The position numbers were made by a program, and so were the translations under genes. A stretch of DNA of 33,033 nucleotides from a virus. The stretch is taken from positions 1 to 33,033 of the IMG/VR virus record IMGVR_UViG_3300017758_000060; one strand, 5' to 3'. Below the pieces are notes generated by a model. The model was not told the origin of the DNA. It searched no databases and worked only from the letters and a program-made list of their open reading frames with translations. This document shows, piece after piece, positions 1-33,033 of the stretch (position 1 is the first letter of the stretch; every line of letters begins with the position of its first letter).

Positions 1-76
1 ACTACTGGAATGGGAAAAACATTTCACAGATTGGATGTTACAACGTTCATACTATAACGATAGCGAAGAAGAATGA
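1..76 (+). pseudogene. 3' end of an upstream reading frame duplicating part of the HAD-like gene
   Basis: Bases 1-70 are identical to bases 565-634 inside the HAD-like gene. They read in the same frame (LLEWEKHFTDWM...) before stopping at TGA 74-76. That stop overlaps the next gene's ATG at 73 (ATGA), which is the normal coupling style of this genome. The rest of the frame lies left of the window, so it cannot be said whether this is a truncated gene copy, a tandem duplication, or an assembly artefact at a contig end. Confidence 0.6.
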
Positions 77-534
77 TAAACTGGTATAACGAAGTAAGTA
101 GAAATTTAGATAAGATACCCGACTGTATAGCATACTTTGATAAAGAATTATTGGAAGCAAAAAAGCAGTGTAAGATATACGGTAATCTCGAACGAGCTAG
201 TGCTTCACTCCCTGGAATAGTCGAAGAAAGATTTAGTCAACTACAACAACTAGAAGCAATACTAGAATATTTAAATATAGAGTTAAGAAGATTAAGATCC
301 AAAACTTTTAGAAAATATTTAGAAAACTATAATAGAGCATTATCAAGCAGAGACGCAGAGAAGTATGTTGACGGTGAGGACGATGTCGTGGACATGGACA
401 AAATTATAAACGACTTTGCATTGATAAGAAATCAATGGTTAGGCATCACCAAAGGTTTAGATCAAAAACAATGGCAGATAACAAACATTGTAAAATTGAG
501 AGTAGCAGGAATGGAAGATGCCGATATCAAATAG
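73..534 (+). CDS. Conserved-type phage protein, coiled coil, unknown function
   Basis: A 153-aa soluble, charged protein whose function I do not recognise. Residues about 53-85 (QLQQLEAILEYLNIELRRLR and onward) look like an amphipathic helix or coiled coil. The C-terminal half (SRDAEKYVDGEDDVVD, then QWQITNIVKLRVAGMEDADI) has the look of a conserved T4-like phage protein. Size, helical character and the end of the protein are loosely like the recombination mediator UvsY (137 aa in T4), but no diagnostic motif confirms this. The start ATG overlaps the stop of the upstream fragment, and the stop overlaps the start of the HAD-like gene by 17 bases, so translation is probably coupled. Confidence 0.75.
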   Translation: MINWYNEVSRNLDKIPDCIAYFDKELLEAKKQCKIYGNLERASASLPGIVEERFSQLQQLEAILEYLNIELRRLRSKTFRKYLENYNRALSSRDAEKYVDGEDDVVDMDKIINDFALIRNQWLGITKGLDQKQWQITNIVKLRVAGMEDADIK

Positions 535-1147
535 TAGAATAATTTTGACAGATGTAGACGGCGTACTACTGGAATGGGAAAAACATTTCACAGATTGGAT
601 GTTACAACGTTCATACTATAACGATAGCGAAGAAAGAATATATCCATACAAACTATTGCCAAATAAGGAAAACACATACGAGATGGCAGAACGTTTTGGA
701 TTGACTATACCTGAAATACGAAAAGAGATAAGAGAGTTCAATAAAAGTGCTTGGATGGCAACACAATGCCCAATGGCAGATTCGCAAACATGGGTAAAAT
801 TATTAGCCGCGGAAGGTTGGACTTTTATTCCAATCACATCTCAGACTTCTGATATCCCGGCACAAACAGTAAGGAAAAAAAGATTAGGAGAAATGTTTGG
901 CGAACATATTTTTACGAATTACCATATTTTAGACACCGGAGCAGATAAAGATTCAGCGTTAGCGGAGTTTCATAACACCGGACTATATTGGGTCGAGGAC
1001 AAGCCAAAGAACGCACTAGCCGGGCTCAAATACGGTTTAAAGCCTATATTAATAGACCACCCATACAATCAAGACTTCAATCATCCCGATATTATACGTG
1101 TAAGTAATTGGCAAGACATACACAAAATATTATCAGGAAGAAAATGA
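518..1147 (+). CDS. HAD-like phosphatase / 5'-nucleotidase-type hydrolase
   Basis: A 209-aa protein with haloacid dehalogenase landmarks. Motif I is DVDGVLL at residues 12-18, with the nucleophile Asp and the acid/base Asp two residues later. A Ser/Thr-rich strand end (PITSQTS, about 105-111) can serve as motif II. A Lys/Arg patch (KKRL) follows, then an acidic motif IV-like segment (YWVEDKPKNALAG, about 157-169). Proteins of this kind hydrolyse phosphate esters such as nucleotides or sugar phosphates; the substrate here cannot be read. It overlaps the upstream gene by 17 bases, and its TGA overlaps the ATG of the glycosyltransferase at 1144, so it may serve the sugar block. Bases 565-634 are duplicated exactly at the window's left edge. 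Confidence 0.75.
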   Translation: MPISNSRIILTDVDGVLLEWEKHFTDWMLQRSYYNDSEERIYPYKLLPNKENTYEMAERFGLTIPEIRKEIREFNKSAWMATQCPMADSQTWVKLLAAEGWTFIPITSQTSDIPAQTVRKKRLGEMFGEHIFTNYHILDTGADKDSALAEFHNTGLYWVEDKPKNALAGLKYGLKPILIDHPYNQDFNHPDIIRVSNWQDIHKILSGRK

Positions 1148-1818
1148 AAATATACGTAGGCCACGATAGCAGAGAAGACATAGCATACCAAGTGTGTGAA
1201 CACAGTATCAAGCGTAGAGATCCGTCAGCAGAAGTCATTCCCTTAAAGCAAAAACAGATGCGTGATCAAGGTCTCTACACTAGGCCTGTGGACAAGTTGG
1301 CGTCAACAGAATTTACATTTACAAGATTTTTTGTACCTTACCTTAATGATTTTAAAGGTTGGGCAGTGTTTTGTGATTGTGATTTCCTTTGGAAAATACC
1401 TAGTCACGAATTAACAAAATACTGCGATTCATCTAAAGCAGTTGTTTGTGTCCAACATGATTACACGCCTAAAGAAACAACAAAGATGGATGGGCAAACA
1501 CAAACAGTATACCCAAGAAAGAATTGGTCCAGCATGGTGTTATGGAACTGCGAACATCCAAAAAATAAGATACTAACTCCAGAATTATTAAACGAAGAAT
1601 CACCAAAATTCTTACACAGATTTAGTTGGTTAGAAGACAACGAGATTGGGTCATTGCCTTTAGAATACAATTGGTTAGTAGGTTGGTACAAAGAACCACA
1701 AAACGGCTCGCCAAAAATATTACACTACACAGAAGGTGGTCCGTGGTTTGATGGTTATCGAGATTGTGAATACGGAGACGACTGGAAGAAAGAACTTATT
1801 AACCTTTTTAGTTCGTAA
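1144..1818 (+). CDS. GT-A-like glycosyltransferase
   Basis: A 224-aa protein beginning MKIYVGHDSREDIAY. This opening is typical of small GT-A-type transferases that bind a nucleotide sugar. A DxD-like metal site is visible in VFCDCDFLWKIP (about residues 82-93). I placed the start at ATG 1144 rather than at an in-frame ATG 36 bases upstream. The 1144 start makes the usual ATGA overlap with the HAD gene, has AGGAAG just upstream, and removes a poorly conserved-looking 12-residue leader. The acceptor and sugar are unknown. It lies in a same-strand run with the HAD-like gene and the following unknown gene. Confidence 0.75.
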   Translation: MKIYVGHDSREDIAYQVCEHSIKRRDPSAEVIPLKQKQMRDQGLYTRPVDKLASTEFTFTRFFVPYLNDFKGWAVFCDCDFLWKIPSHELTKYCDSSKAVVCVQHDYTPKETTKMDGQTQTVYPRKNWSSMVLWNCEHPKNKILTPELLNEESPKFLHRFSWLEDNEIGSLPLEYNWLVGWYKEPQNGSPKILHYTEGGPWFDGYRDCEYGDDWKKELINLFSS

Positions 1819-2255
1819 TGAATTGGGAAAAATTAAAGCCTGATCATTTTTTCAAAACACCTGTTGAACATTTCTATGCGTCAACACTTTTTGACACACT
1901 CGAATACGATAGATTGTACGAGAACCAAAATGATTTGTCTCACAAAGTATGGCAGGAATTTGATAAAAAATATAAAATCGGCTTTCAGTTTAACGAGGAT
2001 CTAAGGGAAATAGATAAAAATAAACCAGTCATTTGCATATGGTTCTTTAAAGAGAGAACTGATAATACAGCAGGTGAAGATATAGAATTGGCTGGTAAAA
2101 AAATTAAATATTTTTCAAATAGTTTTTTAATAACAAAATCAAAAGATATTAAAGTATTGGAAAGACAAAAGCGTAAACACAATCGTAGACCGTTCCTACA
2201 ACTGGATCTCAAAAATGAAACATGGGAACAATTATTAAAAAGATTTAATAGGTAA
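1818..2255 (+). CDS. Hypothetical protein
   Basis: A 145-aa protein that I do not recognise. It is rich in aromatic and charged residues, with no signal peptide or membrane segment. The middle part (KPVICIWFFKERTD, about residues 69-82) looks like a buried beta strand, and the C-terminus is basic (RQKRKHNRRPF). Its ATG shares a base with the TAA of the preceding glycosyltransferase (TAATG), so the two are almost certainly translated together. It ends one base short of a gene on the opposite strand. Confidence 0.65.
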   Translation: MNWEKLKPDHFFKTPVEHFYASTLFDTLEYDRLYENQNDLSHKVWQEFDKKYKIGFQFNEDLREIDKNKPVICIWFFKERTDNTAGEDIELAGKKIKYFSNSFLITKSKDIKVLERQKRKHNRRPFLQLDLKNETWEQLLKRFNR

Positions 2256-2256
2256 T

Positions 2257-2955
2257 TTAAATGCTGGTATCGAATGTTTCTTTAGCAACCGCTAACATAT
2301 TATAATTCGGCTTAAATTTTTCATAACCACTTGCGTGACCAAAATAACAACTGACGCTGTTCTTTTTGTTGTATTTCCAATCCAACTGTTCAACTTTAAC
2401 TTTTGATTCCAGCATAGCATATATCAGCATTTCGTTATCATCTCCCTTTAAATTCTTATAATCTAGATGTGGAGATATCTTATCCACTGCTTTTTTTGTT
2501 AACATAAAGACTCCAGCATTAAACCTAGATTTTTGAAGTATTCCTGCGTCAAACTTTTCGAGACATGTGCCTTTTTTCCTATCTTCGTGATAACGTATAC
2601 TGTTCTTCATTGCAATTCTATCTTGCACTGGTTTGAAAGAATCATCGCTTGGATATTCTTCAAAAACATTTGGCGATTTTTTCCATACAATTATGTCTGT
2701 ATCCAAATACAAAATATGGGTGTAATCTTCCCACCATTTACTATTGAAAAATAAATCAAATCTTTCAAAAGTAGGATGAATATGATTGATAGTAGGTTTA
2801 GTGATTAATTTATAATCAATCTTAAATTTTTCACAATACTCTTTTACAGACTTAACGGAATATTCAAAAAGTTCGTCATTTACACCAATTTGATTATAAG
2901 TGGGGTCCTTATATTCTTTTGCAGGAACAAAAAACTGTACTACCAACGGTTTCAT
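2257..2955 (-). CDS. GT-A-like glycosyltransferase (paralogue of 22175-22903)
   Basis: A 232-aa protein with VVQFFVP at the N-terminus, HPTFERFD (about 61-68), WWEDYTHILYLDTDIIVW (about 74-91, containing the DxD metal-binding signature) and FNAGVFMLTKKAVD (about 145-158). These are features of GT8-like/nucleotide-diphospho-sugar transferases. The gene at 22175-22903 has the same blocks in the same order, so the two are paralogues about 20 kb apart. It is the last gene of a minus-strand run (SGNH hydrolase, GT-B-like protein, this gene), with no spacer to its upstream neighbour. The sugar donor and acceptor are not visible. Confidence 0.75.
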   Translation of the reverse strand: MKPLVVQFFVPAKEYKDPTYNQIGVNDELFEYSVKSVKEYCEKFKIDYKLITKPTINHIHPTFERFDLFFNSKWWEDYTHILYLDTDIIVWKKSPNVFEEYPSDDSFKPVQDRIAMKNSIRYHEDRKKGTCLEKFDAGILQKSRFNAGVFMLTKKAVDKISPHLDYKNLKGDDNEMLIYAMLESKVKVEQLDWKYNKKNSVSCYFGHASGYEKFKPNYNMLAVAKETFDTSI

Positions 2956-3768
2956 TTACAATATACCTTTGTCCATTAATATTTCCACTGCTTTACCGTT
3001 GGTGATTTCTTCCGGTGTGAATTGTTGATATGCTAGACTGTACAGCCAATCCTCACAACCAACAAAGTAAGGATTTTCAATGTCCGCGAGTTCTTGTCCT
3101 CCAACTTCTTTGGCAAAACTTTTTTCATCACATATCACAGGTATGCCCATGCATTGTGCTTCAACGGCCGCAATAGAACAACTGGTTACACACACCCAAG
3201 CGTCTTTAAGATCCTCGGATAGGGGAACTATTGCCTCACTTGGTCCGGATGTTCCCCTGCCCCGTGGCTTGTGTCGAATTTTTATTGGTCTGTCTGTGTA
3301 TCTTTTGATCTGTTCCACTATTTCATTTGTCCACTTTGGTTTATCTAAATAATCGTGTATACCTGCCGAACTAGGACAAACTAATACGTAACTGCCTTTG
3401 AAGTTAGGTGCTTTAATTTTGATTCCAAATTTATCAAATCTATCTGACTTACACATCTTTATATACGATGCATGAATTTTATTTTTACAAATACGCCAAT
3501 AATGATTATCGGGTTTCAAATTATTGTTATCAAATCTTCCAAAGTATGGAGTATCTGTAAACCAAAACTGATGCTTTCGTGCTTCAAGTTTTTTGACCAT
3601 TGCCTTATTATTGCCAACAAATCCCCAGAACATACTATTCGCTACTGGTTCTATTTCAGTTTGATTGTCTAGCAGTTTTGTTTGTTCGGGCCAAGACTTC
3701 TGCACACCGTTAAAAACTTCATACGCTTTGCTGTTCTTGTTATTAAATGGTGCGTAAATTGTTAGCAT
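2956..3768 (-). CDS. GT-B-like glycosyltransferase, family copy 1 of 4
   Basis: A 270-aa protein. The C-terminal half has YVLVCPSSAG, IKRYTDRPIKIRHKPRG, AWVCVTSCSIAAVEAQCMG and IPVICDEKS. It then ends LADIENP...SLAYQQFTPEEITNG. The genes at 5557, 6362 and 10712 repeat this order: a VCP-like strand, (R/K)xYTDRP.. (I/L)xR.(K/H)P, T.xS.xx.xA.xxGxPVF, L..IE.P, and LAY..(F/W)..(D/E)EI..G. The pattern resembles the donor-binding domain of GT-B enzymes, for example capsule-type transferases. The fold assignment is inference. The 26-base overlap with the SGNH gene upstream supports an operon on this strand. Confidence 0.65.
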   Translation of the reverse strand: MLTIYAPFNNKNSKAYEVFNGVQKSWPEQTKLLDNQTEIEPVANSMFWGFVGNNKAMVKKLEARKHQFWFTDTPYFGRFDNNNLKPDNHYWRICKNKIHASYIKMCKSDRFDKFGIKIKAPNFKGSYVLVCPSSAGIHDYLDKPKWTNEIVEQIKRYTDRPIKIRHKPRGRGTSGPSEAIVPLSEDLKDAWVCVTSCSIAAVEAQCMGIPVICDEKSFAKEVGGQELADIENPYFVGCEDWLYSLAYQQFTPEEITNGKAVEILMDKGIL

Positions 3769-4432
3769 CTATAAACTCTTTTAATTGTTTTGCCCAATCC
3801 TTATGACCTTCTTCGTTAGGATGAGGATCTCCTTCTTTGCATTGTTGATTATTAGCAACCGTATAATCTAAATGGCTTGTCTCAGGCCTGTAAAATCTTT
3901 TCTTGTCTATCTTATCAAATAATAATTGCACATCAGGATTTGTGATCTTTGCATCTGACAACGTGTTATAAAACACATATGGATATCCTTTGTTTTGAAA
4001 ATAATCCTGTAGGTCCAACAAACCTAGTATGGATTCTACCTGTGTCATCTGATCTAGATCTGCTCCCAACCCAAAAAGGTATTTGATAAAATTTGTTGTG
4101 TGTTTGTCTCTGTTTGGATCCCAAGTTTTCCAAGTTGTAGACATTGTGGGGAATTTGTGTTTTTTGTATCCATCGTTTGTTGGATAATCAAATCTATGAC
4201 CGCCACTAGAACCAATCAAGTAAAAACATTTTTCAGCCTGATCAGGAAATTTTTCACACCAGACTCTCGTTGTCCACATCAATCTTTTTGAACCTCTACC
4301 ACCATTTGCAAGATTAACTTCTACGTCAAGTCCTAGTAACTTTGCTAATTCTAATCCACAATGGGTATTCACATTGTCTCTAGGCCTGTAGGTCAAGAAA
4401 GAACAGCCATTTATGAATAGTTTGGTAGGCAT
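3743..4432 (-). CDS. SGNH/GDSL-type hydrolase-like protein
   Basis: A 229-aa protein with a GDSL-like opening block (LFINGCSFLT, nucleophile candidate Ser at about residue 11) and a Gly/Asn block (NLANGGRGSKR, about 41-51). The C-terminal DPHPNEEGH (about 202-210) supplies the Asp and His expected of the catalytic triad. Such enzymes act as esterases or O-acetyl transferases on sugars and lipids, and acetyl removal or transfer on a polysaccharide would suit the neighbouring transferases. It is the first gene of the minus-strand run. A near-consensus promoter reads into it (TATAAT at 4447-4442), leaving almost no 5' leader. A second SGNH protein lies at 30348-31067. Confidence 0.7.
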   Translation of the reverse strand: MPTKLFINGCSFLTYRPRDNVNTHCGLELAKLLGLDVEVNLANGGRGSKRLMWTTRVWCEKFPDQAEKCFYLIGSSGGHRFDYPTNDGYKKHKFPTMSTTWKTWDPNRDKHTTNFIKYLFGLGADLDQMTQVESILGLLDLQDYFQNKGYPYVFYNTLSDAKITNPDVQLLFDKIDKKRFYRPETSHLDYTVANNQQCKEGDPHPNEEGHKDWAKQLKEFIDANNLRTI

Positions 4433-4470
4433 AACTCAATAATTATAGTATAGTTATAGGCAAATAGCAA
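4422..4470. promoter_or_regulatory. Divergent sigma70-like promoter pair
   Basis: Minus strand: TTGCTA (4470-4465), 17 bases, then TATAAT (4447-4442). Transcription would start near 4435, only about three bases before the SGNH gene's ATG at 4432. Plus strand: TTGGTA (4422-4427), 16 bases, then TATAGT (4444-4449), reading toward the gene at 4472. The two -10 boxes overlap, so polymerase binding in one direction should exclude the other. The minus-strand promoter is the better match. Confidence 0.5.
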
Positions 4471-4471
4471 C

Positions 4472-5557
4472 ATGAAGAACATAGATTCAATCAAGTATTT
4501 CTTAGACAGATGGGAAACAGTCGACCAAGGCTACGACTATACTGTTCCTTACCACAAAGACGTTGATCCTCATTTTACAAGTTTACCAACCTTTGTTGCC
4601 GAGTTCCACAACTGTAAGATACACAGTGCACCTATCCTAACCACAATGGAAAACAAATTGATTACAAATTACATATGGGGCCTTAGCCATCTCAGTAAGC
4701 ATAAGCCACAGAAGTCGCACAATCTTTGGTACGAATGGGGTGAGGAGGTCAACATTGAGATGAGTCCAGTGGATCAAGAATTTCATGAAAGATACACTTA
4801 TGTTTGGTTGCCAATTGACGAGCATAGTGCAAATAATCCATGGCACATATGGATCGATGTCATCAGTAAATTTAGATTAATAGAGAAGAGATGGTCAACA
4901 AATTTTGCAAGGTATTGTTATGTTCTCGCTAACGAGAGCAAGTACATGGAACGAGTGTTAAAAGAATTATTTCCAGACGTCAAGGTAGTTGTGATGCCAA
5001 AAAACAAGGTGTGGCAATTCAAACATCTATTGGTACCAAGCCTGAGTAATTCTAATGACGGGATAATTACTCCACACCTTGCACAATGGTTGAGACATTT
5101 TAAGGGCCTCACAGGACTTAAGGATATTACGCCGCACAGAAAAATAGTTGTGCTTCGTCCAGGTGCAAAGATGAGAAAGATAAAAAACTCTGATGAATTA
5201 ATGCTGGCCCTAAAGGGATATGAAGCAGTTGTTCTCGAGGATATGAGTATCAGAGAACAAATGAAAACGTTTGCCGAAGCATCTCACATTGTCGCGGCTC
5301 ACGGCGCAGGATTGGTCAACTTACTTTGGTGTAAACCAGGAACGAAGGTGGTCGAGATACTGGATCCTAAACAGATACATAAAAAAAGAGTTTACCCTGT
5401 GCTGTCTCATCATTTGGATTTAAAACATAAATTGTATTTGTCAAAGACTGTGCCAATTCCCATGGAGGGTGATAAAAAACCAGCGGGCCTTAAAAAGAAA
5501 TCAGATGCGATCAATTTTCAAGTTAATGTTGCAGACCTGATTCAACACATAGAATAA
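4472..5557 (+). CDS. GT61-type glycosyltransferase (DUF563-like)
   Basis: A 361-aa protein, close to the usual length of GT61 enzymes. The C-terminal signature AAHGAGLVNLLWCKPGTKVVEI is very typical: HGAG lies at residues 277-280 and the acidic residue at 295. An N-terminal N..H...D block (NNPWHIWIDVISKF, about 121-134) and KIVVLRPG (about 224-231) also fit. GT61 members transfer sugars such as xylose or N-acetylglucosamine, in bacteria usually onto surface polysaccharides. It begins the long plus-strand run to 12330 and is followed by a one-base TAATG overlap with the next gene. Family assignment is firm; the substrate is unknown. Confidence 0.85.
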   Translation: MKNIDSIKYFLDRWETVDQGYDYTVPYHKDVDPHFTSLPTFVAEFHNCKIHSAPILTTMENKLITNYIWGLSHLSKHKPQKSHNLWYEWGEEVNIEMSPVDQEFHERYTYVWLPIDEHSANNPWHIWIDVISKFRLIEKRWSTNFARYCYVLANESKYMERVLKELFPDVKVVVMPKNKVWQFKHLLVPSLSNSNDGIITPHLAQWLRHFKGLTGLKDITPHRKIVVLRPGAKMRKIKNSDELMLALKGYEAVVLEDMSIREQMKTFAEASHIVAAHGAGLVNLLWCKPGTKVVEILDPKQIHKKRVYPVLSHHLDLKHKLYLSKTVPIPMEGDKKPAGLKKKSDAINFQVNVADLIQHIE

Positions 5558-6372
5558 TGATATACCTGAGCAAAACATCAAGACAAGTAACGGAAAAATA
5601 TATAGATTTTGCACACAGAGGAATGCCTGGGTCACAGATACTTCCGTATGAACAAGTGTTGGCAAAAAAAGATGCAACAAAAGTTTGGCTTTTTGGAATA
5701 TTGAGAGGAACAAATCTAGTTTACGAGCACTGTCAAAAAAACAAAATAGATTTCTATTACATGGATAGACCTTATTGGGGTATCAGCAGACAACAACCGT
5801 ATTTCTTAAGAATAGTGAAAAATGATCACGTAAAGAATTTTATTGACCAACGACCAGACGACAGATTCAAAGCAAGTTTTCCATTCGAAATAAAACCATA
5901 CCATAAAAACGGGAAGAAAATATTAGTATGCCCACCAACCAATTCTATTACAACTTTCTTTAAATGTGAGAATTGGCTAGAAAACACACTAGCACAACTG
6001 AAAAAATACACGGATAGAGAAATACTTGTTAGAGAAAAACCTTACAATCCAGAAGCACAACGAGGTCCGGACGGAAAGATACACACAGGAGGAAACAGTA
6101 CTAAGGTACCTAAAGAATCAATAGACTGGAACGATATACACGCAGTCGTTACTAACAACAGTTCAATCACAATCAAGGCACTTGCAAATGGCGTTCCTGT
6201 TTTTGCTGACAGTAATAATTGTGCGTTTCCTATTGCAGGTAAAAGTTTAGCACGTATTGAACAGCCAGTGTATGAAGACCCGAGACCATTGTTCCATAGT
6301 CTGGCATACGGACAATTCACAGGTACTGAAATGAAGGACGGAACAGCATTAAGGATATTAGATGGACGTTGA
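5557..6372 (+). CDS. GT-B-like glycosyltransferase, family copy 2 of 4
   Basis: A 271-aa protein with the same block order as 2956-3768. It has KILVCPPTNS, LKKYTDREILVREKPY, HAVVTNNSSITIKALANG, VPVFADSN, LARIEQP and HSLAYGQFTGTEMKDG. Overall length and the N-terminal region (MDRPYWGISRQQPYFLRIVKN, compare TDTPYFGRFDNNN and later YWRICKN in copy 1) also match, making it the closest relative of copy 1. A role in polysaccharide assembly is inferred from the family pattern and the neighbours. The ATG overlaps the stop of the GT61 gene, and its own end overlaps the next family copy by 11 bases. Confidence 0.65.
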   Translation: MIYLSKTSRQVTEKYIDFAHRGMPGSQILPYEQVLAKKDATKVWLFGILRGTNLVYEHCQKNKIDFYYMDRPYWGISRQQPYFLRIVKNDHVKNFIDQRPDDRFKASFPFEIKPYHKNGKKILVCPPTNSITTFFKCENWLENTLAQLKKYTDREILVREKPYNPEAQRGPDGKIHTGGNSTKVPKESIDWNDIHAVVTNNSSITIKALANGVPVFADSNNCAFPIAGKSLARIEQPVYEDPRPLFHSLAYGQFTGTEMKDGTALRILDGR

Positions 6373-7345
6373 AATATTTAGAAGGACAGTAAAAGATAGG
6401 AAAAGAGGTGCAAGTTATCAACTGCTCACACACATGGCAGAAGGTATAACAGCCTGTGGCGATAATCCCATAATGGTTAATGAAAAGTTAGAAGGAGAAT
6501 GGAGAGATAATGAAATGGAGCCAACGGCACCAATCGGTTGTATGTTTGGCTACGGAGGTAAGAACCAACCACATCATACAAAAGGACGTAGACGAGACCT
6601 TGTAGAACGTGCAAAGAAAAAAGGCATTTACATTATTACATTCGACGGTGGCATACTGTCTAGTTTTGGCAACACCATAACACACCCTAAACATCACTGG
6701 CGTGTAAGTTTATATTCTCCAATGAATAACGGAAACTTCTTAAGTGACAACAGTCCAGACGATCGTTGGAACATGATGAAAAATTTATGGAACATAAAAT
6801 ATGAGCCATGGCGTAAATCAGATCAAAGCGATCCTATACTGTTTGGCTTACAACCTAAAGACAACTGGAGCATGGACGAACTTGACCCGATAGATTGGTT
6901 TCATAGTGTGTATGAAAAATTAAGACCCATCACTGATCGTAAGTTTTTAATACGTCCACACCCAAATCACATGGCACAAATGATAAACAGGAAAGAAGAA
7001 TTTCCAAAGGACTGTGAACTGTTAGAAGGTCCTGCACACTTTGTAGGAGACGAGAAAAAGTACTATAGATTTAACTTCCAAGAAGCATTAAGTAATTGTC
7101 ATGCTTTTGTTACTCACAATTCTACTGCCAGCGTCGATTCCTGCGTTCGTGGAATCCCTACCTTTGTTACCTCAGATCTTGCACTTTGTTGGCCAGTAGC
7201 AAATAAAAATTTAAACAATATAGAAACACCCGAATATCCTGATAGAACACAGTGGGTTCACGACATAGGATATAAACTGTGGAGTACAGATGAAATTCGA
7301 AGTGGTGTGGTGTTCAAAAGATTCAAAGAGAAGTTAGGATTATAA
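6362..7345 (+). CDS. GT-B-like glycosyltransferase, family copy 3 of 4
   Basis: At 327 aa this is the longest of the four related proteins. Recognisable blocks are FGLQPKDNWS, LRPITDRKFLIRPHPNH, HAFVTHNSTASVDSCVRG, IPTFVTSD, LNNIETPEYPDR and DIGYKLWSTDEIRSG. The HNST..VDxxxxGIP segment is reminiscent of the donor site in capsule-type GT-B enzymes. The N-terminal part (IYIITFDGGIL; HWRVSLYSP) differs from the other copies, which suggests a different acceptor. It overlaps the preceding gene by 11 bases, and its TAA overlaps the ATG of the asparagine synthase-like gene. Confidence 0.65.
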   Translation: MDVEIFRRTVKDRKRGASYQLLTHMAEGITACGDNPIMVNEKLEGEWRDNEMEPTAPIGCMFGYGGKNQPHHTKGRRRDLVERAKKKGIYIITFDGGILSSFGNTITHPKHHWRVSLYSPMNNGNFLSDNSPDDRWNMMKNLWNIKYEPWRKSDQSDPILFGLQPKDNWSMDELDPIDWFHSVYEKLRPITDRKFLIRPHPNHMAQMINRKEEFPKDCELLEGPAHFVGDEKKYYRFNFQEALSNCHAFVTHNSTASVDSCVRGIPTFVTSDLALCWPVANKNLNNIETPEYPDRTQWVHDIGYKLWSTDEIRSGVVFKRFKEKLGL

Positions 7346-9069
7346 TGTGTGGAATATACGGCATAACAGATCACGATTCAAACTTTATTCAACAATACGT
7401 CACTACTTGTAAACACAGAGGACCAGACGGATCCAAAGTTTGGTGGAATCCTGAATACAAGATGACGTTAGGTCATAACTTGTTAAGTATCATGGCCAAT
7501 CCAAATTTATCAACACAGCCATGGAAAACACCCAAAGGAAACACTCTGGTGTACAACGGAGAAATATTTAATTACTACGAACTTAAAAAAAAATATAGAA
7601 GCGAATTTGCAGGAATAACAGGCTGTGATACTGAGCTACTTGCTTGGGGACTTGACGAGTTTGGCTTAGACTTCATAGATGAAATAGATTCTATGCACGG
7701 CTTTGCATACTACAAACATAAAGAAGAACAAATAGTGTTATCTAGAGACCATGCAGGCATAAAACCTTTGTACTATGCAGAAATAGATCAAGGTCTTGTG
7801 TTTGGTTCCGAACTGAAAGGTATGTTGGATAAAGTTCCTGGTGCAAGAAAGTTAGATAAACTTGCATCAAGTTTCCAAAGTAGAACAGGTTGTAATCCAT
7901 TACGTAATACTTTATTTTCTGGGATCAAACAACTACTGCCAGGTGAAACATTAGTATACAGTTTAAAAGATAAAAAATTTATAGACAGCAAGAGAATATA
8001 CATTGTACCTAACGGAAATAAAAAATTTAATGCAGAGGAATTCAGGCAACAAGTTAACAATACTGTAAAACGTTGTGCTATTGGTCAAAGAAAAATTGGA
8101 GTTTTCCTAAGTGGTGGATTAGACTCAAGTGTTGTTGCATATGAACTTGGCAAGTTGCAAAAAATTAATACATTCACAAATCGTATGTATCCTGAAGTAC
8201 AAAGTGATGAGGACTACAACAGTGATGCCAATGCGGCAAAAGTTTTAGCAGACAAAGAAGGATATACACACCACGAAATATTAATTACACCCAAAGAGTA
8301 CATGACAGCATGGGACCAATCCATTTATTATATGGAACAGGTAAATTTCAATCCTAGTATGGCCATGTATTGTTATACAAATAAATTTATGGCAGACCAA
8401 GGGATAGTAGTGACAATGGCCGGAGATATGGGAGACGAACTGCTGGGTGGATATCCAAAATATCAAAAAATGTTTTACGGCACTCTTCCCAAAACTTGGA
8501 GAGAGGTACTCACTTTATGGTTACAACGTTTGAAAAGACCTAAAAATTTTACAAAAGATATAATTGCAGACGAACTGCTATTGGACGAACTGGAAAATTG
8601 TTATTCGGATAAGTTATGGAACCCAGATGATCCTGTTGGTTCATACATGGCCTTAGATTGTGTTACACAATGTCCTGCAGAATTTTTCAGTAGAAACGAC
8701 ACGTATGGAATGGCATACAGCATGGAAGGGCGTTTTCCATTAGCAAGTAAAACATTCATGCAGTACTGTTTAGATATTCACACAAGGCATAAACTAAATC
8801 AATCAGAGACTAAGATTATGATAAGATCAGCATACAACGGAATATTACCAAATCAAATTATAAACAAAACAAAAACAGGGTGGACCGTGCCCGTAGGCTT
8901 GTGGCTTACAAATAAAATGGACAAAGATCTTGAAAACTTTTATACCAAAGAGTTAGGATACGAAAAATTGAAAGTCGTGACTTCTAGCCAAAAATCTGCT
9001 AAAATGCTTATACCAGACTTAATATTAAAACATTGGAAAAAAACATACAAGGTAATAGATGCATCATAG
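7345..9069 (+). CDS. asnB: Asparagine synthase-like glutamine amidotransferase
   Basis: A 574-aa two-domain enzyme. The N-terminal Ntn-glutaminase domain starts MCGIYGI, with catalytic Cys2. Glutamine-site segments follow: HRGPDG (24-29), YNGEIFNYYEL (70-80) and GCDTE (93-97). The C-terminal ATP-pyrophosphatase domain has the PP-loop LSGGLDSS (255-262). Classical AsnB converts Asp and Gln to Asn. Relatives in O-antigen loci instead amidate uronic acids on sugars, and the flanking transferases and sulfotransferase make that alternative attractive. It is complete, with all key residues present, and is coupled to both neighbours by start/stop overlaps. Family is certain; the substrate is open. 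Confidence 0.92.
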   Translation: MCGIYGITDHDSNFIQQYVTTCKHRGPDGSKVWWNPEYKMTLGHNLLSIMANPNLSTQPWKTPKGNTLVYNGEIFNYYELKKKYRSEFAGITGCDTELLAWGLDEFGLDFIDEIDSMHGFAYYKHKEEQIVLSRDHAGIKPLYYAEIDQGLVFGSELKGMLDKVPGARKLDKLASSFQSRTGCNPLRNTLFSGIKQLLPGETLVYSLKDKKFIDSKRIYIVPNGNKKFNAEEFRQQVNNTVKRCAIGQRKIGVFLSGGLDSSVVAYELGKLQKINTFTNRMYPEVQSDEDYNSDANAAKVLADKEGYTHHEILITPKEYMTAWDQSIYYMEQVNFNPSMAMYCYTNKFMADQGIVVTMAGDMGDELLGGYPKYQKMFYGTLPKTWREVLTLWLQRLKRPKNFTKDIIADELLLDELENCYSDKLWNPDDPVGSYMALDCVTQCPAEFFSRNDTYGMAYSMEGRFPLASKTFMQYCLDIHTRHKLNQSETKIMIRSAYNGILPNQIINKTKTGWTVPVGLWLTNKMDKDLENFYTKELGYEKLKVVTSSQKSAKMLIPDLILKHWKKTYKVIDAS

Positions 9070-9841
9070 AATAAACGTTTTGCGTAATCAATATAACAAC
9101 TGTCCTAACCTAATTTTAAGTTTTCCTCGTTGTGGTCGAACATGGATGAAACACTTGTTTGCACACTACATTTCTAGACAATGGAATGTTGAATTTAGTA
9201 AATGGGTCGACAGACCACGATCCGGAATGCCTGGTATACCGAGAATCTTATTTAGGCACGATTGGATGAGTGTCACAGGACATATACCATGGAAAGAATA
9301 TTTTGAAATGCAGGACAGCAGAAAATTTTATTTTGAAACTGAAATGAAGTTGCAGAATATTGTGTATCTTGTAAGAGATCCGCTTGATGTGTTGTTTAGT
9401 TACTGGCCATATTTGCAAAGCATACCATACAAAGATTTTACTTGTCCACAACACACAGACATAATTGATTTTGCAAGAAACAAACAATGGGGACTAGATA
9501 TTATTATAAACTTTATGAATTTACAACTAGATCATATGGCACTACACCAAGGCAGAAAGTTGTTTATTAAGTACGAAGACTTAAAAAAAGAAGATAGTGC
9601 TTGGGAAAAACTTCTTATGTTTGTGTTCAAAGATTGCGATAAAGATTCGTTAGAATATGCCAAAGAACAAACAACATGGGAAAAAATGAAAGAAAAAAAT
9701 AATAAAGAAGTGCCAGATGAATTAAAATTTTATAGACGTGGCGGATCAAATTATATTTCTGAATTACCAAAAGACCAACAGGATGTTTTATTGAACTGGC
9801 CAGGGTTACAGAATTTAAATAAAAGGATAAATGAAAATTAA
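9059..9841 (+). CDS. Sulfotransferase
   Basis: A 260-aa protein with the two PAPS-binding signatures of sulfotransferases. The 5'-phosphosulfate loop SFPRCGRTWMK is at residues 21-31, and the 3'-phosphate motif in VYLVRDPLDVLFSYW is at 102-116. A C-terminal RRGGSNYI segment resembles the R-K-G region that closes over PAPS. The reaction is sulfate transfer from PAPS to a hydroxyl or amine. In this neighbourhood a carbohydrate acceptor is the likeliest reading, but that is inference. It starts inside the end of the AsnB-like gene (11-base overlap) and overlaps the following transferase by 11 bases. Confidence 0.85.
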   Translation: MHHRINVLRNQYNNCPNLILSFPRCGRTWMKHLFAHYISRQWNVEFSKWVDRPRSGMPGIPRILFRHDWMSVTGHIPWKEYFEMQDSRKFYFETEMKLQNIVYLVRDPLDVLFSYWPYLQSIPYKDFTCPQHTDIIDFARNKQWGLDIIINFMNLQLDHMALHQGRKLFIKYEDLKKEDSAWEKLLMFVFKDCDKDSLEYAKEQTTWEKMKEKNNKEVPDELKFYRRGGSNYISELPKDQQDVLLNWPGLQNLNKRINEN

Positions 9842-10712
9842 AGTCATCACATCATATAAGCCTGGCTGTTGGGAACAGTACGGCAAAAAAGGTATTGAAT
9901 CAATGGCCGAGCAATTTCCAAAAGAAGTTGATATAGTAGTATATGCAGAAGAACCAAAACCTGAATGCAAATACGATAGGATTCAGTGGATAGATCTAAA
10001 CACCGCTGAGCCGGAATTGTTTAAATTTAAGAACAGACACAACAACGATCCTGTTGCAAACGGAGAATTAGATGAAATAGAAGGCGGAGTGAGGAGGCCC
10101 GAAGAATTGAAAACTAAAGGCGGTAAGGATGCCACAAAGGGATCTTACCTGTGGGCGGCAGTACGTTTTGCTAATAAAGTTTTTTGTGTTGTAAACGGTA
10201 TACGTAATTCTAAAGATTATGACTACGTGGTATGGATAGACGGAGATACATTTTCGTTCAGGCCAATACCAATAGACTTTTTTAAAAATTTATTACCAGT
10301 AGATACAATGTTAACATACCTAGGAAGAGAAAATCCAAAACTAAATGACGGTGGGAAGTATCCAGAATGTGGTTTTGTAGGATATAACTTGAAACATCCA
10401 GAAATACAAAATTTTATTGATGACTGGGAAAAACTTTACATAACCGACGAAGTATTCAAATTATTGGAATGGCATGACTCTTATGTATTCTGGCACTTAT
10501 CAAAACAATACAGACGTGAAAGAAATATCAAAGTAAACGATATAGGATATTGGAAAGGTGTGAAAGGACATCATGTTTTTGTTAATAGTGAACTAGGAGA
10601 GTACATGGACCACATGAAAGGAAAACGCAAAAAGACAGGATCGTCTGCACGTAGTGACCTACGTTCGGCACCTACTGTTGACTACTGGAAGAAAGTACCA
10701 CCGGCCTTATAA
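9831..10712 (+). CDS. GT-A-like glycosyltransferase
   Basis: A 293-aa protein. KIKVITSYKPG opens it like a nucleotide-sugar-binding strand. YVVWIDGDTFSFRPIP (about 136-151) is a clear DxD-type metal site, and ECGFVGYNLKHP (about 181-192) fits the next core strand of GT-A folds. The C-terminal 50 residues are basic (KGKRKKTGSSARS) and may contact an anionic acceptor. It belongs to the same operon-like run as the sulfotransferase (11-base overlap) and a GT-B-like gene (TAATG overlap). Donor and acceptor are unknown. Confidence 0.7.
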   Translation: MKIKVITSYKPGCWEQYGKKGIESMAEQFPKEVDIVVYAEEPKPECKYDRIQWIDLNTAEPELFKFKNRHNNDPVANGELDEIEGGVRRPEELKTKGGKDATKGSYLWAAVRFANKVFCVVNGIRNSKDYDYVVWIDGDTFSFRPIPIDFFKNLLPVDTMLTYLGRENPKLNDGGKYPECGFVGYNLKHPEIQNFIDDWEKLYITDEVFKLLEWHDSYVFWHLSKQYRRERNIKVNDIGYWKGVKGHHVFVNSELGEYMDHMKGKRKKTGSSARSDLRSAPTVDYWKKVPPAL

Positions 10713-11584
10713 TGAGAATAGAAGTTTGGACAGATTACGGACCACAGAACTCTAAAGATATCTTTAAAAAATTTATCACATCCTTAAGAAATGCAGGAGA
10801 AGATGTTAGAATAAACGAAGAGTGCAACGCAGATGTGGCGGTTATATGGTCAGTGCTATGGCGTGGACGAATGGAAGGATATAAAAGAATTTGGGACAAA
10901 TACAGAAAAGCAGGAAAGCCTGTAATTGTTTTAGAGGTCGGCGGTTTAAGAAGAAATGAAAGTTTCAAGATAGGTATCAATGGTATAAACAGAGATGCAG
11001 ATTTTGCCAATCAAATATTTGACGATAAACGTTGGCCATTATTCAAACATAAACTAAGGCCATGGAATCCCACTGGAGATATCATAGTAATATGTGGCCA
11101 ACATGATTCTTCTGATCAATGGAAAGGCCTTCCTCGAATGGGACAATGGATACAACAACAAATAAAAGAAATTAGACAATATACAACAAGGCCTATACTT
11201 GTACGACCGCATCCACGTAATAATATAGACTTTAAAGAATCAAAATTTGAAAATGTCAAAGTTAGACATCCTAAAAGAGATTTCAGAACATATGACGATA
11301 CTGATTTCAAAGCAACATTAGAAAGAACATGGGCAGTAGTAAATCATTCTAGTAATCCTGCCATGGAGGCAGTGATAAAAGGTGTTCCTGTGTTTGTATC
11401 AGAGTCTAGTCTCTGCCACGATGTAGGCAATATAAACCTTGCAGAGATAAACACACCTGCTATGCCAAACAGAGTATCGTGGGCAAATAAACTTGCATAC
11501 ACAGAATGGTTTCCAGATGAGATAGAACAAGGACTACCATGGGTTAGAATTAAAGCAAGACTTGAAGAAAAATATTTAAAATGA
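10712..11584 (+). CDS. GT-B-like glycosyltransferase, family copy 4 of 4
   Basis: A 290-aa protein. The shared blocks appear as IIVICGQHDSSDQW, IRQYTTRPILVRPHPR, WAVVNHSSNPAMEAVIKG, VPVFVSES, LAEINTPAMPNR and KLAYTEWFPDEIEQG. It is closest in these blocks to copy 3 (RPHP, PNR/PDR). The N-terminal domain (DVAVIWSVLWRGRM; VIVLEVGGL) carries Rossmann-like strands. Function as a sugar or sugar-phosphate transferase is inferred from the GT-B-like pattern. It is tied to the next gene by a four-base ATGA overlap at 11581-11584. Confidence 0.65.
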   Translation: MRIEVWTDYGPQNSKDIFKKFITSLRNAGEDVRINEECNADVAVIWSVLWRGRMEGYKRIWDKYRKAGKPVIVLEVGGLRRNESFKIGINGINRDADFANQIFDDKRWPLFKHKLRPWNPTGDIIVICGQHDSSDQWKGLPRMGQWIQQQIKEIRQYTTRPILVRPHPRNNIDFKESKFENVKVRHPKRDFRTYDDTDFKATLERTWAVVNHSSNPAMEAVIKGVPVFVSESSLCHDVGNINLAEINTPAMPNRVSWANKLAYTEWFPDEIEQGLPWVRIKARLEEKYLK

Positions 11585-12330
11585 AAACTGTAAAAATTGG
11601 CGGTAAGCCGGAAATACATCCTATTGAATGGACACCATATGCAGGTGAAACTATTGTATTGAATACAATAATACGTAAGGGAGAACGTATACAAGAAACA
11701 GGATTTTTCGAAGATAGGGTAAAAGCAGTACCTAGAGGAAATGCGTACTGTATAGGTAACGGGCCTTCACGTAAAGGATTTGATCTAAACAAACTAAAAG
11801 CAACAGGACAGACATATGGTTGTAATGCATTGTACAGAGACTTCATGCCTGACTTTATTTTTTCAGTGGACACTAAGATCACTGTTAAAATGTGTGAAGA
11901 GGAAGTAGGACTTAAGACCATACACTATGCACCGTCACTCGAAGTTAATAGAAAACAAAGCAAAGGCATGTTACATCTCATTCCTTACAATCCACACTGG
12001 ATATCAGGTAATGCCGCATTCTGGACAGCAGGTGTGCATGGACACAGAAATATCTATCTGTTAGGTTTTGATTTTAAGGAATACGGCAAAGGGCAATTGA
12101 ATAACATATATCAAGATTCAGAATTTTACGGTCCACGTAATGATGACAAAACCTTTGAAGGTTGGCTCAAACAATTCAGAGACATGTTAAAAATGCGACC
12201 GTATATCAATTACACTGTGGTACATGACAATCCCCCAGAATATCTAAATCATTTACAAACAGGTACTGACTTAGGCAACAGTAAGATTATAAGTTATGCT
12301 GAATTTGAAAAGGTACTAACACCTAGTTAG
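11581..12330 (+). CDS. Sialyltransferase GT42/GNGPS-motif-like protein
   Basis: A 249-aa protein with YCIGNGPSRKGFDLNKL (about 57-73), TYGCNALYRDFMPD, and ISGNAAFWTAGVHGHRNIYLLGFDF (about 141-165). The order GNGPS, then CN..Y, then SG...A...G...IYL.G.DF is the pattern I know from CstI/CstII-type sialyltransferases (GT42) and related DUF115-like proteins. The catalytic detail and donor cannot be confirmed, so this is a fold-level call. It closes the plus-strand sugar run. Its last 15 bases overlap the end of the SprT-like gene on the other strand. Confidence 0.55.
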   Translation: MKTVKIGGKPEIHPIEWTPYAGETIVLNTIIRKGERIQETGFFEDRVKAVPRGNAYCIGNGPSRKGFDLNKLKATGQTYGCNALYRDFMPDFIFSVDTKITVKMCEEEVGLKTIHYAPSLEVNRKQSKGMLHLIPYNPHWISGNAAFWTAGVHGHRNIYLLGFDFKEYGKGQLNNIYQDSEFYGPRNDDKTFEGWLKQFRDMLKMRPYINYTVVHDNPPEYLNHLQTGTDLGNSKIISYAEFEKVLTPS

Positions 12331-12792
12331 GCCTAGGCCTGCGTTCTTAAATTTATTTTTCCAAGCAAAAAAGTTTGCATTGTGATTTGAATAAGGATCT
12401 TTAAGCCATGTCATTTGGTAAAGATGTACCATTTCGTGTGCCAGCGTTTCAATGAAGTCTTTCCATTTAGGAAACTTGCAATGTAGCTCAATATAATAAT
12501 CAACTTCGATATGGTAAGGTATAACTCTTTGATCAAACTTACCTTTTGGTGTTTTTCTATTGTCCCAATTGGCTACACATCTCCCCCAATCCTGATGTAA
12601 TTTCTTGACATACAAAGGAACTATTGGTAATCTGCTGTTGAACAGTCCTCTATTAATCACTTTGAACCAGTGATACATCTGCTGTTCTGTGGGTTTGAAT
12701 CCTGCTATATTTTTGTGTCTAGTCAGAGTATTTTCCAACTTTACTTTAAATTGTTTTCTGACATTTACTTTCTTGCTTTTTGTTTTTTTCAT
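12316..12792 (-). CDS. SprT-like zinc metalloprotease
   Basis: A 158-aa protein with the zinc-protease motif HEMVH at residues 119-123. A third likely ligand is His137 in SNHNANFFAWKNKF, a typical SprT/Spartan arrangement (HExxH, then H about 14 residues on). A basic N-terminus (KKTKSKKVNVRKQFK) could bind nucleic acid. SprT-like proteins cut proteins crosslinked to DNA, and phage copies are common, but their targets are not established. It is transcribed away from the replication gene at 12847 across a 54-base spacer and overlaps the gene ending at 12330 tail to tail. Confidence 0.8.
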   Translation of the reverse strand: MKKTKSKKVNVRKQFKVKLENTLTRHKNIAGFKPTEQQMYHWFKVINRGLFNSRLPIVPLYVKKLHQDWGRCVANWDNRKTPKGKFDQRVIPYHIEVDYYIELHCKFPKWKDFIETLAHEMVHLYQMTWLKDPYSNHNANFFAWKNKFKNAGLGLTRC

Positions 12793-12794
12793 GG

Positions 12795-12822
12795 TTGACT
12801 ATATTACCAATTATGCTATAAT
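12795..12822 (+). promoter_or_regulatory. Strong sigma70-type promoter for the replication genes
   Basis: TTGACT (12795-12800), 16 bases, TATAAT (12817-12822). The -35 box matches at 5 of 6 positions and the -10 box at 6 of 6. It reads toward ATG 12847 with a leader of about 18 bases that has no Shine-Dalgarno. It is probably used by host RNA polymerase early in infection. Confidence 0.65.
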
Positions 12823-12846
12823 ATACTAATAATTATCTAAAATACC

Positions 12847-14205
12847 ATGAGTGAAATGCACACAGATTTGCCAAAAACAATTAACGAAGCACTGAAAATA
12901 CTAGCATATAATGATTATTTTTGGGCTAATCCTTCAATGATAGGAAATACAGCCGTAATCAAGCCACACCCAAAAGACCACGAAACAGTGAGATCGTTGG
13001 CTGAATCACAATATGCATGGACTGAGAAGCAGGCCAGATTAGCGTTAGTGATACTCAAAAGATACCTTACAAAATTCCAGGCACATGGTATGGATATCAA
13101 ACCGTTACTAGACAAACCCAAATACGAAGATGAATTCCGGGTAATAAGTTTTGATAAAGTAATTGAAAAATACACAGACGACGATAACGTAGAAAAAATA
13201 GAACTTAAATTTCCATACAATAAAAAAGTCATTCAATTGATCAGATGTCTCAAAGACAAACGTGACTTGCCTGCCGGATACAGCCAGTATGACGGTGACA
13301 GAAAGAAATGGACGTTCTTACACAATGACGTCACAGCCTACTACCTAACACTTATTGCTGTGCGTTATGATTTTAAATTTGTTGACGACAGTCTATTAAA
13401 CGAGTATGATTTAATAAAACAAGGAATTATCGGACATAGAAAACCAACTGCAAAATTAATAGGAGACACAATAGTATTGCAAGACGCACCAGACTCATTA
13501 CAAGAATATTGGAATGAAAATTTTAAAGATAAACCAGCACTGACGCAAGTCGACTCTTTGAAAAACTTTATGATAAAATCTAAAGGGATCAACGTACATG
13601 CAAACACAACATTAGCATATAAGATTGCACATAACGATTACCATAAATTATGGATAGACTCTAAAAGTTTTTCTAAAAAGGATGTTGTAAAAGGTTTAGT
13701 CGAATTAGATTGTTTTCCATTGATGATGCCTGTAAGTGGTGACATACATATGGAAGAGGATGTAAAAAATTTCTGGGAATGGTTAAATGTATTCAAATCA
13801 AATGGTATAGATATTCTAAACGATTGTTCATGGGGATTCGATATCAAAGAGCCAATTTACAAAAAAGACTTAGATAAATTTACAAACGAAAGACATTGGC
13901 TAGTAGACAACCAAAAACCACACGAGTTTTTTGAAAATCTATATGAACTACATCAAATGAGTAAACAGTTTAAATTAATCAGCGACAATACAAAAATTAT
14001 TTTTGTTCGTAACAGAATACCTAGAGCACTGATAAAAAGCAAGGTAAAACCAAAAGCCGGTTTGATTGCACTTGGCGGTGGCCATTATGCAACAGGTACA
14101 GACAATCTTAAAAGACTTCTTGAAAATCTTCCAAAAAAGTTGTATTATAGTGATTATCAGCCAAGTAGTTGGGATTGGCATGATCATGTTATAGTAAAAC
14201 TTTAA
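12847..14205 (+). CDS. Large phage protein of unknown function upstream of UvsW
   Basis: A 452-aa soluble protein that I do not recognise confidently. Residues about 115-185 (ELKFPYNKKVIQLIR, then AGYSQYDGDRKKWTF, then DVTAYYLTLIAVRYDFKF) recall the HARP-like module of some SF2 helicases: a hydrophobic strand pair, an R..W.F core and a long helix. No Walker motif is present in this protein. The end (GLIALGGGHYATGTDNLKRLLENL, then KLYYSDYQPSSWDWHDHVIV) has Rossmann-like strands. It is the first gene after the promoter at 12795-12822, and UvsW starts one base after its stop, so an accessory role in replication or recombination is likely by position only. Confidence 0.8.
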   Translation: MSEMHTDLPKTINEALKILAYNDYFWANPSMIGNTAVIKPHPKDHETVRSLAESQYAWTEKQARLALVILKRYLTKFQAHGMDIKPLLDKPKYEDEFRVISFDKVIEKYTDDDNVEKIELKFPYNKKVIQLIRCLKDKRDLPAGYSQYDGDRKKWTFLHNDVTAYYLTLIAVRYDFKFVDDSLLNEYDLIKQGIIGHRKPTAKLIGDTIVLQDAPDSLQEYWNENFKDKPALTQVDSLKNFMIKSKGINVHANTTLAYKIAHNDYHKLWIDSKSFSKKDVVKGLVELDCFPLMMPVSGDIHMEEDVKNFWEWLNVFKSNGIDILNDCSWGFDIKEPIYKKDLDKFTNERHWLVDNQKPHEFFENLYELHQMSKQFKLISDNTKIIFVRNRIPRALIKSKVKPKAGLIALGGGHYATGTDNLKRLLENLPKKLYYSDYQPSSWDWHDHVIVKL

Positions 14206-14206
14206 A

Positions 14207-15673
14207 ATGAGTAGTTGTAAATTAATAATAAAAGACGAAGTAAATGTGAAATTTGAGAATCTATCTCTCGAATGGCGTAAGAGATTATCTAATAAATTTA
14301 AATTCGAAATACCATATGCTAGACATCTACCCGCTGTAAAACTAGGGAGATGGGATGGCAAAGTAAGTTTTTTTGGTCTGGGTGGCACAACATATCTAAA
14401 TCTAGTTGATCAAATAATTCCAATATTAGATGAGGGAGGCGTCTATATAGATGTCGAAGACCAAAGAGATAAACACGATTTCGAATTTAAAAAAGTAGAT
14501 AAAAACTATCTATCACACATAACATGGCCGGACACTCATCCTTGTGCAGGGCAACCTATAGAATTACGAGACTATCAAGTAGAGACTATCAATAAGTTCA
14601 TAGAGAATCCGCAAAGCATACAAGAGATAGCCACCGGAGCAGGTAAGACCATAATTACTGCGGCACTATGCCAATTGGTTGAACCATATGGACGGACAAT
14701 CACTATTGTTCCAAACAAAAGTCTTGTTACACAAACAGAAGAGGACTTTCTAGCATGTAACTTAGACACAGGTGTTTACTATGGTGACCGTAAAGAAGTC
14801 GGAAGGTTCAACACAATAGCAACATGGCAGAGTCTAAATGTTCTCGAGAAGAAGGCAAAAAATGAACACAGCACTGAGTTTAAAGAATTCTGCGATGGCA
14901 TACAGACTGTGATCATTGACGAAGTACACATGGCAAAGGCAGATGTGTTGAAGAGATTATTAACAGGACCATTTGCACATTGTGGTATACGTTGGGGGCT
15001 GACAGGTACAGTTCCAAAAGCAGATTATGAGTTTATGGGATTGAAATGTAGCATAGGTGAAGTTGCAAATAGAATACGAGCAAGTGAACTACAAGACAAA
15101 GGTGTACTTGCAAACTGTCATGTAAATGTTTTACAGACACAGGACCATCCACAGTTTAAAACATACGCAGAAGAATTAAAATGGCTAACAACAAACCCAA
15201 CAAGAATGACATGGGTAGCAAATACAATCAAGGATATAGCGACTTCAGGTAACACGCTTATATTAGTAGATAGAATCTCGGCAGGTGAGATGCTTGAAAA
15301 GAAAATAAAGGATTCTGTATTTGTTTCAGGATCAACTAAAAACATGGATAGAAAGGAGCAATACGATGAAATATCTACTGCAACAAATAAAGTTATTATT
15401 GCCACATATGGAGTTGCCGCTGTTGGCATTAATATTCCTAGGATTTTTAATCTTGTTCTCATAGAACCAGGCAAGTCCTTTGTGAGGGTAATACAATCAA
15501 TCGGGCGTGGTATAAGAAAAGCAGAAGACAAGGATAGTGTACAGATATGGGATATTACCAGCAGTTGCAAATTTGCGAAAAGACACCTGGGTGCAAGAAA
15601 AAAGTTTTACAAAGAGGCCAATTACCCGTATAATATAGAAAAGATAAATTATGAAAATCCTTACACTGGATAA
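14207..15673 (+). CDS. uvsW: UvsW-type superfamily 2 helicase
   Basis: At 488 aa it is close to T4 UvsW. Helicase motifs in order: RDYQ (121-124, Q-motif region), Walker A ATGAGKT (142-148), DEVH (238-241), GLTGT (264-268) and QSIGRGIRK (430-438). The N-terminal 110 residues form the substrate-binding domain seen in UvsW (RLSNKFKFEIPYARHLPAVKLGRWDGKVSFF). UvsW unwinds branched DNA and R-loops and helps switch from origin-dependent to recombination-dependent replication. It is coupled to the unknown gene upstream and overlaps the next gene by 23 bases. All motifs are intact. Confidence 0.93.
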   Translation: MSSCKLIIKDEVNVKFENLSLEWRKRLSNKFKFEIPYARHLPAVKLGRWDGKVSFFGLGGTTYLNLVDQIIPILDEGGVYIDVEDQRDKHDFEFKKVDKNYLSHITWPDTHPCAGQPIELRDYQVETINKFIENPQSIQEIATGAGKTIITAALCQLVEPYGRTITIVPNKSLVTQTEEDFLACNLDTGVYYGDRKEVGRFNTIATWQSLNVLEKKAKNEHSTEFKEFCDGIQTVIIDEVHMAKADVLKRLLTGPFAHCGIRWGLTGTVPKADYEFMGLKCSIGEVANRIRASELQDKGVLANCHVNVLQTQDHPQFKTYAEELKWLTTNPTRMTWVANTIKDIATSGNTLILVDRISAGEMLEKKIKDSVFVSGSTKNMDRKEQYDEISTATNKVIIATYGVAAVGINIPRIFNLVLIEPGKSFVRVIQSIGRGIRKAEDKDSVQIWDITSSCKFAKRHLGARKKFYKEANYPYNIEKINYENPYTG

Positions 15674-16154
15674 CAGAACATACGCATTAGAAAAAATACC
15701 CGAGTGGGTGGATGAAAATTTAAGATTTGCCGTGCTAGACAATTCAGATCCTGCAAATCCAGATTTCTTCTACATACCTTTAATATTCTTAGAAAGTTTT
15801 AACGCACCGGCGGCGGTGTTAGAAATCGGTCCACATAAAATAAAAATGCCGTTGGACTGGAAGATGCTAATAGGAGAAGCGGGGCAACCGGAAATGCATG
15901 TCCTACCAATAACCAGTTTAAATGACAGAGGCTTTGATGCTTTCACTTTCAACCCTTTGTCAAGTCCCAAGCCTGACTTTTATCCAATAGATGTTGTAGA
16001 CATTTATACAGAAGTCAAGTGGTACTTTCCGAAAATAAAATCAGGACAGATGTTGGCTGTACCTTTATCAAATGGTCCAAAACCAATATGTGCTTATTTT
16101 GTAAAAGATATTTCAAGGCAATGCGAACAGGTAGATTATGGCTCGGTCTGGTAG
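15651..16154 (+). CDS. Conserved-type T4-like phage protein, unknown function
   Basis: A 167-aa soluble protein with no membrane segment. The central part (KMPLDWKMLIGEAGQPEMHVLPITSLNDRGFDAFTFNPLSS, about 65-104) and the part after it (EVKWYFPKIKSGQMLAVPL) have the dense, low-insertion look of a strongly conserved phage protein. I recall similar proteins near uvsW in marine T4-like phages without an assigned role. The start ATG lies within the end of uvsW, and its end overlaps the next small gene by 17 bases. No catalytic motif is visible. Confidence 0.75.
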   Translation: MKILTLDNRTYALEKIPEWVDENLRFAVLDNSDPANPDFFYIPLIFLESFNAPAAVLEIGPHKIKMPLDWKMLIGEAGQPEMHVLPITSLNDRGFDAFTFNPLSSPKPDFYPIDVVDIYTEVKWYFPKIKSGQMLAVPLSNGPKPICAYFVKDISRQCEQVDYGSVW

Positions 16155-16383
16155 AAGAACAATCAAGATAGAAGCACCTATAATGATTACTTCAGACAAG
16201 ATAGCAGTTTGGATGGACCAAGGTGAATGGGCCATGGATTTCTTTGATTGGTTATCTAAAGCGAAATTAAACAATAAACTTTCAGGTTTACAACACCTGA
16301 ACAGTAAAATAAAATTAACATTTGTAACAGCAGAAGACTGTACAATGTTTGGATTAAAATATGCCGGAAAAAGAAAAAAATAA
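16138..16383 (+). CDS. Small hypothetical phage protein
   Basis: An 81-aa protein with a basic N-terminus (MARSGRRTIKIEAP) and a basic C-terminus (AGKRKK). Between them is a short aromatic helix (VWMDQGEWAMDFFDWLSKAKL). There is no signal peptide or known motif. It overlaps both neighbours (17 bases upstream, 23 downstream), in keeping with a translationally coupled cassette from uvsW to the zinc-finger protein. It is likely a real gene because it fills a coding gap exactly in this overlap style. Confidence 0.65.
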   Translation: MARSGRRTIKIEAPIMITSDKIAVWMDQGEWAMDFFDWLSKAKLNNKLSGLQHLNSKIKLTFVTAEDCTMFGLKYAGKRKK

Positions 16384-16819
16384 AAGAAAATTTTTTGAAC
16401 TTAGAAACGGATTAAAAGCCGTGGACTTCAGGAACAAAGATTACTTTGATAGGATTGACGACAAGGAAAAATCTTTGTATTCTCCGTACATGCTGATGAG
16501 ATATGTATCAAGCACATCATCGAAAGATCAATTTTATGTTGAACATTATGTAGAGATGGTCAACGAATGTGTGAACAAACACTGCTTTACATTAGGTAAA
16601 CATAAAAAACTTTTATGGATACTCACTGCTATGTGTGGATCACTTCAACAACAATTTCATCCATGGATTAAACCAATGAAGCGAGTACCAAATAAAAGTC
16701 TAAAAAAACTACAAGAAATATATCCAACCTGGAAGGAATCGGATCTGGAAACATTAGACAAAGTGATATCGGATAAAGAATTAGAAGAGTTGTTGGAGGC
16801 ACATGGTATCGAAGTATAA
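16361..16819 (+). CDS. Probable gp62-like clamp-loader small subunit
   Basis: A 152-aa, all-helical protein. The order SPYMLMRYVSS (about 41-51), FYVEHYVEMVNE (about 58-69), a helix ending HPWIKPMKR, and a C-terminal acidic tail (ISDKELEELLEAHG, about 137-150) resembles marine T4-like gp62. In that family a Y-P-x-x-x-N-R-x-x-S block is followed by a basic W-x-K block and a short helical tail. gp62 works with gp44 to load the gp45 sliding clamp. Neither gp44 nor gp45 lies in this window, so context does not confirm it. The alternative is an unrelated conserved phage protein. Confidence 0.5.
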   Translation: MPEKEKNKRKFFELRNGLKAVDFRNKDYFDRIDDKEKSLYSPYMLMRYVSSTSSKDQFYVEHYVEMVNECVNKHCFTLGKHKKLLWILTAMCGSLQQQFHPWIKPMKRVPNKSLKKLQEIYPTWKESDLETLDKVISDKELEELLEAHGIEV

Positions 16820-17486
16820 ATGTACTTACTGCGGTAAAGAATTCACAAAAGAACGAACACTACAAGTGCATATGTGCGAACCAAAGAGAAGATATCTCCA
16901 ACGAGATGAGAAATGGGTAGTCAATGCATTCATGGTGTTTCAACGATTTTACCAAATACATCAACACAATTCAAAAACAAAGACCTATGATGATTTTGTA
17001 AAAAGTCCTTACTATAATGCTTTTGTTAAGTTTGGTCGATTCATTATGCATATCAATCCGTTGTATCCAGAGAAGTATATAGAGTTTGTGTTAAAATCAA
17101 AAATTAAATTAGATCACTGGGCCAGAGATGACCTATACGAAACATACTCGATCGAAGCAATAAAAAGCGAACCTGTAGAGGCCGCACTGCAAAGAAGTAT
17201 CACAACAATGATGGATTGGGCATCTGAACAAAATGCACAGTGGTCGGACTACTTCCGATTAGTTAACACAAACAGAGCCGTCCAACATATACAGCAAGGA
17301 AAAATAAGTCCATGGTTACTGTTAGGTTGCAGTGCAGGGAAAAGGATGTTAAAATCATTTAACGACGAACAATTACAAATGATTGAAAAATTTATAAACA
17401 CAAGTTTTTGGCCAAGCAAGTTAAAGAGCTATCCTGCTGATTTAATGCTGGTACAGGACACAGCAAAGGAGGCCAAGATTGTCTAA
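16803..17486 (+). CDS. C2H2 zinc-finger phage protein, unknown function
   Basis: A 227-aa protein. Residues 5-25 form a C2H2-like finger (YKCTYCGKEFTKERTLQVHMC): Cys-x2-Cys, then 12 residues, then His with a nearby Cys. After it comes a long helical domain with conserved-looking blocks YDDFVKSPYYNAFVKFGRF (about 60-78) and KIKLDHWARDDLYETY. The finger suggests nucleic-acid or protein binding. I recall similar finger-plus-helical proteins in marine T4-like phages, with no assigned function. It is coupled by a 17-base overlap to the gp62-like gene and by eight bases to the next gene. Confidence 0.75.
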   Translation: MVSKYKCTYCGKEFTKERTLQVHMCEPKRRYLQRDEKWVVNAFMVFQRFYQIHQHNSKTKTYDDFVKSPYYNAFVKFGRFIMHINPLYPEKYIEFVLKSKIKLDHWARDDLYETYSIEAIKSEPVEAALQRSITTMMDWASEQNAQWSDYFRLVNTNRAVQHIQQGKISPWLLLGCSAGKRMLKSFNDEQLQMIEKFINTSFWPSKLKSYPADLMLVQDTAKEAKIV

Positions 17487-17712
17487 GATAGATTTAGAAA
17501 TTTCTGATAACTTAGAATTTAGTGAAGGAGACTGTGCTGTAATAATCAAAGAAGATGGATCAATAGGAAGAGTGATAATGCCAAAAGTTGACAAAGAGAT
17601 ATTGCAAACCGAAGGATACAAAAAACTGTTGGATGTTCTTGAAGTGCTACAACCGGGATCACGTGATAAAATGATAAAATATGCCAAGCAATCAAAAGGA
17701 AGTGTACACTGA
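17479..17712 (+). CDS. Small hypothetical phage protein with TTG start
   Basis: A 77-aa acidic protein (SKIDLEISDNLEFSEGDCAVIIKEDGSIGRVIMP...) with a beta-rich first half and a helical second half. The start is TTG 17479, chosen because AAAGGAGG sits at 17465-17472, six bases upstream. That is the strongest ribosome-binding site in this stretch, and no ATG near it fits. Function unknown. It lies in the coupled run between the zinc-finger gene and a tiny membrane protein. Confidence 0.65.
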   Translation: MSKIDLEISDNLEFSEGDCAVIIKEDGSIGRVIMPKVDKEILQTEGYKKLLDVLEVLQPGSRDKMIKYAKQSKGSVH

Positions 17713-17825
17713 TGTTTTATATTCGAAAATTTTTAACAAAGAATAACTTACTTGGTATCATTTACATAGGTGTATTCATATATCTACTAGCACTTCTATT
17801 AAATAATTTGCAAGGAACAATATAA
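17712..17825 (+). CDS. 37-aa single-pass membrane protein
   Basis: This short frame reads MFYIRKFLTKNN, then a hydrophobic stretch (LLGIIYIGVFIYLLALLLNN, residues 13-32), then LQGTI. Basic residues before the helix predict an N-in orientation. Its ATG follows directly on the upstream stop (TGATG) and its TAA overlaps the ATG of the next gene (TAATG). It therefore fits the coupled cassette precisely, and this is the main reason to accept it. Function unknown; small phage membrane proteins often act on the host envelope. Confidence 0.6.
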   Translation: MFYIRKFLTKNNLLGIIYIGVFIYLLALLLNNLQGTI

Positions 17826-18415
17826 TGCCTGATGTAGATATAGATTTTTTTGACAGAGATAACACGCTAAAACTTTTTAAGCATACACCTGCCACTATGA
17901 TCAAGGATGGTAAATCTGAGAAACATAAAACAGGAGTTTACTTTCATGCTGTTCCGGAACATCCAGTAACAGGACACGCAAGTCTCGATTATAAAAATGC
18001 AGAGGACCGAGGGTACTTCAAAATAGATTGCTTGAATGTGAACATATACAAGGATGTCAAGTCGGAACAAGAACTTGTTGAGCTTATGATACAGGAGCCG
18101 GACTGGGATATGTTGAAAGATCCAAAAGTGGTAGAAAACCTTTTTCACCTAAATGGCCATTTTAACATAGTATCCAAGTTGGAACCTAAAACTATAGAAC
18201 AACTTGCGGCTGTGTTAGCAATAATAAGACCTGCCAAAAGGGGACTGATGTACAAGGATTGGACAGATATAATCAAAGAAGTTTGGATCAAACCAACAGA
18301 CGGTAGTTACTTCTTTAAAAAATCACACGCAGTGGCATATGCTCAAGCAATCGTTGTGCAGATGAATTTGATGAACAGAGCTAAATATAGTTTTGATGCA
18401 CCATCAAAAAACTAA
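17825..18415 (+). CDS. Miniature DnaE (Pol III alpha)-like protein
   Basis: A 196-aa protein that reads like a compressed bacterial DnaE palm. PDVDIDF (2-8) matches the PDxDxDF motif, with Asp5 and Asp7 equivalent to E. coli Asp401 and Asp403. HKTGV (34-38) matches the KHAGGV block. GYFKIDCL (63-70) matches GLVKFDFL, with Asp68 in the place of Asp555. LEPKTIEQLAAVLAIIRP (119-136) matches the ALFRPGP helix, and FFKKSHAVAYA (163-173) matches FNKSHSAAYA. The PHP domain, the rest of the fingers, and the clamp- and tau-binding regions are absent. DnaE-type enzymes synthesise DNA; whether so small a form can is unknown. It follows the 37-aa membrane gene by TAATG overlap. Confidence 0.7.
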   Translation: MPDVDIDFFDRDNTLKLFKHTPATMIKDGKSEKHKTGVYFHAVPEHPVTGHASLDYKNAEDRGYFKIDCLNVNIYKDVKSEQELVELMIQEPDWDMLKDPKVVENLFHLNGHFNIVSKLEPKTIEQLAAVLAIIRPAKRGLMYKDWTDIIKEVWIKPTDGSYFFKKSHAVAYAQAIVVQMNLMNRAKYSFDAPSKN

Positions 18416-18542
18416 AAAAATAAAATCCAAAAAACGTAAGAAGAAAACTCCCAATCGAGATTGGTTCAACAATGCTTATGATCCAACCAATCCTTTGACG
18501 ATATACTTTGCAAAGTATATTAATAAAGACGGAAAAGTTTAA
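18396..18542 (+). CDS. 48-aa basic hypothetical protein
   Basis: A short frame from ATG 18396 overlaps the end of the DnaE-like gene by 20 bases. It begins with a very basic run (MHHQKTKKIKSKKRKKKTPN) and continues RDWFNNAYDPTNPLTIYFAK, ending YINKDGKV. The second half looks like real protein rather than noise, and the frame fills the gap up to the opposite-strand gene exactly. Nucleic-acid binding is suggested by charge only. Confidence 0.5.
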   Translation: MHHQKTKKIKSKKRKKKTPNRDWFNNAYDPTNPLTIYFAKYINKDGKV

Positions 18543-18913
18543 ACAGGTCTTCTTACTAATTGAATAGTTCTTCTTTTCACCCGTTTCTTTGAAATTTCAG
18601 AAAGTTTAACAGTGGGTCCGTGTACTATTTCCACATCCTTGGAGTTCAAAGTGACCAATGTTGATCGGAAATACTTGAAGTCACCTTTGAGAAATATGTT
18701 GATCGGTAACTTACGATTAGACTCGTGCCACCAAATTTCGCCACTTTTCAAAAACTTCATCTTGTCTTGTGGCATCATGATCCTACCGTAGTCATAGAAA
18801 CTGATGACGTTGGTGTCCTCGTTCTGCACTATGCCCACATACTCTAGATCGCCTTTTCGGATAAGGCTTAGAAATGGGAACTTGTCCCTCAATGTGTTAA
18901 AAATCTCGTTCAT
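18539..18913 (-). CDS. Conserved-type T4-like phage protein, unknown function
   Basis: A 124-aa protein with blocks FPFLSLIRKGDLEYVGIVQNED (about 12-33), SGEIWWHESNRKLPINIFL (about 57-75) and a basic tail (KKRVKRRTIQLVRRPV). I recall proteins with a very similar WWxESNRxxPINIFL core in marine T4-like phages, always without a function. It is the only minus-strand gene in this block. It is transcribed away from the structural gene at 18946 across a 32-base spacer and meets the 48-aa frame tail to tail with a four-base overlap. Confidence 0.75.
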   Translation of the reverse strand: MNEIFNTLRDKFPFLSLIRKGDLEYVGIVQNEDTNVISFYDYGRIMMPQDKMKFLKSGEIWWHESNRKLPINIFLKGDFKYFRSTLVTLNSKDVEIVHGPTVKLSEISKKRVKRRTIQLVRRPV

Positions 18914-18921
18914 TCTATATC

Positions 18922-18941
18922 TATAAATACTGTTAAATATG
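18922..18941 (+). promoter_or_regulatory. T4-type late promoter (TATAAATA) plus a second TAAATA box
   Basis: An exact T4 late consensus TATAAATA lies at 18922-18929, and a second box TTAAATAT at 18933-18940, upstream of the structural gene at 18946. With the usual late spacing, start sites would fall near 18935 and 18945. The second lies one base before the ATG. There is no Shine-Dalgarno. Confidence 0.6.
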
Positions 18942-18945
18942 TATT

Positions 18946-19734
18946 ATGCAAACAGTACAAAGGTATTTAATAAATCAATTGGTAATAGCCTACATAAATG
19001 GTTTTACCGGGAGGAACTCAAAAGTGTACGATAGACGCCTAACACTGCATAGGGGAGTATCAAATCCAGTCTCATTCACGTTTAAAAACGAGGATCAGAA
19101 GGCACAGGACATAACTGCTAAAACTTACGAGTTTAATATTATCGATTCTGAGAGTCAAAAAGCAGTGATTACAAAAACACTTACAGTAATAGATGACGGG
19201 TCTACAGTGAGTACAAGGGGCGATGCTAGTTGTACTATCACAGAAGGCGACCTATTACCACTAGATGCCAAGTTTTATAACTTCTCGGTACGTGAAGTAA
19301 AAGCAGATGGTAGCAGGGAGATCACATATGCAGACACAGGATATGCGGCCGCTGGCACGATAGAAGTGTTGGATGGAGCGTACCCAGAGTTTGTATCAAG
19401 CACAGAAATTTCAAGTTTTACAGCAAGTGGTGGACTTAAATCATTAGGACATACATCAAGTGCCATTACTGCTAGACCTGGTATTAATAATAACAAGGCA
19501 TTGCACACTATTGCTGTGTATCCAAAAAACTTTTCAGGCACATTGAGAGTACAAGGAACAATGAGTGCTTCACCAAGTGACACTGATTACTTTGAAGTAA
19601 CGTCTACAACATTTTCAAATTCTTCTACGCCAAGCACACTAAATTTTACAGGAGTTTACCAAAACGTAAGATTTACTTGGGGGAACGACTCTGGTAATAC
19701 TGGAGTGATTGACAAAATCCTTTATAGACAGTAA
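18946..19734 (+). CDS. Virion/baseplate-type structural protein, BppU-like N-terminus
   Basis: A 262-aa beta-rich protein. Residues about 25-135 (KVYDRRLTLHRGVSNPVSFTF, then QDITAKTYEFNIID, then VITKTLTVIDDG, CTITEGDLLPLDAKFYNFSV) follow the plan of the BppU-type baseplate domain. There, an imposed-field domain with repeated strands is followed by a linker. The Ser/Thr-rich C-terminal half (about 150-262) ends in a jelly-roll-like region typical of fibres and surface-exposed virion proteins. It stands alone behind a late promoter, as expected for a virion gene. The exact virion position is not visible. Confidence 0.65.
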   Translation: MQTVQRYLINQLVIAYINGFTGRNSKVYDRRLTLHRGVSNPVSFTFKNEDQKAQDITAKTYEFNIIDSESQKAVITKTLTVIDDGSTVSTRGDASCTITEGDLLPLDAKFYNFSVREVKADGSREITYADTGYAAAGTIEVLDGAYPEFVSSTEISSFTASGGLKSLGHTSSAITARPGINNNKALHTIAVYPKNFSGTLRVQGTMSASPSDTDYFEVTSTTFSNSSTPSTLNFTGVYQNVRFTWGNDSGNTGVIDKILYRQ

Positions 19735-19744
19735 AATATAGGGT

Positions 19745-20758
19745 ATGAACCTGATCCAATCTACTATTCTGACAAGCCTACCTGCGGGTAGGAAAAAAAC
19801 ACCAAGTGGTTGGATTTCTTTCAACGCTCCTTGTTGTGTACATAACGGCGAAACTGCTGACAAGAAAAAACGTGGAGGGATAATGGCCGGTGCCGATGGC
19901 ACAGTCAGTTATCACTGTTTCAACTGTGGATTCAAAACAAGTTATGTGACGGGAAGAAAACTAACTTACAAGATGAGACAGTTCATGGGATACATTGGCA
20001 TACCCGACGACACAATACGTAAATTGGCCATAGAGGCCATGCGTGAAGAAGAGGGTGACGTAAAATATGAGAAGAAGAAATTCGTAACATTCAAAAACAA
20101 GACACTGCCCAAGAATGCACACAAACTGGACGTGTGGTTGGAGAAGTATATGGCCAACGATCTTACAGAACCACAATGGAACAAGATAGATGGATTATTG
20201 AAATATCTGGAAAGCAGAGGCATTGGTGCTGACTGGTATGACTTCATGTATTCACCTGATAAAACATGGGATATCTATCAAAGGTTACTGATACCGTTTT
20301 ACTGGCGAGGTGAGGTGGTTGGATTCACAGGTAGGATGTTTGAGGAGTCCCAAGGCGTGAAGTACTACACAGACGTGTGGCCTGGTTATGTGTTCAACAT
20401 GGATGTACAGGACTGGACAAGAAAGTTTGTGATAGTCACTGAAGGACCATTTGATGCGATAGCCGTTTCTGGTGTGAGCATACTGGGATCGGAGATAAAT
20501 GATACACAAAGAGAGTTGATAGATGCACTGGGCAGACAAGTTATAGTTGTGCCAGATAGAGATGCACCAGGAGAGAAACTGATTAACCAAGCAATAGAAT
20601 TTGGGTGGAACGTTGCTTTTCCAGAATGGGATAAAACGGTTGGCGATGTGGCGGATGCTGTGTTAAAATATGGTAGACTGTTTACTATACAATCGATACT
20701 GAAAACAACAGAATCAAGTAAACTGAAAATAGATTTAAAGAGAAAGATGTATGGCTGA
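19745..20758 (+). CDS. 61: DNA primase, T4 gp61-like
   Basis: At 337 aa this matches T4 gp61 (342 aa). The N-terminal zinc site is CCVHNG (C30, C31, H33) with HCFNCGF (C58, C61). The TOPRIM domain has VTEGPFDAIAVSG (231-243, catalytic Glu233) and VVPDRDAPGE (268-277, Asp271 and Asp273). The primase makes RNA primers for lagging-strand synthesis in a complex with the gp41 helicase, whose gene follows with an eight-base overlap. There is no good Shine-Dalgarno; ATG 19745 lies ten bases after the structural gene. Confidence 0.9.
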   Translation: MNLIQSTILTSLPAGRKKTPSGWISFNAPCCVHNGETADKKKRGGIMAGADGTVSYHCFNCGFKTSYVTGRKLTYKMRQFMGYIGIPDDTIRKLAIEAMREEEGDVKYEKKKFVTFKNKTLPKNAHKLDVWLEKYMANDLTEPQWNKIDGLLKYLESRGIGADWYDFMYSPDKTWDIYQRLLIPFYWRGEVVGFTGRMFEESQGVKYYTDVWPGYVFNMDVQDWTRKFVIVTEGPFDAIAVSGVSILGSEINDTQRELIDALGRQVIVVPDRDAPGEKLINQAIEFGWNVAFPEWDKTVGDVADAVLKYGRLFTIQSILKTTESSKLKIDLKRKMYG

Positions 20759-22175
20759 ATACACATTTGATGTACAAAAACTTTATATAGAGATGCTTCT
20801 TGCAGACGCAGAATCGTTTGCTAGGGCACAGAATATATTCAAACCAGAGTCGTTTGATCGTAAGTTGCAACCTATTGCAAAATTTGTCAAAGACTACATG
20901 GATGAATACAAGGTCATGCCTGATGTAGAACAGGTGAACGCAAAACATGATATAAAATTAAAATCAGCAAAAGATTTAGATCCTAGCCACTTCAATTGGT
21001 TGTTGGACGAATTTGAAACTTTTTCGAGACACAAGGCACTAGAACATGCGATACTTCAATCAGCGGACTTGCTGGAGAAGGGTGACTATGCTCCTGTTGA
21101 GGACATGGTCAAGGACGCAGTCAATGTTGGACTGACACGTGATCTTGGTACAGACTACTTTGAGGATCCGAAAGGAAGACTTGAGGCACTCAAGGCAAAC
21201 AACGGACAGATCAGCACTGGCTGGAACAACTTAGACAAGAAACTGTTTGGCGGTTTCAATCGTGGAGAACTAAACATCTTTGCAGGCGGATCAGGCGCAG
21301 GTAAGAGTTTGTTCTTGCAGAATCTTGCAGTTAACTGGGCACAGGCTGGTCTGAACGTTTGTTACATATCTTTTGAATTAAGTGAGCAACTGACTGCCAT
21401 GAGATTGGATGCAATGATGACTAACATTCCAACTAAGAAAGTTTTTCCAGAGATAGATAATGTTGAAATGAAGGTGAAGATGCTGAAGAAGAAATCAGGA
21501 AACTTGCAGATCAAATACTTGCCTAGTGGTAGTAACGTGCTAGACGTGAGAACATATCTTAAAGAACTAGAGCTCAAGAACAAAAAGAAAATAGATTGTA
21601 TCTTGATTGACTACTTGGATCTAATGATGCCAAAAAGCAAAAGGATAAGTCCAGCGGATCTGTTCATAAAAGACAAGTATGTGTCTGAGGAACTGAGGAA
21701 CTTGGTTGTTGAGAAACAGTGTGTGTTGGCCACTGCCTCACAGTTGAACAGGGCAAGTGTTGAAGAGATAGAGTTTGATCACTCTCACATCTCAGGCGGA
21801 CTGTCCAAGATACAGACAGCAGACAACGTGATAGGTATATTCACAAGTAGAGCAATGAAAGAACGTGGCAGATATCAAATACAGTTCATGAAAACTAGAA
21901 GTAGTAGTGGAGTGGGACAAAAAGTAGATTTAGAATTTGACGTGGACAGTTTAAGAATAAGAGACCTAAATGAGGAAGAAGCACAAAGTTATAATCAGCA
22001 AAGTAAAAATAAAATATACGATTCGTTAAAGCAAACATCAAAAGTATCCGGCAGTGACACACCTGAAGTTCCGGATCCACGGAAGGGTGATCCGTTAGGT
22101 AAAGTGAAGGGTACTGTCGAAGGTGGAAAACTGAGACAGTTGCTAAACGAATTACACTCAGACGAAGAACAGTAG
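20751..22175 (+). CDS. 41: Replicative DNA helicase, T4 gp41/DnaB-like
   Basis: At 474 aa it is almost exactly T4 gp41's length. The N-terminal helical domain (about 1-130) is followed by a RecA-type motor: Walker A GGSGAGKS (179-186), YISFELSE (205-212, H1a-like Glu), Walker B IDCILIDYLDLM (281-292), ATASQLNRASVEE and ISGGLSKIQTADNVIGI. gp41 is the hexameric 5'-3' helicase at the fork and works with gp61. The C-terminal about 75 residues are Lys/Glu/Ser-rich and probably flexible. The gene that follows overlaps by one base (TAGTG) but belongs to an accessory function. Confidence 0.93.
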   Translation: MAEYTFDVQKLYIEMLLADAESFARAQNIFKPESFDRKLQPIAKFVKDYMDEYKVMPDVEQVNAKHDIKLKSAKDLDPSHFNWLLDEFETFSRHKALEHAILQSADLLEKGDYAPVEDMVKDAVNVGLTRDLGTDYFEDPKGRLEALKANNGQISTGWNNLDKKLFGGFNRGELNIFAGGSGAGKSLFLQNLAVNWAQAGLNVCYISFELSEQLTAMRLDAMMTNIPTKKVFPEIDNVEMKVKMLKKKSGNLQIKYLPSGSNVLDVRTYLKELELKNKKKIDCILIDYLDLMMPKSKRISPADLFIKDKYVSEELRNLVVEKQCVLATASQLNRASVEEIEFDHSHISGGLSKIQTADNVIGIFTSRAMKERGRYQIQFMKTRSSSGVGQKVDLEFDVDSLRIRDLNEEEAQSYNQQSKNKIYDSLKQTSKVSGSDTPEVPDPRKGDPLGKVKGTVEGGKLRQLLNELHSDEEQ

Positions 22176-22903
22176 TGAAAAAATGTATAGTTCAATTTTG
22201 GATACAAGCGGATCATTATAGCGAACCTGACTACAATGAACTTTTAAAGAAAAGCAAAGAGTTCGATGCAGACGAGTTTGCTAATCGTAGTGCTAGGAGT
22301 TTTGAAACATATGCAAACAAATACAATCACGACTTTGTAAGAGTTACAGAAAAGAAATTAAATTACAAACATCCTACATTCGAAAGATTTGATATATGGC
22401 TAGACGATTCTTGGTGGGAAAAGTATGACGAAATTATGTACGTGGACAGTGATGTATTCGCTATGCCAAACGCACCGGATATATTCGCAGAGTATCCTGA
22501 CCAAAATACATTGAAGGTTTGCGAACATCCAGGATTCCAAAAAGCAGAAAGTGAGGCACAGATAAAACATATCTATCACGGTATACTAAAAGAATGTTTA
22601 CTAGAACAAGTGAAGCAGTGTGGCTTCCAAGCCGGTGTTTTTATTGTTACTAAAAAAGCAAGAGATATAATGAAAACGTACATCGCAAAATACAAAGAAC
22701 TGAACGACCACGATGGGCACATCCTGTTATGGTCCACAATCAAAAGCGGTGTGCCAATAACACGAATGACCAGATTGTTCAATTATAAAAATGCTCACTT
22801 TAGCGGTAGACCGCCTGTGCATTTCTTTCATGCCGCGGGGCACAAAAAATCAACACAATACCATAGTATAAATTCGTTTCTGAATAAAAACGCACTCAAA
22901 TAA
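22175..22903 (+). CDS. GT-A-like glycosyltransferase (paralogue of 2257-2955), GTG start
   Basis: A 242-aa protein with CIVQFWIQADHY, KHPTFERFD (about 65-73), WWEKYDEIMYVDSDVFAMP (about 79-97, DxD metal site) and FQAGVFIVTKKARD (about 150-163). Every block has a counterpart in 2257-2955. The start is GTG at 22175, sharing a base with the TAG of the helicase gene; no ATG is available before the conserved VQFW. Its position directly behind the replicative helicase is odd for an accessory gene and suggests late insertion, or shared early expression with the replication genes. Confidence 0.75.
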   Translation: MKKCIVQFWIQADHYSEPDYNELLKKSKEFDADEFANRSARSFETYANKYNHDFVRVTEKKLNYKHPTFERFDIWLDDSWWEKYDEIMYVDSDVFAMPNAPDIFAEYPDQNTLKVCEHPGFQKAESEAQIKHIYHGILKECLLEQVKQCGFQAGVFIVTKKARDIMKTYIAKYKELNDHDGHILLWSTIKSGVPITRMTRLFNYKNAHFSGRPPVHFFHAAGHKKSTQYHSINSFLNKNALK

Positions 22904-22937
22904 CACATTTTTAATTGGTGAGAGCCGTGGATGTTGG

Positions 22938-22943
22938 TAAATA
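22938..22943 (+). promoter_or_regulatory. Possible late promoter box TAAATA with strong ribosome-binding site downstream
   Basis: GGTAAATAA at 22936-22944 contains a TAAATA core. A start near 22949 would give a leader of about 38 bases carrying AAGGAG at 22975-22980, ahead of ATG 22987. The 83-base spacer holds no gene. This is the only transcription unit here with a real leader, a strong ribosome-binding site and a terminator. Confidence 0.4.
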
Positions 22944-22986
22944 ACTGCAACGTTTTAAATTAAATTGAAATACAAGGAGAAATTCA

Positions 22987-23910
22987 ATGAAAAACATCAT
23001 ATGGTTAATAGCACACCAACCAGAAAGACTGTTCCTAAGAACAGCAAAAGCGTTTGCAAAAATGCTTGAGAAAGAAACTAACGAAATCAAAATTGAGATA
23101 CTGACAACTGAACAATACAAGGAAAAATACGATCCTTCTTTCAGCAGAGAAAAGATTTTTGATTTAGTTAAAGATAACGTAATTCAAATGTCTCAGACAG
23201 AAGTATGGGAACTTGAAAGTTTGACACATGACAAAAACTGGCTAGTCTTTGACATGCCATGGTTATTCAAAAGTCATAGTCATGCAAGAAGAGTTCTTGA
23301 AGGTAAGATCGGTGCACAAATGAATAAAAGGTTAGCAAAACAGAGCGGAGTTAGAGGTCTTGCTTACACTTATTCAGGTGGATACAGATGTGTAGGATCA
23401 AAAGTTCTAATCAAAAACTTATCTGAGTTGCAAACAAGAAAACTAAGAGTTAACTCTAATCCAGTAACACAGGACTATTGGAAGTCGCTTGGTGTTGAAG
23501 TAACAAATCAAAATGTACACTTTGGTAGCAACGATCCCGTATTACCTGAGGACATACATGGTAAAGATACAACATACATCAGATACGAAAAAGCAGATGC
23601 ATGGTTACACACAGAACACTCTTTATTTTTAACAAACATTCTAGCAAGTGAGAAATTCTTTAACACTCTATCTGCAGACATGCAAGAAACATTTAAAAAA
23701 ATTGCATTCGAGGCGGCTAGACTAGAAAGAAAATGGTCTCAAGAAGACGCTGAAAATTTTGTTGAAACAGCAAAAGAAAGAAATGTACCAATCACAGAAT
23801 TATCCCAAGAGGACAAAGAAGTGATGAAAGAAAAATCAAAAACTGTATACGAAAAATGGTCTAAGGTTTTCTTCCCTGGTTTAATTGATGGTATCAATAA
23901 ATTAGCATAA
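22987..23910 (+). CDS. TRAP (DctP-type) solute-binding protein without signal peptide
   Basis: A 307-aa protein with the DctP ground plan: FLRTAKAFAKMLEKETNEIKIEIL (about 16-39), VIQMSQTEVW (about 65-74), VFDMPWLFKSHSHARRVLEG (about 87-106), GVRGLAYTYSGGYR (about 120-133) and LRVNSNPVTQDYWKSLGV. Then come FLTNI and a helical C-terminus. TRAP binding proteins carry organic acids in the periplasm to DctQM. Here the sequence starts directly at the first mature-type strand, with no signal peptide. It should stay in the cytoplasm or be packaged. The usual GVVDG-E substrate segment is not recognisable (IHGKDTTYIRYEKA instead). It has its own ribosome-binding site and terminator. Confidence 0.7.
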   Translation: MKNIIWLIAHQPERLFLRTAKAFAKMLEKETNEIKIEILTTEQYKEKYDPSFSREKIFDLVKDNVIQMSQTEVWELESLTHDKNWLVFDMPWLFKSHSHARRVLEGKIGAQMNKRLAKQSGVRGLAYTYSGGYRCVGSKVLIKNLSELQTRKLRVNSNPVTQDYWKSLGVEVTNQNVHFGSNDPVLPEDIHGKDTTYIRYEKADAWLHTEHSLFLTNILASEKFFNTLSADMQETFKKIAFEAARLERKWSQEDAENFVETAKERNVPITELSQEDKEVMKEKSKTVYEKWSKVFFPGLIDGINKLA

Positions 23911-23929
23911 TCTTTTTATATATTACAAG

Positions 23930-23957
23930 AAAGGCGGCCACGGTCGCCTTTTTTTGT
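23930..23957 (+). terminator. Rho-independent terminator after the TRAP-type gene
   Basis: AAAGGCGGCC and GGTCGCCTTT pair with one G-T wobble around a short loop and run directly into a tract of Ts. This is a textbook intrinsic terminator and the only clear one in the window. It isolates the TRAP-type gene from the following operon. Confidence 0.85.
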
Positions 23958-23975
23958 GGCTATTAGAGTGTAAGT

Positions 23976-23983
23976 TAAATATT
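23976..23983 (+). promoter_or_regulatory. Late-type TAAATATT box abutting a start codon
   Basis: TAAATATT lies at 23976-23983, followed by AGT and ATG 23987. With T4 late geometry (start six bases after the last A of TAAATA) transcription would begin exactly at the A of the ATG. It comes straight after the terminator, so a new unit must start here. Confidence 0.45.
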
Positions 23984-23986
23984 AGT

Positions 23987-24577
23987 ATGAAGTTATCTAA
24001 ATATTTAAACTGGCTTGATTCTGAAGAATTCGATTATTATTCAGACACAATAAAATTCGCCGACCACAACCAACCGGGACACACTTTCGTTAAGAATGTG
24101 AGACTACCGCAACTAGACTTCATTAAAAAAATTACCACCCAACCTAGAGCAGATGGCAAGGACCTGGAGAACGTATATACTTACGGTAGACATCCAATGT
24201 TGGATGTATGGGCAGATAAAACGTTTCCAGAATTAAAATACAAGCAGACACTTGTACAACTGCAAAGACCTGGAGACAAAGTGGATCCACATGTTGATAC
24301 CTTACACGGACAAATACGTAGTTGGATTGAAAAGGAACCGGAACTTGGTAATATAGAACACTCCATGGAAAATCCAAATCCAAATTTTAAAGCAAGAAGA
24401 TATTTTATAGGTGTGGAAGACCATGTCGCAGGACAAATGTTCAAACTAAACAATGTAGAATGGATATGGAAGAAAGGAGATACCATATCTCTGAATGTGT
24501 GGCGTGGTGTACATAATACTTTCAATGCAAGTAATGTGGATAGATACATAATAAAAATTACAGGATTAGAAAAATGA
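23987..24577 (+). CDS. 2-oxoglutarate/Fe(II) oxygenase-like protein
   Basis: A 196-aa protein with a double-stranded beta-helix signature. HVD (His102-x-Asp104) and a distal His176 (RGVHNTF) would bind iron, and Arg186 (DRYIIKITG) sits where 2-oxoglutarate is held. YFIGVEDHVAGQMF forms the middle strands. Such enzymes hydroxylate proteins, nucleotides or small molecules; the substrate is unknown. I start at ATG 23987, because an in-frame TTG at 23954 lies in the T-tract of the upstream terminator. It overlaps the methyltransferase-like gene by four bases (ATGA). Confidence 0.7.
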   Translation: MKLSKYLNWLDSEEFDYYSDTIKFADHNQPGHTFVKNVRLPQLDFIKKITTQPRADGKDLENVYTYGRHPMLDVWADKTFPELKYKQTLVQLQRPGDKVDPHVDTLHGQIRSWIEKEPELGNIEHSMENPNPNFKARRYFIGVEDHVAGQMFKLNNVEWIWKKGDTISLNVWRGVHNTFNASNVDRYIIKITGLEK

Positions 24578-25194
24578 ACCTAGAAAAAATATGGCATCAG
24601 TTCTCCCCTAGGCAGTACAGTTATCTAGGCGACATTGTTGGAAATTCAAGTGCCAAGAGTGTTTGTGAAATAGGAGCGTTCTGTGGCGGCGTTGCTAGGG
24701 CAGTATGGCAAGGAATAAAAGATACGGATAAAGAATTATATCTTATAGACAACTATGCATTTCTTCCAGAGCGTTTTAGAAAACATTTCTTCAAAGCAGT
24801 AAAGAAAACTATATCAAACAGCGACAGGATACACATGCTGTTGGAAAACAGTCACGAGTACGACTGGACAAAGCACGACTTCTTAATATTTTCTCATGCG
24901 GATTTTGATCATATGGAAAAAGATTTTGACCGACTGTTAGATTCAAAAGTAAAATGGGTAGCACTCGATTTGCCCAAGGGTTGTTTCAAGAGAACAGCAA
25001 AAATGCTAGATGCAATTACAAACAAAAAATTATTCCCCAGTTATTATGTCGACGGTATGATAATCTGCGGGCCGACGACTCCTTGCACTTTGCCTACACA
25101 AGAAGGAACTTTTCTAGGACACAAGGTAAGATATGTTGAAAAGAAAAAAGGTTCATACAACAAAGCAGTAGAAGACATAGTAAAAAATTTGTAA
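24574..25194 (+). CDS. Class I SAM-dependent methyltransferase-like protein
   Basis: A 206-aa protein. SVCEIGAFCGGVARAVW (about 29-45) is a motif I-like Gly-rich SAM loop. KELYLIDNYAFLP (about 53-65) ends in the acidic residue expected to hold the SAM ribose, and HDFLIFSHADFDHMEKDFDRLL (about 99-120) and VKWVALDLPKGCF follow in Rossmann order. This fits the Methyltransf_24-like group, which often acts in sugar and natural-product loci. Substrate unknown. It is coupled to the oxygenase-like gene upstream and to the radical SAM gene downstream (TAATG). Confidence 0.6.
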   Translation: MNLEKIWHQFSPRQYSYLGDIVGNSSAKSVCEIGAFCGGVARAVWQGIKDTDKELYLIDNYAFLPERFRKHFFKAVKKTISNSDRIHMLLENSHEYDWTKHDFLIFSHADFDHMEKDFDRLLDSKVKWVALDLPKGCFKRTAKMLDAITNKKLFPSYYVDGMIICGPTTPCTLPTQEGTFLGHKVRYVEKKKGSYNKAVEDIVKNL

Positions 25195-26369
25195 TGACTA
25201 AATGTAATCGGCCAACGTTGGATGTAACAATATCACCTGACGGTAATTTTAGAATTTGTTGTTACGGTACTACGTTGGGAAACATCGAGGGACAAACCAT
25301 ACGAGAATTTTTCAACAGTGATGCAGTAAAAGAAATCAGCAATACTTTGAACAGTGGCACACGTCATTCTTACTGTTCTGCATGTTGGAACCTCGAGGAC
25401 CTAGGACATGATTCTTATAGATTAGTAAGCGAGCCTTACAAAAGCGAAGGAGGATTTCCTGCCATGCTTGATATAAAATTTAATAATATTTGCAATCTTG
25501 CTTGTAAAATGTGTGACCCTGTGTCGTCAAGCAAACTTGCTACCGAATGGAAACAACTAGGGTGGACAGATCAAAACACACCTTATCTAGACACAAATTC
25601 AAAAACAATATTGCCGGATTGGCAAAATACAAATTATCAAACTAACAAAATTAATAAGATATGGGATGAAATTATAGACAATATAAAATTTGTAAAAAGA
25701 ATAAAGTTTACAGGAGGCGAACCATTCATGACCAAAGAAATATTACAATTTCTTAAACGTATTCCTGTTGAGGACAGAAAACATATAGATCTTGCATGGA
25801 CCACAAACGGTACACAAGACTTGAGTATTTGGGAATCGACTCTGCTGACTTTTAAAAAAAATAGGATAGGAATAAGTTGCGATGGCGAGCAGGACACATA
25901 CAACTACATAAGATATCCTGGTACTTGGACAGAATGGCTAGAAAGTTCAAAAAAAATAATGGACAAATATCAATCACATATAAATTTTACAGTCACAGTT
26001 TTTAATATCTTTAATTTAAAAAAATTTGTTTCCTGGGCAAAAACAAACGGTTATCTGAACAAACTTAGATTTGCATATGAAAATATTCCTCTAGTATATG
26101 CTCCAATGGTACTGCCTAGATACCTACGTGTAAGAGCGGTAGAAGACATAATGTATGCAATAAAGAACATGGACAAGTCAGAAGTAAGAATGCAACTACG
26201 TGCTATTGCAGATCACTTGCACAGTATCAACGATGATGTACATGACAAACACTGGCATCATTTTCTCAAGATCACACACCAACAAGACAAGCACAGGGAT
26301 ATGAGCATAGCAAACATATGGCCCGATGTGCCAGAAATTCGAGAGCGTAAATTACCAAATACAGCGTAA
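25194..26369 (+). CDS. Radical SAM protein with N-terminal twitch/SPASM-like cysteines, copy 1
   Basis: A 391-aa protein. CNLACKMC (C100, C104, C107) is the CxxxCxxC cluster motif for the SAM-cleaving [4Fe-4S] centre; FTGGEPFMTKE (GGEP 174-177) and DLAWTTNGTQ follow as expected. Before it, C4, C22, C23, C61 and C64 (ICCYG, CSACWNLEDLGHDSYR) look like an auxiliary iron-sulfur site of the twitch/SPASM type placed N-terminally. Such enzymes modify peptides, sugars or tRNA by radical chemistry. It follows the oxygenase and methyltransferase genes with tight coupling. Substrate unknown. Confidence 0.85.
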   Translation: MTKCNRPTLDVTISPDGNFRICCYGTTLGNIEGQTIREFFNSDAVKEISNTLNSGTRHSYCSACWNLEDLGHDSYRLVSEPYKSEGGFPAMLDIKFNNICNLACKMCDPVSSSKLATEWKQLGWTDQNTPYLDTNSKTILPDWQNTNYQTNKINKIWDEIIDNIKFVKRIKFTGGEPFMTKEILQFLKRIPVEDRKHIDLAWTTNGTQDLSIWESTLLTFKKNRIGISCDGEQDTYNYIRYPGTWTEWLESSKKIMDKYQSHINFTVTVFNIFNLKKFVSWAKTNGYLNKLRFAYENIPLVYAPMVLPRYLRVRAVEDIMYAIKNMDKSEVRMQLRAIADHLHSINDDVHDKHWHHFLKITHQQDKHRDMSIANIWPDVPEIRERKLPNTA

Positions 26370-26378
26370 GTTAAGAAA

Positions 26379-26393
26379 TAACGCGAAGCGTTA
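26379..26393. repeat. Very short stable hairpin with GCGAAGC core
   Basis: TAACGC-GAA-GCGTTA forms a perfect 6-bp stem with a GAA loop, and its centre is GCGAAGC, known as an exceptionally stable DNA mini-hairpin. It lies just after the first radical SAM gene. No T-tract follows on the plus strand, so it is not a standard terminator. Confidence 0.6.
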
Positions 26394-26433
26394 AAAAGCG
26401 TAAAGCAGGCCTGACCTGAACGATAATTACCTT

Positions 26434-26445
26434 TATAAATGGGAG
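26434..26445 (+). promoter_or_regulatory. Late-like TATAAATG box and ribosome-binding site before a 58-aa frame
   Basis: TATAAATG (26434-26441) matches seven of eight bases of the T4 late consensus. It is followed at once by GGGAG (26441-26445), seven bases before ATG 26453. The 83-base spacer otherwise holds only the GCGAAGC hairpin. Confidence 0.4.
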
Positions 26446-26452
26446 TTACACA

Positions 26453-26629
26453 ATGGGCATACACTACGACTACAAGAGCACCAGGGGTGACAAGAAATTA
26501 CGTAAGCAACAGGAACGTGAGGAGCGAAGGCGTAAGAAGAAGCAGACAACAGTTGCCAAGCAAGACGAGTACACTGTGCCAGAAGACGTGGTGCTGACTC
26601 TGGACATGATCACGGACCCCAATAAATGA
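26453..26629 (+). CDS. 58-aa charged hypothetical protein next to a radical SAM gene
   Basis: The frame starts MGIHYDYKSTRGDKKLRKQQ, continues with a very basic stretch (EREERRRKKKQ), and ends with an acidic/hydrophobic tail (YTVPEDVVLTLDMITDPNK). GGGAG lies seven bases before the ATG, and the TGA overlaps the ATG of the next radical SAM gene (ATGA), so it is a good gene by context. It shares the raised GC content of that gene. A precursor-peptide role for radical SAM modification is conceivable but unsupported: there is no Cys, and no typical leader/core boundary. Confidence 0.6.
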   Translation: MGIHYDYKSTRGDKKLRKQQEREERRRKKKQTTVAKQDEYTVPEDVVLTLDMITDPNK

Positions 26630-27642
26630 TAAATCAGAGACTGTTTGACAGATACAACATCGACACCAACAAGGACCTCAAGTTAAAGAACATGTGTCCA
26701 CGTCCCAAGGACACAATACTGATCGACAAGATGGGATCGTGTTACGCCTGTGAATGCCAGTCATGGTTGCCACAGAGCATAGGTAACCTGCAGATCAAGT
26801 CCTTGTCAGACATCATAGGCAACGACATGCACCAGCACTTGCAGGGATCGATCGCGGATGGCACGTACCGTTACTGCAACGAACACCAGTGTTCCTATCT
26901 CAAGAGTTCTGTATTGCATGGCCAGCCGGATCGCATACAGCACCTGAGATTGGCCATAGACGACAGTTGCAATCTGCGTTGTCCCAGTTGTCGGAAGGGC
27001 CTGGTATTCCACAAGGAGGGCTCCGCATACAACCTGGGCATCAAACTCGCGGACAGCATCAACGACTGGTTGTACGATTACCCGCACCCCATACAGGTGC
27101 ACATAGGTTCGGATGGTGATCCATTCGCTTCACACGTGTACAGGCACTTCATGGAGCAGACCCCCGAGCGTGACAACATCAAGTACAGCATACTGACCAA
27201 TGCACTGATGATCAAAGATTTTTCTCATCGCGTTCCCTACGTGATCCGGAACCTCAAGGAACTGGGAGTGAGCATAGATGGTGCCACCAGGGAGACCTAT
27301 GAGAAACTGCGACTGGGTGGCAGGTGGGAAAAGATCAACGAGAACCTCCAACACATCTCTGAACTGAAGGACAAGCACGGATTCCGATTCATCATGCACT
27401 ACGTGGTACAGAAGGACAACTACCACGAGATGGAAGACATAGTGCTGTTGGGTGAAAAGTACAACGCCGATCGTGTTTGGTTCAGCAGGATACAGGACTG
27501 GAACACATGGGGCAATTTCGCTGAACACAACATATTCGACACGCAACATCCACAGCACAACGATTACAGGACATGCCTGGACAAACTTGTCAAACTAAAC
27601 AGCAATATAGTAGAAGAAGCGACCCTAAGACAACTGCATTAG
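26626..27642 (+). CDS. Radical SAM protein with N-terminal cysteine cluster, copy 2 (GC-rich)
   Basis: A 338-aa protein. CNLRCPSC (C115, C119, C122) is the radical SAM cluster. Upstream cysteines C24, C39, C42, C44, C84 and C89 (SCYACECQSW, CNEHQC) suggest an auxiliary cluster. The GGEP position reads GSDGDPF, a departure from the other two copies. LGVSIDGATRETYEKLR is a typical radical SAM strand. Codon choice is strikingly GC-rich compared with neighbours, which points to recent acquisition together with the 58-aa frame. The substrate is not visible. The last 18 bases overlap the opposite-strand gene. Confidence 0.85.
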   Translation: MINQRLFDRYNIDTNKDLKLKNMCPRPKDTILIDKMGSCYACECQSWLPQSIGNLQIKSLSDIIGNDMHQHLQGSIADGTYRYCNEHQCSYLKSSVLHGQPDRIQHLRLAIDDSCNLRCPSCRKGLVFHKEGSAYNLGIKLADSINDWLYDYPHPIQVHIGSDGDPFASHVYRHFMEQTPERDNIKYSILTNALMIKDFSHRVPYVIRNLKELGVSIDGATRETYEKLRLGGRWEKINENLQHISELKDKHGFRFIMHYVVQKDNYHEMEDIVLLGEKYNADRVWFSRIQDWNTWGNFAEHNIFDTQHPQHNDYRTCLDKLVKLNSNIVEEATLRQLH

Positions 27643-28245
27643 GTCTAGAGGATCTTTCATTGGCATCGTGGCCAACATGATCCTAGGATACTTTGCATCG
27701 GGTCCGGGCATCACTCTGTGTGGGATCAAACTGTTGAACACTATGGGACATCGGTGCATGTTGTAGGCAACACGTAACGGATACAAGGTATCCACTGTTT
27801 CGTGTATGCTGGCAAGGTTGTAACACGCCTTGCCACTGAAATCGTTGATCTCCTCTGGAAATTTTTCTAGTTCATCAATGGGTATGTCATACCATTCTGT
27901 GTACACGTCGTCGGTGTTGAGTATGGGGAAATTTATTTTGAAGTTACGTTCCGGAGAACCATGGTGCAGTGCGAATCCTCCTGTCATGGATTCGGTCAAC
28001 ACTCCCACTGTTATCTCCTGCACAGGGATCTTCACGTGTCTAAAATACTTTATCAGTGCCGGACACGACCTTGCCATGCTCTTGTAATCTATTTGCATCC
28101 AGAATCCCTCAGACGTTTTGTCGTCTAAGAAATCAGTATTTTTTTCTACCCACTGCAGAACTTCTTTCTGAATATCTTTTAGATTGTATACAGGCAGTTC
28201 ATGTACTGCTTTATGTTTTGTTTGATCTCCTAAATAATCAATCAT
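27625..28245 (-). CDS. Double-stranded beta-helix (2OG-oxygenase/cupin-like) protein
   Basis: A 206-aa protein. The core reads GGFALHHGSPERNFKINFPILNTDDVYTEWYDI (about 88-120), then a strand region ending VFNSLIPHRVMPGPDAKYPRIMLATMP (about 169-195). A distal His followed by Arg on neighbouring strands is the arrangement of 2OG/Fe(II) oxygenases. The proximal HxD is not clear (HHGS instead), so activity is uncertain. Phage proteins of this general look are common next to sugar- or amino-acid-modifying genes. It reads away from the SDR gene across a 43-base spacer containing a long inverted repeat. Confidence 0.5.
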   Translation of the reverse strand: MIDYLGDQTKHKAVHELPVYNLKDIQKEVLQWVEKNTDFLDDKTSEGFWMQIDYKSMARSCPALIKYFRHVKIPVQEITVGVLTESMTGGFALHHGSPERNFKINFPILNTDDVYTEWYDIPIDELEKFPEEINDFSGKACYNLASIHETVDTLYPLRVAYNMHRCPIVFNSLIPHRVMPGPDAKYPRIMLATMPMKDPLDLMQLS

Positions 28246-28290
28246 TTGAAATATTTATAGGAGCCCTATCTGTGATTAAATATTTCAAAT
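28244..28290. repeat. 14-bp perfect inverted repeat carrying divergent promoter boxes and both start codons
   Basis: ATTTGAAATATTTA (28244-28257) and TAAATATTTCAAAT (28277-28290) are exact inverted copies around a 19-base centre. Each arm reads TAAATATTTCAAATG toward its own gene, so both divergent genes begin with the same sequence. The minus arm extends to an exact TATAAATA (28259-28252). It looks like a symmetric bidirectional late promoter. Confidence 0.7.
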
Positions 28291-28810
28291 GAAGATAGCA
28301 ATCACAGGACACAAAAAAGGAATAGGACAGGAATTCGCCAAGCAACTCTCAGCCAAAGGACATGAGATAGTCGGTCTTTCTCGAAGTGACGGTGAGAACA
28401 TACGAAGAACGGCACACTCGGCATCACTGATAGAACCTTGTGACCTTCTTATAAACAACGCAATTAGTTTTTACGCACAAACTGAACTGCTATTCGAAGT
28501 GTGGCATAGATGGAAAGAGTCTGATAAGAAACACTACATCTGGAATATATCTACTGAACTGTGTCTAGAGGAAAACGATATACCCCTCAACGGGCTGACC
28601 ATGAGAGAATCCATGCAATACAGGAATCAAAAAATGGCGTTGGAGTTGGCACACAAACAGTTGAACGCTCAACAGAGCAACACACAAATGACCTTATTGA
28701 GACCGGGCAGTATCAAAACTCAAACGTTCAGTGATCCAAACGGCATAACAGCAGAGGAATATGTTAGCAGTGTGTTGTCTACCATAGATCTAGATGAAAC
28801 GGTGGATTAA
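28289..28810 (+). CDS. Short-chain dehydrogenase/reductase, short form
   Basis: A 173-aa protein with SDR hallmarks: TGHKKGIG (6-13) as the nucleotide loop, LLINNA (53-58), Ser88 in WNISTE, and Tyr111-x3-Lys115 (YRNQKMALE) completing the catalytic set. RPGSIKT follows in the usual place. It is much shorter than a typical 250-residue SDR; deletions seem to lie between the loop and NNA. It oxidises or reduces a hydroxyl/keto group with NAD(P), and nucleotide sugars are possible substrates given the context. It overlaps the next gene by 17 bases. Confidence 0.8.
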   Translation: MKIAITGHKKGIGQEFAKQLSAKGHEIVGLSRSDGENIRRTAHSASLIEPCDLLINNAISFYAQTELLFEVWHRWKESDKKHYIWNISTELCLEENDIPLNGLTMRESMQYRNQKMALELAHKQLNAQQSNTQMTLLRPGSIKTQTFSDPNGITAEEYVSSVLSTIDLDETVD

Positions 28811-29357
28811 ACTTCTAGATGCTGATTGCAGAGTGGTGAGGATCAAAAACGAATGGGTCTACCCTATCTTCAAGAATGCTTTCACAAGTCTAGAGACAGT
28901 GTCTGAACAGGAAATATTCAATGAGGAAATTTCACAATGCCAAAGCATAGTGGTGTTCCTCAGAAACCAAGAACAGCGATTTGTTACAGGGGTTGGAGAA
29001 TACTTAGACAACAGCAACAACATGAATCGTAGTCACACAGTGAACGGCATGCCAGGGAAGGTACAGCAAGAAATGATAGATAAAATTCTTGATGGACAAA
29101 TTTTGGACAGGCATTTCTGTCCACAGGCAGTATGGCTGTTGCATCTTTCTAAATATTTTCAAGGCACAGTTTTCATAAAAGATATGTCACAGGCAAAACA
29201 CTACACACCGTTAACGATGAAGGCAGGCAAATATATAAATTTTAAATTAAAGGTGCCGGAGTTCTATTTGTCAGATGATAAAAAATTAGAGAAGTTCATA
29301 GGAAAAAAAATTAACATACAGTCGATTGTAAAGGAGTTTGACAGTGTATTGTCCTAG
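28794..29357 (+). CDS. Sulfotransferase-like (family 2 type) protein
   Basis: A 187-aa protein. WVYPIFKNAFTSLE (about 21-34) resembles the 5'-phosphosulfate loop of sulfotransferase-2 proteins (PIxKNAxTS). SIVVFLRNQEQRFVTGVGEY (51-70) resembles their FVRDPxxRFxSGY strand and helix, though the Asp-Pro pair is replaced by Asn-Gln. That change in the PAPS 3'-phosphate region could mean altered or lost activity. It sits between the SDR and a radical SAM gene, overlapping both. A diverged P-loop protein with another role is the alternative. Confidence 0.5.
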   Translation: MKRWIKLLDADCRVVRIKNEWVYPIFKNAFTSLETVSEQEIFNEEISQCQSIVVFLRNQEQRFVTGVGEYLDNSNNMNRSHTVNGMPGKVQQEMIDKILDGQILDRHFCPQAVWLLHLSKYFQGTVFIKDMSQAKHYTPLTMKAGKYINFKLKVPEFYLSDDKKLEKFIGKKINIQSIVKEFDSVLS

Positions 29358-30387
29358 ACTAAAACACTTTGTAAGGCTTAACCAAGATGGTTCTATAGGC
29401 AAGTGCGGACACATGGTCAATGCAGTAGGATTCAAAACATTTGACGAACTAGACAAAAGCAAATGGCTAAATGACCTCGAGGACACTATGTCAAAGGACG
29501 AGTGGCCGGAGGAGTGTGTGCGTTGTAAACAAACAGAAGAAATAAACGGAGAAAGTGTAAGGACCAAAAGCATAGACAGACATAAAATATTACATCCACG
29601 TAAGGATGATTACCTTGTTGTTGGGGGTGTGTTGGACAACATATGTAACAGTGCTTGTCAGTCTTGTAACGCGGGCCTGAGTACCAAGATAGGTAGTCTA
29701 CAGTCAAAGAAATACACACGTGTGAACAACTACGAAACTTTTTGGAAACTACCACAGAACAGGATACTGGAAGTAGATGTCAACGGAGGCGAACCCACCG
29801 CAAGTAAGAATTACAAAAAAATTTTAGCCAACCTTCCTGTTAACACAAAAATAGTAAGGATGAACACCAATGGTTCAAGAATGATCAAAGAACTTGAGGG
29901 TATACTTAGAAACAGAACAATGGTCATAGTAACTTTGAGCTTTGATGGTACAGGTGACGTGCATGACTATGTACGTTGGCCCATTAAATGGAAGAACTAC
30001 ATTAAGAGTGTTGTCGCATATAAAAATTTACAAAAACAATACCCATTGTTGAAATTAAACTGTTGGACAACTGTAAGCAGTTTGAACGTTGAGAACTTAC
30101 CCGGCATATTAGATTTTGTAACAGAACAAGGGTTGGATCACAACTGGGCGTTTTTAAATGACCCAGATGCCTTGAATGTAAAATATAAAAACAAGTTTAC
30201 TGTAAGTGCTAAAAAAAAATTAAGCAAGTCTTCCTACAGTGTTTGTAGAGATATAGCAAAAAAGATAGCAGTCGACCAAGACAATAGCAAACTGCTTGAA
30301 TACTTTATTAAGAGACAGGATACGTTGCGTAATATATCTATAGATGATTATTTTAACTTAGAACCTAGTTGTTTTAAAAACAGTTGA
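29344..30387 (+). CDS. Radical SAM protein with N-terminal twitch/SPASM-like cysteines, copy 3
   Basis: A 347-aa protein. CNSACQSC (C101, C105, C108) is the cluster motif, with VNGGEPTASKNY (GGEP 148-151) and VRMNTNGSRM after it. N-terminal C3, C21, C58 and C61 (CGHMVNAVGFKTFDEL, ECVRCKQTEEINGESVR) parallel copy 1. I choose GTG 29344: AAGGAG at 29331-29336 is seven bases upstream, whereas the in-frame TTG at 29338 would leave only one base. It overlaps the sulfotransferase-like gene, and its last 40 bases overlap the SGNH gene on the other strand. Substrate unknown. Confidence 0.85.
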   Translation: MYCPRLKHFVRLNQDGSIGKCGHMVNAVGFKTFDELDKSKWLNDLEDTMSKDEWPEECVRCKQTEEINGESVRTKSIDRHKILHPRKDDYLVVGGVLDNICNSACQSCNAGLSTKIGSLQSKKYTRVNNYETFWKLPQNRILEVDVNGGEPTASKNYKKILANLPVNTKIVRMNTNGSRMIKELEGILRNRTMVIVTLSFDGTGDVHDYVRWPIKWKNYIKSVVAYKNLQKQYPLLKLNCWTTVSSLNVENLPGILDFVTEQGLDHNWAFLNDPDALNVKYKNKFTVSAKKKLSKSSYSVCRDIAKKIAVDQDNSKLLEYFIKRQDTLRNISIDDYFNLEPSCFKNS

Positions 30388-31067
30388 GCAAAACGTTCAT
30401 GATGTTCTACCCCGTAGTGTACACCATCCCCGGCTAGGCTTGGGTCCTTATACTGTTGTCTTTGTTCGAACCTATCCCAATATGGCCAACAGTTTTTAAT
30501 TGTGTAATGTTCTAATACATTTGGTCCTTTGATATACTCATGGTATGATTCTTGTGCAAAGCAATGTAATAAGGTTGCATCGTTCTTTTCCGCATACTTT
30601 TCCACAAAGAAAACATTCTTGAGGAAGTTATGTTTGTCAGTATGTTCGTTTTCATTCTTAAGTTCTTCGTCATAACTCATCATACTCTGTGGGTACGTGT
30701 GCAACTTTTCCCTGCGACTCCAGAAAGGCCAGCACACAATTATTATCCTAGGGTCTAATAATTTCTCACAACCATACAATATCCTTGTTACCTTGTCGGC
30801 ACTTGCACCAGGCTGACCTAGATTCCAATACCTTAATCTTTTTGTATTGTGCTGTGATATAAAATGAACCCAGTGCTCATTGTCGGCATTGCCTTGTCCA
30901 AAGGTATGACTGCATCCAAGCACAACAACATTCTTCTTGCCCTCCGGCATTGGATCCCATTCGGGACATCGGTATCCGGAAGAATTTACTTTGTAGTCTT
31001 TAAGCGGTGGGCGATCCATTGCAACACTGACCGGCAGTTCTCTATCTGTGTAGTAACCGTATTTCAT
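30348..31067 (-). CDS. SGNH/GDSL-type hydrolase-like protein, second copy
   Basis: A 239-aa protein. VVVLGCSHTFGQG (47-59; nucleophile candidate Ser53), a Gly/Asn block WNLGQPGASADK (about 81-92), and DGVHYGVEHHERF near the C-terminus (Asp and His of the triad) fit SGNH hydrolases. The block-III Asn is not obvious (IIVCWPFWSRRE instead). Similar phage proteins occur among sugar-modifying genes. It is only distantly like the SGNH protein at 3743-4432. It is the last gene of a minus-strand unit that begins with three tRNA genes, and it shares one base with the gene upstream. Confidence 0.7.
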   Translation of the reverse strand: MKYGYYTDRELPVSVAMDRPPLKDYKVNSSGYRCPEWDPMPEGKKNVVVLGCSHTFGQGNADNEHWVHFISQHNTKRLRYWNLGQPGASADKVTRILYGCEKLLDPRIIIVCWPFWSRREKLHTYPQSMMSYDEELKNENEHTDKHNFLKNVFFVEKYAEKNDATLLHCFAQESYHEYIKGPNVLEHYTIKNCWPYWDRFEQRQQYKDPSLAGDGVHYGVEHHERFAQLFLKQLGSKLK

Positions 31068-31369
31068 TATGAACTACCTTTTGATAAATTGATCTGCTGG
31101 TTGATCCTATGCGATATGTACAGTTCCATGAATCCCATCCGGCCTTTGCGTCCGAACATAGTAGGATATTTCATCTTGGCCAACATAAGATACTTCTCAT
31201 CTGCATAACAGTCTAGTCTGTGTTTGTGTTTGGGATATCTAAATTCCAATGCTTTTTTATTCCAAAGATATTTGCAGAATTTTGATTCGTCTAGTAGCAT
31301 CTGTTCTGCCAACGTTGGTGGAATGTTTTCTCTGTGTTCTTTTAATTTAATGGAATAAAATTTCTTCAC
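31067..31369 (-). CDS. 100-aa hypothetical protein with GTG start
   Basis: A basic protein (MKKFYSIKLKEHRENIPPTLAEQMLLDE and onward) with aromatic and Cys residues in the middle (SKFCKYLWNKKALEFRYPKHKHR). There is no recognised domain. The GTG start at 31369 lies inside an 8-bp inverted repeat. Initiation at the next Met (about residue 24) would lose a well-formed N-terminus. It lies 22 bases downstream of tRNA-Glu on the same strand and is coupled to the SGNH gene, so it is probably carried on the tRNA transcript. Confidence 0.55.
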   Translation of the reverse strand: MKKFYSIKLKEHRENIPPTLAEQMLLDESKFCKYLWNKKALEFRYPKHKHRLDCYADEKYLMLAKMKYPTMFGRKGRMGFMELYISHRINQQINLSKGSS

Positions 31370-31387
31370 ACAATTAATTATTGTGTG
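31367..31387. repeat. Inverted repeat CACACAAT-N5-ATTGTGTG over the GTG start
   Basis: Two perfect 8-bp arms (31367-31374 and 31380-31387) flank a five-base loop. The left arm contains the start codon of the minus-strand gene at 31369. As RNA it could fold and hide that start, or mark the 3' processing boundary of tRNA-Glu, which ends five bases away. Confidence 0.55.
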
Positions 31388-31391
31388 CGAG

Positions 31392-31466
31392 TGGTAGTCC
31401 CTAGGAGAATCGAACTCCTCTTTGCGAGATGAAAACCCGCTGTCCTAACCGATAGACGAAGGGACC
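31392..31466 (-). tRNA. tRNA-Glu (TTC)
   Basis: A full cloverleaf on the minus strand: acceptor GGTCCCT/AGGGACT (with one G-T closing pair), anticodon stem GCGGG/CTCGC with loop TTTTCAT giving anticodon TTC, and T-arm AGGAG-TTCGATT-CTCCT. Discriminator A and encoded CCA are at 31394-31392. Confidence 0.92.
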
Positions 31467-31469
31467 TTT

Positions 31470-31545
31470 TGGTGGAGGATACAGGGATCGAACCTGCGAC
31501 CTCCTGAATGCAAATCAGGCGCTCTCCCGGCTGAGCTAATCCCCC
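31470..31545 (-). tRNA. tRNA-Ala (TGC)
   Basis: A full cloverleaf on the minus strand: acceptor GGGGGAT/ATCCTCC, D-arm TAGCTCAGCCGGGAGAGC, anticodon stem CCTGA/TCAGG with loop TTTGCAT (anticodon TGC), T-arm GCAGG-TTCGATC-CCTGT, and encoded CCA. Only three bases separate it from tRNA-Glu, implying one precursor. Confidence 0.93.
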
Positions 31546-31578
31546 AAACCAACCAAATGTTCCAAGACCATTAAGTTC

Positions 31579-31620
31579 TTTGGTATAAATGGTAATAATG
31601 GCAAATTTGGTATAAGTGGT
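31579..31620. repeat. Direct repeat of the tRNA-Thr 3' flank
   Basis: TTTGGTATAAATGGT (31579-31593) and TTTGGTATAAGTGGT (31606-31620) differ at one base and start 27 bases apart. The second copy contains the encoded CCA and discriminator of tRNA-Thr, so the first looks like a duplicated tRNA 3' edge with no tRNA body attached. Confidence 0.6.
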
Positions 31621-31692
31621 GCCGCTTCACGGATTCGAACCGCGGACCTACTGATTACAAATCAGTTGCTCTACCAACTGAGCTAAAGCGGC
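31617..31692 (-). tRNA. tRNA-Thr (TGT)
   Basis: A full cloverleaf on the minus strand: acceptor GCCGCTT/AAGCGGC, D-arm TAGCTCAGTTGGTAGAGC, anticodon stem ACTGA/TCAGT with loop TTTGTAA (anticodon TGT), T-arm CGCGG-TTCGAAT-CCGTG, and encoded CCA. It is the first gene of the minus-strand tRNA unit. Confidence 0.93.
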
Positions 31693-31701
31693 GTCACAGT
31701 A

Positions 31702-31707
31702 ATTATA
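31702..31707 (-). promoter_or_regulatory. -10 box for the tRNA unit
   Basis: On the minus strand TATAAT (31707-31702) ends nine bases before the 5' end of tRNA-Thr. No convincing -35 box is seen at the usual spacing. It could be a weak promoter or depend on a phage activator. Confidence 0.4.
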
Positions 31708-31734
31708 GTACACGATAAACCCGCTTTAGTCTAC

Positions 31735-31837
31735 CGTTTAGACGCACACAGAAGCACACACACGCATGGTAAAAGTATTCTAGGATAAGTTTATACATTC
31801 GTGTTAATATATGTACTTTAAGGCGTTTAAACGCACA
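31735..31837. repeat. Spacer with a 14-bp direct repeat and a 12-bp palindrome
   Basis: CGTTTAGACGCACA (31735-31748) and CGTTTAAACGCACA (31824-31837) differ at one base. The second is nested in a perfect palindrome, GCGTTTAAACGC (31823-31834). They lie in the gene-free 205-base spacer between the tRNA unit and the plus-strand gene at 31898, where operator sites would be expected. Confidence 0.5.
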
Positions 31838-31863
31838 TATGTTCTATACGCATATCAGCCTTG

Positions 31864-31891
31864 TTGACAATGCATAAATATTTTGTATAAT
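31864..31891 (+). promoter_or_regulatory. Perfect-consensus sigma70 promoter
   Basis: TTGACA (31864-31869), 16 bases, TATAAT (31886-31891): both boxes match consensus at all positions. Transcription would start about 31898, which is the A of the downstream ATG. A TAAATA box (31875-31880) lies in the spacer. Confidence 0.75.
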
Positions 31892-31897
31892 AAAGAT

Positions 31898-32083
31898 ATG
31901 AGAGACACAAAACTATTACAAACCTATCATGCAAAACAAATGCGTGAAAACAAAGAGAAGCAACTTCAAAGGATGCTTCGTAAAGAAGTTGAGACAGGTG
32001 CGAGTGGTACACAAAAATATAGAATCAAAGCAGGTGCCAATGCTGGTAAGATAGCAGAAGGCTTTCAAAAAACACAATCATAA
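31898..32083 (+). CDS. 61-aa basic helical hypothetical protein
   Basis: The protein begins MRDTKLLQTYHAKQMRENKE and continues with a Lys/Arg/Gln-rich helix (KQLQRMLRKEVETGASG), then TQKYRIKAGANAGKIAEGF. I start at ATG 31898; an in-frame TTG at 31883 lies inside the promoter's -10 region. With the perfect promoter directly upstream, the mRNA would be leaderless and strongly made by host polymerase from the start of infection. A small, basic early protein is a candidate host-takeover factor, but no domain is recognised. Confidence 0.65.
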   Translation: MRDTKLLQTYHAKQMRENKEKQLQRMLRKEVETGASGTQKYRIKAGANAGKIAEGFQKTQS

Positions 32084-32114
32084 TCATACGTTAGATACAC
32101 ACAACGCCCGGTAG

Positions 32115-32122
32115 TAAATATT
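32115..32122 (+). promoter_or_regulatory. Late-type TAAATATT box abutting a start codon
   Basis: TAAATATT (32115-32122) is followed by ATT and GTG 32126. With T4 late geometry the start site would be the G of that GTG, which matches the arrangement at 23976-23987. This favours GTG 32126 over ATG 32138 as the start. Confidence 0.4.
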
Positions 32123-32125
32123 ATT

Positions 32126-32371
32126 GTGAGCAAAGACATGGAAAGAAAAATAATATTGTTACTGATACTGATCTTAATCGGACTTGGTCTATCTGGCTGT
32201 GTCAAGCCACAGGTTAAACATGATCATCCTAAGCAACCTACAACCTTAGAAACTATTGCCAAACTTGACGCTATCGGAAAGGTACTAGGATGTATGTTTG
32301 ATCCTACACCGTGTCAAAAGAAAAAAGAGTTAGCAGAAACAGAAAATCTTAAGTCTGAAGTCCAGGAGTAA
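32126..32371 (+). CDS. Predicted lipoprotein
   Basis: An 81-aa protein from GTG 32126, or 77 aa from ATG 32138. Basic residues (MERK) precede a hydrophobic helix (IILLLILILIGLGL) that ends in the lipobox LSGC. The Cys would be lipidated and the rest exported. The mature part (VKPQVKHDHPKQPTTLETIAKLDAIGKVLG...) is hydrophilic with two further cysteines. Phage lipoproteins of this size include outer spanins and superinfection-exclusion proteins; nothing here decides between them. Its last 23 bases overlap an opposite-strand gene. Confidence 0.65.
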   Translation: MSKDMERKIILLLILILIGLGLSGCVKPQVKHDHPKQPTTLETIAKLDAIGKVLGCMFDPTPCQKKKELAETENLKSEVQE

Positions 32372-32657
32372 TTTCTAGGCCTTGTAATTCTTTAGGCTTT
32401 CCTTTAGGATAGGAAGGCTCGATACGAAATTCTTCTCCGGTTTCGTCATTCTTACAGCCGGCCGCTAACCAGTCCCATTTAAAGTCTCCGTCCACAACAA
32501 ATTCGTTCATGACTTCGTATCTTCCGTCTGGCTTCTGTAAGAGTAATTCATTCTTACATTCTTGCATTGTGTTGAAGGTTTGCTCCATCTGAAAGGTCTT
32601 CATTGTTAATGAAGGATCCTGACCTATCAAGTAGGCAAGAATAAGAATTTTATACAT
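32349..32657 (-). CDS. Hypothetical protein with short hydrophobic N-terminus
   Basis: A 102-aa protein. MYKILILAYLIGQDP could be the end of a short signal sequence or just a buried strand. The rest is soluble, with a Cys pair (MQECKNEL; LAAGCKNDETGEEF) that could form a disulfide if exported, which would fit two lipoprotein genes beside it. No family recognised. It follows the lipoprotein gene at 32664 by six bases on the same strand and overlaps the plus-strand lipoprotein gene tail to tail by 23 bases. Confidence 0.55.
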   Translation of the reverse strand: MYKILILAYLIGQDPSLTMKTFQMEQTFNTMQECKNELLLQKPDGRYEVMNEFVVDGDFKWDWLAAGCKNDETGEEFRIEPSYPKGKPKELQGLEITPGLQT

Positions 32658-32663
32658 TCTTAA

Positions 32664-32855
32664 TTACTTCTGTAAATGTATGCACTGTGCTTCTGTGGCC
32701 GGATTACCGGATGTCTTATCGAACAACCATACGTAAGAATATGTTATGTTTTCGCCTTCAACATGACATTTCTTCCCAAAACTCAAACTTGGATTCTTCG
32801 GCACTGCACATCCTGATAAAAGTAATGCAACGATTAATATTATAAATGTTTTCAT
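32664..32855 (-). CDS. Predicted small lipoprotein
   Basis: A 63-aa protein: MKTFIILIVALLLSGC is a classic lipoprotein signal with lipobox LSGC (Cys16). The mature part is only 47 residues (AVPKNPSLSFGKKCHVEGEN and onward) with two more cysteines that could pair. It would sit on an envelope membrane. Together with 32126-32371 it gives two lipoproteins in under 1 kb. An outer-spanin or surface-exclusion role is possible, but no holin, endolysin or inner spanin is recognisable nearby. Confidence 0.65.
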   Translation of the reverse strand: MKTFIILIVALLLSGCAVPKNPSLSFGKKCHVEGENITYSYVWLFDKTSGNPATEAQCIHLQK

Positions 32856-32885
32856 ATAAGTTTAGTGTAAATGGTTACCAGCAAT

Positions 32886-32913
32886 TTGTCAAGTGCCCAT
32901 TATAACCAATAAT
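32886..32913 (+). promoter_or_regulatory. Sigma70-like promoter for the right-end gene
   Basis: TTGTCA (32886-32891), 16 bases, AATAAT (32908-32913); each box matches five of six positions. A start near 32920 would fall at ATG 32921, again leaving no leader. Confidence 0.4.
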
Positions 32914-32914
32914 T

Positions 32915-33033
32915 ATGCATATGCAGTTTCAAGGAACGCCATATTGGCAAACACTTCAACCTATAATTGAAAGTGGTGCTATGCAATCTGCCATAGATGG
33001 CGAGTACAGATATCCTTATAGGATCAACATATA
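32915..33033 (+). CDS. Partial gene running off the right end
   Basis: An open frame from ATG 32915 (MHMQFQGTPYWQ and onward), or from ATG 32921, stays open to the window's end, 39 codons in all. The promoter position favours 32921. The visible residues (TLQPIIESGAMQSAIDGEYRYPYRINI) do not identify a family. Confidence 0.5.
   Translation, partial: MHMQFQGTPYWQTLQPIIESGAMQSAIDGEYRYPYRINI

Follow-up and report, generated by a model that had tools for sequence, protein, structure and literature searches.

In the window, that is the whole stretch of 33,033 nucleotides of viral DNA that was analysed, a gene encoding a 196-residue protein of the phrog_11778 family was surrounded by a T4-like recombination and replication neighbourhood with UvsW-like, primase and helicase genes (Table 1). 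By reading of the sequence, the gene started with an ATG codon, and an in-frame stop was located 7 codons upstream of it. The product was predicted to be the C-terminal half of a split family C polymerase and is called the C-half below, and the second chain, encoded by a separate gene in relatives, is called the N-half. The residues of E. coli DnaE were numbered from the translation of its own gene.

Table 1. Features of the C-half locus and motifs within its product. Counts give the loci in which the neighbouring gene held the stated place.
Feature	Positions	Strand	Remarks
UvsW-like recombination helicase	14207..15673	+	5' of the C-half in 54/56 loci
C2H2-zinc-finger protein (N-terminal finger), phrog_11058	16803..17486	+	5' of the C-half in 138/140 loci
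AAGGA, probable ribosome-binding site	17812..17816	+	8 bases 5' of ATG, from the sequence
C-terminal, Mg2+- and template-binding half of a split minimal family C polymerase (predicted)	17825..18415	+	196 aa, phrog_11778
PDVDIDF, residues 2-8	17828..17848	+	D5 and D7 = E. coli DnaE D401 and D403
HKTGVY	17924..17941	+	H34 and G37 do not vary within the family; probably corresponds to DnaE HAGGV (E. coli H511), matched by eye
KIDCL, residues 66-70	18020..18034	+	K66 and D68 = E. coli DnaE K553 and D555
IRPAK, residues 134-138	18224..18238	+	counterpart of FRPGP, end of the first fingers helix; R135 = E. coli R639
FFKKSHAVAYA, residues 163-173	18311..18343	+	counterpart of DnaE FNKSHSAAYA; H168 = E. 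coli H760
Opposite-strand neighbour, phrog_11637	18539..18913	-	just after the C-half in 122/124 loci
Toprim/DnaG-like primase (gp61-like)	19745..20758	+	3' of the C-half in 42/44 loci
Replicative helicase, gp41/DnaB-like by homology to the annotated gene of relatives	20751..22175	+	3' of the C-half in 42/44 loci

The phages XacN1 and RAS14 were the sole exceptions to the gene order around the C-half. The zinc-finger protein encoded upstream may be regarded as a candidate partner of the C-half. A neighbouring gene at 16361-16819, which the sequence-only reading had called gp62-like, could not be confirmed as such, its sole match being phrog_11758, a family of unknown function. A gene for a SprT-like metalloprotease (PF10263; 12316-12792, minus strand) adjoined the recombination genes. 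The replication block was flanked by long runs of glycosyltransferase-, asparagine-synthase- and radical-SAM-like genes (500-12330 and 22175-31067, assigned by eye), which differed among the sister contigs. Additionally, three tRNA genes, namely Glu(ttc), Ala(tgc) and Thr(tgt), were clustered at 31392-31692 on the minus strand.

Homology of the 196-residue protein to DnaE

The motifs claimed in the sequence-only reading (PDVDIDF, KIDCL, the RP end of a helix and FFKKSHAVAYA) were all found at the claimed residues and in the order of DnaE, and D5, D7 and D68 aligned with its three catalytic aspartates. The claimed compaction was also right in outline. The D7-H34 spacing, which corresponds to the thumb, was 27 residues as compared with 108 in E. 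coli DnaE, and the R135-H168 spacing, which corresponds to the fingers, was 33 residues as compared with 121. The N-terminal PHP domain, the thumb and the full fingers with the RRAMGKK segment were absent from the protein. The chain stopped soon after the KSHxxxY helix, and the clamp-binding, OB and tau-binding regions were absent. At the other end, the chain started at the DxD strand, and no GS motif was present in the same chain.

The search against the PHROG profiles matched residues 3-187 of the protein to phrog_11778, annotated as 'DNA polymerase', with E=4.4e-65, and gave weak matches to phrog_405 and phrog_12219, which are families of full-length polymerases. The expected profile similarity to Pol III alpha was obtained when a family profile was used and not with the single sequence. 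The single-sequence matches to Pfam DNA_pol3_finger (E=0.04) and NCBIfam TIGR00594 (E=0.5) were both under their cutoffs, and phmmer of the protein against the PDB returned nothing but one irrelevant transcription factor; therefore, family profiles were needed. The profile built from ten sequences matched six PDB chains up to E=10, all of them Pol III alpha with the motifs in order, and the best E was 0.05. The hhalign comparison of the C-half alone with DnaE was weak, with a probability of 9-21% and E of about 0.001-0.003.

The AlphaFold model of the C-half was calculated from an input alignment of 43 window and IMG/VR sequences and had a pLDDT of 89.1 and a pTM of 0.72. Strands were predicted at residues 4-8, bearing D5 and D7, and at residues 67-71, bearing D68; these aspartates are likewise carried by strands in the palm of DnaE. 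The resemblance to the DnaE palm anticipated from the sequence was borne out when the model was compared with the PDB by Foldseek: the best 14 matches were all Pol III alpha or PolC, and the next match had a probability of 0.04. The match to 5lew had a probability of 1.00 and a TM of 0.53 by query length; the Foldseek E-values were modest, the best being 1.7e-3. Among the BFVD viral models, the best 20 matches had a probability of at least 0.77 and the 21st of 0.04, and the named entries among these 20 were nearly all DNA polymerases. The earlier claim of homology to the family C palm was backed by the profile, the fold and the motif order, and the assignment of the protein to family C rests on the family profiles, the fold and the partner described below.

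Relatives of the C-half were detected by tblastn in 90 phage records, 89 of which covered at least 80% of the protein, with an identity below 60% in all cases; they also occurred in at least 432-463 IMG/VR stretches. Ten phage homologues that shared 36-54% identity with the window protein were aligned, and 12 residues were invariant (D3, D5, D7, H34, G37, K66, D68, R135, P136, K138, H168 and Y172). The DxDID and KxDxL motifs were present in all 166 intact C-half homologues, a set that excluded the locus L146, where the gene was split into two frames. Against 36 usable members of its clade, the window C-half had a median dN/dS of 0.03, at nearly saturated dS. A search sensitive to close relatives only, covering 84,980 genomes of bacteria and archaea, gave no confirmed relative of the C-half.

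The N-half and the position of the split

The active site of DnaE also needs the GS-motif helix, which lies just before the DxD strand. In relatives of the window phage, the N-half was a separate protein of about 175 residues (170-180 aa), phrog_11127. It was aligned by hhalign to residues 323-396 of E. coli DnaE, and GxGRGS was present in all of the 131 N-halves found. The best eight PDB matches of the N-half model (pLDDT 90.3) were all Pol III alpha. Further, PF07733 was found over its cutoff once per genome in nine of nine jumbo-phage records, at a place other than the C-half, and only the first third of the domain was covered.

The C-terminal end of the N-half read GVGRGSSVASYVLYLIGIHKVNSIKY.LD..EFLK or similar. 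In the 18 phages having both genes, the N-half always ended within three residues of 'EF[LF]x', and the C-half started a few residues before 'DxDID'. The joined N- and C-half profile of these phages was aligned across the junction to residues 208-781 of DnaE. Based on the split point and the alignment through the junction, it was concluded that the polymerase was cut inside the palm, between the triphosphate-binding and the metal-binding motifs. No natural fusion of the two halves was found in 166 C-half loci, where the longest in-frame upstream extension was 54 residues and contained no GS motif. The Mantel correlation between the N-half and the C-half was r=0.73, as any pair of genes passed on vertically would show.

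One C-half and one N-half were present in each of the ten isolate records checked. All ten also encoded a family B polymerase, so the earlier statement that T4-like phages replicate with such an enzyme was true of the relatives. One of the ten was the complete circular 141-kb genome of the Alishewanella phage Slicko01 (L329, OQ508956); therefore, the split pair was not confined to jumbo phages. Escherichia phage Sharanji, which grows on E. coli K-12 MG1655, encodes both halves. A GroES-like gene was located at a median distance of 449 bp 3' of the N-half (within 4.5 kb in 124 of 127 loci), and the gene for the clamp-loader small subunit (gp44) at a median distance of 1.8 kb 3' (within 4.5 kb in 118 of 127 loci). 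The order of N-half, GroES-like co-chaperonin and clamp loader (e.g., L213:7770-10095, with the N-half at 7770-8306 and a C-half, L266, on the same contig) was nearly fixed, and there was no obvious reason for a chaperonin at this place. The published gene numbers (CBB_328 and CBB_332; Atu_ph07 gp316 and gp312) agreed with the gene order.

The C-half and a family B polymerase, but not the N-half, were found in G004 and G006, large uncultured contigs of 280 kb and 221 kb. They were rejected as examples of genomes with a C-half and without an N-half, since the whole cluster of N-half, GroES-like and clamp-loader genes was absent. Hence, that region of the genome was missing from the contigs.

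The N-half was not found in the 33-kb window or in any contig of its own clade, all of which were fragments. Nor was it found in 28 contigs carrying the C-half, where the only match was a single-chain DnaE. A family B polymerase was not seen in the window, itself a 33-kb fragment, or in the four searched fragments of its clade. The abundant N-half type of contig G026 was considered as the partner for this clade on the basis of an 80%-identical major-capsid-like protein. The link was rejected because the C-halves of the two long contigs having both that N-half and a C-half were only 52-53% identical, and the G026-type contigs were thus assigned to a sister clade. Judging from the relatives, the window's own phage probably encodes both an N-half and a family B polymerase.

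Earlier reports and related polymerases

Iyer et al. 2021 (PMC7824862) described a 'minimal, split Pol III alpha' from jumbo phages of group 2.2, and phrog_11778 is probably the chain meant by that description. Since the split enzyme had been reported there, the window protein is a further, uncultured marine member of an already described polymerase. The gene was therefore not as unexpected as the sequence-only reading had suggested; many members of phrog_11778 also carry the RefSeq label 'DNA polymerase', and the Phosso record names a 'DnaE-like DNA polymerase III alpha'. The N-half had been noted earlier by the authors of the CBB and Atu_ph07 genomes as a truncated or short Pol III alpha. 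No report of an experimental test of the function of the split polymerase was found in the literature searched, and a split family C enzyme was not mentioned in the searched passages of a 2026 survey of bacterial DNA polymerases (PMC12926913). The present analysis adds the invariant split point, the replisome gene order, the 141-kb carrier genome and the extra single-chain PHP-less DnaE of some sister contigs.

Like the group 2.2 enzyme, the window protein is a predicted C-terminal Mg2+- and template-binding chain without PHP, thumb and accessory domains, and it belongs to a T4-like phage setting with a family B polymerase in the relatives. Unlike that enzyme, it had neither a partner nor a family B polymerase within its 33-kb fragment. 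The window's uncultured marine clade was about 54% identical to the nearest isolates, Atu_ph07 and Phosso. E. coli DnaE (PDB 2hnh; also 5lew) was among the best fold matches and has D401/D403/D555, K553, RP and KSHxxxY in the same order, whereas the window protein has no PHP domain, GS-motif half or clamp- and tau-binding region, and its thumb and fingers are reduced. The family B replicase gp43 of T4 is likewise a DNA polymerase of T4-like phages and co-occurs with the split enzyme, but its fold is unrelated and it was absent from the window.

A compact phage DnaE of about 563 residues (phrog_405, E=1e-68) was encoded after the helicase in a sister contig (L122:14124-15815). Like the window protein, it has a family C palm and fingers and no PHP domain, but it is one chain with a complete set of motifs, a complete active site and RRAFAKK fingers, and it is encoded by a separate gene. 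The same gene was found in L126, L148, L113, L114 and L131; in these five contigs and L122 it lay about 4.4-6.2 kb 3' of the C-half, and it ran off the contig ends in L066, L085, L048, L067 and L074. In the window and in L115, the syntenic place was occupied by other genes, so that the single-chain DnaE is a variable second family C polymerase. The nearest deposited relative, with 38.6% identity, was encoded by the 484-kb uncultured phage LR756508, in which the N-half and C-half profile searches both matched only the single-chain DnaE gene. As the single-chain DnaE occurs together with the C-half in sister contigs, two distinct polymerases of the bacterial type may be present in some phages of the window's clade. 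A 23-codon match to the C-terminal end of this DnaE was observed at about the syntenic place in contigs otherwise without the gene (L092:11091-11159, L093:6649-6717 and L094-L096:11091-11159), perhaps as the scar of a deletion.

Proposed function of the two chains

We proposed that the C-half and the N-half constitute a two-chain, stripped-down family C polymerase, most likely an accessory one at the fork; the probability of this reading was estimated at about 0.6. The N-terminal chain, as known from the relatives (phrog_11127), would provide the GS-motif helix that holds the incoming triphosphate, while the DxD strand and the third aspartate would come from the C-terminal chain, along with a short part of the fingers. 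The contact between the chains would lie in the natural loop that separates 'EFL' from 'DxDID', and the two would jointly rebuild one palm. The split enzyme has lost its PHP domain and thumb, the larger part of the fingers, and the regions that bind the clamp and tau. The assembled pair would most likely act as a low-processivity accessory DNA polymerase at the phage fork, beside the family B replicase, and be recruited by the primase-helicase and clamp-loader complexes. Gap filling, repair of Okazaki or recombination intermediates and lesion bypass are its candidate tasks. Bulk replication would be less plausible for an enzyme that has no thumb or clamp-binding regions and little of the fingers, and that coexists with a family B replicase. 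An argument against the two-chain polymerase is that, with the thumb, RRAMGKK and most of the fingers missing, what remains could be too little to grip a primer-template. We gave about even odds to the proposition that a polymerase with one active site split over two proteins, one bearing the GS helix and the other the metal-binding aspartates, is active in the replisome beside the family B replicase in very abundant marine and host-associated T4-like phages.

If active, the pair, with about 370 residues in two chains as compared with 1160 in E. coli, would be smaller than any other family C polymerase that we know of. It would also represent a rare case of a single polymerase active site built from two separately encoded proteins. 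One could then test what leads T4-like phages to retain an additional polymerase of the bacterial type alongside a good family B replicase. The proposal of PMC7824862 that minimal forms of this kind are similar to the Pol III ancestor would become testable as well. The gene order points to the primase-helicase and the clamp loader as partner candidates.

The main rival reading, which we considered unlikely, is that the chains combine into a nucleotidyltransferase, built on the same palm, that has given up template-directed DNA synthesis and serves, for example, in end-tailing, in protein or RNA modification or in signalling. Such an enzyme would be consistent with what is missing, namely the thumb, the greater part of the fingers and the triphosphate-binding RRAMGKK segment, and with the metal-binding residues that are kept. 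The RP- and KSHxxxY-containing pieces of the DnaE fingers contact the template and the nucleotide. The retention of both pieces, and the gene order that ties both halves to the primase, the helicase and the clamp loader, argue against a non-polymerase function. The sequence-only reading had also offered the 196-residue protein as a minimal nucleotidyltransferase or a repair polymerase. A self-contained nucleotidyltransferase and a stand-alone polymerase were both rejected, because the protein lacks the GS-motif half of the palm, which is encoded as a second protein in relatives.

An improbable further reading is that the protein works alone and without any catalysis, as a structural piece or a decoy whose fingers-like surface binds parts of the host or phage replisome. 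The lack of the GS-motif half, and of a visible partner in the window and in the fragments of its clade, speaks in favour of such a role. However, the metal-binding aspartates and K66 were kept in 166 of 166 intact homologues, the matching half was present in ten of ten isolate records, and the clamp- and tau-binding regions of DnaE, which would be the obvious decoy surfaces, were absent. The decoy or remnant proposed in the sequence-only reading was regarded as improbable, because the catalytic residues are invariant and purifying selection is strong.

A partnership of the C-half with the single-chain DnaE in the window's clade, or its ongoing replacement by that enzyme, in place of a pairing with the N-half, appears very unlikely. 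The 563-residue gene does lie 3' of the C-half in six sister contigs, and the N-half was not found in the clade fragments. The single-chain enzyme, however, has a complete palm of its own, the window has no such gene at the syntenic place, and the C-half is paired with the N-half in other relatives. Finally, the notion that the protein is a decaying, functionless fragment of a once complete DnaE, of which only about 200 of 1160 residues are left, was refuted by the conservation data, namely the low dN/dS given above, the split point common to phages of very different hosts and the constant gene order.

Follow-up and report, generated by a model that had tools for sequence, protein, structure and literature searches.

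At positions 22987 to 23910 on the plus strand of the window, by which we mean the whole 33,033-nucleotide stretch of the viral record IMGVR_UViG_3300017758_000060, lies an open reading frame running from ATG to TAA that encodes a protein of 307 amino acids. Pfam profiles, an AlphaFold2 model, structural alignment with VIA-align and selection in relatives indicate that it is a full TRAP-type (DctP) solute-binding protein without a signal peptide. The protein matches the Pfam profile PF03480 (DctP) with an E value of 1.1e-31 and 110.6 bits against a cut-off of 23.4, and the NCBIfam model TRAP_S1 with 82.8 bits, above the cut-off of 50; its score against the narrower NCBIfam model TIGR00787 (dctP) was 90.1 bits, below the cut-off of 175. 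A sequence search of the PDB returned 63 matches at E ≤ 1, and the 60 matches listed are binding proteins by name; no match of the window protein to a virion family was found among the matches listed. The AlphaFold2 model, for which an alignment of 23 relatives was the input, has a pLDDT of 93.8 and a pTM of 0.90, and its top structural matches are the TRAP receptors 4pbq (Z 32.5) and 7bbr (Z 32.4) over about 290 residues. The alignment to 4pbq, with 290 residues at an rmsd of 2.2, indicates that the predicted model has the two-lobe fold of TRAP receptors throughout its length. Both the profile search and the predicted fold thus bear out the original prediction that the protein follows the DctP plan. 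It has the sequence family and the whole fold in common with the DctP solute-binding proteins (PF03480; e.g., SiaP, 7bbr, 4p47), from which the phage proteins differ by the lack of a signal peptide, a modified GVVDG-E segment and, in most members, loss of the ligand arginine; by alignment, the window protein keeps this arginine, but there is no permease on its record.

TRAP receptors are periplasmic proteins, and it is their position outside that makes transport one-way. A working TRAP receptor would reach the periplasm by means of a signal peptide, which the window protein does not have. Strand 1 occupies residues 2–8 of the AlphaFold2 model, and the open frame of 313 codons leaves just 6 codons between the preceding stop and the ATG; therefore, no signal peptide is encoded by the gene, no upstream start could add one, and the claim that the protein begins directly at the first mature strand stands. 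The absence extends to 30 of 30 distinct full-length phage members, a count that excludes the partial member L017, whose N-terminus is similar (L numbers denote loci and G numbers records of viral contigs, G004 being a bacterial MAG). Hydrophobic N-termini are present in all 12 exported controls, namely two phage DctP, five phage TctC, four cellular DctP and a cousin from Candidatus Kaiserbacteria. By simple hydropathy, which is not a signal-peptide predictor, the maximum over 12 residues within the first 36 was 0.30–1.51 in the 30 phage members versus 1.72–2.82 in the 12 controls. One record (G306) holds two members, and at L134 there are an upstream ATG and hydrophobic codons, with the ribosome-binding site, by eye, preceding the start that yields no signal peptide. 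The strongest control is an internal one: at each of L039, L084, L086, L096, and L098 an exported DctP occurs together with at least one member without a signal peptide, and lack of export is therefore specific to the latter family (hydropathy was calculated for 2 of the 15 distinct exported DctP rows, the rest being judged by eye). Discovery of an exported form had been named as evidence that would speak against the original prediction. The cell-encoded Kaiserbacteria cousin does carry an N-terminal hydrophobic anchor or signal, but none of the phage members found has one, and the cousin is an exported relative rather than an exported form of the phage protein.

The gene stands in its own promoter-terminator cassette, as had been proposed, and this cassette, conserved across the window clade, looks similar to the one of a related phage's head operon. 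On the plus strand upstream of the ATG are found a GTAAATA box similar to the late promoters of T4-like phages (22937–22943), with NTAAATA upstream in relatives and the same box before head genes; a conserved leader motif, GTTTTAAATTAAATT (22952–22966), present in the window clade and with one exact match in the window; and an AAGGAG ribosome-binding site (22974–22979), in the same place in window-clade loci. Downstream, also on the plus strand, fold energy and relatives argue for an intrinsic terminator at 23931–23955, composed of a hairpin (about 23931–23950) and a T run. The region 23911–23965 folds at -18.2 kcal/mol (z -4.17), with 0 of 200 shuffles equally stable; a GGCGGC...GTCGCCTTTTT hairpin is also found 3′ of the gene in relatives, and nearly the same terminator follows the capsid gene of G008. 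A simple terminator scan did not pick up the hairpin, and a sigma-70 promoter scan gave 10 matches against 8.9 expected, which is the chance level. The strong AAGGAG and clean terminator of the original prediction are both in place, and its assertion that this is the only gene with a real leader was roughly right, in that no other gene has a comparable long AAGGAG leader, but TAAATA boxes do occur shortly upstream of the starts at 17825, 18946, 23987, and 28289. The boxes at 18934, 23976, and 28277 lie about 10 nt before the starts, so that the messages, in contrast to that of the DctP gene, would have little or no leader.

An NTAAATA box lies at most 100 bp upstream in 18 of the 23 family genes examined (it is absent for L012, L018, L019, L032b, and L039b), while locus-wide densities sum to about one expected, a background that takes the whole-locus density instead of upstream regions and so overstates the enrichment. 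The consensus of the T4 late promoter is TATAAATA, from which the window box differs by reading GTAAATA, a form that also precedes head genes of related phages. In G008, the head operon runs from a 346-aa gene through the head protease and, at the place of the scaffold, a phrog_10922 protein to the capsid, and GTAAATA and AAGGAG stand upstream of its opening gene. In L019, an NTAAATA box is placed before the portal, scaffold, and capsid genes, and the family gene, located between portal and head protease, has no box of its own. Two findings count against the late-promoter reading: TAAATA is depleted across the window (25 found vs. 41.7 expected), and late-promoter prediction failed in pelagimyophages, according to the portion of the source available to us (PMC7029224). 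From the signals around the gene, we consider late transcription likely, and the conserved cassette resembling that of the head operon supports the earlier suggestion of production in quantity to the extent that the protein is probably abundant. The first 14 bases of the leader motif (GTTTTAAANTAAAT) occur once per record in five of five records searched, which suggests gene-specific control through this motif; for the same reason, the motif was rejected as a promoter common to other genes.

With regard to the ligand site, R154 of the window protein falls, when four solved receptors are aligned with it, on the arginine of their K(I/L)R strand, and we read it as the equivalent of SiaP Arg-147 from the alignment to these four PDB chains, not to SiaP itself. 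Of DctP-type receptors, 98% have this arginine, which selects carboxylates, as stated in the accessible part of PMC4646407. Across the 30 phage members, position 154 is R in 11, K in 2, and another residue in 17; the six full-length members of the window clade have R (4/6) or K (2/6), and a second type, recognized by WVLAHEP and similar segments and found beside phage TRAP genes and elsewhere, has R in all seven. Given this pattern, most members are unlikely to be classic carboxylate receptors; this does not extend to the window protein. Twenty-five residues are invariant in 30 of 30 members, including W6, H10, P12, T128-G132, R199, H211, F214, T216, E247, and R248. With the pocket judged from strands and conservation only, the invariant H10, T128-G132, R199, and H211 are consistent with a retained binding cleft, and it is likely that the binding site is conserved for a ligand that is not always a carboxylate. 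The GVVDG-E ligand segment had been described as missing; it has lost its typical form but is altered, not absent, and reads DIHGKDTTYIR in the window protein and GVDGKDTTYIR or ADAVETTYLR in relatives. In SiaP, the residues docking on QM are given as D58, S60, and E172 in the text available from PMC9352664.

One scan of viral contigs found relatives of the window protein at 34 loci, with 31–83% identity and on contigs of up to 148,928 bases, and scans with phage DctM yielded further family members. The Gp23 capsid protein was found in 6 of the 15 records searched, including G008 of the window clade, and record G007, on which both L019 and L078 lie, carries a T4-type terminase and tail sheath besides Gp23, the latter at L019. 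No Gp23 was found on the window's own 33-kb fragment; its matches to UvsY, a helicase, a primase, and a DnaB-like helicase fit a T4-like phage as the source. A DNA-level search of the gene region in 50,697 phage records gave no match, protein searches of the same records gave 3 and 8 weak matches at 20–25% identity, mostly faecal fragments or bacterial-looking records, and the L018 protein had no match there. Other DctP-like proteins encoded by phages are phrog_31178 and the BFVD entries "TRAP transporter solute receptor DctP/TeaA" from uncultured Caudovirales phages; these are annotated with unknown function or a family name, and the BFVD entries are half-length pieces.

The dN/dS ratio is 0.07–0.29 in nine pairs with unsaturated silent sites (between the window and L003 genes the differences are 0.90 at silent and 0.105 at replacement sites, a saturation too high for a ratio), which points to maintenance of the phage family by purifying selection. 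The tree separates the cluster of 30 phage proteins from six other DctPs, four of cellular origin and two exported ones of phages. The Kaiserbacteria cousin (L042) falls among the phage members as a long branch with weak support (85/71), so that a single phage clade is not settled by the tree and one single loss of the signal peptide is possible. Apart from its N-terminus and long branch, this cousin has the segments RWLIAHQP, TYSGGYR, and NHSLF in common with the phage family; the single genome scan turned up no other cell-encoded cousin, and among 286 genomes from its phylum it was the only match. Its gene (L042:4640-5695) sits among repeated paralogous gene pairs in the MAG. Plasmid DctPs were found at 22–30% identity.

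The neighbourhood of the gene varies. In window-clade members it is usually followed, by eye, by a methyltransferase-like (F6) and a hydroxylase-like (F19) family, for which the copies tested gave no Pfam match. The neighbours in other clades are TctC receptors with signal peptides, a DUF2061 membrane protein, and AMP-binding and PP-loop-like proteins. Phage clusters of PP-loop-like (by eye), AMP-binding, and TctC genes at L023:11156-12477, L032:11237-14571, and L039:12625-16094 resemble a small pathway of biosynthesis or modification. Uptake genes are found on the records of related phages: DctM on 4 of 16 records searched, TctC on 9 of 19 (the bacterial MAG G004 among them), and a Gram-negative porin (PF13609) on 6 of 23 phage records. 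The DctM clade comprises 25 viral loci on contigs of up to 244 kb, and members without a signal peptide occur in eight of nine DctM-bearing records, which were hand-chosen from these loci. The link of the family to uptake genes is striking, and it is confounded by record choice and habitat. No DctM, TctC, or porin was found on the window's record, a 33-kb fragment, and the 50,697 phage records gave weak matches only, three for DctM and one for TctC.

Both L039 and G007 encode DctQ, DctM, and an exported DctP, and these complete TRAP transporters of T4-like phages (L039:6805-9803; L078:13248-16020) had no match in the open-access literature searched. Their exported DctPs belong to the same Pfam family and occur on the same phage records as the members without a signal peptide; they differ in having signal peptides, in following DctQ-DctM directly, and in forming a distant branch. 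Record G007 also encodes a TAXI-type receptor (Pfam NMT1_3) that carries a signal peptide and has a DctM-like permease of its own downstream (L078:2791-5041). Phage TctC receptors with signal peptides are found at L026:4372-5349, L034:14383-15276, and L030:12331-13236, and porins at L039:18866-19777 and L003:11907-12923 (minus strand), the L003 relative having a signal peptide and grouping with the L039 porin in neighbour clustering, with no match to the Pfam model.

We favour, tentatively and at a little short of an even chance, the reading that the family branched off from the TRAP (DctP) solute-binding proteins, is specific to phages, and stays in the cytoplasm, where it is made late as a ligand trap or buffer for a small metabolite. 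The gene would be transcribed late and at a high level together with the head genes, and its product would fold in the cytoplasm, close on a small metabolite, and act as a trap or buffer instead of delivering its ligand to a permease from the periplasm. According to the accessible part of PMC4646407, the receptor gives the TRAP permease its direction from outside; therefore, a receptor confined to the cytoplasm cannot do so. The simplest reading of the DctP fold and family, the uniform absence of a signal peptide, selection, the invariant residues, and the box and terminator shared with head genes is that the protein is abundant late in infection and binds and retains a metabolite in the cytoplasm, and the uptake genes on the same records were also counted in its favour. 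It may buffer an imported solute, keep a host metabolite or signal out of use, or take part in assembly, and the sponge, sensor, and virion component of the original prediction all stay candidates. Against it, the receptor arginine is gone in most members, so that binding may have been given up; the window record lacks an uptake gene; and the position among head genes in L018 and L019 is left unexplained. The protein is probably part of a wider solute-acquisition programme, because related phages add porins, exported TctC and DctP receptors, and whole TRAP permeases. A fuller version, which we regard as a long way from likely, is that T4-like phages have an uptake line of their own (porin, exported TctC/DctP, DctQM), with the late receptor-derived protein as its intracellular inner end, holding a metabolite in the doomed cell after export and, in most members, carboxylate recognition were given up.

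The main rival, unlikely but with a real chance, is a head-associated role, in which the DctP fold would have been taken over for the capsid, the core, or morphogenesis and the protein, produced along with the capsid genes, would be packaged or used in assembly. It ranks first since the expression signals are shared and the gene sits amid head genes in L018 and L019, between the portal and the protease-scaffold-capsid genes; the lack of an export signal would suit it too. However, other clades have the gene among metabolic or transport genes, a nitroreductase-family gene occupies the same position in L018/L019, and the conserved residues would seem to resemble a binding cleft, not an assembly surface. 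It is improbable that the protein is a sponge that binds a host signalling molecule of defence or stress and thereby blocks a defence system: in favour are a cytoplasmic ligand-binding fold in a phage and, as a changed ligand would lead one to expect, the fact that 17 of the 30 members have unusually lost the carboxylate arginine, with K in 2 more; against it, late-type expression comes late for counter-defence, and the genes nearby serve uptake or the head and include no known counter-defence gene. Slightly less probable still is an enzyme evolved from the receptor fold and working with neighbouring metabolic genes. The invariant polar residues (H10, Y129, R199, H211, E247, R248) and the AMP-binding and PP-loop-like neighbours would fit such an enzyme, but the neighbours vary from clade to clade and, to our knowledge, no catalytic motif is known for the DctP receptor fold. 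We give little credence to the idea that the protein is a genuine TRAP receptor for a host or phage DctQM and gets into the periplasm at lysis or by some path that needs no Sec signal; the full receptor fold of the model, the retained R154, and the DctQM of some related phages are in keeping with it, but the same phages supply other receptors with signal peptides and there is no known route to the periplasm. Lastly, a decayed host gene without function, to which the missing signal peptide and altered ligand residues might point, is hardly credible and already disfavoured by the selection result, with the reading frame unbroken in all 30 distinct full-length copies, dN/dS well below 1, and the cassette conserved.

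A gene common to aquatic T4-like phages is thus built like an outward-facing nutrient receptor but without the export tag, and the existence of a large and conserved phage family that keeps the fold and drops export suggests a receptor that works, in a virus, on the other side of the membrane. Cyanophage PstS, the phosphate receptor, is exported. It is likewise a solute-binding protein encoded by phages, of a different family (viral pstS in PMC6359870, in the part available). Viral tctA, pstS, and amt and phage curli genes are mentioned in the accessible portions of PMC6359870, PMC7029224, PMC4164917, and PMC12615777, and in the open-access literature searched, as far as its text was accessible, we found no report of viral TRAP systems or receptors without a signal peptide. 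If real, these phage genes would mean that viral manipulation of host metabolism goes further than enzymes and individual receptors and takes in entire uptake systems.

Other genes of the window also merit mention. A protein of 196 amino acids (window 17825-18415, and L003:3310-3900) matches the PHROG "DNA polymerase" phrog_11778 with an E value of 4.4e-65 and is, by eye, a short stand-alone piece resembling a DnaE-like polymerase. Positions 7345-9069, 25194-26369, 26626-27642, and 29338-30387 of the window encode one asparagine-synthetase-like protein (by eye; phrog_16728) and three radical SAM proteins, one of which has a SPASM domain.

Follow-up and report, generated by a model that had tools for sequence, protein, structure and literature searches.

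How close to a gene can a T4-type late promoter be placed? The question is raised by the window (the whole stretch of viral DNA analysed here, 33,033 nucleotides, A+T content 62%), where the hexamer TAAATA stands directly before several start codons. We found it at 18934, 23976, 28277 and 32115 on the plus strand and at 28257 on the minus strand, exactly as in the original prediction. The T of the box lies at -12 of ATG 18946, -11 of ATG 23987, -12 of ATG 28289, -12 of ATG 28245 (minus strand) and -11 of GTG 32126. By T4 numbering, in which this T is -11, the predicted leaders (genes 18946, 23987, 28289, 28245 and 32126) are 1, 0, 1, 1 and 0 nt, in agreement with the claim that transcription would start on the start codon or one base before it. 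The claimed lack of a Shine-Dalgarno (SD) sequence was also confirmed, as no SD-like 4-mer was present at -18 to -5 of any of the five genes. A box at -14 to -10 precedes 5 of the 44 window genes; 0.49 was expected, and the maximum in 2,000 dinucleotide shuffles was 4.

The box at 23976..23981 (plus strand; predicted leader 0) precedes a 196-aa gene with no assigned function (23987..24577, plus strand), whose start is supported by orthologues in the related contigs L006 (63%) and L036 (36%) that align from residue 1. An intrinsic terminator (GGCGGCCACGGTCGCC and a T-run; 23930..23955, plus strand), overlooked in the original prediction, ends ~20 nt before this box; in L006 the orthologous box is likewise preceded by a similar terminator. 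Two further boxes serve a divergent pair, each at -12 of its ATG. The leftward gene (27625..28245, minus strand; 206 aa, no assigned function) has TAAATA at 28252..28257 (minus strand), within TATAAATA starting from 28259, and the rightward gene (28289..28810, plus strand), which is NAD-dependent epimerase/short-chain-dehydrogenase-like, has it at 28277..28282 (plus strand); in the L003 and L005 orthologues of the latter the box is at -15. Both boxes and both start codons fall within a candidate symmetrical divergent promoter (28242..28292), the arms of which (28242-28257 and 28277-28292) make a perfect 16-bp inverted repeat, a feature missed originally. The box at 32115..32120 (plus strand) lies at -11 of a small lipoprotein-like gene (VSKDMERKIILLLILILIGLGLSGC...; 32126..32371, plus strand). 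Since this gene starts with GTG, its mRNA would have to be translated from a leaderless GUG, a weak start in E. coli; in the relatives from L003 and L012 the start codon is ATG, with the box at -12.

The remaining box (18934..18939, plus strand), at -12 of ATG 18946, belongs to a virion structural protein gene (18946..19734, plus strand), assigned by phrog_14467 together with synteny and annotation. It is homologous, with aligned N-termini in register, to EST35_0222 of phage PA5oct, which has its own TATAAATA at -13 and the product of which is annotated as detected in virions by ESI-MS/MS. The block TATAAATACTGTTAAATATGTAYTATG at the 18934 box is near-invariant among 67 relatives. A second, fully canonical TATAAATA late-type box, overlooked in the original prediction, lies at 18922..18929 (plus strand) and would give an 11-nt leader; both boxes are kept in 70 of 70 relatives of the gene.

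We then counted boxes in 81 related IMG/VR contigs (281 protein families, cluster-weighted). TAAATA stood 13-10 bases before ATG in 26.8 of the 281 families, compared with a mean of 1.7 in shuffles (sd 1.3, maximum 7), and was the most enriched hexamer at that spacing (19x); its isomers were not placed there. The reversed hexamer, ATAAAT, is contaminated by ATAAATA and hence unfit as a control; that role was taken by the reverse complement and by shuffles. The TAAATA core is present in the window lineage, but mostly without the TA that precedes it in TATAAATA, and our profile of the 8 bases before the box shows no strong conservation. The preceding base is T in 58% of cases in this lineage and A in 86% in Kyanoviridae. 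The distribution of offsets breaks off sharply on its lower side at -10/-11, the point at which T4 geometry sets +1 on the AUG. The commonest offset in the window lineage, however, is -12, corresponding to a predicted 1-nt leader and not exactly 0, which counts against our reading. A -10 class present in G041 (a 364-kb relative that carries gp55 and has a helicase 60% to that of the window) and in other relatives also counts against it, as rigid T4 geometry would there start transcription inside the AUG.

Such counts could in principle arise by chance in DNA this rich in A+T, or through a bias of ORF calls towards the first ATG after a stop, since the box contains TAA, an in-frame stop at -12 that would end any upstream extension. 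However, without ORF calls, 173 ATGs were found at +11 to +13 of 641 distinct TAAATA sites (~37 expected), and 22 of 25,965 internal ATGs had TAAATA at the same spacing. TAA at -12 continues as ATA in 11.1 of 23.1 families, versus 0-1.2 at other in-frame offsets; almost every site of pelagiphage HTVC008M is at -11, which is out of frame, before an annotated start; and T4, with similar G+C, has none. The shuffles, the excess of ATGs independent of ORF calls, the offset-specific TAAATA and the zero in T4 led us to reject chance and ORF-start bias, to which we assign a negligible probability. At this spacing, the box frequency is far above chance in the window, in the lineage and in two independent gp55-bearing phages, contrary to the outcome that would have refuted the original prediction.

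Another possibility is that the boxes are late promoters, but that the real start codons lie further downstream, behind normal SD leaders. Indeed, the protein products of some flush genes are uncharacterised, and the second box of the 18946 family gives an 11-nt leader. Yet 62% of the substitutions in codons 2-13 (17 families) are at the third position, so that the coding bias is already seen from codon 2, and an in-frame downstream SD with ATG within 40 codons occurs in 0.6 of 23 flush genes of the lineage, 0 of 23 in G041 and 0 of 12 in HTVC008M. Box-less orthologues align from the same residue 1, and the flush starts of HTVC008M are the annotated ones. We consider downstream starts very unlikely. 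The base before the AUG at -11 boxes is a pyrimidine in 21/23, 13/13 and 21/22 cases in three sets, and in about half of other genes (p = 2.8e-4, 4.6e-5 and 8.9e-6, respectively); bacterial RNA polymerase prefers Y(-1)R(+1). The third-position substitutions after the AUG, the lack of alternative starts and the pyrimidine before the AUG together favour a transcription start on the start codon itself. ATG is enriched at +11 to +13 of the box, TTG weakly at +11, and GTG not clearly. SD-like 4-mers were found in 0.1 of 28.3 near-class genes in the lineage, 1 of 24 in G041, 0 of 7 in phage Mosig and 2 of 15 in HTVC008M, a deficit partly forced by the box filling that space.

TAAATA at -12 might alternatively be an A/T-rich, unstructured translation context and not a promoter, transcription arriving from upstream. 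In general, starts that are leaderless or lack an SD tend towards A/T-rich contexts, and about one-fifth of the flush genes follow the upstream gene at a distance of 10 nt or less, where read-through is possible. This reading is, however, at odds with the preference for the exact hexamer over its isomers, with the occurrence, in these same genomes, of TAAATA at -40 to -21 of genes that have an SD, and with the late-promoter distance of the box in orthologous T4 genes. Moreover, conserved terminators cut some flush genes off from upstream transcription; in a tail-tube-like family the conserved terminator T-run begins 22-26 nt before the ATG, leaving room mainly for the box. The all-gene terminator scan was strict and found few, so this argument rests on individual conserved families. 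Finally, in the window lineage TATAAT peaks at the same place as TAAATA, with a -35 element in 5.8 of 7.9 family-equivalents at -12. Altogether, we regard a mere translation context as very unlikely.

Sigma-70-type promoters thus also stand flush in the window lineage, so leaderlessness would not be confined to late boxes. An example in the window, missed originally, is TTGACA-N16-TATAAT (31864..31891, plus strand; 12/12 match), with TTGACA at 31864 and TATAAT at 31886-31891, before a 61-aa gene (31898..32083, plus strand). The predicted +1 is the A of ATG 31898, the spacer contains TAAATA at 31875, and the promoter is kept in the related contig G016.

The same pipeline was applied to other phages. 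Genes with a box at -13 to -11, versus -40 to -21, numbered 16 vs 41 in G041, 12 vs 9 in HTVC008M, 6 vs 19 in Mosig, 1 vs 36 in PA5oct, 2 vs 65 in Agrobacterium phage Atu_ph07, 0 vs 26 in T4, 0 vs 21 in Syn9 and 0 vs 25 in S-PM2. The arrangement had been called unlike T4, and this holds both overall (0 of 246 T4 genes at -13 to -11) and per orthologue: the gp53 box is at -11 without SD in HTVC008M vs -34 with SD in T4, and the gp4 box at -11 vs -32 with SD. In T4, 24 of 29 late boxes at 40-21 nt before ATG are accompanied by SD. The flush genes of HTVC008M include gp2, gp4, gp48, gp53, gp3, gp13 and the tape measure, and those of G041 the large terminase, virion structural and tail-tube-like genes. 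We found gp55 in PA5oct, Atu_ph07, the G041 contig, HTVC008M, Syn9 and T4, but not with the phrog_234 and phrog_12791 profiles on the contigs of the window and its near relatives, which are short fragments. The HTVC008M annotation includes gp33 and gp45. The sliding-clamp profile phrog_223 had no match in the window lineage, G041, PA5oct or Atu_ph07; its silence even in the last two makes this null uninformative. Nucleotide matches of the window to named phages were limited to tRNAs, and a search for bacterial homologues of the DctP-like gene as a host clue found none.

The identity, position, enrichment and conservation of the box, the lack of SD, coding from that AUG and gp55 in relatives are directly observed. 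With a probability of about 0.8, we read them as T4-late-type promoters positioned so that transcripts are leaderless or nearly so. The gp55 of the lineage would recognise the TATA-like box without a -35 element, and RNA polymerase would start on the AUG or no more than 3 nt ahead of it, the exact +1 being a prediction. The resulting SD-less mRNAs would be translated via recognition of the 5'-AUG. This flush class would coexist in one phage with ordinary leadered late genes (box at -40 to -21 plus SD), and in the window lineage sigma-70-type promoters (TATAAT at -12) would follow this design as well. The original observation was therefore borne out, and is larger than reported; its interpretation of the flush late-type boxes is supported by the sequence comparisons. 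"Routine" is apt for a minority class of ~10% of families, most genes lying inside operons or using SD; "late" holds only in part, since sigma-70-type promoters of this lineage stand flush as well.

Judged from sequence, the marine bacterial viruses with flush late boxes form a widespread group. If the reading is true, leaderless translation would carry part of the virion, including in viruses of some of the most abundant ocean bacteria. The boxes also offer an easy check on the start codons called in these genomes, and are one plausible reason why late-promoter detection by the cyanophage method failed in pelagimyophages (PMC7029224). A tentative extension, which we think rather doubtful, is that some marine T4-type phages use one late sigma for two translational classes, low-copy parts (baseplate, neck, tape measure, terminase) being leaderless and high-copy ones (capsid, sheath, tube) SD-led, so that the box-AUG distance would set virion stoichiometry; the window lineage would extend this design to sigma-70-type and symmetrical divergent promoters of 25-43 bp.

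T4 late transcription is the textbook system, with SD-led messages. Its late promoters, TATAAATA, which work with gp55/gp33/gp45 (Geiduschek and Kassavetis 2010, PMC2988020), share with the flush boxes a TATA-type element roughly a helical turn ahead of the start (a predicted one for the flush boxes), apparently the lack of a -35, service to virion genes, and gp55 in relatives; the T4 boxes, however, lie 10-25 bases further back, before a normal SD leader. The cyanomyovirus late promoters, NATAAATA in S-PM2 and Syn9 (PMC2984593), have the same box family and gp55/gp33/gp45 logic, but these two phages are without flush boxes, and P-SSM4 has three. Pelagiphage HTVC008M (relatives Mosig and Melnitz) shares the flush placement, mostly at exactly -11 and before many late virion genes, but belongs to another family (Kyanoviridae), its box is usually ATAAATAG and not TTAAATAT, and its TATAAT is not flush; we found no description of the arrangement in these three phages. 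PA5oct (Arenbergviridae) and Atu_ph07 share the structural protein-primase-helicase order and gp55, and in PA5oct this structural gene likewise has a flush box, but the late-type boxes of both phages are otherwise leadered. Our literature search, which yielded neither a PA5oct transcriptome nor a start-site map for Syn9, found no report of leaderless late transcripts in T4-type phages. Late promoters of the T4 type are known, as is leaderless mRNA; their systematic fusion is, as far as we found, undescribed. Leaderless genes with a -10 element ~12 nt before the start codon are known in bacteria (PMC3160421; for mycobacteria, PMC4633059). Such genes have the same predicted geometry as the flush phage genes and likewise lack SD, but rely on host sigma factors, in contrast to the mainly phage-type late box, joined by the sigma-70 boxes of the lineage, described here.

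On this 33-kb IMG/VR fragment of an uncultured phage, a primase (19745-20758) and a helicase (20751-22175) of the T4 superfamily are encoded. The helicase has many close relatives among IMG/VR contigs; the nearest named ones belong first to PA5oct and similar phages and next to Atu_ph07, and both phages share with the window the gene order leftward small gene-structural protein-primase-helicase. The original prediction was that TAAATA boxes stand so close to start codons that transcripts begin at the codon. The positions of its five boxes (23976, 32115, 28277, 28257 on the minus strand, and 18934) proved exact, with 11 or 12 nt from the T to the start, and their frequency is far above chance (5 of 44 genes; shuffle mean 0.49, maximum 4 in 2,000 shuffles). 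The window also carries a full-length glutamine-dependent asparagine-synthase-like gene (7345-9069), one of a block of apparent metabolic genes, and three tRNA genes, for Glu, Ala and Thr, all leftward (31392-31692), of which tRNA-Thr gives the window's sole nucleotide matches to named phages. At 22987-23910 this phage fragment has a gene matching the TRAP-transporter solute-binding protein DctP (Pfam PF03480, E 1e-31); a search for a close bacterial homologue of it found none.

We took 80 relatives via the helicase, covering larger contig parts for 27, opened each ORF at its first ATG, and clustered the proteins to give every family a single count (281 families, 1.53 Mb). TAAATA begins at -13 to -10 from the start codon in 26.8 families, with a background of ~0.28 per position; dinucleotide shuffles gave a mean of 1.7 and a maximum of 7. 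The position histogram has an abrupt lower edge at -10/-11, the point where, by T4 geometry, the transcript would open with the A of AUG. Independently of ORFs, the 641 distinct TAAATA sites have 173 ATGs 11-13 bases 3′ of them, where ~37 are expected; GTG shows no clear enrichment there, and TTG only a weak one, at +11. The ORF definition is ruled out as the cause of this spacing, because among the 23.1 families with an in-frame TAA at -12, ATA comes next in 11.1, against 0-1.2 at other in-frame offsets. A blind hexamer ranking put TAAATA top (19-fold), with TATAAT and Shine-Dalgarno (SD) words also among the leaders. In about ten different phages (contigs L258-L337, e.g. L282:9233-9901, L288:9222-9890, L321:9230-9892), the gene divergent from gp55, the T4-type late sigma, has TAAATA exactly at -11.

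The position and sharp edge of TAAATA point indirectly to transcription starting at the AUG. Bacterial RNA polymerase usually prefers a pyrimidine at -1 and a purine at +1. At -11 boxes a pyrimidine precedes the AUG in 21/23, 13/13 and 21/22 cases, compared with about half of the remaining genes (Fisher p = 2.8e-4, 4.6e-5 and 8.9e-6), which matches this preference and so lends the predicted start indirect support. In several families, including the 23976 box of the window, a terminator T-run that begins only 22-41 nt 5′ of the ATG leaves little room beyond the box. A further indirect line is that coding begins at the flush ATG: within codons 2-13, 62% of substitutions are third-position (17 families), and alternative SD-led ATGs are nearly absent from the interior of flush genes. 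Some doubt is left by the modal predicted leader, which is 1 nt, not 0, and by a -10 class that rigid T4 geometry does not accommodate. It includes GGTAAATACGTTATGGC, in a small gene family (L289, L292-L294, L300, L301, L305, L309, L312, L333, L334, at about 1.2-3.4 kb), whose box is one base nearer than that geometry permits; either the T-to-start distance there is 10 nt, or the box is not the promoter. As further grounds for doubt, searches found no gp55 on the window's own contigs, and no match to the sliding clamp (phrog_223 profile) in the window lineage, PA5oct, Atu_ph07 or G041, a 364-kb relative that carries gp55.

Flush boxes were predicted for late transcripts, and late-type boxes are indeed flush; the wording 'leaderless late transcripts' is nevertheless too narrow, because TATAAT in the window lineage also peaks exactly at -12 (7.9 family-equivalents, of which 5.8 have a -35-like element 15-19 nt 5′ of it). 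The window has a perfect (12/12) TTGACA-N16-TATAAT at 31864-31891, conserved in the relative G016, with ATG at 31898, 7 nt after TATAAT. A TAAATA in its spacer is possibly a late box overlapping the sigma-70 promoter. In G041, by contrast, TATAAT lies mainly at -40 to -31, so that among the phages compared flush sigma-70-type promoters look specific to the window lineage.

Some flush boxes lie between closely spaced divergent genes. At 28245(-)/28289(+) a 16-bp perfect inverted repeat covers both boxes and both start codons, and in two relatives (L003:14965-14991, G030:6231-6261) genes 25-29 bp apart share a single palindrome, TATTTAAATA, facing both ways. The 26-bp gap between gp2 and gp4 of the pelagiphage HTVC008M is likewise compact. 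A late promoter lacking a -35 element would permit such a layout.

Far boxes (-40 to -21) usually accompany an SD start: 29/47 in G041, 12/19 in the pelagiphage Mosig, 8/10 in HTVC008M and, in T4, which has far boxes alone, 24/29. Near boxes rarely do (1/24 in G041, 0/7 in Mosig, 2/15 in HTVC008M, 0.1/28.3 in the window lineage), an absence partly forced because TAAATA occupies the SD position. The gp53 box is at -34 with AGGAGG in T4, but at -11 without SD in HTVC008M; that of gp4 is at -32 with SD in T4, but at -11 in HTVC008M, where the remaining AGGA at -5 is too near the start to function as SD. Many flush genes of HTVC008M encode minor virion parts (gp2, gp4, gp48, gp53, gp3, gp13, tape measure); capsid gp23, sheath gp18, tube gp19, portal gp20 and protease gp21 have SD leaders. 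In G041 the flush set takes in the genes for the large terminase and for a virion structural and a tail-tube-like protein. A tie between leaderless starts and low copy number is an attractive idea with few genes behind it.

Neither T4-type late promoters nor leaderless mRNAs are new in themselves; we found no report joining them in T4-type phages in the open-licence literature, hence weak evidence of absence. Late-promoter prediction is reported to have failed for pelagimyophages (PMC7029224), which the flush arrangement may help to explain. Counted by the same pipeline, genes with TAAATA at -40 to -21 and at -13 to -11 number 26 and 0 in T4, 21 and 0 in Syn9, 25 and 0 in S-PM2, 65 and 2 in Atu_ph07, 36 and 1 in PA5oct, 24 and 3 in P-SSM4, 21 and 3 in the pelagiphage Melnitz, 19 and 6 in Mosig, 9 and 12 in HTVC008M, and 41 and 16 in G041. 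T4 and the cyanophages Syn9 and S-PM2 thus lack the flush class; it is a minor one in others, strong in HTVC008M and G041, and strongest in the window lineage. The clearest flush case in PA5oct is the orthologue of the window gene starting at 18946, a virion protein detected by mass spectrometry.
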